This document shows, piece by piece, positions 1 through 64,000 of a stretch of DNA of 64,000 nt. The notes under the pieces are model-generated. The model was not told the DNA's origin. It did no database searches and worked only from the letters and a program-made list of their open reading frames with translations. The stretch is from the NCBI RefSeq assembly GCF_002775205.1, contig NC_036456.1, forward strand, positions 8,397,463 to 8,461,462, given 5' to 3'. The position numbers and the translations under genes are program-made. How positions within the stretch are numbered: the first letter of the stretch is position 1; each line of letters starts with the position of its first letter. The stretch is from Xiphophorus maculatus (taxonomy: Eukaryota > Chordata > Actinopteri > Cyprinodontiformes > Poeciliidae).

Positions 1-125
1 CACCCTTATCCCTAATGGGGTCAGGAGGTGCTGGTGCCTCTCCAGCTAACATTTCAGGCAAGAGGCAGGGTCACCTGGACAGGTCGCCAGTCCATCGCAG
101 ATAAACACACACATTACAGAAATCA
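1..125. repeat. dispersed fish repeat fragment next to a microsatellite
   Basis: The segment carries the phrase 'ggacaggtcgccagtccat' and a short ACACAC run. This wording recurs beside satellites in many fish genomes. A degenerate copy in the opposite orientation lies near 41125-41175. No coding sense is seen. Family assignment is from memory of the wording, not from a search. Confidence 0.45.
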
Positions 126-131
126 ACACAT

Positions 132-229
<98 letters not shown>

Positions 230-281
230 CGTCCGTCCGTCCGTCCGTCCGTCCGTCCGTCCGTCCGTCCGTCCGTCCGTC

Positions 282-328
<47 letters not shown>

Positions 329-334
329 CGTCCG
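132..334. repeat. composite (CTGT)n/(CCGT)n/(CTGT)n microsatellite
   Basis: About 200 bp of tetranucleotide repeat. A long CTGT run is followed by a CCGT run, one broken unit (CCGTCGTCTG), then CTGT again and a final short CCGT stretch. All six frames stay open through it, so apparent proteins of poly-SVCL or DRQT type are artefacts. It sits where the 5' part of the hAT copy at 335-1334 should be. Confidence 0.95.
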
Positions 335-1334
335 ATCGGTTCGGTCCTGCCGTGTGGTGTCCAACAATGGGCACAAAATAATGGCTACAAGTCCAGTGAA
401 CTAATTTCAAAACCAGGCATTAATCAATGCTTTACTACAATCTACCTGCAATGCATGTGGCTAGTGTCAGCGTAAAGTCCTGACTGAATGAAAATCATTA
501 CAACCTATTTACGTCACGTTAACGAAGAACAGCTGAAAAGTTACCGGGTTTATCAACTGCGGTAGCAATTTCGCTCCAACTCCTCCTCTTGACATTTCTA
601 TATTCTTTGCATGTTGAATAAACATTAATGTTGTTTCCACATATCATCTCCAATGTCCGCTGGACTTCGGGTTGCGCCGTATCAGCTGTTTGGGATTCCC
701 CTCCGTAATTTCCCCTCAGAAAACACTGAGGAGAATCCTCGCTTTCTGATTGGCTACCTGTCACATTCAACAGGCTGAGTTAAGATCCCAGTTGGGGAAA
801 AACCCTGATTTAGATCGGAGCGGCAACGACGATCTACCGTAACACACCACACAATCTTAGAAAGACCAACGTTTTAAGATTGTCTTAATTGGAAAAGTAG
901 CAGCAAAAAATCGTGTAGTGTGAACTATTGCATCAGGTAGTCGATGTGCCCATCTTCTCTATTTAAATCTAATTATTACTGAAGGGCGACATAATATACA
1001 GACTTCATAATCTGCACTCTTTTGGTTGAATGCAGTATTTATTTCCACTTTGGCTTTATGTTGTTTAGTTTTTTTTTTCAAGTGAGTTTTTTGTTAATGG
1101 AGACTGAGAATCTATTTTATTTTTGTTTTTGGTTGTTTTGTTTTGTTTATCAGTTCAAGTGTTTAGTGTTCCTTTGAAAATAAAGTGTATCTATCTTTGG
1201 CAGGAAATTGCATGCATTATTACATCATTTTCATTAAATCAGTGTAAAAAGGTCTTCAAACAATACTATCGTTTATCGCAATAATTTTTGAGACAATTAA
1301 TCGTTGAGCAAAATTTGCTATGGTGACAGGCCTA
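335..1334. mobile_element. hAT-like DNA transposon copy, 5' end replaced by microsatellite
   Basis: This sequence aligns base for base, with scattered differences, to 62375-63379, the 3' four fifths of a complete-ended element. It ends in the same terminal repeat (gacaggccta at 1325-1334). The left terminal repeat and about 250 bp are missing, and the CTGT/CCGT microsatellite stands in their place. No transposase reading frame is visible, so it is non-autonomous. The hAT assignment rests on the 8-bp target duplication of its sister copy. Confidence 0.8.
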
Positions 1335-1554
1335 ATTAAAATCATCTTTTCATTCCCTAAAACCTGGGTCCGCTGTGTCCGCCTCATTCAACCGCATATC
1401 ATGACGCTATAGAATAACTTGGCACTAAGTAATCTTGTGGTTTTTTACAGAAAGCATCTGGAAAAGAACCGTACAGAAACATAGGGGTAGAAGAATAATA
1501 GTTTGTGTTGCTTTACTGACACAAGAAGATAAGATTTCTTTCATCCTTTGTTAG

Positions 1555-3550
1555 GTCAATATCAGGTAACAAGCTCGCGTCAACCAGTTGTTGCTGCTCA
1601 AGGTGATGATGTCATCCTCCAGTGCCTTGTGGAGCCTCCGTTGGACATGGTGGACATGACTGTGGAGTGGTCAAGGCCTGACGCCAAACATCGGCCAAAG
1701 GGAATGGAGTACGTACATCTTTACCGAGACAACCGTGAGGTTCTGGACATGAAGAGCTCGTCGTACCACGGGAGGACGGCGTTGTTCGCAGGCGGCCTCA
1801 GACACGGGAACATGTCCCTCATCATCACCAACGTCACGACTGCGGACGGAGGGACGTACAAATGCTTCGTCCCAAAGCTACATGGCAACACCAAATCCTC
1901 AATTGTTCACCTTATTATTGGTGAGTTGAAGTCGTGAGATAACTCCTCATCCATCTTCATCTGAGTCATCCGCAGCTTTTAGATGCAGTTCCTGATCTAA
2001 CTTCCCTCACCAGCAGTGACTCAGCTCTGCGGAGGCCTGTCATTCATTTGATCCAAGTTTCATTAGGGATGCATCTAAACGTTGTAGGGTGGTGGCGCTC
2101 GAGGACTGGACTTGGGAACCCCTGCTGAAATGCATAGAGAAGGGAAAAAACAACGGTGAGAGTAGCACTCCGTGTTGTGCTGCTGATCACATGGTTAAAC
2201 ATGCAAACCTTTTAGTTGAATAAACTGTGGTCTGTTTGTCAAGTGATAGTCGAGGTATCCGCCTGTTCTTCTGACATAGTTAAGTTGTCTGAATTGCTCC
2301 AAATGCCCAATGAAACTATTTACTACACCGATTATGAACAGTTTCATGGGAAATGCTTTATAACCCGTGTTTGAAATTGTTTTTTTTTTTTTTTTCCCCT
2401 CCCTGTCCTTTCAGATCAAAACTCTAATCTCAAACCACCTAAAACCATTACTTCAGAGACACGACTCCATCCTGATGCAAAGAGGCAGAGTGTTCTGAAC
2501 GGTGAGCAAAAGCCATCGTCTTAAATTACCCTTCAGTTTTAATTGTTTTCATCCCCACTAGGGATGTAGCGGTACATTTAATTCACTTTTTTGAAAATGG
2601 AAAATTAAGGGATTGGGTTGCAGTCTAAACTAAGTATTCCCATAAAGACGATTAAAGACAATTATCTTTCATCCGAAATGGAAAGACTGTCTAATCTACA
2701 TCCTTCTGTGTTGATGTTGTTGTGGAGTGCTTCAGATGATTGCTTAATCTTCTTGTTTTCTTTTGTGACGCTTCTAATGCAAAGTGCACATGATGAGCCA
2801 AACCGGTAAACAAAAACACATTGCTTCATGTGTTTTTGTAGCTTTGATCACTACAGAAAAGTAATCTTGTGGCTTTTTACAGAAAGAATCTGGAAAAAAA
2901 AACCCGTCCAAAATTATAATGGTATATTTCTGAAACAGAAATGTTTTCAGAAAAACGGTTTCTGTTTTTCTGAATAAAAACAGAAACGGTTCTCCGTACA
3001 TTTCCATAAGATGGATTGCTGTATTTCTGTTTCTACCTCGTCAAAAAACCAAACTCGATGCACTGCTGCTTCAAAAACCACCTGGCTGATCTTTAAGCTT
3101 CCCCCATCCCATTAATAACCAGTTACTGGTTATTAATGGGAATCAGTTAATAAAGGTACTAACAATCTTGGCTTCTTTGAAATCAGACTGCCTTTAAGTT
3201 TTTTGCCTTTAAGTAATGCATTTCTTGTGTGACTGCATGTATCTTGAACTAACGTTGTTGCCTGTGTGGTTCAAGGTAAGCATGTGAACGTTCACACCCT
3301 TAATACTTAAAATGTAGCTAGCCTGGCGGCTAATCCTAAGCTTTGTGTCTGGGCTGCTGTTTTTACCCAACTTTTCATGTTATCTCATTTATGTGTTGTT
3401 TACATTGTCTTCCAGTCGGAACAGAAAATGACAGATTTATATTTTCCTTGTCTTTGTTTTCTTTTTTTTCTCCTGCCAGGCTTTGGGTCCTGTTCCAAAA
3501 GCTTTGCTCCACTTGTTGTTATCTGCATCTTGCTCATCTTCAACACTTGA
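1555..3550 (+). CDS. butyrophilin-like V-set Ig protein, 3' three exons; possible GPI anchor
   Basis: Three exons in one phase (1-1) are visible: 1555-1920, 2415-2501 and 3480-3550. The first encodes a complete V-set domain with the B-strand cysteine in VILQCLVEP, the core W in VEWSRP, and the DGGTYKCFV F-strand motif. This pattern resembles butyrophilin, MOG and B7-H proteins. The second encodes a 29-codon hydrophilic linker. The third reads GFGSCSKSFAPLVVICILL and stops three residues later. The hydrophobic segment therefore runs to the C-terminus with no cytoplasmic residues and no charge inside it. That fits a GPI-anchor signal better than an ordinary type I TM segment, although a very short-tailed TM protein is possible. 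I could not place the signal-peptide exon. It may lie left of the window or beyond the hAT element. The family call is from domain pattern only. Confidence 0.7.
2857..2895. repeat. short duplicate of the sequence preceding the V-set exon
   Basis: The phrase 'gtaatcttgtggctttttacag' with the following AAAGAATCTGGAA matches 1430-1463, upstream of the V-set exon. Both copies look like an acceptor site followed by a few exon-like bases. This suggests a small tandem duplication inside the gene. Confidence 0.5.
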
Positions 3551-3580
3551 GTTGCAGGATACTCACTCATAGTATGAGTT

Positions 3581-3647
3581 ATGTGCCATACTCATACAAT
3601 GTGCCAATGGCACATATGGTATGAATATGTGCCATACTCATACAATG
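3581..3647. repeat. 21-bp exact direct repeat around a palindromic core
   Basis: The string from 3581 to 3601 (atgtgccatactcatacaat plus g) recurs exactly at 3627-3647. Between them lies the self-complementary phrase tgccaatggcacatatgg. It starts 30 bases after the stop of the V-set gene, so it may lie in its 3' UTR. Confidence 0.75.
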
Positions 3648-4185
3648 AGCTAAGCACATTCTGAATGTCCTTAGCTCATTGATTGCTAATGGAATATAAT
3701 TTAAGCTTGTAATTTAAGGGAACATTTGTGATTGTATAAAACGCCGTTTAACTGTTAAGGCTTTAGGACATTGCTTTAGCAAAGAAAAATAGAACAATGT
3801 TGTTTATTCCAATACGGAGATAAAGCACTCTCCTTAGCAATCATGCAACAATCAAACATGAGACGTACTTGTGATTTGCACTCATATGCCCAAACTGATT
3901 TGAATTTCATAATGTCTATTTTTAAAGTCTGTAGCAACAGTCACAGAAATGCCCTTTAGCCCACATGATGTGGTCAGATTATTTTTTTTTGCTGGAATGC
4001 TCTTAGAGCCGTTGGAACCCCACATCTAAAACTAAATAGAAGAATTATTTTTCCAAGTTTTCAGTTTAAAAATGTGTCCATAAAAATGTTGCCATTTTCT
4101 TTAAGGCATTTTGTTTTTATTTTCTGCCGTTGTTTTCTTCTGCTGTTGCACTTTGTCACACTTTCTCATTTCATAAGCTGAGGCA

Positions 4186-6809
4186 CAAGACTGCATGACT
4201 ACAGCGTGGTTGCATGACTCGGCTTTATTCTTAGTTTTTTTGACAATGTTTCTTCAGAACAAGTTGATTACGATGTCATAAGACATCGCAATCAAAAGTG
4301 GTACTTTTGCTTCAGTTTGGCCTGGAGGGACTTTTTCAGTCTTGCGCTGCTAGAAAGCTTTCCCTAATAAAACCCTGGGACTGACTTCAGCATGTTGTCC
4401 TCAGTGGGTTTTAAATAAAGGTACACATTTGTTCAAACCATATTTTCTTCCCATTGTTTTTCTCTGTGAAGGTGAATAAGTATATTCGGGTTTCTCCCTA
4501 TGTTTGTAAATAGGGAAAAAAAAAAACAGCGGAGCACAAGCTAACACAAAGGCTCAAGAGACGGAGGCGACGTTGTTTTTCACAACAAAAATGTTTTGTC
4601 GGAATCATTGTTGAGTTTCAACTGTACGAGAAAAGTTTTAATAAGTTTCGGTGCTTGCCCATATGGAATCTAAAAATTCCAGGTGGTTGCCAAACAATTA
4701 CCCCAAAAATACCGTAGAGCAAGGGTGTCAAACTCAATTTCACCAAGGGCCACTTCAGCATATTGGCCACCCTCAACGGGCCACATTGACGGTATAAATC
4801 AGGAATGCCCAAGTGCAGTCCTCCAGACTGCAACTTTTAGATGCGTCCCTGCTAAAACATACCCCAGACAAAAAGTTGACTTCCCTCATTAGTAGCAACT
4901 CAGTTCTGTAGAGGCCTATGAATGAGTCAATGATCCAGGTGTGTTAGAGAAGGACGGTATCTAAAGTTGCAGAGTGATAGGTCTGGAAAACTAGACTTGG
5001 GCAACCTTAGCATAAACGTATGAAAATACAATGTTAAAAATAAATTAAACAACACCTTATATTGTTAAATAACTGATTTTATGTATTCAAGTTTTAAATA
5101 TTACATTTGAGTTTGCATGGATGTAAAATTACTGCTCAGTTTAAAAATTAGCATATTTTTAAACTGAGCAGTTTAAAAATATGCTCAGTATTTTTAAGCT
5201 GCTCAGCTAAACTTCGCTCTTTAGCTCATTAGCTTGTCGATGTTTCAGTTTTATTCGCTGGGAAAATTAATCTTTGTCTGCTTTAAAGATAAGCAAACAA
5301 AGAATAAAAACAAGTTTTGATATTAACTCTCAACTTCATTCACAAAACTTTTTCGTTATTTATACGAACATGTATTTCACATAAAATTCATTATTGAAAA
5401 CATCTGTTTGCACAGATAGGTGCTTCCAAATATGGACAAAACACAGGAGCTGCATGGAGTCGAAGCTGTGGCATCAAATCAGGGGGCAGGAGACGGTAAA
5501 AGTCCTCGATTGAAACATCACGGAACTTCGCTCTTTAGCTTGTTAGCTTGTCGAAGCTTCAGTTTTATTCGCTGGGAAAATTAATAATCAGCTTGAGGTG
5601 ACTCTGCTGCACTCTAGTGGCGAGAAGCCGTAATGTTGGCTGGTAAGAATCGGAAGGCATTATGGGAGATGTAGTTTGTAGTCAATTCGTGCTCAAAACT
5701 TATTTGAAGTCAATCAATGGGGCTGTAAAACGGTGGTGGTGGGAGAGGGCCACATAAAATGACGTAGCGGGCCACATGTGGCCCGCGGGCCTTGAGTTTG
5801 ACACATGTGCGGCAGAGTAAACATGGTCATTTTCTTGAAGCAGTTAAAACTGTTGAAGAGTTATTAAAGCAAAAGTGAAGCAAACATTTTTAAAAGAACA
5901 AAAGAGAATGAAATAATTTTTATAAGGGTCAAGAATCTGAACAAAGAATCAATACAAACATGAGGACTTTTCTCTTAGGCTTATCATGAAAATACTTCTT
6001 AAATTAACAGCAAGGGGAAAGTTTTATAGACTTTGGCAATAAATGAATTCCTCAGGCAGGAAATACGAATTGGTTAAAACCTTTATTTAATCAGTTGTTT
6101 AAATGTAGTTGGTATTGATATTTAATAAATGTGTAGCATATTTACTCAGACCAGACATCCGTGCAGACATCCAGCAAACGCTATGCAGGCATCATGCGAT
6201 GTGAAACGTATAGACTAAAAGTTAAAACGCACTGCAGGGTGGATTCCTACAGCACTTCAATGCAGAACTGAAACAGTAAAAATAAAAGCAAAAGTAGGAA
6301 TACAAGGATAAAACCTATGAGTTCACATTTAAACAAAATAAAGGAGTTGCGCACACAGTGATTATTGTCGGGAGAATGAAACCAACCATGCTCAAGATCT
6401 GCTTCTGTCAGAAATAGAAATGAAAAATGAACTGCTTCTATACCACAAAATGTAAGCAAAGTTGTTCTGTCTACTATACAATAAATTCAGAATTGATACT
6501 TATATTTTCTCTTGATTCTTCATTTTATATTATCTTTTAGGTATCTGGAATGTAGTTACAGATGATCGGAGGAAACTGATTTTAAGCTGAAATGGCCTGC
6601 CATACATGACTTAAGGGTCTCATTAAGATAAATCTTTATTGTCATTGTCAATAAAGAAATTCAAAACGAAATTCAAAAAGTGGTACAAAAGTACCACTTT
6701 TGATTACGATGTCTCATGACATCGTAATCAACTTATTCTGAAGAAACATTGTCAAAAAAACTAAGAATAAAGCCAAGTCATGCAACCACCCTGTAGTCAT
6801 GCAGTCTTG
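4186..6809. repeat. long inverted-repeat pair, 124-bp arms
   Basis: The left arm 4186-4309 and the right arm 6686-6809 are reverse complements of each other with few differences. They are about 2.4 kb apart, and the gap contains the hAT element at 4720-5809. Each arm itself holds a 14-bp palindrome (6700-6731; 4264-4295). No target duplication was found outside the arms. It may be a foldback-type DNA element or two opposed insertions of one repeat. Confidence 0.7.
4720..5809. mobile_element. non-autonomous hAT-family transposon
   Basis: The element opens with caagggtgtcaaactcaa and closes with ttgagtttgacacatgtg, an inverted terminal pair typical of a very common fish hAT group. Flanking 8-mers ccgtagag and cggcagag agree at six of eight bases, consistent with an old 8-bp target duplication. 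Inside, a stretch of about 60 bp (ttcgctctttagct... to gggaaaattaat) occurs twice, at about 5211-5272 and 5522-5584. There is no transposase frame. Confidence 0.8.
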
Positions 6810-7227
6810 AATTCACAAAACAGCTGATATTGATTCTGGCCACTGCTAGGTGACAGTCAAGACATATTGACATATTGACAAAATTCCCTTTTTTTTGCTT
6901 TTCAAAAAACATGCATCTTTGACTCTGTTCCCAAGAGTCTCTTGGAACCAGAGTTATTGCCCTCTGACTGAAACGATGATGGTTATTAAGCAATAGTCAT
7001 GTTGCAGTTTCCATTTTGCATCAGGAGGTGGCAGCAAATAACTTATTTTTTTTCAATCAAAAATGGCTGATCTCAGTTCAGATAGTATCTGAGGGACATT
7101 TTTGATTAGTGTCCCTGGAACCAATTTAATTTAAATAAAGTATTTTTAATTATCTATTTTTTTCATTTCCTCCAGTTTTAGTAATATGGAGGAAGGGTTA
7201 GGCTAAAGAATATTATTATGATACTCA
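5810..7227. other. intergenic, no gene seen
   Basis: Apart from the right inverted-repeat arm (6686-6809), I see no coding exon with plausible splice sites. Open frames of 70 codons or so here are AT-rich and lack domain signatures. Confidence 0.6.
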
Positions 7228-7390
7228 GTGATGGCATAATTACTTTGAAAAAGCAACTTTAATCAGATTACTGATTACTCCTCGAAAAAGTAACTTAGTT
7301 AGATTACTGACTACTTGATTTGGAAAGTAACTAAGTTACATTAAAAGTAACTTTTTAAGTTACGTTTAGCAACTGCTAACAGCAACGCTC
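7228..7390. mobile_element. DNA-transposon end fragment (cagtgatg type)
   Basis: The segment starts cagtgatggcataattac and contains repeated phrases of the form aagtaacttagttagattactg. A related end in the opposite orientation lies at about 40840-40915. The wording matches a widespread fish DNA-transposon end. Superfamily was not determined. Confidence 0.5.
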
Positions 7391-7564
7391 TGCCTCCTGT
7401 GAAAATTACATTGATCTTTGCCAATACTTAATTGTAAGCTATTTTATAATGGTAACATCAACAATGTGTCTCCACTTATAAGGTTGAACTGAAGAGGAGA
7501 TTTTTTAATGGTTACAGTACAAAAAAACAACAACAAAAAAACGTGAGTAATTTGTGTGTTCCAC

Positions 7565-8010
7565 TGTTTCAGAGTTTAGGTCTGGCACTTCTTTCCTGGT
7601 GTTTTAATCTAAATTGTCCATTCAACTGACACTAAAAATTGTCCCATTTATTCTAGTTTCAGAAGAAATAATGTGTGTTTCAAGACTCTCTGAGTTGTTG
7701 TTTGTGCTAAGCTAACATGGTTGTTGCAGCTGCAGGCAGCAGCTGTGTTTTCAGTGAGGATGAGGATGTTGAGCTTGATGATGGATGTGTGAGATGTTCT
7801 GCTGCCGTTTCCACCACAGCCAATCAGACTGGATGGATCAGGTTCATGTGAAGCAGCAGAATCCTGCAGACACACAAGTTTTCTTCCTGGATGGATCACC
7901 GGACATTCAGCCCTTTACTGGAACTCTGACAGAAATGACTACTTAATAGCACCATCTGCTGGCTACTATCTGTAAGCACAAGTCACTGACAGAAGAAGTC
8001 TGGTGGAAAT
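7565..8010. repeat. array block A, leftmost copy (upstream flank of a lost receptor gene)
   Basis: This block is nearly identical to 17135-17455, 28120-28560 and 38815-39250, each of which lies 1.1-2.5 kb upstream of a receptor ATG. Here no receptor exon 1 lies to its left, so it looks like the upstream flank of a unit whose gene has been lost or sits elsewhere. An open frame of 83-88 codons on the minus strand is kept in all copies, but the changes between copies do not obviously spare codons. Confidence 0.7.
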
Positions 8011-8494
8011 TTTGCTTTTTTCTCACTGGGATGTTGCAAACCTCAGATGTTTTGCATCTTCAGCTGATTAACATATGAACACAAATGTAAAAGTATAACA
8101 CTTTTGATTATTGCAGAGATATAACATTAATACACCTTTAGTTGCAAAAATGCTGCAAAAATGCCATCATCATCACAACATATAACAACAAAAATCGAAT
8201 GTTATGAGTCGAACTGTTGCAGAATAAACCAACAGAGTTATCCACAGCTTTTATTAACCTGAGAACAAACTGGAGCTTCTGTTGCTGCTGGACTCCAGTT
8301 TCCTGTTAATAGAGAAAGTTTTTTTTTACAAATCAACCTAACACTTCTGCTGGTGTAGTATGTCAGAAAATGTGTACTAGAAACATGTGCTGCTTAAAAC
8401 TTTAGTTAATTCTGTGTTACTGACACCAGATCTAGTGGAATCTGAGCCAGTATCAAGTGATGCACAAACACATGAATCCTGTGCAAATAATATC

Positions 8495-9320
8495 TGTGGA
8501 TCACAGAGGAAGCAAGTTGATACAAATGTTACTCTGGCAAGAGATCGTTTATTCTGACACACATTTTCAATTCAAGAAAAACAAACAAACAAATAAAAAA
8601 AAATACAATTTCAATACAATTCAAATTCAATCAACAACATCTTTAGTTTCCACAAAGAAATAAAATAAAACAAAATGTACAAATAAAATAACGTAATAGC
8701 AAAAAAATGAAGAAAATCTAATCCTAAATTAGCAAAACCAAACTGAACAAAACATTCAGTTTACAACACAATAAACACCAACGTTAGTCAGATACAAATA
8801 TTCTCTTAAATACTAATGTCTGCTAGTTATAACTGTCACAGATATCAAGGAGTTTAAGTTTGTCGCATAAAAATACAAATTTATGAGTAAAAAAAATATT
8901 ATACCGAACATTACCCAAATACCAACATGGCAATGGCGCCTATAACAGTGACTAATGAAGTAATTTAAACAAATCCAAAATCACAAAGGCTCCAACAACA
9001 ACAATCTACAGACGGAGATCAAAACCCAGTAAAAATTTGTCCAAATCACAAACACAAGTTACACGAAACACTTTAAAACTACTCTCAATATATTTACAGA
9101 ACATTTTAAAGAAGCTTTTTTATGGCCTTATAAGAGTTGTCTTTTATCCTACCTGTGGATCAGAGGAAGCAAATTGATACAATGTTACTCTGGCAAGAGC
9201 TTGTTTATTCTGAGCCGCGCATGCGCAGAGCCAGGAAACTCGTCCTCCCTGTTAGACACACAGCGGCATGAGAGCGCCCCCACTGGCAAGAAGATACATG
9301 CACACAACAAACACGTCTAT
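8495..9320. mobile_element. fossil LTR-like repeat pair
   Basis: Two similar stretches start with tgtggatca at 8495 and 9154 and run on for at least 65 bp in the same orientation. On the minus strand each has an AATAAA signal followed by a terminal stretch ending in ccaca. This is the layout of an LTR. No internal retroviral genes were recognised between them. The element looks old and broken. Family unknown. Confidence 0.4.
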
Positions 9321-9749
9321 ATACATAAGAAGAAAAAATAGAAAAAAACGAAGACAAAAGACAAGACCAATTCTGATTCAAAAATAAGGCGTGTATTAAT
9401 TATTATTATTATTTTTTAAACTGTTTCTCAACCTGCTACATCTGCTTTAAAAAAGTAAAATATACCCACCCGACAATAAAGACATGAAATGAAAGATGAT
9501 ATTATTTAGCCTAAACCAGAGTCCAAGACAGAAACTGGAGCCACATTATAGTTTAATTAAAAAACATCATGTTATCTTTGGCAGAATAAGAAAGTTCTGT
9601 AAAAAAAAAACAGACAGATGAGATAAAATCATGAAATCACAACTAAACAACAGAAATCTTATTAGAACTGCTGAATGTGGCAGCAAATTTTCCTAATTGA
9701 AGAAAAAATGATCAGTAACAATCTAATCAATCAGGTGTTTATCTGACCT

Positions 9750-12700
9750 TCATGCTGAGCTGAAATTATCTGGTCTCACATTAACGTAAACAGAACCTTC
9801 TTCTGGATCAGGAGGTCTCTCTGGTAAAAGTGAAACATGGATACATAGAAAACATACATTAGTGTTTCTCCTCATATTTTTAAATAGTTTAATATCACTC
9901 TCTGAGTATTTGACAGCTGAGGATTGATCTGATTCACATGTAATCAGTCACCTTTAATAACTTGGTTGTTTTATTACATATATGTTACCTTTTCCAGTGG
10001 CTCCACGGTTATGGATTGTCTCATACACAGACGTGGTGCCTACAGTAAATATAAAAAATGTCAAAGAAAAGCTTGTATCTGAATGCAATTATGTAAAATA
10101 ATAAGATCTATTTTGTAGATGCTTAGATACTATGTTTATAATTTCTTTCCTGATGGAGATAATTGTGAGTTTGTTAAAACTTTGAATTGTTTTTATTAAT
10201 CAAACTCATGGTAATAATATTATTATATGTTGTCATACTGAGCAGCAGAACCATAATATCTGTAGATTAATTCTGACATAAAAATTAAGATCAGCAAACA
10301 AAATATTCAGGTGTTTCACTTTGTTGTTTTGTGTTTGTCAGAAGGAATGACTCTTAAAGTAGACACTTTGATATTTTTATACATTTTATAAAACTGTTTT
10401 ACTATGAAGAAAAAAGTTACAACAAAGTGATGTTATGTCCAAATTAATACTGATGTTTATTCTGTGACTAACCATGCAGCAGAAAGCTGTAATCACTTTC
10501 AGTCTGGTTCACTCCATGATTAGTGGTCGGCCTCTGGCTGCTGCTTTCAGACTGAAATGACCTAAAAATATTAAAGTGGATAAAATTTAACTATGAAACA
10601 AAGATCAAGAGTTTATGACTAAGATGAAAGAACAGATATTTCATTCTGACCTGATGCAGCTCAAATCTGGAGAAGATAAAAAAAAGCCATTTAGATCATC
10701 AACAACAGAATTAAAATGATGAACCGAATTTCAAAAGTCATATTTTAATACATGTGATTCAATAACACATTATTTCAGGTTAGAAGCAATAAAATGAGAA
10801 GAAAATGTTCTGACCTTTGGACCGTCTGCAGCGCCACAACAAGAGCAGGAGGACAATGAGAACGATTCCACTAACTGGTCCAACGATCAACATCACAGGA
10901 AATGAAGAGATGACAGGACTGGATACAGTTACTGGAAAAACAATAAATCATAAAACATTTATCTTAGTCCTCATTTTATTCAACAGCAACAGAAACATTT
11001 TATTAATGTCTTTTTTAAAATTACAAACTGCAGCTTTAACTTGATATTGTTAAATTGTGATTCTATGTATTGAAATAATAAAAAACATCTGTTCAGCTCA
11101 GAGGACAGATCTATCCCACCTGGTGGGTTTCATAGGGTGCAGGTCATTTATCTGACTTTTATTTGTATGATGCACAATATTGTAACTACTATTTTATTGT
11201 GTTTATATGTCTATAATTATAAGACATTCCTCTGGTAATTATCTTTCATTAGAGCCTCAGTGATGACTGTATGTTGAATCACTGAGGAGTTTCAGTCATT
11301 TGAAGTTTGTATATCAGACGTTGTCCAGTTGTTGTCCAGATGTGATATTTCTCAAATGAAACTTCACATTAAATATCTGGAGAACATAGAAAAACACCCA
11401 CACACATGAACATGTCCAAAAAAGATTTTTTTCTTTTTGCACAATTTTGATAAATTTTTAAATCCACAAACAGAATACTTAATTCTACATTTTCATTTTA
11501 TTGTCCAGTCCAAACATTCAACACTCAATGTTACATAGAAATAGACATGAAAAGTCTTGGCAGAGCAAAAAGTTTCTTATTTGTTTGTGTCACAAACTTA
11601 ATATCTGCATATTAATTACAGTTGAAGGATTTTTGACTGCAAAAATAAAAGTATATATAAATATTTTCACATCTTAATATAGAGACCAAGCTTTTGCATT
11701 TACTCCAAATGGTTCAAGAACAGCAGCAGCTTTAATTTGGTTAAACCTTTTCAGGCGTTTTTGATCATTTTGATGTGGCTGTTACAAACTGTGGTTATTG
11801 AGTGGTGAGGACGACGCGGTGGACCCAGGTTGTAGAGCAAATGATGATGGTTTTAATGAAGAAATCACAAAATACAAAGTCCAGGCAGCACAGGTGAGCA
11901 ATAAGGCAAAGAGCTCAAACACTGGACTCGAACGAGGGAAAGGTAGACGACACATGACTTTAGACTTTAGACTAGGACCAGACAGGGAAACACAGATGGG
12001 ATTAAATACACAGGGAAGGTAATCAGGGAACAATAGAGACAGCTGGGAGCAATCATGGCCAGAGAGACGGGAACTAAATTAACACACAGAGAATAAAACC
12101 ACATCCTCACAGTGGCCAGTTAGAAAATGTTTTACTTTAATTTTGCTGAAAAAAAGTTATCTACTGTTACTTTGAGGAAGTAGTGATGTAACTGTATCAG
12201 AGATCATAATATAAGAAACTAATATGAGCTTGAGTGAATATTGATGTTATTAAAGGAATCCTGCTGCATTTAGTTTTGCTGATCTATCCTCACAGTTCAG
12301 ACCAGGTCAAACAAACTTGGATCACAACAATGAGCTGCTTAATCTAAACAAAAAGACATTTAAAGAAAATAAATCTGACTAAAATAGTTCAACACTCAAC
12401 TTGTTAACTCCTAGAACTTTTCTGTTTTATTCTTTAGATAAAGAACAACTTTGGGAACAATGTGCACATAGCAGCACAAATTATAACAGTTGTGGTTTTA
12501 TTATTGTAACTTGCTAAAGGAAGTGAACAATAAAAATCAGCTCCTTTTTTTCTACAGATAAAAATTCATAACTCAGATTAGAACTAGTCAGATTTATTCT
12601 AGTCTGTCCAAGGAAGAAACTTAATTTATTCCAACATATCAGGAAAACATTTTTCTACAATCTGTTCAGAAAAACAAAACAATAAAATCACCTGTTATGG

Positions 12701-15700
12701 TTTCACTCCACTGTGTTGAAGAATACCAGTCATCTCTGCTTCTACACTGACACATGTAGTTTCCACTGCTGGACTCAGAGACATTGAAAGTCCAGTCTTT
12801 ACTGTCTGTCCAGTGTATTATTGACCCAGATCTCCTCCAGTCACACGTCCACTCAGTGGTTTCTCCTCCCTGGACCTCACATGTCAGAGTGATCGACTCA
12901 CCACTGAAGATATGAGGCCAGTTTGGTTGTCGAGTCACAAAAACCTTGTTGGAAACTGTTTACATCAGATAAGAAGAAAAACATTAAATCACATGAGAAA
13001 TATTAATTTCATGTATTTAGTTTCAAACAGTCTTAAAGAAAAAACTTACACATTATTTCAATGATGTTCTCATGGCTTGAATGACTGTAGAATGAGGGAT
13101 TTCCTCTCTTTCCATCACACTTATAGATTCCTCCTTGTGTCACAGTGATTTCTCTGTTTTCTTCATTATTTCTGCCGATTTCAACAAAAGAAGAATCTGA
13201 GGTCCGTCTGAACCATCTGTACTTCCATCCAGCAGAGGGCTCCACTGAGCAGCTCAGTGTCACACTGCCCCCTACTGGTATGGTTGTTGAACCTGCTGTC
13301 AGTTTGGCTCCAGGTTTATCTGCAGTTAACATGAATTAAAATTGGTTAATTTTTCAATAATTTAAAAAAACCATACAAGACTTGTACAAGTAGAACAAGC
13401 TACAGACTCGTTAACTGAAATAAATGATTAGATCGGGAAATTACTGAAAATATGTCAATAATGTAGAACTTCATTAATATGAATTATTCTGGTAGTTATT
13501 CATCGTTTCAGCCATACAGATTAACAACCAGCCTCTGATTATTGTGAGACTTTACAAAAGTAAACCTGATATAGAAACTTTTTCTAATAGAAAGTTTGAA
13601 TCAGTGTGTGTGTGTTTGTATGTGTGTGTGGGAGTTAAGCATTAATACTGACAACTCAACTAAGGACTAAATCAGCCACATTTTCATTTACAAGTGTCAA
13701 CTTACTTGATACAGAGAGTCTGATGGTTTCACTCCACTGTGTTGAAGAATACCAGTCATCTCTGCTTCTACACTGACACATGTAGTTTCCACTGCTGGAC
13801 TCAGAGACATTGAAAGTCCAGTCTTTACTGTCTGTCTTGTGTATTATTGACCCAGATTTCTTCCATTCACACGTCCACTCAGTGGTTTCTCCTCCCTGGA
13901 CCTCACATGTCAGAGTGATCGACTCACCACTGAACATCTGAGGCCAGATTGGTCGTCGAGTCACAAAAACCTTGTTGGAAACTGTTTACATCAGATATGG
14001 GCAGAAAAATTAAATCACATGAGAAATATTAATTTCATAGTTTTAGTTTCTAACAGTCTTTAAAAAAAACTTACACATTATTTCAATGATGTTCTCAAGG
14101 CTTGAATGACTGTAGAATGAGGGATTTCCTCTCTTTCCATCACACTTATAGATTCCTCTTTGTGTCACAGTGATTTCTCTGTTTTCTTCATTATTTCTGC
14201 TGAATTCAACAAAAGAAGTGTCTGAGGTCCGTCTGAACCATCTGTACTTCCATCCAGCAGAGGGCTTCACTGAGCAGCTCAGTGTCACACTGCCCCCTAC
14301 TGGTATGGTTGATGAACCTGCTGCCAGTTTGGCTCTGGGTTTATCTGATGTAATAAAAACAAATATTATTCGATTTTATATAAAACACTGCAATTAAAAG
14401 CTTATTGTAAAGAGTGATGGTTCTTTCAGAAAAGTAAATATGTGAAAAATCTGTAAATGCATTTTATTGTCATCTTTCCTTATAGATACTTTTTAGAAAG
14501 TAAAATAGAAAAAGAATTTATTTGAAATTGTTTCATTAAATAACATAAAAGAGTTTATTCTCTTTTATGAAAAGATAATGCGGTTAACTCTACAAATAAT
14601 AAAATCTATATATTCACATTAAGGTAAATAATATTTAGTTTGTTTTGTTGCTCTTTTTTTAACTTGTGGCTCACTTGACTTTATAAAAATTAAACCCAGT
14701 AATTATGTATGTGTCATATTTCAGACAATATTTTATCAACAAAAAAATCTGCTTGAAATAATGAAATAAAATAAAGTTAGAAAATGCATGTTTTTATAGG
14801 GCTGATATAAAACTTTGTAATTCTTTAAAATATTCAGGTCTTACCTGAGACAGTAACAGGGACAGTTTTACTGCAATTTTCGTCAGGTGAAACCCTCCAT
14901 TGACGACAGCACTGAAATTCACCACTATCACCAGTATACAGAGGACCAACTCTGAAACGTTTATCTGACTGAAAGCGATCAAATTCTTGACCATTCCTTA
15001 TTAACCGGTATTGACAGTCAGTGTCTCTTCCTTCATTCATGTCACAGATAAATGTAACAAACTCTCCAACATAAAAAGTCGACCAGTTGGGTTCAACAGT
15101 CAGAACAGGATCTATAACAGAACCAACATTCAGCAAGTTTGTCTTTTGATTTATAACAAAAACACATTAAGCTAAAAATTAAAGAAAAATACAGAATATT
15201 ATCTGATATAAAATATAAACTGAATTCTGTTCCTGAGAGGATAAATTATTAAAATACAGATTAAAAGTTGAATTTACCGAGAGTTTGTCCACAGCAGAGC
15301 AGTGTGTTCAGCACTGGAATAAAGGTTGAAAGTTCATCAGCATAAATTATAAATTAATTAAATTAAATCAAAAATATTTGCCAAATCCTCACACTGAGCT
15401 TTGACTCTGTTTACTTGTTAAATAAATGCAACTATTATAAATATATTGAGTTTTTATTTGTTCTGATAAGAATAAGATCAAATGTTTTAGTTTATTGTTG
15501 TTTTTCTGATGAGTTAAAACTTCATTTTATAAACTTCACATCCTGACTGAAGACAGAACATCTGCAGACGTTCTGCACGGCTACGGAAACTTCACACTCA
15601 TCTCTACTGGTAAAAAACTGATAAAAGTTTTTAATGAATAATTTAAGTTTCTTGTATCAGATCATGTTTCATTTTTCATCTTTGTTCTATAATATTTTCA

Positions 15701-16017
15701 TTTCTCCCACATTAGTTGTATGGGATATAAAGTTCTGTGCTAAAGTCAGATTTTACAATAAACAGCTTTTCAAAATGTTTGCACAGAAATGTTTGTGTTA
15801 GTAATTTGTCACTGAAATAACCTGTTTGAAGTTGCAGCAAACACATCAAGAACAAATGGTTATACTAAGTAAAGCTACACAAATACAATGGAAGATAAAG
15901 TAGATATTACAGCAGACAAGATGTCAAAGACGATGTTCTTCTAATCTGCATCATTCATACAGATAAAGTGATCTACTTACAGAGTGAGACCAGAACCCTG
16001 GGTGAGGTGTTCCCCAT
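9750..16017 (-). CDS. R1: five-Ig-domain inhibitory receptor, FcRL/LITR-like
   Basis: Predicted type I membrane receptor of about 587 residues. Twelve exons close in frame: 16017-15981 and 15313-15278 (signal peptide, MGNTSPRVLVSL then LLNTLLCCGQTL), 15111-14845 (D1), 14344-14075 (B), 13981-13706 (A), 13319-13050 (B), 12955-12692 (A), 10931-10815 (TM), 10666-10651, 10561-10473, 10039-9989 and 9820-9750. Ig exons are phase 1-1. D1 has extra cysteines (DTDCQYR, EFQCCRQW, DENCSK). B domains carry VTLSCSVEPSAGWKYRWF and GIYKCDG. A domains carry LTCEVQGG, EWTC and YMCQC, suggesting two disulphides. The TM segment (VMLIVGPVSGIVLIVLLLLL) ends in WRCRRSK with no charge inside. The tail has SDYSFL, SVYETI and SVYVNV, all ITIM-type, and YVNV also fits a Grb2-SH2 site. 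Binding of SHP-type phosphatases is inferred from the family. The ATG opens the leader. A possible 5' UTR acceptor precedes it at 16117. Relation to mammalian FCRL is by domain pattern only. Confidence 0.88.
11780..12111 (-). mobile_element. fossil solo LTR in R1 intron
   Basis: A 332-bp element bounded by tg...ca termini (tgttacaaac / atcctcaca) and flanked on both sides by the 5-bp duplication gtggc (11775-11779, 12112-12116). It has no internal genes, so it is a solo LTR. The same insertion with the same duplication is present at 17867-18217 and 31779-32132. It is therefore older than the duplication of this unit. It lies between the last Ig exon and the TM exon of R1. Confidence 0.75.
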
Positions 16018-17580
16018 CCTGACCTCAACCTGGAACCATGTGTTGCTCTGCTTTGGTCCAATAATCTTCCTTTCATAACATGCTGCCTCTGCAACGTCTC
16101 TAGAGAAATGGAGCCGTCTGAAACAGGATCAACGTTTTATCTGAGAATGACGGGACAACGTTTATTTTGAACACTGACATCACTGCACTGAGTTTCTGCT
16201 GTGATGTTTCCGCTCCAATGATGACAAGTTGTGGTAAAAGAAGCACAGGACTTTTTTTTCTTTTTTTTTTACAAAAGAGTTAATAAAAAATAAAATCAAT
16301 AGATAAGCTTCTTCTGCTTTTTTAAAACCATAAAATAAAATTCACTTTGAATTAACTGTAAACAGCATTATTGTAACACATGAATAGTTTAAATGTTTAA
16401 TCCACTACTTGGTTTGTGTTGCGTGCGAACTCTCTGGCAAACAAACCATAAAATCCCCTTTTCATCTAAAAACAAGTGATGGTGAGAATGATCTCACCTA
16501 TCACAGATATATAAGGTCTTAGGTGTGAATAAACAGACATGAGATCAGACAGTGTGAAATAGTTTGGAGTTTAAATAGATTTAAGAAGAAACTCTAAAAA
16601 TGTACAGAGAGTGAAAAAAAGTTTCTGTGTTTCATTTAGCAGCGTCTGTTTGTGAGACAGGAAGAAGGATGGAAAATCTTATTTTCAGCAGAATAATCCT
16701 CTAACAATGATATCAGTCAAACCTACACCATACACTGACCTTTAACCTGATCCTAACTTTAGCCTCATCTACAATATGTCATATATTAATTTCTTAGCTC
16801 AGCGTAAAGAAGCCGTTAGCAGCTCTGCTAACCCAGCATGGGTTTTGGCTGTGAGGTCATGGAAAAGCATTTGGTTTTCTGATGTTACTTAATTTTCAGT
16901 TTTCTATACTAAATATTTCACTTTAGTCCAGATCTTCCACCAAGAGACGAGGAAACATTACAGAGTGTCCTGCAGAAACTCTATAAATACAATTGCAAAT
17001 GTGCTGAGCTTCATCTTCAGTGACATCCTGCTCAAGAAGTGTTGACCAAAGAAGCAGAAGTTCTCTTTAATGGTGTGGCGACTCAGCACTGCCCTCTTGT
17101 GGCAGGCTTTTGAATCCAGACTGCAGGCCATTGTTTCAGAGTTTAGGTCTGGCACTTCTTTCCTGGTGTTTTAATCTAAATTGTTCATTCAACTGAATCT
17201 AAAAATTGTCCCATTTATTTTAGTTTCAGAAGAAATAATGTGTGTTTCAAGACTCTCTGAATTGTTGTTTGTGCTAAGCTAACATGGTTGTTGCAGCTGC
17301 AGGCAGCAGCTGTGTTTTCAGTGAGGATGAGGATGTTGAGCTTGATGATGGATGTGTGAGATGTTCTGCTGCCGTTTCCACCACAGCCAATCAGACTGGA
17401 TGGATCAGGTTCATGTGAAGCAGCAGAATCCTGCAGACACACAAGTTTTCTTCCTGCGTCACATTATTGAAATGACGGCCAGTTTCTGAACCGATAACTT
17501 AGTAAACTATGACTTAATGTCTCCATCTGCTGGCCACTAGCTGTAAACACAAGTCACGAACAGAACACAGCGTGTATTTT
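16018..17580. repeat. duplicated upstream flank of R1 (with A/B block joint)
   Basis: The 1.5 kb upstream of the R1 ATG is almost identical to the flanks of R2 (25804-29240, minus an inserted hAT) and R3 (37702-39940). It presumably holds the promoter, but I could not fix a start site. A TATATA stretch lies near 16506-16513. Between 17400 and 17460 it switches from block A wording to block B wording, whereas in the R2 and R3 flanks those blocks lie about 650 bp apart. Confidence 0.8.
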
Positions 17581-17639
17581 TGGGAATTAATCATTTAAAC
17601 AAATAATGTTTTTTGTAGAACAGGGTATTTATGTACTCA

Positions 17640-18260
17640 TGTATGTGTAAAGCAAGAAGTTTCTAATTTGTTTGTGTCACAAACTTAATAGCTGCATATT
17701 AATTATAGTTGAAGGATTTTTGACTGCAAAAATTTAAATATATATAAATATTTTGACATCTTAATACAGAGACCAAGCTTTTGCATTTACTCCAAATGGT
17801 TCAAGAACAGCAGCTGCTTTAATTTGGTTAAACCTTTTCAGGCGTTTTTGATCATTTTGATGTGGCTGTTACAAACTGTGGTTATTGAGTGGTGAGGACG
17901 ACGTGGTGGACCCAGGTTGTAGAGCAAATGATGATGGTTTTAATGAAGAAATCACAAAATACAAAGTCCAGGCAGCACAGGTGAGCAATAAGGCAAAGAG
18001 CTCAAACACTGGTAGCAACTGGAATACAAACTGGACTCGAACGAGGGAAAGGTAGACGACACATGACTTTAGACTTTAGACTAGGACCCGACAGGGAAAC
18101 ACAGATGGGATTAAATACACAGGGAAGGTAATCAGGGAACAATAGAGACAGCTGGTAGCAATCATGGCCAGAGAGACGGGAACTAAATTAATACAGATAA
18201 AAAACCACATCCTCACAGTGGCCAGTTAGAACATGTTTTTCTTTAATTTTGCTGAAAAAC
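17640..18260. repeat. orphan copy of the R1/R3 TM-proximal intron
   Basis: This stretch matches the intron of R1 at about 11560-12135 and of R3 at about 31564-32150. It includes the solo LTR (17867-18217) with its gtggc duplications (17862-17866, 18218-18222). Neither Ig exons nor TM exon accompany it. It appears to be left over from a receptor unit that was deleted between R1 and R2. Confidence 0.8.
17867..18217 (-). mobile_element. fossil solo LTR, orphan-intron copy
   Basis: Same insertion as at 11780-12111, with identical tg...ca ends and gtggc flanks. It keeps an 18-bp phrase (around gagcaactggaatacaaa, with a few differences) that is missing from the R1 copy but present in the R3 copy. 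In that respect it is closer to R3. Confidence 0.75.
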
Positions 18261-18534
18261 GTTATCTACTGTTATTTGAGAAACATCCCTGAGTTTGACT
18301 AATAGTTCTTCAAATCACTTTCTCATTCTTATGTTCTTCACATTTTGTTAAATTGCAGTTTGTTGTGAAAATACAGCACAGGTAACATTAAGAAATAAAT
18401 TCTTCAAGCTAAAAAGACAACTAGAATAGCAGCATAAGGGAAATTGTTGATGTTAATAATGGAGGAGAAGATTTCCGTGGACTGAAATCCAACATCCAGT
18501 TTCTCCCATTTATTTTTCCCATCAAAACAAAAAA

Positions 18535-18640
18535 AGTGATCTACTTACACAACAAGTCCAGTTTTGAAATTCAGACCAAACAGTGTTGTTCTGCTTTATC
18601 CTTAGTTTTCAGAAGAGGCAAGTTGTAACGTCTGTAGAGA
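18535..18640 (-). pseudogene. relic of a receptor first exon
   Basis: Read on the minus strand, this stretch resembles the R1/R2/R3 first exon region: 'tgttgttctgctttatcc' against 'tgttgctctgctttggtcc', the cgtctgtagaga phrase, and a donor followed by 'gtaagtagatcac'. The ATG of the functional copies is not present at the matching place (gaattt instead), so it cannot start the same leader. It is much more diverged than R1-R3 are among themselves. Together with the orphan intron at 17640-18260 it marks the ghost of another receptor gene. An alternative untranslated first exon of R1 is less likely but possible. Confidence 0.55.
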
Positions 18641-18699
18641 CAAAGAACAGAGGGAGTCAGGATATATGTTTCATAACAATATGAAATTTTGTCTTATTT

Positions 18700-20480
18700 G
18701 ATTTTAAACTCCCACCTCAAGCCACAGCTGCTTCCTGTCCAGTGATGTGAAGGCGTGGTTAAAGAAAGATGGAGCGCTTGGTTTCAGTTCCCAAGTTTTA
18801 TGTATTAGACATTAACAATCATTAATAAATATAAATTGAGTTATCAACTATTTAAACTAACAACAGACAGCGGGCCACACAGTCATTTCTTTAAGAAGAA
18901 GATGAGACAAAAACAAAGCAGATCTCATGTTTTATCAGGATGTTGACAGCTGTCAGTCAGACAGATAGAAAACTGGTTTACAGAGGAACTTAGGATTGAA
19001 TTAATCACAGCTTGTTTGGTAAACAAGCTACTGATGAATAACTGTGTCTGGTTTTTCCCAAACATGGTGCTTTGTACTACGATAAAACATTTGTGCTATG
19101 AGCTCATCTAACCAAAGGACTCTATACCAGAAGCTACACAGTTCACCTTGACTCAAGCTAAGTTGTGCTACCAGAGAGAAGCTACTTTTTGATTGACAGC
19201 CAATAAAGAACGTAATAATTCATGAATATTGTGTGATAGGGAGGTCTAAGGATTAAAATGCATGTAGTTATTTTGCAGGACAAAAACTGGGATTAAATGG
19301 GTTAAAGTGGATGAATATGTGGAGAAAAACAAAAGATGATCCATTGACTGTCCTTCTTATGTTTTAATCCAGTAACCTCGACATCAGCTGGAGGAGCAGA
19401 GATTTTACACCAATTAGGTAGGAACCCCACAAAGATGCATATCTATTCAAAAACAGTAGAAACATCTGTTTCTCTGTGGCGCCAGTGTATAAATTATTCT
19501 CATTTTCTGTGTCAGGATATGTTTTTGTGTCTCATCTATTCAATAGTAAATATGTGAAACACCCAAGTTGAAATTATCTGACTCTTATTATTTGTGAATT
19601 TGTTGTTTTGTTTTTGTACCACAGTGTGGGAAAGTTAATGATGTTTAAAATAAACGTACAGAAGAAAATAAAATCTAACTGTATTTGGGTAATAAATTGA
19701 ATCTGGATTATTTTGCATTTCAATATGAAGTTTATTGTAAAAAGAGCTTTGATTACATGTAAAAAAAAAAAAGATATCCTGACTTCTGACTGCACAATCA
19801 GCTGCAAAGTAGAAGTTGAGAAGCAATGAATGTAACTGTAATCGTTGTCATATTTAGTTTTTAGTGGGCAGACGACTCACTTTAATTTGACAACCACATA
19901 GTATATTTGATACATAACAGGTTATTTTCAATGAATATGTGTTTAAAAAGCTACAATAAATGAAATACAAAGACAAATCAACAGCATTACTTGTGTCAAA
20001 AAGGCAAAAGTGATATTGTAAAAAAAAAAAACAGATGAGAATTTTATACTTACAAGTTAACAATTGAAAAGTGTAAGAGAATATTTAATTTAGTAAAGAC
20101 TATTTTGCTCATCTCAAAATGTAATTTATTATGCAAGGTACCATCACTCATGTAAAATGGAACCTGATTATATAAAAGTTAGTTTAGGAAGCTAAAGCAA
20201 AAAGAAGAAATAAAACTGATGCAGAATATAAAACAGCAAAGGACCAAATTCAAAATATTAGCATCACCCTGGATCTCCAGATCAATTATATTAAAAATAT
20301 GTACATTACTGCCTGTCTGGATTTTACAAAGCATTTCTGTTCACACTACTGAGTGGGTCTGATTTTTCTTTTACCTACTTCAGTTTCAGACAATATTTCT
20401 TTGTTCAGCCAGTACAGGGTTTATGAAGACTTGTAACCAGAACACATAAGAATGTAATGAGCTTAATCCATATCATAAAT
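18700..20480. other. intergenic, nothing recognised
   Basis: AT-rich DNA between the first-exon relic and the stop codon of R2. It probably includes the R2 3' UTR at its right end. No exon pattern, terminal repeats or RNA gene was found. Open frames around 19574-20063 are low-complexity, phenylalanine-rich readings of AT-rich DNA. Confidence 0.55.
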
Positions 20481-20508
20481 CCTATAATAAATCAAAACAT
20501 CCTGCAGC

Positions 20509-22106
20509 CTACATGGCAGAGTCGACGTGCAGAGCTGCTCCTGACCTGATGCCAGAATAAACCGTTTTATCTGTGGCTGCAGGACTTCCTGTAAACGAGA
20601 CGATGATGATGCACATTAGTTATGATAATAAACAACAACAACAACAATAACGCTACAACAACATGTCTTTACCTTTTTTCTTTCTATTGGCTCTAGCCTG
20701 GTGGTTGATCTCAGCATATGTTGGAGTGACTTCTACAACAGAAAACATTGAAATCATCAATCAGACAAACTAAAAATCTTCAGCTCTGTGTCTGATCTAT
20801 CGTTTTCTACTGGTGATGATATGCAGATGCTAATCATGACATAGCATGATTTTAAATCCATGTTGACCTGAGGACATTTTTCAGAACCAAGCCTGACAGC
20901 TTCCTGTTCTTACTGTCAAAGAAACAGCGCCATCCTCTGGTTCTAAAGGCCTTTATGGTGAGATTATCTCATGATAAACAAAATAAAAATTAAAAACCTA
21001 AAACCAGTGTCAGCTATTTGCTTACGTTGTACATTGTTTGTGTTTGGAAATAACTATTTAACTCAAAGTATTTCAGTTCATTCTGAGTTTATCTGCAGCT
21101 GAAACACATCTGGATTATTTATCAGTCGCTGATCCTCGTTAAATAACACAGTTGTTGCACTTTTAGCTGAATATAAAGTGAGAATCTAAAACAAAGAAAC
21201 CAATTATAAAACCCCTATTTACATAAGCTAGAAGAAACAAAAGCAATTTACCAGACAATTAATTTATTTGGGTATTGTCTTTCTTTATCATTTATTTGCT
21301 TATTTTTTATCTTTAATATTTTTCACTTCATGTAAAAATGAAACAAGATTCAATAGCGACATATAGGTTTAAGATCATAGAAATAATGTAAAAGAAATAA
21401 AAGTCTAAGAAAAATGTGAACACAATATAAGCAATAATTTTTATTAACTAAAACTTGTGGAGGTTCTAACCCTGAAGAGGAGAGCTGTATTCATGACCGC
21501 CAGCCTGGTTGACTCCATCATTTCTGCTGCTCTCTGAGGCCTTACATCTACAACATGAACAAGAAAAAATAGTCACTGAATTTAATACATTAATCAGCAA
21601 AAAAAATCTGCTATTAATTCAAATAAATTAAAATGTGAGGAACTGACCTGGAGCAGAATAAACCTGTGAAAAAGAGATTTGCAGCTACATTAACTGGAAA
21701 ATCGTTCTTATTTCTTTGTGTTATAAAATCATAGCAAATTTGTCACCAAGTAAAAACAAGCAAACAAAAAAAGGTCTCACCCTTGGACCGTCTGCAGAAA
21801 CACAACAAGACGAGGAGAATAATGAGAATAAATCCAACAACTGGTCCAGAGATCAGCAGCACAAGATGTGAAGAACTGGACACAGTTACTGGAAATAAGA
21901 AACATTAAGTGGAAACAAATTTTATTCACCTGAAAAAATGTTATTTCCATATTTAAACACATAAATCATGAAACATTTTATCTGTTCATGAACAAATGAC
22001 CTTGTTATTCCTTTACTCTCTCAGACTTATTTGATTCATTCATTGTTTGGTCAGACATAGTTTGAAAACTTTGTTGTCATTCATGACAAAAGGCAGAAAT
22101 TCTGTG

Positions 22107-22156
<50 letters not shown>

Positions 22157-25100
22157 TGCATTCAGTCTATGGTTACAAACAGGAGAAGTTAGGATGTTGA
22201 ACCAAATTTCTGTGAAGAAGAAATTGTTGATATTTCCTCACAGCTCAGACCAGGACGCAGCCAAACTTATATCACAACAAAGATCTACTTGATCTAAGCT
22301 AACCAAAAAGTAACTATAACGTGACTCTGACTAAAATAGTTTGACACTAAGTAATAAACTTTTTTTTAACTCCTAGAAGTTGTGTTTTATTAAAAAAGTC
22401 TTCTAGGACGAGGTGTACATAGAGGTTATCTTTATCATTTAACATTTAAAATTTGTTAAAAAAACAACAACAAACAAGAAATAAAATCACCTGTTATGGT
22501 TTCACTCCACTGTGTTGAAGAATACCAGTCATCTCTGCTTCTACACTGACACATGTAGTTTCCACTGCTGGACTCAGAGACATTGAAAGTCCAGTCTTTA
22601 CTGTCTGTCCACTGTATTATTGACCCAGATCTTCTCCATTCACACGTCCACTCAGTGGTTTCTCCTCCCTGGACCTCACATGTCAGAGTGATCGACTCAC
22701 CACTGAAGACAAGAGGCCAGTTTGGTTGTCGAGTCACAAAAACCTTGTTGGAAACTGTTTACATCAGATATGGGCAGAAAAATTAAATCACATGAGAATT
22801 ATTAATTTCATGGATTTAGTTTCTAACAGTCTTATAGAAAAAACTTACACATTATTTCAATGATGTTCTCATGGCTTGAATGACTGTAGAATGAGGGATT
22901 TCCTCTCTTTCCATCACACTTATAGATTCCTCCTTGTGTCACAGTGATTTCTCTGTTTTCTTCATTATTTGTGTTGAATTCAACAAAAGAAGTATCTGAG
23001 GTCCGCCTGAACCATCTGTACTTCCATCCAGCAGAGGGCTCCACTGAGCAGCTCAGTGTCACACTGCCCCCTACTGGTATGGTTGTTGAACCTGCAGCCA
23101 GTTTGGCTCCAGGTTTATCTGCAGTTAACATGAATTAAAATTGGTTAATTTTCAATAATTTAAAAAACATACAAAACTTGTAGCAGAACAAGCTACAGAC
23201 TCGTTAACTGAAAAAAATGAGCAGATCGAGAAATTACTGAAAATATGTCAACAATGTAGAACTTCATTAATATGAATTATTCTGGTAGTTATTCATCGTT
23301 TCAGCCATACAGATTAACAACCAGCCTCTGATTATTGTGAGACTTTACAAAAGTAAACCTGATATAGAAACTTTTTTCTAATAGAAAGTTTGAATCAGTG
23401 TGTGTGTGTTTGTATGTGTGTGTGGGAGTTAAGCATTAATACTGACAACTCAACTAAGGACTAAATCAGCCACATTTTCATTTACAAGTGTCAACTTACT
23501 TGATACAGACAGTCTGATGGTTTCACTCCACTGTGTTGAAGAATACCAGTCATCTCTGCTTCTACACTGACACATGTAGTTTCCACTGCTGGACTCAGAG
23601 ACATTGAAAGTCCAGTCTTTACTGTCTGTCTTGTGTATTATTGACCCAGATCTTCTCCATTCACACGTCCACTCAGTGGTTTCTCCTCCCTGGACCTCAC
23701 ATGTCAGAGTGATCGACTCACCACTGAACATCTGAGGCCAGATTGGTCGTCGAGTCACAAAAACCTTGTTGGAAACTGTTTACATCAGATATGGGCAGAA
23801 AAATTAAATCACATGAGAAATATTAATTTCATAGTTTTAGTTTCTAGCAGTCTTTAAAAAAAACTTACACATTATTTCAATGTTGTTCTCAAGGCTTGAA
23901 TGACTGTAGAATGAGGGATTTCCTCTCTCTCCATCACACTTATAGATTCCTCCTTGTGTCACAGTGATTTCTCTGTTTTCTTCATTATTTCTGCTGAATT
24001 CAACAAAAGAAGAATCTGAGGTCCGCCTGAACCATCTGTACTTCCATCCAGCAGAGGGCTCCACTGAGCAGCTCAGTGTCACACTGCCCCCTATTGGTAT
24101 GGTTGTTGAACCTGCTGCCAGTTTGGCTCTGGGTTTATCTGATGTAATAAAAACAAATATTATTCGATTTTATATAAAACACTGCAATTAAAAGCTTATT
24201 ATAAAGAGTGATGCTTCTTTCAGAAAAGTAAATATGTGAAAAATCTGTAAATGCATTTTATTGTCATCTTTCCTTATTATAGATACTTTTTAGAAAGTAA
24301 AATAGAAAAAGAATTTGTTTGAAATTGTTTCATTAAATAACATGAAAGAGTTTATTCTCTTTTATGAAAAGATAATGCGGTTAACTCTACAAATAATAAA
24401 ATCTATATATTCACATTAAGGTAAATAATATTTAGTTTGTTTTGTTGCTCTTTTTTTAACTTGTGGCTCACTTGACTTTATAAAAATCAAACCCAGTAAT
24501 TATGTATGTGTCATATTTCAGACAATATTTTATCAACAAAAAAATCTGCTTGAAATAATGAAATAAAATAAAGTTAGAAAATGCATGTTTTTTTAGCGCT
24601 GATATAAAACTTTGTAATTCTTTAAAATATTCAGGTCTTACCTGAGACAGTAACAGGGACAGTTTTACTGCAATTTTCGTCAGGTGAAACCCTCCATTGA
24701 CGACAGCACTGAAATTCACCACTATCACCAGTATACAGAGGACCAACTCTGAAACGTTTATCTGACTGAAAGCGATCAAATTCTTGACCATTCCTTAATA
24801 ACCGGTATTGACAGTCAGTGTTTCTTCCTTCATTCATGTCACAGATAAATGTAACAAACTCTCCAACATAAAAAGTCGACCAGTTGGGTTCAACAGTCAG
24901 CACAGGATCTATAACTGAAACAACATTCATCAAGTTTGTCTTTTGATTTATAACAAAAACACATCAAGCTAAAAATTAAAGAAAAATACAGAATAATATC
25001 TGATATAAAAGATAAACTGGATTCTGTTCCTGAGAAGATAAATGATTAAAATACAGATTAAAAGTTGAATTTACCGAGAGTTTGTCCACAGCAGAGCAGT

Positions 25101-25803
25101 GTGTTCAGCACTGAAATAAAGGTTGAAAGTTCATCAGCATAAATAATAAATTAATTAAATCAAAAATATTTGCCAAACTCTCAGCTTTGACTCTGTTTAC
25201 CTGTTAAATAAATGCAACTATTATAAATATATTGAGTTTTTATTTGTTCTGATAAGAATAAGATCAAATGTTTTAGTTTATTGTTGTTTTTCTGATGAGT
25301 TAAAACTTCATTTTATAAACTTCACATCCTGACTGAAGACAGAACATCTGCAGACGTTCTGCACGGCTACGGAAACTTCACACTCATCTCTACTGGTAAA
25401 AAACTGATAAAAGTTTTTAATGAAAAATTTAAGTCTCTTGTATCAGATCATGTTTCATTTTTCATCTTTGTTATATAATATTTTCATTGCTCCCACATTA
25501 GTTGTATGGGATATAAAGTTCTGTGCTAAAGTCTGATTTTACAATAAACAGCTTTTCAAAATGTTTGCACAGAAATGTTTGTGTTAGTAATTTGTCACTG
25601 AAATAACCTGTTTGAAGTTGCAGCAAACACATCAAGAACAAATGGTTATACTAAGTAAAGCTACACAAATACAATGGAAGATAAAGTAGATATTACAGCA
25701 GACAAGATGTCAAAGACGATGTTCTTCTAATCTGCATCATTCATACAGATAAAGTGATCTACTTACAGAGTGAGACCAGAACCCTGGGTGAGGTGTTCCC
25801 CAT
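20509..25803 (-). CDS. R2: five-Ig receptor with a different TM/tail lineage
   Basis: About 582 residues in twelve exons that close in frame: 25803-25767, 25110-25075 (signal peptide as in R1), 24908-24642 (D1), 24138-23869 (B), 23775-23500 (A), 23118-22849 (B), 22754-22491 (A), 21888-21781 (TM), 21663-21648, 21547-21471, 20732-20673 and 20576-20509. D1 differs from that of R1 at only two residues that I can find (RNTD for RDTD, RLL for RLI). The TM exon (HLVLLISGPVVGFILIILLV) and tail are strongly diverged from R1/R3. Tail tyrosines sit in HEYSSPL (not an ITIM), PTYAEI (ITIM-like) and TVYSGI (fits the ITSM core TxYxxI). The last two exons have exactly the lengths (60 and 68 nt) of those of R5. 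The terminal exon has two in-frame acceptors 6 nt apart. Signalling is probably inhibitory or switch-like, by analogy only. Confidence 0.86.
22111..22153. repeat. (TA)n microsatellite in R2 intron
   Basis: About 21 uninterrupted TA units in the intron between the TM exon and the last Ig exon of R2. R1 and R3 have no such run in the matching intron. Confidence 0.95.
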
Positions 25804-28800
25804 CCTGACCTCAACCTGGAACCATGTGTTGCTCTGCTTTGGTCCAATAATCTTCCTTTCATAACATGCTGCCTCTGCAACGTCTCTAGAGAAATGGAGC
25901 CGTCTGAAACAGGATCAACGTTTTATCTGAGAATGACGGGACAACGTTTATTTTAAACACTGACATCACTGCACTGAGTTTCTGCTGTGATGTTTCCGCT
26001 CCAATGATGACAAGTTGTGGTAAATGAAGCACAGGACTTTTTTTTCTTTTTTTTTTACAAACGAGTTAATAAAAAATAAAATCTATAGATAAGCTTCTTC
26101 TGCCTTTTTTAAACCATAACATAAAATTCACTTTGAATCAACTGTAAACAGCATTATTGTAACACATGAATAGTTTAAGTGTTTAATTCACTACTTGGTT
26201 TGTGTTGCGTGCGAACTCTCTGGCAAACAAACCATAAAATCCCCTTTTCATCTAAAAACAAGTGATGGTGAGAATGATCTCACCTATCACAGATATATAA
26301 GGTCTTAGGTGTGAATAAACAGACATGAGATCAGACAGTGTGAAATAGTTTGGAGTTTAAATAGATTTAAGAAGAAACTCTAAAAATGTACGGAGAGTGA
26401 AAAAAAGTTTCTGTGTTTCATTTAGCAGCGTCTGTTTGTGAGACAGGAAGAAGGATGGAAAATCTTATTTTCAGCAGAATAATCCTCTAACAATGACATC
26501 AGTCAAACCTACACCATACACTGACCTTTAATCTGATCCTAACTTTAGCCTCATCTACAATATGTCATATACAGTGTTGTATAGTAACGAAGTAAAACTA
26601 CTTCACTACTTTACTTAAGTATATTTTGGAGTACTTCATACTTTCCTCGAGTATGAAAATTTTTGAATACTTTCACTTTTACTTCACTATATTTCCAAAC
26701 TTAATCGCATACTTTTACTCCGATACATTTTCAATGTGTGGTTTAGTTACTCGTTACAAAAAAGCGAGAGAGAGAAACGCAAGTGTTTTGACCCCACCTA
26801 CTGATTGACTGCAACAACGTCCGTAGCCTGCTTGCCTGGGCTTGTTCATCACCACCAATAGGATAAACCTGTTTCGCTTCTCCCATTAAACACAAAGCAA
26901 GTCTCGCAATCAGCAGCAGCCACATGGAGGAGGAGACGGAACTGCGTCGGACACGGCTCCAGGGGAACCACCAGCTGGTGATGAGAGCCCATGGCCTTAT
27001 TTAAACACAATATACTCTTTCGTGGGTGTTAAAGATTCGTCGTACCGCATGAAGTGTATGTTATTCCTGCCCAAAGATGTGGAAATTCTATCTTACAAAA
27101 ACTCCCCGTCCAACTTGAAGAAACACATCGAGGTAACGTCTTATGAAATGGTTATAATCCTCCTGTTTCAGTAACTATAGCTTGGTCACTAGACACTACT
27201 GTATTGTGAAATCTTGACCATAAATGAACTTTGTTTGGCATTGTTTCAGTTCCACACGTGGTGTATTTAGCTTAGGCCTAATGTTGACTGTAGCAGGTTA
27301 CCTAGACTCCTCTGTTCAAGGGGGGACAGAAGCCATAGCGATAGCAATTTAGACTAAATTTAGCGAATATAGGAAAGGCATGCAAGTTCAAAACCACAAA
27401 CCATTAACATGTGCTACTCTTTAAAACTGGAACAATTTATTAGCAGGTTTAATTTTGCCTGCACTTGGTTGTGTACATTATTTTAAGTGTATTTGACAAG
27501 TTTACCAAAATATAAAAAAAGTCATTCAAACTGCATTTGCCTTGTTTTACTTTTTACTTGTACTTTTCATTACATTACTTGAGTACATCCATTTTTACAG
27601 TAATTTCTATACTTAAGTACAAGAAGTTTCAGATACTTTAAGACTTTAACTCAAGTAACATTTCAGTCAGTGACTTGGACTTTTACCAAAGTCGTATTTT
27701 GGAGAGGTACCTATACTTTTACTTGACTCTGAGATGTCAGTACTTTATACAACACTGGTCATATATTAATTTCTTAGCTCAGCGCAAAGAAGCCGTTAGC
27801 AGCTCTGCTAACCCAGCACGGGTGTTGGCTGTGAGGTCATGGAAAAGCATTTGGTTTTCTGATGTTACTTAATTTGCAGTTTTCTATACTAAATATTTCA
27901 CTTTAGTCCAGATCTTCCACCAAGAGATGAGGAAACATTACAGAGTGTCCTGCAGAAACTCTATAAATACAATTGCAAATGTGCTGAGCTTCATCTTCAG
28001 TGACATCCTGCTCAAGAAGTGTTGACCAAAGAAGCAGAAGTTCTCTATAATGGTATGACGACTCAGCACTGCCCTCTTGTGGCAGGCTTTTGAATCCAGA
28101 CTGCAGGCCATTGTTTCAGAGTTTAGGTCTGGCACTTCTTTCCTGGTGTTTTAATCTAAATTGTTTATTCAACTGAATCTAAAAATTGTCCCATTTATTC
28201 TAGTTTCAGAAGAAATAATATGTGTTTCAAGACTCTCTGAATTGTTGTTTGTGCTAAGCTAACATGGTTGTTGCAGCTGCAGACAGCAACTGTGTTTTCA
28301 GTGAGGATGAGGATGTTGAGCTTGATGATGGATGTGTGAGATGTTCTGCTGCCGTTTCCACCACAGCCAATCAGACTGGATGGATCAGGTTCATGTGAAG
28401 CAGCAGAATCCTGCAGACACACAAGTTTTCTTCCTGGATGGATCACCGGACATTCAGCCATTTTCTGGAACTCTGACAGAAATGACTACTTAATAGCACC
28501 ATCTGCTGGCCACTATCTGTAAGCACAAGTCACTGACAGAAGAAGTCTGGTGGGATTTTTGTTTTTTCCCACCAAGATTCACAGATTAAATAAATAATGT
28601 TCACTGTTGTTAACAGGACATGAAGTAAAACACACTTTTCTTTTCTGTTTTTTCTTGTTAATATATTACTTTGCATAACTGAAAATTGCATTTTAATTGA
28701 TTTTGTATCAGGTATTGTATCTCCAACTGCTACTCCACTGTTTTAATTTCGCAACTCTCTAAAAATAACAATATTGTAAAAAATGAATTGATGTTTCTTT

Positions 28801-29240
28801 TATTTTCCTCCTGATACTTAAAACCTAGAAAGAGCAAAAAACAAAAACTCCTTTCATTAAAGCCCTTAGCTTTGTTTAATGTTTTTATTATCTATTATTT
28901 CTTAAAGCAGCATGCAGGTTTGACAATCTATAAAAACAGAACAAATCCTGAACAAATAATAATAAATTAACACACTGTGATAATTGGAGCTGGTTGTCAT
29001 TGTTGCCGTTTCCTCCACAGCCCAAACACACTGGATGGATCAGGTTCATGTGAAGCAGCAGAATCCTGAAGACACACAAGTTTTATTCCTGCGTCACATT
29101 ATTGAACTGACGGCCAGTTTCTGGACCGATAACTTGGAAAACTATGACTTAATGTCACCATCTGCTGGCCACCAGCTGTAAACACAAGTCACGGACAGAA
29201 CACAGCGTGTATTTTTGGGAATGAATCATTTGAATAAATA
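25804..29240. repeat. duplicated upstream flank of R2, with blocks A and B
   Basis: Copy of the R1 and R3 upstream flanks. Block A is at about 28120-28560 and block B at about 28980-29210. It is interrupted at 26572-27757 by a hAT element that the other two flanks lack. The rest is colinear with 37702-39940. Confidence 0.85.
26572..27757. mobile_element. hAT transposon with 8-bp target duplication and BED-finger remnant
   Basis: The element starts cagtgttgtatagtaac and ends tactttatacaacactg. It is flanked on both sides by gtcatata (26564-26571 and 27758-27765). The matching empty site, a single gtcatata, is present in the R1 and R3 flanks (about 16777 and 38461). Inside on the + strand, about 27033-27131, a short reading includes SSYRMKCMLF and SPSNLKKHIE followed by a GTAACG donor. 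This is the shape of a BED zinc-finger exon of a hAT transposase. Only this exon is visible in 1.2 kb, so the element is an internally deleted, non-autonomous derivative. Confidence 0.92.
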
Positions 29241-29756
29241 ATGTTTTTTGTAGAACAGGGTATTTATTTATGTATGTGTTTAATTATAATTACTTTTGAC
29301 AATATTGAAAATTGCAAAAATATCCACAGCAGCCCTGTGTAGCAAACTTTTAGAATATAAAATGTGATTTCTTAAAATATTACATTTAATTTAGAATTAA
29401 TGTTAAATTGTTCATTTTCTCATTTGTTTGTGCTGCAGTAAAACCATTAAGACCATTAGGAAACACTACCTATCATTTAATGAATACTTGAATAACGTCA
29501 CTGTGTTGAAGAGACCAAGTAATTTATTCATGTTTATACATTTGTACATGTATATACTAATAATTAACAAACAGCATGTTATCTTTGGCAGAATAATAAA
29601 GTACTGTTACAGAGAAACAGACAAATGAGATAAAATCAGGAATTCACAACTAAACAACAGAAATCTTATCAGAACTGCTGAATGTGGCAGCAAATTTTCC
29701 TGATTGAAGAAAAAATGATCAGTAACAATCTAATCAATCAGGTGTTTATCTGACCT

Positions 29757-32700
29757 TCATGCTGAGCTGTAATTATCTGGTCTCACATTAACGTAAACAG
29801 AACCTTCTTCTGGATCAGGAGGTCTCTCTGGTAAAAGTGAAACATGGATACATAGAAAACATACATTAGTGTTTCTCCTCATATTTTTAAATAGTTTAAT
29901 ATCACTCTCTGAGTATTTGACAGCTGAGGATTGATCTGATTCACATGTAATCAGTCACCTTTAATAACTTGGTTGTTTTAGTACAAATACGTTACCTTTT
30001 CCAGTGGCTCCACGGTTATGGATTGTCTCATACACAGACGTGGTGCCTACAGTAAATATAAAATATGTCAAAGAAAAGCTTGTATCTGAATGCAATTATG
30101 TAAAATAATAAGATCTATTTTGTAGATGCTTAGATATTATGTTTATCATTTCATTCCTGATGGAGATAATTGTGAGTTTGTTACAACTTTGAATTGTTTT
30201 TCTTAATCAAACTCATAGTAATAATATAATTATATGTTGTCATACTGAGCAGCAGAACCATAATATCTGTAGATTAATTCTGACATAAAAATTAAGCTCA
30301 GCAAATAAAATATTCAGGTGTTTCACTTTGTTGTTTTGTGTTTGTCAGAAGGAATGACTCTTAAAGTAGACACTTTGATATTGTTATACATTTTATAATA
30401 CGGTGTTATGATGAAGAAAAAAGTTACAACAAAGTGATGTTATGTCCAAATTAATGCTGATGTTTATTCTGTGACTAACCATGCAGCAGAAAGCTGTAAT
30501 CACTTTCAGTCTGGTTCACTCCATGATTAGTGGTCGGCCTCTGGCTGCTGCTTTCAGACTGAAATGACCTAAAAATATTAAAGTGGATAAAATTTAACTA
30601 TGAAACAAAGATCAAGAGTTTATGACTAAGATGAAAGAACAGATATTTCATTCTGACCTGATGCAGCTCAAATCTGGAGAAGATAAAAAAAAGCCATTTA
30701 GATCATCAACAACAGAATTAAAATGTTGAACCGAATTTCAAAAGTCATATTTTAATACATGTGATTCAATAACACATTATTTCAGGTTAGAAGCAATAAA
30801 ATGAGAAGAAAATGTTCTGACCTTTGGACCGTCTGCAGCGCCACAACAAGAGCAGGAGGACAATGAGAACGATTCCACTAACTGGTCCAACGATCAACAT
30901 CACAGGAAATGAAGAGATGACAGGACTGGATACAGTTACTGGAAACACAATAAATCATAAAACATTTAATTTAGTCCTCATTTTATTCAACAGCAACAGA
31001 AACATTTTATTAATGTGTTTATTAAAATTACAAACTGCAGCTTTAACTTGATATTGTTAAATTGTGATTCTATGTAATGAAAAAAACAAACATCTGTTCA
31101 TCTCAGAGGACAGATCTATCCCACCTGGTGGGTTTAATAGGGTGCAAGTCATTTTACTGACTTTTATTTGCATAATGCACAATATTGTAACTACTATTTT
31201 ATTGTGTTTATATGTCTATAATTATAAGACATTCCTCTGGTTATTATCTTTCATTAGAGCCTCAGTGATGACTGTATGTTGAATCACTGAGGAGTTTCAG
31301 TCATTTGAAGTTTATATATCAGACGTTGTCCAGTTGTTGTCCAGATGTGATATTTCTCAAATGAAACTTCACATTTAATATCTGGAGAACATAGAAAAAC
31401 ACCCACACACATGAACATGTCCAAAAATTATTATTTTTTTGCATTTTGATTAATTTTTAAATCCACAAACAGAATACTTAATTCTACATTTTCATTTCAT
31501 TGTCCAGTCCAAACATTCAACACTCAATGTTACATAGAAATAGACATGAAAAATCTTGGCAAAGCAAAAAGTTTCTTATTTGTTTGTGTCACAAACTTAA
31601 TATCTGCATATTAATTACAGTTGAAGGATTTTTGACTGCAATAATAAAAATAAATATAAATATTTTGAAATCTTAATGTAGAGACCAAGCTTTTGCATTT
31701 ACTCCAAATGGTTCAAGAACAGCAGCAGCTTTAATTTGGTTAAACCTTTTCAGGCGTTTTTGATCATTTTGATGTGGCTGTTACAAACTGTGGTTATTGA
31801 GTGGTGAGGACGACGTGGTGGACCCAGGTTGTAGAGCAAATGATGATGGTTTTAATGAAGAAATCACAAAATACAAAGTCCAGGCAGCACAGGTGAGCAA
31901 TAAGGCAAAGAGCTCAAACACTGGGAGCAACTGGAATACAAACTGGACTCGAACGAGGGAAAGGTAGACGACACATGACTTTAGACTTTAGACTAGGACC
32001 CGACAGGGAAACACAGATGAGATTAAATACACAGGGAAGGTAATCAGGGAACAATAGAGACAGCTGGGAGCAATAATGGCCAGAGAGATGGGAACTAAAT
32101 TAACACACAGAGAATAAAACCACATCCTCACAGTGGCCAGTTAGAACATGTTTTACTTTAATTTTGCTGAAAAAAAGTTATCTACTGTTATTTTGAGGAA
32201 GTAGTGATGTAACTGTATCAGAGATCATAATATCATAAGAAACTAATATGAGCTTGAGTGAATATTGATGTTATTAAATGAATCCTGCTGCATTTAGTTT
32301 TGCTGATCTATCCTCACAGTTCAGACCAGGTCAAACAAACTTGGATCACAACAATGAGCTGCTTAATCTAAACAAAAAGATATTTAAAGAAAATAAATCT
32401 GACTGAAATAGTTCAACACTCAACTTGTTAACTCCTAGAAGTTTTCTGTTTTATTCTTTAGATAAAGAACAACTTTGGGAACAATGTGCACATAGCAGCA
32501 CAAATTATAACAGTTGTGGTTTTATTATTGTAACTTGTTAAAGGAAGTGAACAATAAAAATCAGCTCCTTTTTTTCTGCAGATAAAAATTCATAACTCAA
32601 ATTAGAACTAGTCAGATTTATTCTAGTCTGTCCAAGGAAGAAACTTCATATAATCCAACATATGAGGAAAACATTTTTTCTACAATCTGTTCAGAAAAAA

Positions 32701-35700
32701 ACAACAATTAAATCACCTGTTATGGTTTCACTCCACTGTGTTGAAGAATACCAGTCATCTCTGCTTCTACACTGACACATGTAGTTTCCACTGCTGGACT
32801 CAGAGACATTGAAAGTCCAGTCTTTATTGTCTGTCTTGTGTATTATTGACCCAGATCTCCTCCAGTCACACGTCCACTCAGTGGTTTCTCCTCCCTGGAC
32901 CTCACATGTCAGAGTGATCGACTCACCACTGAAGATATGAGGCCAGTTTGGTTGTCGAGTCACAAAAACCTTGTTGGAAACTGTTTACATCAGATATGGG
33001 CAGAAAAATTAAATCACATGAGAAATATTAATTTCAGAGTTTCAGTTTCTAACAGTCTTAAAGAAAAAACTTACACATTATTTCAATGATGTTCTCAAGG
33101 CTTGAATGACTGTAGAATGAGGGATTTCCTCTCTTTCCATCACACTTATAGATTCCTCCTTGTGTCACAGTGATTTCTCTGTTTTCTTCATTATTTCTGC
33201 TGAATTCAACAAAAGAAGAATCTGAGGTCCGTCTGAACCATCTGTACTTCCATCCAGCAGAGGGCTCCACTGAGCAGCTCAGTGTCACACTGCCCCCTAC
33301 TGGTATGGTTGATGAACCTGCTGCCAGTTTGGCTCTGGGTTTAGCACCTGTTAACATGAATTAAAATTGGTTAAGTTTTTCAATAATTTAAAAAAAAACA
33401 TACAAGACATGTACAAGCAGAACAAGCTACAGACTCGTTAACTGAAATAAATGAGTAGATCAGGAAATTACTGAAAATATGTCAACAATGTAGAACTTCA
33501 TTAATATGAATTATTCTGGTAGTTATTCATCGTTTCAGCCATACAGATTAACAACCAGCCTCTGATTATTGTGAGACTTCACAAAAGTAAATCTGACATA
33601 GAAACTTTTTCTAATAGAAAGTTTGAATCAGTGTGTGTGTGTTTGTATGTTTGTCACTTTGACCGGCAGAGGCTCTGCGTTTCAAGAAGGAAGTGAGGCA
33701 ACAAATGTCTTTGAGGTGGATTTATTTGGGAGCTCCAAATCTTCATTACACCAGCACTCTCTCTTAGTGAAACAAAGAAGCTGACATTTATACCTGAGGC
33801 AAGTTCCAACACTTACACCAGGTAAAGGGGTGATCCAAAAAGAAAAGACAAACAAACACTACTTACACAAACCTAACAACAAATGATCCAACAAATATTT
33901 ACATGCATGCAAATTATTAAAATTAAACTAATCTAAAGTCAATCAAAAGTAAATATAACTAAATATAAATCATCAGAGTATTCCCCCTCTTAATGGAAGT
34001 TGGTATGCTCCAGGAGCATTCGTCTCCCTCTCTGATCCACCTTGCTGAGACACACCCAGAAAGGCAAATACTCAATTAACTCAAATTGAACTAATCTAAA
34101 TCAAAACGAACTGACATTTCCCCCTCTCTCCCACATTCTCCGAACAGGAAAGATGGCCAGTCTCCCCCCCACAAAGAATGTTCACCAAATGTCACAATAT
34201 AACTAAACAAAAACTACTACAAACACATTTGAACTGAAAACAACATAATATCAATAATCAACATGGGATGGAACCCATGGTCTCCATCACAGTGTGTGTG
34301 GGAATTAAGCATTAATACTGACAACTCAACTATGGACTAAATCAGCCACATTTTCATTTACAAGTGTCAACTTACTTGATACAGACAGTCTGATGGTTTC
34401 ACTCCACTGTGTTGAAGAATACCAGTCATCTCTGCTTCTACACTGACATGTGTAGTTTCCACTGCTGGACTCAGAGACATTGAAAGTCCAGTCTTTACTG
34501 TCTGTCCACTGTATTATTGACCCAGATCTCCTCCATTCACACGTCCACTCAGTGGTTTCTCCTCCCTGGACCTCACATGTCAGAGTGATCGACTCACCAC
34601 TGAACATCTGAGGCCAGTTTGGTTGTCGAGTCACAAAAACCTTGTTGGAAACTGTTTACATCAGATATGGGCAGAAAAATTAAATCACATGAGAATTTTT
34701 TATTTCATAGTTTTAGTTTCTAAAAGTCTTAAAGAAAAAACTTACACATTATTTCAATGATGTTCTCAAGGCTTGAATGACTGTATAATGAGGGATTTCC
34801 TCTCTCTCCATCACACTTATAGATTCCTCCTTGTGTCACAGTGATTTCTCTGTTTTCTTCATTATTTCTGCTGAATTCAACAAAAGAAGAATCTGAGGTC
34901 CGTCTGAACCATCTGTACTTCCATCCAGCAGAGGGCTCCACTGAGCAGCTCAGTGTCACACTGCCCCCTACTGGTATGGTTGATGAACCTGCTGATAGTT
35001 TGGCTCCAGGTTTAGCTGCAGATAACATGAATTAAAATTGGTTAATTTTTCTATAATAAAAAAAACAAACAAGACTTGTACAAGCAGAACAAGCTACAGA
35101 CTCGTTAACTGAAATAAATGAGTAGATCAGAAAATTACTGAAAATATGTCAACAATGTAGAACTTCATTAATATGAATTATTCTGGTAGTTATTCATCGT
35201 TTCAGCCATACAGATTAACAACCAGCCTCTGATTATTGTGAGACTTTACAAACGTAAACCTGATATAGAAACTTTTTCTAATAGAAAGTTTGAATCAGTG
35301 TGTGTGTGTTTGTATGTGTGTGTGGGAGTTAAGCATTAATACTGACAACTCAACTATGGACTAAATCAGCCACATTTTCATTTACAAGTGTCAACTTACT
35401 TGATACAGACAGTGTGATGGTTTCACTCCACTGTGTTGAAGAATACCAGTCATCTCTGCTTCTACACTGACACATGTAGTTTCCACTGCTGGACTCAGAG
35501 ACATTGAAAGTCCAGTCTTTACTGTCTGTCTTGTGTATTATTGACCCAGATGTCCTCCATTCACACGTCCACTCAGTGGTTTCTCCTCCCTGGACCTCAC
35601 ATGTCAGAGTGATCGACTCACCACTGAACATCTGAGGCCAGTTTGGTCGTCGAGTCACAAAAACCTTGTTGGAAACTGTTTACATCAGATAAGAAGAGAA

Positions 35701-37701
35701 AACTGAAATCACAGGAGAATTTTTAATGTCATAGTTCTAGTTTCTAATAGTCTTAAAGAAAAAACTTACACATTATTTCAATGATGTTCTCATGGCTTGA
35801 ATGACTGTAGAATGAGGGATTTCCTCTCTTTCCATCACACTTATAGATTCCTCCTTGTGTCACAGTGATTTCTCTGTTTTCTTCATTATTTCTGCTGAAT
35901 TCAACAAAAGAAGAATCTGAGGTCCGTCTGAACCATCTGTACTTCCATCCAGCAGAGGGCTCCACTGAGCAGCTCAGTGTCACACTGCCCCCTACTGGTA
36001 TGGTTGTTGAACCTGCTGTCAATGTGGCCGTGGGTTTATCTGATGTTAGAAAATCAAATATTATTTGATTTGTCATAAAATACTGCAATTAAAAGCTTAT
36101 TGTAAAGAGTGATGCTTCTTTCAGATAAAAAATATGTGAAAAAGCTGTAAATGCATTTTATTGTCATCTTTGCTTATTATAGATACTTATTAGAAATTAA
36201 TAAAGAAAAAGAATTTGTTTGAAATTGTTTCATTAAATAACATGAAAGAGTTCATTCTCATTTCTGAAAAGATAATGTGGTTATCTTTACAAATAAGCAA
36301 ATCTATATATTCACATTAAGGTAAATAATATTTCCTTTGTTTTATTGCTCTTTTTTAAACTTGTGGCTCACTTAAATTTTAAAAAGTTAAACCCAGTAAT
36401 TATGTTTGTTTCATATTTCAGACACTAATTTATCAACAAAAAAATCTACTTGAAATAATGAAATAAAATACATTTAGCAAATACATGTTTTTTAGGGCTG
36501 ATATAAAACTTTGTAATTCTTTAAAATATTCAGGTCTTACCTGAGACAGTAATAGTGACACTTTTACTGCACTTTGAGTCAGATGAACCCGTCCAGTTAC
36601 CACAGCAATGAAATTCACCACTATAACCAGTAAACAGAGGACCAACTCTGAAACGTTTATCTGACTGATAGAGATAAATTTCTTGACCATTCCTCATTAA
36701 CTTGTAGATCCAGTCAGTGTCTCTTCCTTCATTCATGTCACAGATAAATGTAACAAACTCTCCATCATAAAAATTCAACCAGTTGGGTTCAACAGTCAGC
36801 ACAGGATCTATAAAGAACCAACATTCAGCAAGTTTGTCTTTTGATTTATAACAAAAACACATCAAGATAAAATTTACTGAAAAATACAGAATAATATCTG
36901 ATATAAAATATAAACTGAATTCTGTTCCTGAGAGGACAAATGATTAAAATACAGATTAAAAGTTGAATTTACCGAGAGTTTGTCCACAGCAGAGCAGTGT
37001 GTTCAGCACTGAAATAAAGGTTGAAAGTTCATCAGCATAAATAATAAATTAATTAAATCAAAAATATTTGCCAAACTCTCAGCTTTGACTCTGTTTACCT
37101 GTTAAATAAATGCAACTATTATAAATATATTGAGTTTTTATTTGTTCTGATAAGAATAAGATCAAATGTTTTAGTTTATTGTTGTTTTTCTGATGAGTTA
37201 AAACTTCATTTTATAAACTTCACATCCTGACTGAAGACAGAACATCTGCAGACGTTCTGCACGGCTACGGAAACTTCACACTCATCTCTACTGGTAAAAA
37301 ACTGATAAAAGTTTTTAATGAATAATTTAAGTTTCTTGTATCAGATCATGTTTCATTTTTCATCTTTGTTCTATAATATTTTCATTTCTCCCACATTAGT
37401 TGTATGGGATATAAAGTTCTGTGCTAAAGTCAGATTTTACAATAAACAGCTTTTCAAAATGTTTGCACAGAAATGTTTGTGTTAGTAATTTGTCACTGAA
37501 ATAACCTGTTTGAAGTTGCAGCAAACACATCAAGAACAAATGGTTATACTAAGTAAAGCTACACAAATACAATGGAAGATAAAGTAGATATTACAGCAGA
37601 CAAGATGTCAAAGACGATGTTCTTCTAATCTGCATCATTCATACAGATAAAGTGATCTACTTACAGAGTGAGACCAAAACCCTGGGTGAGGTGTTCCCCA
37701 T
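29757..37701 (-). CDS. R3: seven-Ig-domain inhibitory receptor, FcRL/LITR-like
   Basis: About 770 residues in fourteen exons that close in frame: 37701-37665, 37008-36973 (signal peptide), 36807-36541 (D1), then three B-A pairs: 36039-35770 and 35675-35400; 35015-34746 and 34651-34376; 33347-33075 and 32980-32717. These are followed by 30938-30822 (TM), 30673-30658, 30568-30480, 30046-29996 and 29827-29757. It equals R1 plus one extra B-A pair. Its D1 departs clearly from R1/R2 (DWIYKLMRNGQEIYLYQ, FHCCGNWTGSSDSKCSK). The third B exon uses a shifted acceptor and is one codon longer (273 nt). The tail repeats the three R1 motifs SDYSFL, SVYETI and SVYVNV. One conservative change near the end gives DNYSS for DNFSS, adding a tyrosine. 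A solo LTR sits in the intron between the second A and third B exons. Role inferred as for R1. Confidence 0.87.
31779..32132 (-). mobile_element. fossil solo LTR in R3 intron
   Basis: Same insertion as in R1 and in the orphan intron, flanked by gtggc on both sides (31774-31778, 32133-32137), between the TM exon and the last Ig exon. Confidence 0.75.
33652..34291 (-). mobile_element. fossil solo LTR, R3-specific
   Basis: A 640-bp insertion that splits the (TG)n tract of an R3 intron. The equivalent introns at 13600-13640, 23395-23425 and 35300-35325 lack it. Its ends are tgtcactttgacc and tctccatcaca. Read on the minus strand it has a TATAAA box followed about 70 bases later by an AATAAA signal, as expected of an LTR. 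Flanking target duplication cannot be resolved in the TG repeat. No internal genes, so a solo LTR. It is younger than the B-A cassette duplications. Confidence 0.7.
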
Positions 37702-40010
37702 CCTGACCTCAACCTGGAACCATGTGTTGCTCTGCTTTGGTCCAATAATCTTCCTTTCATAACATGCTGCCTCTGCAACGTCTCTAGAGAAATGGAGCCG
37801 TCTGAAACAGGATCAACGTTTTATCTGAGAATGACGGGACAACGTTTATTTTGAACACTGACATCACTGCACTGAGTTTCTGCTGTGATGTTTCCGCTCC
37901 AATGATGACAAGTTGTGGTAAAAGAAGCACAGGACTTTTTTTTCTTTTTTTTTTACAAAAGAGTTAATAAAAAATAAAATCAATAGATAAGCTTCTTCTG
38001 CTTTTTTAAAACCATAAAATAAAATTCACTTTGATTAAACTGTAAACAACATTATTGTAACACATGAATAGTTTAAATGTTTAATCCACTACTTGGTTTG
38101 TGTTGCGTGCGAACTCTCTGGCAAACAAACCATAAAATCCCCTTTTCATCTAAACACAAGTGATGGTGAGAATGATCTCACCTATCACAGATATATAAGG
38201 TCTTAGGTGTGAATAAACAGACATGAGATCAGACAGTGTGAAATAGTTTGGAGTTTAAATAGATTTAAGAAGAAACTCTAAAAATGTACAGAGAGTGAAA
38301 AAAAGTTTCTGTGTTTCATTTAGCAGCGTCTGTTAGTGAGACAGGAAGAAGGATGGAAAATCTTATTTTCAGCAGAATAATCCTCTAACAATGATATCAG
38401 TCAAACCTACACCATACACTGACCTTTAACCTGATCCTAACTTTAGCCTCATCTACAATATGTCATATATTAATTTCTTAGCTCAGCTTAAAGAAGCCGT
38501 TAGCAGCTCTGCTAACCCAGCATGGGTTTTGGCTGTGAGGTAATGGAAAAGCATTTGGTTTTCTGGTGTTACTTAATTTTCAGTTTTCTGTACTAAATAT
38601 TTCACTTTAGTCCAGATCTTCCACCAAGAGACGAGGAAACATTACAGAGTGTCCTGCAGAAACTCTATAAATACAATTGCAAATGTGCTGAGCTTCATCT
38701 TCAGTGACATCCTGCTCAAGACGTGTTGACCAAAGAAGCAGAAGTTCTCTTTAATGGTATGAAGACTCAGCACTGCCCTCTTGTGGCAGGATTTTGAATC
38801 CAGACTGCAGGCCATTGTTTCAGAGTTTAGGTCTGGCACTTCTTTCCTGGTGTTTTAATCTAAATTGTCCATTCAACTGACACTAAAAATTGTCCCATTT
38901 ATTCTAGTTTCAGAAGAAATAATATGTGTTTCAAGACTCTCTGAATTGTTGTTTGTGCTAAGCTAACATGGTTGTTGCAGCTGCAGGCAGCAGCTGTGTT
39001 TTCAGTGAGGATGAGGATGTTGAGCTTGATGATGGATGTGTGAGATGTTCTGCTGCCGTTTCCACCACAGCCAATCAGACTGGATGGATCAGGTTCATGT
39101 GAAGCAGCAGAATCCTGCAGACACACAAGTTTTCTTCCTGGATGGATCACCGGACATTCAGCCATTTTCTGGAACTCTGACAGAAATGACTACTTAATAG
39201 CACCATCTGCTGGCCACTATCTGTAAGCACAAGTCACTGACAGAAGAAGTCTGGTGGGAATTTTTTCCTTACCAAGATTCACAGATTAAATAAATAATGT
39301 TCACTGTTGTTAACAGGACATAAAGTAAAGCAGACTTTTCTTTTCTGTTTTTTATTGTTAATATATTACTTTGCATAACTGAAAATTGCATTTTAATTGA
39401 TTTTGTATCAGGTATTGTATCTCCAACTGCTACTCCACTGTTTTAATTTTATAACTCTCTAAAAATAACTATTGTAAAAAAATGCATTGATGTTTGTTTT
39501 AATTTTCCTCCTGATACTTAAAACATAGAAAGAGCAAAAAACAAAAACTCCTTTCATTAAAGCACTTAGCTTTTTTTCATTTTTTATTAGTTTTCGGTCA
39601 TCTATTATTTCTTAAAGCAGCATGCAGGTTTGACACTCTATAAAAACAGAACAAATCTTGAACAAATAATAATAAATTAACACACTGTGATAATTGGAGC
39701 TGTTTGTCATTGTTGCCGTTTCCTCCACAGCCCAAACACACTGGATGGATCAGGTTCATGTGAAGCAGCAGAATCATGAAGACACACAAGTTTTCTTCCT
39801 GCATCACATTATTGAACTGACGGCCAGTTTCTGGACCGATAACTTGGAAAACTATGACTTAATGTCACCATCTGCTGGCCACTAGCTGTAAACACAAGTC
39901 ACGGACAGAACACAGCGTGTATTTTTGGTAATGAACAATTTAAATAAATAATGTTTATTGTAGAACAGGGTATTTATGTATGTGTTTAATTATAATTACT
40001 TTTGACAATA
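37702..40010. repeat. duplicated upstream flank of R3, with blocks A and B
   Basis: Colinear with the R2 flank without the hAT insertion. Block A is at about 38815-39250 and block B at about 39690-39905. The homology to the other flanks ends near 40015, where LINE sequence begins. That marks the right edge of the tandem array. Confidence 0.85.
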
Positions 40011-40029
40011 TTGAAATTTGCAAAATATC

Positions 40030-40615
40030 CACAACAGCCACCCAGAGCCACATAAAGACAGTTACAAAGTCGGCCTTCTATCACCTGAAGAACATTTCCA
40101 GGATTAAAGGACTAATGTCTCAGCCAGAGAGAAACTCATCCATGCGTTCATCTTCAGTCGCATTGATTATTGCAACAGCGTCTTCACAGGTCTGTCCAAC
40201 AAATCAATCAAACAGCTGCAGCTGATCCAGAATCCTGCTGCTGGCGTTCTGACTAAAACCAGGAAGATAGAGCACATTACACCAGTTTTAAAGTCCCTAC
40301 ACTGGCTCCCTGTAGCTCAAAGAATAGACTTTAAAATACTGTTGTTAGTTTATAAATCACTGAACAGCTTAGCACCAAAATACATTAAAGATCTGCTGTT
40401 GTTGTATCAACCTTCCAGACCTCTCAGGTCTTCCGGTTCTGGTTCTGCTCTGCATCCCCAGAACCAGAACCAAACGAGGAGAAACAGCTTTCAGCATCTA
40501 TGCACCACAAATTTGGAACCAACTTCCAGAAAACTGGAAAACAGCTGAAACACTGACTTCCTTTAAATCTCAACTAAAAACCCACCTGTTTAGAATTGTA
40601 TTTGAAATGTAATCA
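40030..40615 (+). mobile_element. 5'-truncated non-LTR retrotransposon (LINE) 3' end
   Basis: The + strand reads, in shifting frames, the C-terminal part of a LINE reverse transcriptase. Visible phrases are KSAFYHLKNISRI, FIFSRIDYCNSVFTGL-like wording, SLHWLPVAQRIDFKILLLVY and KSLNSLAPKYIKDLL. The match to the common fish L2/Rex/CR1-type consensus is from memory. At least one frame change separates the readable pieces, so it is dead. Its 5' end abuts the end of the R3 flank. Confidence 0.8.
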
Positions 40616-40639
40616 ATTACAAATTTATTGATGAGACTT

Positions 40640-40918
40640 GGCTACTGAAACTCAGATTAGTTCCTGTTTTTCCAGCAACAAAATGCGCGTCTCCCTCCAT
40701 TGTTTACATTTCTGTCGCTGCTGCTGCTGTCGCACAGAAACGTCGGTCACGCCCCAAGACGTGTAGAGGAAATAAAATAAAATTACAAAAGATAATAATA
40801 TCGCACAGTAATGTAAAGTGATTAAGATAAGTAACTGTAGTCTGACTACTGTATTTGAAATAGCAATGCGTTAGATTACTCGTTACTGAAAAAAGTAACG
40901 AGTAACATCACTGATAAT
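40640..40918. mobile_element. DNA-transposon end fragment (cagtgatg type, reversed)
   Basis: The right end reads gagtaacatcactg, complementary to the cagtgatg start at 7228. It is preceded by paired seryl-like phrases ttactcgttactg / agtaacgagtaac that form a short palindrome at about 40879-40906. The left end is not defined. Confidence 0.5.
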
Positions 40919-40919
40919 A

Positions 40920-42660
40920 CTTACATTATTAATCCAAGTATCAAATGTGAAGCCTTGCAAGTGACTAAATCCTAATCTGACTAGGATCACATGTGATTCT
41001 TTGAACATGTATTTGTTGTATGTTATACAAATTCTATTCATAATTAATTGATTTATCTGAATCGTCCTTATGTGTCAATGTGTACATATATGGTTGCCTG
41101 TCTTATGTGTTGCCATGTTTCCCTGCAATGGACTGTCCAGTCCAAGGCGTCCACCTCTTGCCAAATAGCTGCTATATATGCTTTGCCACATGAGCAATCA
41201 AACAAGGAGTGACCAGACCACATTGGGCCTAATTAAACCCAAGGTAACCTCTTCGCAGATAAGATCAGATTCTTTCATAAAGGCAAACGAGACTGCCATA
41301 TTTTTTCCTCTTTATGAGAAAATCTGCCAGACTGGTAACCAAGACCAACTGAGGCAAAGGATGGAATCAATAGTGATGATTGATTTTGTTAAGCTCTGAA
41401 GTTAATTTATTTCACACTTCAGGTTGCCCCCTAGGGGGCGCGCCCCACATTTTGGGAACCACTGCTCTATAGAGTTCAACACACTCCTTCTGTTTAATCG
41501 TCTTGTGACATTTCTTTCTCATACTGGGATTGTCTTGTTATTCTTTTTCAGAAGGGATGAGGCACGCTACTTCGTTTGACCTGGAACATCAGAGACAGAA
41601 ATGAACAATTTTGATTCAACGAGTCAAACCAATAATCCATTGTCCTCTGTATCTCATATATTGCAACACTAATGGGACAGTGCACTTTGTTTTACGTGCA
41701 GCGTGGGGCCAACCAGATTAGCCGTCGTGTGACATAGCCTTTGTTCAAGGAAACAACATCAGACTAATTGGTATTACCGCCATTCTTACGTTTACCAACT
41801 GCCCCCCGTGCTCACGCAAACTTTCCTTAGACAGATTTTATGTGCTAATTAACTTCTCAATAGTCGTTAGCACTAGCGGAACAAGTCAGAGTCAGAGGAA
41901 CAAGTCCTATTCTGCCTCCTATCCAGGCCCCCTCTAGGCCCGGGCCTGGGGCCCGCCGCCCCCCAGGCCTCCCTGAAGCTCTGCCTTTTGTCGTTAGGGT
42001 TGTTGCCATGCAGCAAGAAGTTCCTAAGTTTAAATGGCGGTCTGGGGTATTTCTGCATCGGTTTTTCATTTATTCCTTATGATTTCCCTCCCAACTTCTT
42101 CCAACAATGCAAAAATGATTTGGTCTATTTGGTGAGCAGGCATTTACATTGTTGTGTGTTCTGGGTGTTGGGGTGAGGGGTCTGCATCGTTCACACACCA
42201 CGGTTGTTCTGCTCAGTTTGTGGTGGCGTAGTGGTGGATGGAAGAAGCTACTGTTTCACAAAGCGTCTCGGAAGAAAATTCACTCATCAAACTAAAAAGA
42301 TACAAAAAAAATGTAGAATGGACGAATAGTCTTTTAGAAACACAGCAAATGTTTTTGTACACAAAAATCAGCGCAGCACTTTCCTCCTTTACAAGAGCAA
42401 AAAAAAAAAAAAAACAGCTATATGCACTTGAAAGTAGTGCCTTTTTGGAAGCCGACCCAGAATGTTGTGCACAACACGGGCAGGATATCTGCAGTGGACA
42501 GGAAATGCAAACCACCAACAACTGCTGCAAACAGACTTGGTGTGGTGTGGTGTGAAGTTTGTGTAGAAAGGAAGGAAACACAGAGAGGGGACACTGAGAA
42601 GTAACAGTATGATTTTATGTAATACGTGTACATATTAGGCTCAACTTCTAGAAGCCGTTC
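40920..42660. other. repeat-rich spacer before R4
   Basis: It holds a degenerate copy of the 'ggactg..cc' dispersed repeat (about 41125-41175), and at 41410-41460 a hAT-like end (gggaaccactgc beside a ccccctagggggcgcgcccc palindrome). A GC-rich palindromic patch lies at 41925-41970 (aggcccgggcct). No gene is recognised. The R4 5' UTR or promoter should lie at the right end. Confidence 0.5.
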
Positions 42661-42671
42661 TGGATGCGAGG

Positions 42672-45600
42672 ATGAAGCACACTCTGCTCTGCATGCTGGG
42701 ATTTTTCTGTAAGTACATCACTGACCTTCTAATCAGAGTTTAATGAAAATGTTTCTTCACGATGCCAAGTTACTGGGTATCTCTATTAAGATCTGACAGC
42801 AATCAAAACAGAACACCCAAATCTCTCCCCTCTTGTTGTAGTCACCATTATTGCAGCTGTTGCAACAATGCTCTCTTTAGAATTTCTTTAAAATTGACCA
42901 TCTTTACACGTTGTCAAATTGCTGAACAATAAGTTTAGCAACGCTTCCGGAACAACGTGTGCTCCTGTTTGAGTCGATTCGCTGACTCTCAAGACTCTCG
43001 GAGTGTCAATTTTTATGTTCAGATGACTACAGAAGACTGTAAAAGTTTTTCCCCCCGACTATCTAAGTTGTCATAGACATATTTTTATGCAAGAAAATCA
43101 ACTGTTGTTTGAAAGTTAAGCTAAATAATGACCCCTCTACTCACCCAATAATTGCTGGCAATAGAAACAAGCAACCATACAAAGACAAGCAGTTACAGAA
43201 AGCGGATTGATGGCCGACTACTTTCTAGATTTTTGTGTTTTATCTCATATCTCATCTGTTTTTACAGACCCATTCAGAAAGTTAGCATATTACTGAAAAG
43301 CCTAGCTATTTCTGGAACTTTATCACAACGTGAAACATGTTATATAGATTAGTTGCGCCGTTGGAGGTTTGAAAGCCTGAGGTTCTGTTTATCAAACACT
43401 AGTTCTGATGCTGCCCTGTTGATTCGGATCAACAGGGCAAAGTCTCAGTTAGATCTGATATTACAAACATTTTAAGAGATTTGTTCAGAATGCTCTCAGC
43501 GTCAGTGATAGAAGCTGTTCTTATGGTTTTCTTACCTGCAGGTATCAAAGCAACTCTGACGGCAGACAGAATATCGACAGTAGCAGAGGGTAAGTAACAT
43601 GTTGACGTCTCGCTTTTGATCCGATGAGAAATGATTCACATTGATGCAAATGACCTCTGACCTATGTGATGTTGACTGTTATTGCTTGCTTCTTTTTTGT
43701 TGCTTTATTGACATATTTCTTGACACGTTCAATATAGATGTGATGACGATGCCACACCTAAATTTACCAACAAATGATATTTCAATTATGTTCTGTTCTA
43801 ATTTTATGACATGCAATATATTTGTTGGGGTGATGGTGGACGCTGGTGGTGGTCAGAAGTGCTCCTGGCGCCGGTGCATAGGCAGTCAGACTGCCCTGGG
43901 GCAGCTGCGGCTACAATGTGGCCGCTTACCCCCATTGGCTCGTTTGCGAATTGGTGAATGACTGGATGTGGCGTGAAGGTGTTTGGGGTTCTCTGGATAA
44001 GATACAATGCTATAAAAGCACATTCCTTCATAAAAAAAAAGATGCTTAGATTGACATCGTTATTATGGACGTTGCACTGTCTTGTTTCCAGTTTCGTGTT
44101 CAGACTCCTAATCGTGTTTCTTGCTGTAGTTTCTAACAGGGTGTCAGTGATTCTCCATCCCAGCTGGCCTCGGATCTACAGAGGAGAGACGGTCATTTTG
44201 AGATGTCAGATCCAGGAAGCTGGAGGAGCTCAGTGGACGTACGAATGGAAAACAACCAATAGAAAGTCTCTAATACCGTGTGAATACATGAACATCTCGG
44301 CCACTGAGGCTCACAGTGGAGAATACAGCTGCAGAGGAAAAGGAGAAGGCCTGACACCATGGAGTAATGCTATGAAGCTAACTGTATGTAAGTTGACTGC
44401 TTGTCATTTAAATGAAAGTGATCATTTATGTGATTGTTTTTTGTGTGTCACTTGAACTAAACAGCTCTTAAAACAATTATAAAACCAAATTTTCAACTCT
44501 CCCCTGCGGCTCCCTCACTCAGCTCCTTCAGACTAGTCAGCAGCAATTAGCACACCTGATGAAACTACACACCTGCTGAGCTCATTATAAGAGCTACGTC
44601 TCAGTGCAACACTCCTACAAATATTGTTAAATACTTTATGGAGAAGCGCTGTGGTGATGATGTGCAGGAGCTTCTTACACAGATGGAGGATCAATTCCGA
44701 GGCGCTAAATTGCTAAGTCAAACTTGTTTTGGGTCATGTTTATTATATACGGTGTTTATAGAACGACTGAAGGTAACATATTCCATTGATTGTGCTATAA
44801 AATGGGACTGAGTGCCTGGAAAATACATAATACTGCCCATTTATATAGAATTAAAATGAAAAGATGAAAGGTGATATGAAAAAATCTTTCAAATCTCTCT
44901 CCAGCACCCAAACCTCAGCCTGTCCTCTCTGTGTCTCCATCATGGCCGAATCCTGGAGCCTCAGTGACTCTGAGCTGTGAGGGTTTGGAGCTTCAATCAG
45001 CAGGATGGAGGTTCTTCTGGTATAAAACTGTTCCTGATCCATCCAGCTACTACAGCTATGAGCTGCTTCCTGGCAGCACCAATGGGACTGATCAGAACTC
45101 CTTCATCATTAATGGACCGACTCACACAGCAGGATTTGTGTGCAGAGCAGGAAGAGGAGAACCAAAGTTTTACACTTATTACAGTGAACTAAAGTTTATC
45201 TGGTCTGCAGGTCAGTTTGTTTCTATCTCAATGAAAACTAATTTCACAGGTTTTTAGTCTGATCCAATGTTTCTTTTAGACACTTCTTCAACTTTTATAC
45301 AAATAAAAGATTCTGAAAATTGACTTCTGTTCACTTAAGACACAACATTGGAAAAAAAAAAATCTTTTTGATCATAACCGTCTAATAAATCATTCACATT
45401 ATGGGATAATAAACATGACTTACTCTGGTTTCTTTTAGTAGGATTTAATCTTGTCAGAAACATGAGGTAAATTTCTATAGATTTCTGACAAATTCATACA
45501 GCTGATAAAAAGAAAAGCTAAAGAAGTCAGCAGGCAGGAAATAAATCAGCCATCAAGTTTAGAGCTGAATCAAAACATTGACCATAAGAAACATTCACTG

Positions 45601-48600
45601 ATAAAATCCAACTTGTTTTTATAAAAAATGAAAGAATTATTTCCACTATGGTAGTTTATTTAATTTTAGAAGCACTGAAGTATTTTGGTCAGCTTGCTGA
45701 AATGTTTGCTGTAATCTTTATTACTATAGAAACAAACCATTTGAATGAAACATTTTAAAGATGTTTCTGTTCTCAGATGAAATCCTGTCTTGTTTTCAGA
45801 TCCTCGTCCAGCAGCTTCTCTCTCAGTGAATCCTGACAGAGTTCAACACTTCAGATCTGACTCTGTGTCTCTGAGCTGTGAGGGAAACTCTACTGAGTGG
45901 AGAGTGATGAGGTTTATAGAAACAGATCGACTGTTGTACTTTACCTGCTCTTCCTGGGGGACAATGACTGGATCTACATGCACCATTGACGTTTCCTGGA
46001 ATAATGATGGAGTGTTCTGGTGTGAGTCTCGATCTGGAGAGACTAGCAACGCCGTCAACATCACTGTGCAGGGTGAAGATATTGGCTTATTATTCGTGTG
46101 AATGCTGCAGGCATTCATTAATGCTGCAGGCATTCATTAATGCTGCAGGCATTCATTCACACTATTGAGTCCCACTTTTCTGGTTGCTGCGTAAATTTCG
46201 CTTCACTTCTTCTTCTGCATACTTTGCTCTATTTTCACCATTCAACTTTTATACTATCCAGCTTGCTCTCCTAATGCCGACTATTTCTCTTGGTATTCAT
46301 AACCTTCATACTTTTTGTAATATTCAGCTTTTTATGAATTTTTCACCCCATGGGGGAAACCGCTCCATCCTGTGGCAGAATTGAGAATTACAATATAAAA
46401 TGTGTGTTGTGTTTCACAGTGGATGTTTTAGTTCCTGCCTATCAATGGCAATCAATCATCCAGTTTCAGGCCTGATGGAGGACACAAGGCAGCTGCCATT
46501 TTGAAGTTGGGCAGTTTAACAGCTTTTATGCTGTTAAACTTTTATCCTGGGAATAATTTGACCTTTTGATGTAGTTTTTTAGTGCTGCATGTGGCATGTT
46601 TTTTGTAGTCACCGTGTAAACGATGCCTCCAAACAAATGTTGATATCTTACGAACCATAAAAGGTTTGGATTTCATTCACTCACCGTTTTTATCAGAATG
46701 AATAGGGGATCGTTTCTGTCTTTCAGATTTTAGGTTTTACATGAGTTTTTTATTTTTTATTTTATTTTATGGAATATGTTACTGTAACATTACAGCCTAA
46801 TGATACTAATGATAGCCTATTTGCTGTCATTAGTATTTCAGCTAGTTTTAGATTTTTAGCTAATTTTGGTTTTTACGTGGGTTTTTCACACTGCATGGAC
46901 TTTTTCTTACCTTTCTGCAAGTCTTCAGCAGTTGGCTCCAAAAGCTTTTGCCATTTTCACCAAAAGAAAGCATTCAGCATTCACGCTTGCATGTTCATAG
47001 GAAATGCACACTTTCTAGTTATCTTTTCGTTGATCTCTTTTTGCATTTAAACAAAATAAATATATTTGTGTTATAGCTTTGATCTACTTAAAAGCCAAAG
47101 CTTTAAGTAGGTCGATGCTACCGATTTCTATCTCAGCTGACTGCTGAGATAGCGATCGGTTTTCATAGTCGCTATCTCTGCAGAGCAAAAGACGCCTCTT
47201 GCAAATGTGTTAATCCGTCCTCATTGGTTTGACACATTCTCACCTTTTGCAAAGCAGCTAACACGGACGCCTTTCAAGCAGACCAGACTCCATTGTTTAA
47301 CTATGTTCATCAAATGTCGGCCGTTCTCTGGTCGTATTTTGGTTTACGTTGACGGTATTTTCCGTAATGGTTCAGAGTATTTCGTTTCTGTTAAGACTAT
47401 TTCAGTTTTCGGCCAGTTTGAAAAGAAAATGTCGTGCAATCAAGTCAATTTTAATTTTTATTCTGAGTTTGGGTCCATTTTTTTTTTTGATTTTTTTACA
47501 TGTGTAAAAAAAAGAGGATAATTTACTGCTAACTTTGGACAAAACGTTTGGCTCTTTTCCTCTTTAATTTTTCCCGGATCCTCGGCGAGTGGCGGCGTCG
47601 TGCTAAAGTGAAAGCAACAACAAAGCGTGTTGACGTCACAGATCACAGAGTTTAATCTCATACAAAGCAATCAACAACAAAGCTGCAGAGGAACAGAGAT
47701 ATGCATTTTCTCATAAAAATAAAAACACAAGGGAGACAAACAAACACGAAACAAAGACAAACAAACAGCAAAGACGTCTTTGGAGAGAGAGCCAATGCAA
47801 AAAAGCAAAAAAGTGGCAACTTTCTGAAAATTTAGTGGTGACACCAAATTTTATACCAAGTGGGTGTTTTCCCATTTCATATATGCACTCAAGGCGTTCC
47901 TCTAGTTGACCAACTGGAACTCCCTTAAGCACTCAGAGAACTTCCCCTAATTTATGTCAAGATCAAAAGACCATCTGCCTTCTACCGAAACAAAAGAGCG
48001 GATAGCTGGCCCTGACCCCCTGTGGCTCCCACGGTCATTCTGAGTACAGAACGACCTGAGATAAGACCTCACAGATACCTGAGAAATCTAAAGTCTCTGT
48101 CTCCCAAGGAAAATGCTAATTTTATGGCTTCGCCTCTGGCCTGGCCTCACAGTGGGGGTCCCATTGAGAGATCTCCCTTAATCTGCATTTGGTTCCTGTG
48201 TCTCTGAATGCTTACCCCTCTGGTTTAGTTTTAAATGCTTAACACAAACCTGTTCAAAATAAGAGTGTTCCATATATCTTTTAAGATTAACTGTATTAAG
48301 CACTAAAATAATCATATTTCCTTAACACATGACAATTTATCACAGACTATGCAGAAAGATACATGAGATACATGATATACATGTCTCTGGCATATTACTG
48401 ATGCCAGCCAGAAACAAAATTGATTTATAATTAATCCATATCCAGCAACCTTTTTCAGATTATCCATTTAATGCCCTCTGTAGTGAACATTAGACCTGAC
48501 TATTTAGCCATTTCACATACTTTGGTGAGCTGAGCAATGATGGAGAGCCTTTTCCTGAGATGCAACGAGAACTCAGACTAGACTTGTGAGGAGGGTGTAT

Positions 48601-51269
48601 GGTCCTTTGGAGTGGAAATTAAAAACATGTCGTTAAACCCATTGAACTGTTCATAAACTTAGCTTACATGTTCATGTATTTGGTGAAGCGTTTGTTGAAA
48701 GTGAATTGCAGCGGGACACTATAAACAAAGCTCATCCATAACAATAGACACAAAACTACCCCAGAGAAAAAAAAGAATAAATCAAAAGAGTCCACTAAAT
48801 ATTAGTTTATTATTGTACGTGGTTAAGTCCTATGATCAAACTAGATTGAATGTGTTTCTGATTGGACATAAATAGAGAAGCTTTTCGGTTTTAAAATTCG
48901 GTTCCAATTTTTTATTTTTTATTTTGGATTGATTACTAAATTGCATTTTTATAAAAATGTCATCACTGCTGAATTTTACAAGAAAATGGCACTGTCAAAA
49001 ACACTGACCACTTTTAATCAGTTTTGCTCCTACCCAACATTGTCTGATTGTTTTACAGTTGATGATCATGATGGTATTATCCTGGTGAGCCCTGTTCATC
49101 CTGTGACTGAAGGAGATCCTGTTACTCTGAGCTGCAGAGATAAAAAACAGAAACTTCTCTCCAATGTGTTTTTCTATCATAATAATAAACTCATCAATAA
49201 TGACGGCAGAGAGGAGCTGAATATCTCTGCAGTGTCAAAGTCAGATGAAGGTTTCTACAAATGTCAACATTCAGGAAAAGAGTCACCAGGGAGCTGGATG
49301 TCTGTTAGAGGTGAGGAGGATTAAAATATTTGAATCGTTTTAGTAACATAAACAGTGAACTGTTTCGATTTTGACAGTTTTGTTTCAATTTTTCTTATTC
49401 CCACAAGCTGTGTCCAGTCCTGCCAGCTCTTTACTTCTAGTGCTGCTGATCATTGGACCAGTTAGTGGAATCGTTCTCATCATTCTCCTGCTCTTGTTGT
49501 GGCGCTGCGTCGGGTCAGCTTGAGATTTATGTCCTCTCATTATAAATATGCCACGAAAAAAAAATCCTTTCTTTCACTGATGAATTCCCTTTCATTCTTT
49601 CAGATGGTTTGTGAGGCGCAGTCAGAGCTCCACCACCAGCCACACGGCAAACGAAGCTGGAAGTCAGGTTTACAGCTCTCTGCTGCAGGGTTGGTCACAG
49701 AATTAACTGCATTTGTATTTCGACTTATTATTTTTCTCTCTACGGTGATTCAGTTTCACAAAAACAGGTCTCAGACGGTTCACGCTTCACCAAAAATATA
49801 AACTGAAATTGTCCGGAAAGGCTTTAGAAATCGCAATAATTTTACAGACATAATAATAAAACAGATATTTTTGATTTTTTTCTTTAAACTAACAAATGTC
49901 TTTGCTGCAGCTGCATCACTTCAAAACTTTAATCATGACATTTTTCTTACTTATTGTAGGTGACACGCCTCTTTATGAAAAAATTGAAACTTGCAAAGCC
50001 ACTGGAAATGGTAATTATGCTTTATAACAGAGCTGCAACAACTACGTTTAGAAACTGATTTATTGCAATTGATATAAGTCCTGAAATTTGTCAGATATTC
50101 TTCAATCCCAAGGTTTTAAAACATATAACAACAAAAAAAGAGAGAAAAGAAGCTTTGGAGATTTTGAAGCATAAACTTTTATTTATGTTGTGATTTTAAC
50201 AGGAAGGCCTGCAGAGGAAGATTGTGTGTACGTTAATGTGAAACCAGGTAAACATCTGCCTTGCTTAAACCATTTTCCCTTAAGAAAAAAAATATGCTTC
50301 AAACGTTTTGTCATATTTTACAGGCACGTGGACAAATGTCCAATGAATAATCTTTCATTTTATGTTTTAAAATTCTGAATTTTAAAACATAAATCTCTCT
50401 ATTTAAGAAGGAGTGAATTTAGTTAATTTTAAAGTTACACACTGCCTCTAGACGGAAATATTTCTATTTTGGAACAACATTTCTCTTTGTGGAAGGTAAA
50501 CACAAGATTTTGAGGGGGAAAAAAATCATAGAGTTAATTTTTCATGACACTTTCTAATGTAGATTTAGTAAAATCCATGCTGTGGCGTGTGTTTGCTTCT
50601 AGTAGTTCAGTCAGAGTGACGAAAAGATGGCGGCGAGAGCTGGAGAGAAAGACTTGACTGAACCTGCTTAATTGAGCCAAAAAAAATAATCTGGAGCCAC
50701 TCGTTTAAAATTTGGTGGCCTTGTTTTGAGTAACTGGAATATTTTTATTTAATCTTTCAGCAAAATAAGCTTTGAGTTGCTCACAATTGTGGTCAGAATT
50801 CTTAAGAGAGAAACTCGCGATCTTCCAACAGGAAACGACGGAGAAAATCCGTCTGTAAAAAAGACAAAAATATATATATTTATAAGTGAATGAAAATAAA
50901 AATATTTGGTTTAATGGGACGTAGATGATTTTGTACATTCTGACCCTAAACATGCAGCACATGTGAAAGTTGTAGAAATATTTATCCGCCAGTTCCACTT
51001 CTCTAGATCTAGGTGACTGGGTGATGCTTCTAGTTTGTCTCTTTTGTTGGGAAAATGTCCGTGCCACATTTGGAAGTTTCACTAATGTTTAATAGTTATA
51101 AATAAATTGACTACAACCAAGCTGTTTATTGTGCAACAACACTATCTGATTCTAACCACAACATCAGTGCTGTTTTAAAAAAAATAACATTGGTATCTGA
51201 TTTCCAGTGGTTTCCTGTGAAGGTAAAAACTATCAACCAGAACAAAGGAAAGAACAACAGAAAAGGTGA
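42672..51269 (+). CDS. R4: four-Ig-domain receptor, FcRL-like, tyrosine-motif tail
   Basis: About 507 residues in eleven exons that close in frame: 42672-42708 and 43542-43589 (signal peptide, MKHTLLCMLGFF), 44130-44387 (Ig1), 44905-45210 (Ig2), 45800-46072 (Ig3), 49059-49310 (Ig4), 49408-49513 (TM), 49604-49689, 49960-50010, 50203-50247 and 51208-51269. Ig1 has SWPRIYRGETVILRCQ and HSGEYSCRG, Ig2 VTLSCEGLEL and FVCRAGRG, Ig3 VSLSCEGNSTEWRV and VFWCESRSG, Ig4 PVTLSCRDKKQ and DEGFYKCQHSG. The four-domain order and the Ig4 wording match fish proteins annotated as Fc-receptor-like. The TM exon (LLLVLLIIGPVSGIVLIILL) is almost the R1/R3 one. Tail tyrosines lie in QVYSSL, PLYEKI and CVYVNV. They have ITIM spacing but atypical -2 residues. 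YVNV could bind Grb2. The upstream ATG at 42664 meets a stop after three codons. The last TGA overlaps a possible donor (AAAAGgtgaat), so a longer spliced tail is possible. Confidence 0.85.
43805..44035. repeat. SINE/LINE-tail-like repeat in R4 intron
   Basis: Phrases such as 'gtgcataggcagtcagactgccctggggcagctgcggctacaa' (split here by reading) and 'ggtgaatgactggatgtggcg' followed by 'ctataaaagcac' match a repeat common in fish introns. It ends just upstream of the Ig1 exon. Its GC content is much higher than that of the surrounding intron. Confidence 0.5.
46100..46158. repeat. three tandem 19-bp palindromic units
   Basis: The unit aatgctgcaggcattcatt occurs three times in a row in the R4 intron, 30 bases after the Ig3 donor. 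The core GAATGC-TGCAG-GCATTC is self-complementary, so the array can fold in several ways. Confidence 0.9.
46160..49050. other. large R4 intron, repeat-derived in part
   Basis: The intron between Ig3 and Ig4 is almost 3 kb, far longer than its neighbours. It contains hairpins at 46513-46540 and around 47083-47165. It also holds a GC-richer stretch at 47560-48250 of unknown origin with a CRE-like tgacgtca at 47631. No exon with Ig pattern is seen between the two domains. Confidence 0.5.
50248..51207. other. R4 intron before the last coding exon
   Basis: No additional exon is recognised. The minus-strand open frame around 50705-51082 has no domain signature and overlaps intron sequence. Confidence 0.5.
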
Positions 51270-51910
51270 ATATCGTCTTTCATTTGGAGTCTTTATTGCC
51301 ATGTATGTATCTTTTGGATCAACTAAAAAACATCTTTTAGCAACTTTAAACTAAACCTGCTTTTAATGGACAATATTTTACATATTGAGATCTGTAAAAT
51401 GTGTGCTGGTTGTCTGCAGGAAGGTGGCGTCCAGGCAGTAATGGACGCTCCAGTTTTTTCTACAATCAGGAGCAGCTGCCATGCAGGCTTCAGGCTTGTT
51501 TGTTCTGCAACACTTAAATGAACCAGATTTATAACACGTGAAAAGTTAAAACATATTCATCACTGGTTGTGATGCTGAGTGTAGTTCTGCCAGTTTAATG
51601 TGCTAATGGTTTATTGTTTTTATGTTTACAGAAATAACATGGTGAGTTTCCTAAAGAAGTACTGTAGATGTAGATAAGCTAAAGAGCCACAACAGAATCT
51701 TTGCAGGATTCGAATGAAAGTTATAAACTATTTTTACTCATTTGTAGATTTTGCTGAATTTGCCATAAATTCAAGACTGTAAGCTTTAGTGCTGTGCAAT
51801 TGTCTTCAGAGATAACGTGTCAACGACTATGTGTTGTAGTATGTAAAACATCACTGAGAATGTTTAAAAAAATGTTTATCCCCCAAGAGATTGAAATCAG
51901 AGGGGGGAAG

Positions 51911-52445
51911 TAACTGAGTTACATTTACTCAGTTACTTTTACTGGAGTAATGTTATGATGACATATTACTGCTCTTCGTTTATCCTCAGAGAGCTACTTT
52001 ATTGAATGAAGAGCAAATTTGTTTTAGCCAAAGACTCATATCCACAGTTTGTTGAAGTGAGAAGTCCTGTTTGTACACAAGCCGAATCATTTTAATGTTA
52101 TTTCCTATCTGCTGAGACTTTTAGGCCATTTAAAGATCAATAAACCATGTGCATTATCACCAGGTGTACCTTACACTGGTCTACCATTCATTACTGTAAC
52201 TATTGCTTTATTAGTTTTGCTTAAATAATTTTTTTGATTCTTGAATATGTATATTGCATATCCGTTATGTATTTATATATATTTTTTTCTTTGTAGAATT
52301 TGCACATAACTTAATATTTCTATTTGTTAGGATCCTTTTTAAACAATAACTCATATGTAGAATTATTGTTCAAAACAAATACTCAAGTACTCAGTACTTA
52401 AGTAGCATTTTTACCAACTACTTTATTAGTCTTACTTTAGTCATT
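51911..52445. mobile_element. probable non-autonomous DNA transposon
   Basis: The left edge holds a palindromic phrase (gtaactgagttacatttactcagttac). The right edge has phrases of the form caagtactcagtacttaagtag, typical of a fish element with ACTCAAGTA-type ends. No target duplication was identified. Confidence 0.4.
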
Positions 52446-52786
52446 TTTTTTGGCTGGAGGATTTGATGGAGGACTCAATGAGCAATGATTAGTGTTCCTT
52501 AATAACAGGAGTGGAAACCAGATTTAATGTATTCACTGGCACTGAATTATGATATGGAGACAGAGAAATCAAGACCTATATAAAATTTAAAAGGTAACTG
52601 CTTCCAAACCACAAAATGAAAAACAGAAATGTAACTCAGTCTTCTCTGCAATTAAAGGAAATATTTTATTTTATTTTTTTGTTGTATTTATTTTAGAGGT
52701 CCCGAGTGATTCGTCCGTCTTACCAGGAGGTGGCGGTAATGTCTCAGTTTCCTTTTCTCCCCACAAACTCAAGCGACAAGAAACGA

Positions 52787-52794
52787 TGACGTCA
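52787..52794. promoter_or_regulatory. CRE-type site upstream of tmem185
   Basis: The perfect octamer TGACGTCA lies about 190 bp before the tmem185 ATG, in a less AT-rich stretch with GC-rich patches near 52960. There is no TATA box close by. It could bind CREB/ATF factors. Function is inferred. Confidence 0.45.
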
Positions 52795-52982
52795 CATCCA
52801 GTGAGATGGTAGTTGAGGGAGAAAAAAAAACAAAACATAACACACCGAGTAATGTACCGGAGACCTGAGGCTGAGCTCTCCCACAAATTACAATGTGTAG
52901 CATTCAGATTAGACACAGACGTTTCCTCCAGGGGTGAGGAAGCTAACATTAGCTAGCTAGCCGGCCGGCCCTGTTGTTCACC

Positions 52983-57807
<4,825 letters not shown>

Positions 57808-59645
57808 ACGCCGGAGCCGGGCTGCCGGACTCTTATTTTAAAAAGAAAAGAAAAAAAAACTATTAAAGCCAAAGCTGCAGAGGACACGGTGTACAGACTT
57901 ATCTACTGACCTGAAGGAGTCGGAGCGGCTACCTAAACCGAGCCGCGGCGCGCTCCTGCGAAGGAGGCGGGGTCTGTTCAGAGCCGGCGGATCAGAACTC
58001 CTCACACTGGTTTCTTCAGTTGTTTGAAGACTCTTCCCTAGTCCGTCTAGAAGCAAATCGTCAAACTGGCTGTTTTTCGCCTCTCGGTGAAATCACACTG
58101 TGTTGCTTATGTCTAATCTGACGAACATTTTGGTTTATTTGACTACAAAGATAATCTGAGATTAGGGTCTGCTTGAGGCCAAGTCGGGTCAGACTGGATT
58201 TGACTCTGAAACGTTTTCGGGGTTACCGGGTTGTGATGGGGGACCATTGGAAAGACTCTGTGGCTTCAATGTGGGATCAGTGTAGCTCTCTTTGTTTTGA
58301 CTTTAATGCAGCCGTTCATCGGACATGCATGGCTACATTAATGAAATAAGAGGGTTGATTTAATAGTTTTATTCAGGTTTGTTTGATTGCAACGCTTGCA
58401 TGTTGGTGCATTCAAGAGAAAGTCACTGTAATCACACCAGAGATTCTTTCTAACCTTTTTCTCTTGTTTTTTTTTACTACGTATGCACTTCTTAATTGAA
58501 CCCACAATATTGTTGTTTTTTTTGCTTTTGTAGAGAAGAAATATTTCCAGTTTGACATTTTTCCAATCATAATTTTCCTTGCATTATTGAAAGAATATAT
58601 TTTTTTGGGTGAAGTTTTATTAACAAAAACCGGACGACAAATGGTTTGCTGCTGCAAGAACAAGTTGTAAAAGTATTTTAGTTTAGTTTAAAAATCTGAC
58701 CACATTTTTGACCCTTTGTGAAAAACGTTTTCAATCTGACATTTGGTTTTAATGTAACTTTAATAGAGCTGCACCAATCAACCAAAGTTTTGTGACCAAT
58801 TTTTCTTTATATATATTTTTTCTTTTTTGTTTATCTTTTGATCTCTGAATTTAGTCAACCTGCTAACCGCTGAAATTAGTTTTAGCCCGTCCTGATTCCT
58901 TTTTTTTAAGAAATATAAAATACACAATCCCAAAGAAAGTTTTTAAGATTTTAAAACAAGTCATTACAGATTTTAAGCTCTCAGCAGGATCCTACACTAG
59001 CAGTCAAAATCTGAGACATCCCAAAGGCTGCCAATATTTCCACATGCAGATTTTTCCAGAAGCTCAAGATGAAAAAAAAGAGCAACATTACTGTAATATG
59101 TTCAGCCTTTCTGTTATCTGCTGAAGGTTCTGCTCTCTCTCATCTTTAGCCTAGCTAAACATGCAGACATGTCGTAGGAAATCGTTTGTCAAACAGCTTA
59201 TTGCATCTCTAATCTTCTTCTGACTTCAGTTCAATCACCTCCCTGCTCCAGTACTTAAAAATAGGTAACTTTGACTCTTCTTCTCTCAGTAGCAGCATCT
59301 ACACTAAACATAACCTGTGAACACTTCATTATGGTGTGTTCACTTATCAGAAAATGTTTGTATTTTGGAGCTTCAGGCCAGCCGTACGTTGGTCAGGGTT
59401 AGAGAGGAAGGAAAAAAGAGAAAGTTTGATTACAGTGACTTGTTTTTTTTAATGTCCTTGCAGGCATTGTTCTGAAATAAACCTGATTAAAAAAAAGTTT
59501 GTTTTTTCATTAGGAGAAAATCAGAAATGGCACTTTAAGAAGCACTGTAGGACTTCTTATGTTTTGTATACCTTCTTTATTTTTCTGTTTTTGTAAATAC
59601 TACAGCTCCTGAAGATTGGGACCAGAAGATTGAAATAAAATCAGT
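57808..59645 (+). other. tmem185: tmem185 3' UTR (probable)
   Basis: Downstream of the stop codon, composition drifts from GC-rich to AT-rich. Candidate polyadenylation signals AATAAA occur at about 59477 and 59634. No other gene intervenes, so the transcript probably runs to one of these. Confidence 0.5.
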
Positions 59646-59649
59646 CCTA

Positions 59650-60838
59650 CACTCCTACTCTGATCAATCTAATGTAGCATCTGTGCAGATGGTTCAGACA
59701 CTTTTATTAAATCATTAGAACAAACGTCAGTTATCATATTTTTATTGCATCATCGGCAAGTGAAACTTTTTACCCCTTCTACAGTCTTAGACATATTTAA
59801 GCTGGTTTAATAATGCTTGCTTCAAGTCATCTGACCAGAACAATATTTCTACAGATTTTATGTATCATTGCCCACTTGAGAAAAAAACTAAGATTTATCC
59901 GTGCTCACCTTTTGTATGACAACTTGATTTTCTGCCAACATTTTTTTAAAGTCTGAAAAAATCTACGGTACCTATAAAACTCACCAATCATTCACTAGAC
60001 ACATTCACTTCTGTATATTTATTTTTGAATTAAATGAAAAATTAACTTGTACTCGTATAAAAGCATTCTTACTCTTATCTTTGTTTTCCAGATATCCAAA
60101 GAAATAGAATGGCGATGTTTTAATAATGTAGATTTTTTTTCCCCCCAGTAAAGACAATTTCAATTTTTTTTGTTGCTAATTTTAGCTTTCTTTTCTATGT
60201 TTCAAAGACAATTCATAATTTTTTTCTGTCTTTTTGAAATATTCTACAAACATCAGTTTTCTAAAATCAGCGCTATATTATCTTCTGATGTGATGGTTTA
60301 CATCAAATTTTCCAATATAGTTTATTACTATAATTCCCAGTTTGAGAAAGCTCAAATTAAAGTACGTTTTCACATTTGGTTATTGTTAAAATCTCCAATC
60401 AACTTCCCTTTATGATTGAAATACTGACCTCTGGTGGCAGGTGATGGAAACTGTAGCAGATCTTGCTTTAGTATTGTCGTGAATACCAGCAATATTTAAA
60501 TTATTTAATAAGTGTTCTGTAAAGAACTTTATTATATATTTATTTTTCTCTTTATGCACATAAAGAGAAAAAGTTTAAATTTGGGGATTTTGTTATTTTG
60601 TCTATAGCATGCAGTAATGTGACACCTTGACAGCATCACTGGCAGTTAATATTGAAATCAACAAAAAGATGACAAAGATAAAAAAAATTGAACAAGACAT
60701 TGATATTATTTTTATTTCAGCACACAAGCAACAAAAATCACTACAGAGAGAAATCACTGAAGTCCACGAAGATATAAAAACTAAGACATATTTAGAACTT
60801 ATAAATAAATATATTTTTAATAAAAGTCAACATGTATA
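59650..60838. other. intergenic, nothing recognised
   Basis: AT-rich spacer. Open frames here have no recognisable domain and biased composition. Confidence 0.5.
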
Positions 60839-60840
60839 TA

Positions 60841-61221
60841 CAGTACAGACCAAACGTTTGGACACACCTTCTAATTCAATTGGTTTTCTTAATTTTCATG
60901 ACTATTTACAAGGCAAGAAATCCCACTTATTAACCTGACAGCTATGAAGTGAAAACCATTTCAGGTGACTACCTCTTGAAGCTCATCAAGAAAATGCAGA
61001 GTGTGTGCAAAGCAGTAATCACAGCAAAAGGTTGCTACTTTGAAGAAACTAGAATATAAGGGGTATTTTCAGTTGTTTTACACTTTTTTGTTTAGTGCAT
61101 ATTTCCACATGTGTTATTCATAGTTTTGATGCCTTCAGTGTGAATCTACAATGTCAATAGTCATGAAAATAAAGGAAACTCATTGAATTAAAAGGTGTGT
61201 CCAAACTTTTGGTCTGTACTG
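60841..61221. mobile_element. Tc1/mariner MITE with TA duplication
   Basis: Terminal inverted repeats start cagtacagaccaaacgtttg on the left and end ttttggtctgtactg on the right. TA is present on both sides (60839-60840, 61222-61223). The 381-bp body has no transposase frame. This end sequence is a very common fish Tc1-like family. Confidence 0.9.
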
Positions 61222-62109
61222 TATATCTAATTCCAAACTATTCCAAAAATCTGGATATTGTGAAGGAGCATAATTCTACTGCAAACTAACTTAAAGCAAC
61301 AAGAATAGATAAAAAGATCCCATATTTTACTTATTTCTATTTCATCATTTGAAACAGAAAATGAATCAATTCAGCTGCTGCTGCTCAACCAATTAACATT
61401 ATTGGTTAGAGGAAATTCACAAATGTGAGCTGCAAGATGCCTATAGATGCATATTCTACACATACCAAAGATTGCATAAAGTTCAGTACTTTCCTGTCGT
61501 CAAGCTGTTAAGGTGTAAAAACTCCATCTAGCAGCAAGTGTGCAGGTTTAAGCTTCAACTGAAATACTATAATAACAAAAGAGCAAAGATATATATGTAA
61601 TAATTGTCGCTCAGTTACAAGTAGCATTAATAAAACAATCTATTTACCTGAGACTGTAAAAATCATTTTAATCACTATTGTGCCCAATTATGTCTAACAT
61701 CTTATATTGATTTTATGTGTTGCATTCAAATGATCAATCTACTTAATTTACAACGTGCTTGACGATAAAAAAAACAGTCACAAGTTTTTGATATAAAAAG
61801 TTAAATGTGAAGCAAAGTTGCTTCACATTTAACCAAATCAAACTGTTCCAAATCAAATTTAGTAACTTTAATTGCAACATACTTCTAGAAAAAAATAAAC
61901 ACAAAACAATTCACAATTTGCGTTGTGTTAAAAAAAAAACGATTTGTGAGTCTTTATAAAATGTTGCATTGCAAAACCTTTACTAAAGTTTAAGCACATC
62001 TGACGATTTGAATCTCAGAGAATTATTCTTTGAGTGACCAATACAGATTCTCTAGGAGATTTCTTATGACGGATAAAAATATTGTGTGATCAAAGCAGTT
62101 GTTGTGAGT
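61222..62109. other. intergenic, one perfect hairpin
   Basis: No gene seen. A 16-bp perfect inverted repeat with a 2-base loop lies at 61800-61833. Confidence 0.5.
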
Positions 62110-62117
62110 CTTGTAAT

Positions 62118-63379
62118 TAGGCCTGTCGCGATAAACGGTAAATCAATTAATCGTACGATAAATTAAAACTATCTACGTCATTTTAATTATCGGCATTATC
62201 GTCTCTTCCGACCTTTTTCTCTTTCTGTTAATGACACCGAATGAAAAAGGCTCAACTCCGGTGCTCTCCACTGACTCCTCCCTTCCTCATTTTACTTAGT
62301 GTAAAGACCAGCGCACACAAGCTGTCGGCCGTCGGCCCATTTTAAAGCCGACAGAGATCCTAGCTATAACGGTTCGATCGGGTTCGTTCCTGCCATGTGG
62401 TGTCCAACAATGGGCACCAAATAATGGCTGCAAGTCCAGTGAACTAATTTTAAAACCAGGTATTAATCAATGCATTACTACAATCTACCTGCAATGCATG
62501 TTGCTATTGTCAGCGTAAAGTCCTGACTGAATGAAAATCATTAGAACCTATTTATGTCACGTTAACGAAGAACAGCTGAACAGTTACCGGGTTTATCAAC
62601 TGCAGTAGCAATTTGGCTCCAACTCCTCCTCTTGTCATTTCTATATTCTTTGCATGTTGAATAAACATTAATGTTGTTTCCACATATCATCTCCAATGTC
62701 CACTGGACTTCGGGTTGCGCCGTATCAGCTGTTTGGGATTCCCCTCCGTAATTTCCCCTCAGAAAGCATGGAGGGGAATCCGCGCTTTCTGATTGGCTAC
62801 CTGTCACATTCAACAGGTTGCTTTAAGATCCCAGTCGGGGAAAAACCCTGATTTAGATCGGAGCGGCCAAGACGATCTACCATAACACACCACACAATCT
62901 TAGAAAGACCAACGATCTAAGATTGTTGTATGGGGAAAAATAGGAGCAAAAAATCATGTAGTGTGAACTATTGCATCAGGTAGTCGATGTGCCCATTTTC
63001 TCTATTTAAATCTAATTATTACTGAAGGGCAACATAATATACAGACTTCATAATCTGCACTCTTTTGGTTGAATGCAGTATTTATTTCCACTTTGGCTTT
63101 ATGTTGTTTAGTTTTTTTTCAAGTGAGTTTTTTGTTAATGGAGACTGAGAATCCATTTTATTTTTGTTTTTGGTTGTTTTGTTTATTTAGTTTACCAGTT
63201 CCAGTGTTAAGTGTTCTTTTGAAAATAAAGTGTATCTATCTTTGGCAGGAAATTGCATGCATTATTACGTCATTTTCATTAAATCAGTGTAAAAAGGTCT
63301 TCAAACAATATTATCGTTTATCGCAATAATTTTTGAGACAATTAATCGTTGAGCAAAATTTGCTATCGTGACAGGCCTA
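62118..63379. mobile_element. complete-ended non-autonomous hAT element
   Basis: Starts taggcctgtcgcgataaac and ends with the complementary atcgtgacaggccta. It is flanked by a perfect 8-bp duplication, cttgtaat (62110-62117 and 63380-63387), diagnostic of hAT-type integration. The body of 1262 bp matches 335-1334. No transposase domain is visible. Its right end lies 38 bases from the R5 stop codon, so it sits in the R5 3' UTR region. Confidence 0.92.
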
Positions 63380-63417
63380 CTTGTAATAAACTGCAGGAAA
63401 AACTCAGAGCCTGCAGC

Positions 63418-63975
63418 CTACATGGCAGCACTGTTTTCCACAGCTGGTGCTTTTCTGATTTCAGAATAAACTGCTGCCTCCGCTGCTGCAGGACCCGACT
63501 TCCCTGTCAAGGAAGAGATTTATTTAAAACATCAAATCTAAAATTAAAGCGAAAAATAGACCTCATATAGACCTGATGGATTATAATACAGACAGAGAGC
63601 AAAGAGAAAAACACTAAGAAGGTGAGATGTTCAGAAACTAAATCATCTTTCATTGCAATCTAGATTATAATCTGTTTTTGGAGCTCCTCAGAAATAAATC
63701 AAGGCTATTTTATAAATATATTAAAAGCATGTTTATGCTCCTAATAGAATATTAAGATGATTTATCAGTGATACGTGTAATCGGAAGTAAATTGGAGTCA
63801 AAAGTCTCATACGTTATTTTTTAGGCTGGAAGCTGAAACTTTTGGGAACCAATAATCTCCGACTGTTGCAGAGAAATAAACTTTATCAACTATTGTATCT
63901 TTCATGAAGCTTTACCTGCAGCTCCTGTTTTCACCTCAGAGTAAACAGCGCCCTCTTCTGGTCCACCTTGTCTCA
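63418..63975 (-). CDS. R5: receptor cytoplasmic tail exons, gene continues beyond window
   Basis: Two exons are visible: 63975-63916 (60 nt) and 63485-63418 (68 nt, ending in TAG). They encode GGPEEGAVYSEVKTG and EAAVYSEIRKAP, each with a tyrosine in AVYSE(V/I). The exon lengths and phases equal those of the last two R2 exons, and the last five bases of coding plus the following sequence (gccatgtaggctgcag) are the same as in R2. The motif has ITIM spacing with alanine at -2. The TM and Ig exons must lie to the right of base 64000. Confidence 0.75.
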
Positions 63976-64000
63976 CTGGGAAAATAATACAATAGTCACC

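Follow-up and report, generated by a model that had tools for sequence, protein, structure and literature searches.

Two Tail Classes on a Shared Outer Part in a Platyfish Family of Ig-Domain Receptors, Probably Kept Alike by Recurrent Gene Conversion

Introduction

The kind of process considered here is already known from mammals, where it is described for the CEACAM, Siglec-11/16, and CD300 receptors. CEACAM1 and the ITAM-bearing CEACAMs of mammals possess closely related ligand-binding domains whose similarity gene conversion and recombination apparently maintain, and the family is also described as showing diversification of the ligand-binding domain and species-specific gene numbers (PMC2832619). 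The primate receptors Siglec-11 and Siglec-16 are paired inhibitory and activating proteins whose outer parts are alike via repeated gene conversion (PMC5701461). Evidence for gene conversion has also been presented for primate CD300A and CD300C, wherein similarity of the outer domain is kept despite divergent signaling (PMC12447643). Among teleosts, the IpLITRs are Ig receptors that are distant kin of FcR, FcRL, and LILR and include stimulatory and inhibitory members; the words "paired" and "shuffl" do not occur in the main text of the review that describes them (PMC4810170). The Atlantic salmon NILTs are a clustered fish Ig multigene family with ITAM- or ITIM-bearing members reported in salmonids (PMC3022915). 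In the titles and abstract openings of the open-licence papers listed by literature searches, no teleost receptor family with outer parts homogenized across tail classes was found.

The family described below resembles the CEACAMs in having inhibitory (here predicted) versus ITAM members with homogenized outer domains; it differs in belonging to another Ig family and vertebrate class, and in that its 14 copies form a single pool bounded at a shared exon edge (PMC2832619). Siglec-11/16 is a single pair, for which similar glycan binding and same-cell expression are reported (PMC5701461). CD300A/CD300C is likewise a single primate pair, whereas the platyfish genes are multi-Ig genes related many to many (PMC12447643). 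The likeness to the IpLITRs is one of receptor kind (PMC4810170), while the NILTs have one or two V-type Ig domains and are presented in an abstract without a shared-pool analysis (PMC3022915).

Organization of the R1, R2, and R3 Genes

The window (the whole 64,000-nt stretch of DNA that was analyzed, to which all coordinates refer) matches the platyfish, Xiphophorus maculatus. The parts of R2, R1, and R3 are as follows.

20509..25803, (-) strand: R2 gene, coding span, with five Ig domains, TM, and R2-type tail (exon model)
24642..24908, (-) strand: R2 D1 exon, first Ig domain, common to R1 at 98.9% (exon model and alignment)
23500..24138, (-) strand: R2 Da1 and Db1 exons (Ig 2 and Ig 3) with intron (exon model)
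22849..23118, (-) strand: R2 last Da exon (Ig 4; exon model)
22491..22754, (-) strand: R2 last Db exon (Ig 5), the last homogenized exon (exon model and family comparison)
22472..22490, (-) strand: border, the first nucleotides of the intron, with class A and class B parting at about +12
21781..21888, (-) strand: R2-type TM exon (exon model)
21648..21663, (-) strand: R2 16-nt exon (exon model)
21471..21547, (-) strand: R2 Y1 exon, ...HEYSSPLQ (exon model and motif scan)
20673..20732, (-) strand: R2 Y4 exon (60 nt), EVTPTYAEINHQARANRKKK (exon model and motif scan)
20509..20588, (-) strand: R2 Y5 exon and stop, ITSM-like TVYSGI (exon model and motif scan)
9750..16017, (-) strand: R1 gene, coding span, with the outer part of R2 and an R1-type ITAM tail
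14845..15111, (-) strand: R1 D1 exon (exon model)
10473..10931, (-) strand: R1 TM, short, and Y1 exons, Y1 holding the first ITAM tyrosine
9989..10039, (-) strand: R1 Y2 exon, second ITAM tyrosine; YSFLLHGTTSVYETI spans Y1-Y2
9750..9820, (-) strand: R1 Y3 exon (SVYVNV) and stop (exon model and motif scan)
29757..37701, (-) strand: R3 gene, coding span, with seven Ig exons and an R1-type tail; its D1 is closest to that of the class B gene L031
36541..36807, (-) strand: R3 D1 exon

The R2 exon model comprises 586 codons in an intact reading frame and is a 100% match to the predicted platyfish protein P0001 (588 aa), which has two extra amino acids at one splice site. The R1 reading frame is also intact and matches the predicted platyfish protein P0004, and the R3 sequence is based on predicted protein P0006 and single exons. 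An orphan 5' flank is present at 7561-8026 of the window. The best solved relative is FcRL5 (E 1e-21), followed by FcRL4 and Fc gamma RI, with LILRB1 lower in the list. The five Ig_2 stretches, tandem Ig domains related to FcR/FcRL/LILR, are those of a receptor of the teleost-LITR kind; the database name LILRB3 is only the label of its source. FcRL5 outscores both LILRB1 and LILRB3.

The first-pass annotation had described R2 as nearly identical to R1 from the last Ig exon through the 5' flank, with an abrupt drop at about 22484. Comparison of R1 12672-16785 with R2 22472-26571 gives 97.35% identity over 4,118 nt, and the drop is borne out within a few bases. In 200-column windows between about 17.44 and 12.64 kb of R1, R1 and R2 are 93.8-100% identical, apart from the R2 insertion and two windows at the far 5' end (71.6 and 85.2%); in the window across the border identity falls to 89.5%, then to 58-76%, and then to about 37-51%. 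The step lies just past the last Ig exon, with divergence starting about 12 nt into the following intron. R1 and R3 have no such step and remain 97-100% identical through the tail: the intron after the last Ig exon is 96.9% identical (first 20 nt, 85%) in R1-R3 versus 53.5% in R1-R2, and the stretch from TM to Y1 is 99.8% versus 59.6%. The TM exons of R1 and R2 share 80.6% of their nucleotides; they are old paralogues, as had been proposed, and not of unrelated lineage.

The Gene Family in the Platyfish Genome

The genome contains at least 14 gene copies, 10 with the R1-type tail (class A) and four with the R2-type tail (class B), as counted with cut-offs of 96% and 94% identity; more distant tails (66-86%) are also listed. 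A genome search with D1 yields at least 43 matches, 14 of which cover the whole query (83-100%), these copy counts being lower bounds. Individual genes carry one to three Ig pairs. Six of the 10 R1-type copies (L054-L059) appear to be near-copies of one another, and the two that were translated, L054 and L057, contain a stop codon in D1.

All 32 cross-class pairs compared, which combine the four R2-type genes with the eight R1-type genes whose last Ig exon is complete (L052 and L053 lack a complete one), lose identity at one and the same exon edge. Identity between classes in these pairs is 96.8% over the last Ig exon and 53.8% (47.7-57.0) over the following 100 nt; within classes, those 100 nt are 97.4% identical for the R1 type and 89.4% for the R2 type. 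The R2-type TM exon is 99.1-100% identical among the four R2-type genes and about 80% identical to the R1 type.

Tails and Predicted Signaling

The R1-type tail contains an ITAM sequence by the ITAM consensus (YSFLLHGTTSVYETI in R1), and the tail of R1 has ITIM-pattern tyrosines in addition. The R2-type tail has no ITAM; it carries tyrosines in YAEI and in TVYSGI, a single ITSM-like site, and a motif scan finds no strict ITIM in it. In the R2 Y1 exon, a Pro occupies the position where an ITAM needs Leu or Ile. Cichlid exons that look homologous by eye to R2-type tail exons contain the ITIMs LLYAEV and VVYSEV. Based on the one ITSM-like site and the ITIMs of these look-alike exons, the R2-type tail is predicted to be inhibitory. 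It is possible, though less probable than not, that this tail instead gives a weak signal or engages another partner, such that R1 and R2 differ in the strength of their output and not in its sign. The single ITSM-like site of R2 without a strict ITIM and the ITIM-pattern tyrosines beside the ITAM of R1 are consistent with such a difference; the Y4 peptide, identical in 4 of 4 R2-type genes, the nearly identical Y5, and the two cichlid ITIMs argue against it.

Four further features bear on the history of the tails.

49408..50247, (+) strand: R5 TM to Y3 exons, ITAM YSSLLQGDTPLYEKI
51412..51502, (+) strand: R2-type Y5 relic behind R5 (local match)
20904..20959, (-) strand: possible R1-type Y3 relic within the R2 tail intron (local match)
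8233..8309, (-) strand: R2-type Y5 relic downstream of the R1 stop (local match)

The last two R2 tail exons had been given as 60 and 68 nt and matched to R5; the exon model gives 60 and 80 nt (stop included), and at R5 a counterpart can be detected for the last one alone (about 51412-51502; score 37, with 0 of 200 shuffles as high). The 60-nt exon has no counterpart there (score 23, reached in 88 of 200 shuffles). A derivation of the R2 tail from R5 was rejected because the TM and ITAM exons of R5 are closer to the R1 type than to the R2 type and the 60-nt exon has no match. The Y5-like relic downstream of the R1 stop scores 40 (0 of 200 shuffles as high) and the possible Y3 relic in the R2 intron scores 36 (0 of 200; top shuffle, 33), while local matching gives no signal of the R2 60-nt exon downstream of R1 or of R1 Y2 in the R2 intron.

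R2-type tails also occur in predicted proteins from two Poecilia species. The R2-type tail is 85 and 92% identical to two Poecilia tails and shares a clade with them (100/99) in a tree that left out P0020 and P0092; because of these matches and this clade, the tail is, as judged from the sequences compared, older than the genus Xiphophorus.

One Outer Part Across Both Tail Classes

Upstream of the border, the two tail classes share 134 polymorphisms and are separated by no fixed difference in 2,727 alignment columns, whereas in the 398 columns of the tail they share none and are separated by 128 fixed differences; class A is represented in these counts by R1, R3, L053, L054, and L057 (L054 and L057 being near-copies, and L053 being absent from the last Ig pair) and class B by all four genes. 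In the permutation, tree, and private-site sets, class A consists of R1, R3, L053, and L054, with L057 substituted for L053 in the last Ig pair; the other copies, L052, L055, L056, L058, and L059, lie outside the class A sample of these comparisons and of the polymorphism counts. Between-class and within-class distances are 4.6% and 4.9% in the upstream half (64 of 70 label permutations as large), 4.4% and 4.1% in the last Ig pair (10 of 70), and 40.1% and 2.4% in the tail (2 of 70, the minimum).

Trees built separately for the two parts are discordant, as the first-pass annotation had anticipated: R2 groups with the Poecilia R2-type sequences in the tail (100/99) and with R1 in the upstream half (100/100), where R3 groups with the class B gene L031 (100/99). 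A class B clade is rejected by the AU test for the upstream half (p 1e-8) and for D1 (p 6e-7); the last Ig pair gives a weaker case, where the test leaves class monophyly standing both with DNA (AU p 0.086) and with Db protein including Poecilia sequences (p 0.114). The Db of a Poecilia R2-type protein, P0029, adjoins the Xiphophorus Dbs in protein trees of poor support, so that cross-species discordance of the outer part is weak. Over-long runs of agreement are found in 14 of 28 gene pairs, nine of them cross-class, at uncorrected p < 0.05. Conservation of the exons through selection alone was rejected because the introns and the 5' flank match across classes almost as well as the exons do.

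Private sites delimit the exchanged segments.

23400..24900, (-) strand: approximate R1-R2 conversion tract (private sites)

R1 and R2 share 14 private sites in the upstream alignment and four in the first Ig pair, all at about 23.4-24.9 kb, and none of these 18 sites falls at about 24.9-26.5 kb in the two alignments scanned. R3 and L031 share 11 upstream, all at about 24.3-24.9 kb, and one in the first Ig pair. In the upstream half, the scan covered eight of the 28 pairs, and in the first Ig pair it covered four; the last Ig pair lay outside it. Each of the two cross-class pairs has a common tract across D1, and the D1 of R3 is 94.4% identical to that of L031 and 88.8% identical to that of R1. 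Tree discordance between outer part and tail, together with tracts that end inside the gene, is the pattern of a family maintained by conversion, and the platyfish genes show both. The dN/dS ratio of D1 is 3.3 (dN 0.148, dS 0.045) in seven intact genes, with dN at or below dS in 0 of 2,000 codon bootstraps; the samples are seven genes for D1 and six for the last Ig pair, frame errors or stops occur in D1 of L054 and L057, DaL of L031, and DbL of L054, and recombination can disturb dN/dS.

Origin of the Shared Outer Part

Taken together, the preferred explanation, and most likely the correct one, is that two old tail classes carry one outer part that is kept alike by recurrent gene conversion ending at the last Ig exon. 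Unequal crossing-over with loss (birth and death) could in principle act in place of gene conversion and is the less probable process. The tandem arrangement of the genes, their varying number of Ig pairs, the orphan 5' flank, and the extension of homology through the 5' flank are in keeping with it; the D1 tracts, the family-average 5' similarity, and the lack of anything private past about 23.4 kb fit conversion better, and about 530 kb, including further members of the family, separate R3 from L031.

It is improbable that one ancient fusion gave both tail classes the same outer part before the genes multiplied, with no later exchange. Such an event would account for a border that is the same within a few bases across the nine genes displayed. 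This explanation was set aside on the shared polymorphisms, with no fixed differences upstream, and on the two cross-class pairs found in the trees (AU p 1e-8); the bounded tracts and the nine cross-class pairs among those with over-long agreement also speak against it.

A single recent crossover at about 22.48 kb, joining the outer part of R1 to an old tail in R2 only, is very improbable. The sharp step at the exon edge and the 97.4% R1-R2 identity upstream are as expected of such a chimera, but the remaining three genes of the R2 type, L029-L031, break at that edge too, and long pieces of their outer parts and tails align collinearly to R2 at 91.9-97.7%. Furthermore, the sites private to R1 and R2 end inside the gene (about 24.9 and about 23.4 kb), and R1, R2, and R3 are mutually equidistant in the last Ig pair (12, 12, and 11 sites). 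The family-wide break and the internal tract ends largely refute the one-off event: R2 is a family member, and of the chimera originally proposed, the homogenized outer part on a different tail stands while a junction private to R2 does not. Specific to R1 and R2 is the shorter tract of ~1.5 kb that spans D1 and the Ig pair following it, not the 22.48-kb break. Assembly of R2 from collapsed or mis-joined copies, for which the near-identity of the tandem genes and the two R1-type copies on small separate contigs (C66 and C77) could be cited, is hardly credible given four R2-type loci of the same structure on the main contig, R2-type tails in the Poecilia proteins, and the intact R2 frame.

Proposed Mechanism and Biological Implications

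In the proposed mechanism of recurrent conversion, exchange would run through the alignable 5' half of the genes and halt at introns whose divergence no longer permits pairing. Copying of D1 across classes would then yield two receptors with the same predicted binding tip and different, likely opposite, outputs, and such copying would create paired receptors because D1 is the fast-changing domain. R1 and R2 have near-identical outer parts (D1, 98.9%) and different tails (59.6% from TM to Y1), with an activating motif set, the ITAM of R1, in one partner; they are predicted paired receptors with a near-identical outer tip and perhaps opposite signals. D1 may have been first on an ITAM tail, as suggested by one X. 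hellerii protein, P0002. The two tails could be halves of an older dual tail, of which one class would have kept the ITAM exons Y2 and Y3 and the other the ITIM-like exons Y4 and Y5.

A long-standing question about paired receptors is that of the shared specificity of the partners while the binding domain is driven to change. The platyfish family makes this question testable because its border is nearly fixed, its tails are sorted by class while its outer parts are mixed, and two cross-class pairs share the fast-changing D1. A more far-reaching model, which we put forward tentatively, is that of a modular locus in which an ancestral dual-signal tail was split by reciprocal exon decay into ITAM and ITIM/ITSM classes, and conversion with a fixed border shuffles the positively selected D1 between the classes. 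If this model is true, each new binding tip would soon be present in both activating and inhibitory versions.

Family Identity and the Identity Step

R1, R2, and R3 are tandem minus strand genes of one multi-Ig family. The modelled R2 protein (five Ig domains, a transmembrane (TM) segment, and a tail) is 100% identical to a predicted Xiphophorus maculatus protein. Among relatives of solved structure, FcRL5, FcRL4, and Fc gamma RI come closest in sequence and LILRB1 ranks lower; the database name LILRB3-like is no evidence of orthology.

Over 4,118 nt, R1 and R2 share 97.35% identity. Identity in 200-column windows is 93.8–100% as far as the last Ig exon of R2 (22491–22754) once an insertion in R2 and the two windows farthest 5' are set aside. 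It then drops to 58–76% and subsequently to about 37–51%, with divergence starting about 12 nt inside the intron. In that same intron R1 and R3 are 96.9% identical, rising to 99.8% from the TM exon through the first tyrosine-bearing tail exon (TM..Y1). These results confirm the near-identical upstream part and the sharp step at the exon edge proposed in the first-pass annotation, which regarded R2 as a chimera with an R1-type ectodomain on a TM and tail of unrelated lineage. The tail is indeed old and diverged; however, the R1-type and R2-type TM exons are 80.6% identical, marking the tail of R2 as an old paralogue and not as unrelated sequence.

Several other elements are present in the window:

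26571–27758: insertion of 1.2 kb in the 5' flank of R2, whose ends read CAGTGTTGTATA and TATACAACACTG, with an 8-base duplication, TATATGAC; absent in R1, R3, and three further R2-type copies (L029–L031), and presumably a hAT-type DNA transposon by resemblance
11564–12179, 17651–18283, and 31561–32193: repeated element of ~630 bp (92.8–96% in matched pairs), within the tail introns of R1 and R3 and next to the 5' flank of R1
330–1337 and 62372–63382: 1 kb repeat (94%) close to both window ends
1533–1937, plus strand: V-set-like Ig reading frame, butyrophilin/MOG-domain-like by eye

A Break Between the Two Tail Classes

The platyfish genome contains at least four R2-type tails (R2 plus L029, L030, and L031 at 94–96%), at least ten R1-type tails with no less than 96% identity (for six, the match covers 855 of 1,191 nt), and at least 14 copies of the first Ig exon (D1) that span the whole query, by position one per tail; all three are minimum counts. 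R2 and L029–L031 are collinear across the outer part and the tail (91.9–97.7% in long pieces). Between classes, identity is 96.8% in both the 5' flank and the last Ig exon and 53.8% (47.7–57.0, 32 pairs) over the 100 nt that follow that exon, where within-class values are 97.4% and 89.4%. R2 as a one-off chimera is thus rejected, as the collinearity runs through both parts and the same break recurs in all 32 cross-class pairs. What stands of the chimera is a shared outer part on a different, old tail, common to four R2-type genes.

Six R1-type copies (L054–L059; G000:C14 8994500–9085699, C66, and C77) are seemingly near-alike. Both translated members (L054 and L057) have a stop codon in D1, and L057 is also out of frame; these copies may be pseudogenes or duplicate haplotypes of the assembly.

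Site counts were made on five of the ten R1-type and all four R2-type copies. Upstream of the border there are no fixed class differences and 134 polymorphisms common to both classes (2,727 gap-free columns, five segments), while TM..Y1 has 128 fixed differences and no shared polymorphisms (398 columns). Between-class and within-class distances are 4.6% vs 4.9% in the upstream half (64 of 70 label permutations as large), 4.4% vs 4.1% in the last Ig pair (10/70), and 40.1% vs 2.4% in the tail (2/70). As the first-pass annotation anticipated, the outer-part and tail trees are discordant. In the upstream tree, R1 joins R2 (100/100) and R3 joins L031 (100/99), both across tail classes, while the tail tree groups R2 with two Poecilia tails (100/99) and places Xiphophorus and Gambusia R1-type tails separately (also 100/99); deeper forks are weakly supported (63/87). 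Forced grouping of the R2-type genes is rejected for the upstream half (AU p 1e-8) and for D1 alone (p 6e-7). It is not rejected for the last Ig pair alone (p 0.086) or for the protein sequence of the last Db domain when Poecilia rows are included (p 0.114).

The lineage to which the R2 tail belongs is old. A query with this tail returned six protein matches. Two are forms of R2, and the others are P. mexicana P0019 (85%), P. latipinna P0029 (92%, partial), a Gambusia fragment, and the platyfish model P0092, which has an R2-type TM and the same D1 as L031.

Probable Exchange Tracts and Evolution of D1

Private sites were scanned in 8 of 28 gene pairs. Those of R1 and R2 (14 in the upstream alignment, four in that of the first Ig pair) are confined to about 23.4–24.9 kb, with none from 24.9 to about 26.5 kb; therefore, the recent part of their likeness is a tract of ~1.5 kb. 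Such a tract, with both ends inside the gene, would be expected from gene conversion. R3 and L031 share 11 and one private sites in the same two alignments, centred on D1 and its following intron. Pairs within a class have few (R2–L029, two; R2–L030, one; R2–L031, zero) and none in D1. The three genes R1, R2, and R3 lie at about equal distances from one another in the last Ig pair (12, 12, and 11 pair-specific sites).

D1 differs at 3 of 267 nt between R1 and R2. Across seven intact genes its dN is 0.148 and dS 0.045 (ratio 3.3; dN ≤ dS in 0 of 2,000 codon bootstraps), and the ratio is 1.0 in the last Da exon and 2.0 in the last Db exon (dN ≤ dS in 9% of bootstraps). Positive selection on D1 is likely from these estimates but not proven, because recombination among genes can disturb dN/dS.

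Tail Motifs and Relic Exons

Motifs were named by their usual consensus patterns. The R1-type tail contains the ITAM sequence YSFLLHGTTSVYETI plus SVYVNV. The R2-type tail contains HEYSSPLQ-EVTPTYAEI and KTVYSGI, with one ITSM-like site and, on scanning, no ITAM and no strict ITIM; its Y4 peptide is identical in all four genes. By eye, tails of a cichlid have exons resembling Y4 and Y5 homologues with strict ITIMs (LLYAEV, VVYSEV), and both motif sets apparently occur within one protein in some fish. A relic of the R2-type last exon lies in the DNA behind R1 and behind R5, the plus strand relative, and a weaker signal of R1-type Y3 lies within an R2 tail intron; the relic search found no Y4 or Y2 relic. 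Together, motif sets and relics are consistent with an older dual tail that was split between the two classes.

The Y3 exon of R5 has a splice donor, CCAG/GTAA, at its end (50248). At that position R1 (9769) and R3 (29776) read CCAGATAA and continue to a stop codon; an altered donor may thus have truncated their tails.

Mechanism and Relation to Known Systems

The most likely mechanism is gene conversion that would proceed unhindered along the alignable 5' half and halt where the introns of the two classes no longer pair. A tract carrying D1 across classes would leave a gene of the ITAM class and one with the R2-type tail sharing a single predicted binding tip. An X. hellerii protein (P0002) with the R1/R2 kind of D1 on an R1-type tail hints that this D1 came from the ITAM class. 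Unequal crossing-over is also at work, as genes have one to three Ig pairs and there is an orphan 5' flank. This flank (7561–8026) is 98.5% identical to that of R3, has no gene-body match after it, and probably remains from a gene copy that was lost.

Published reports describe mammalian activating/inhibitory pairs maintained by conversion, namely CEACAM (PMC2832619), Siglec-11/16 (PMC5701461), and CD300A/C (PMC12447643), as well as stimulatory and inhibitory types of teleost LITRs (PMC4810170). Titles and abstract openings in the open-licence literature yielded no fish family of this kind. Conversion-maintained pairing is thus known from mammals, and the platyfish family adds a probable case in which the evidence is unusually clean.
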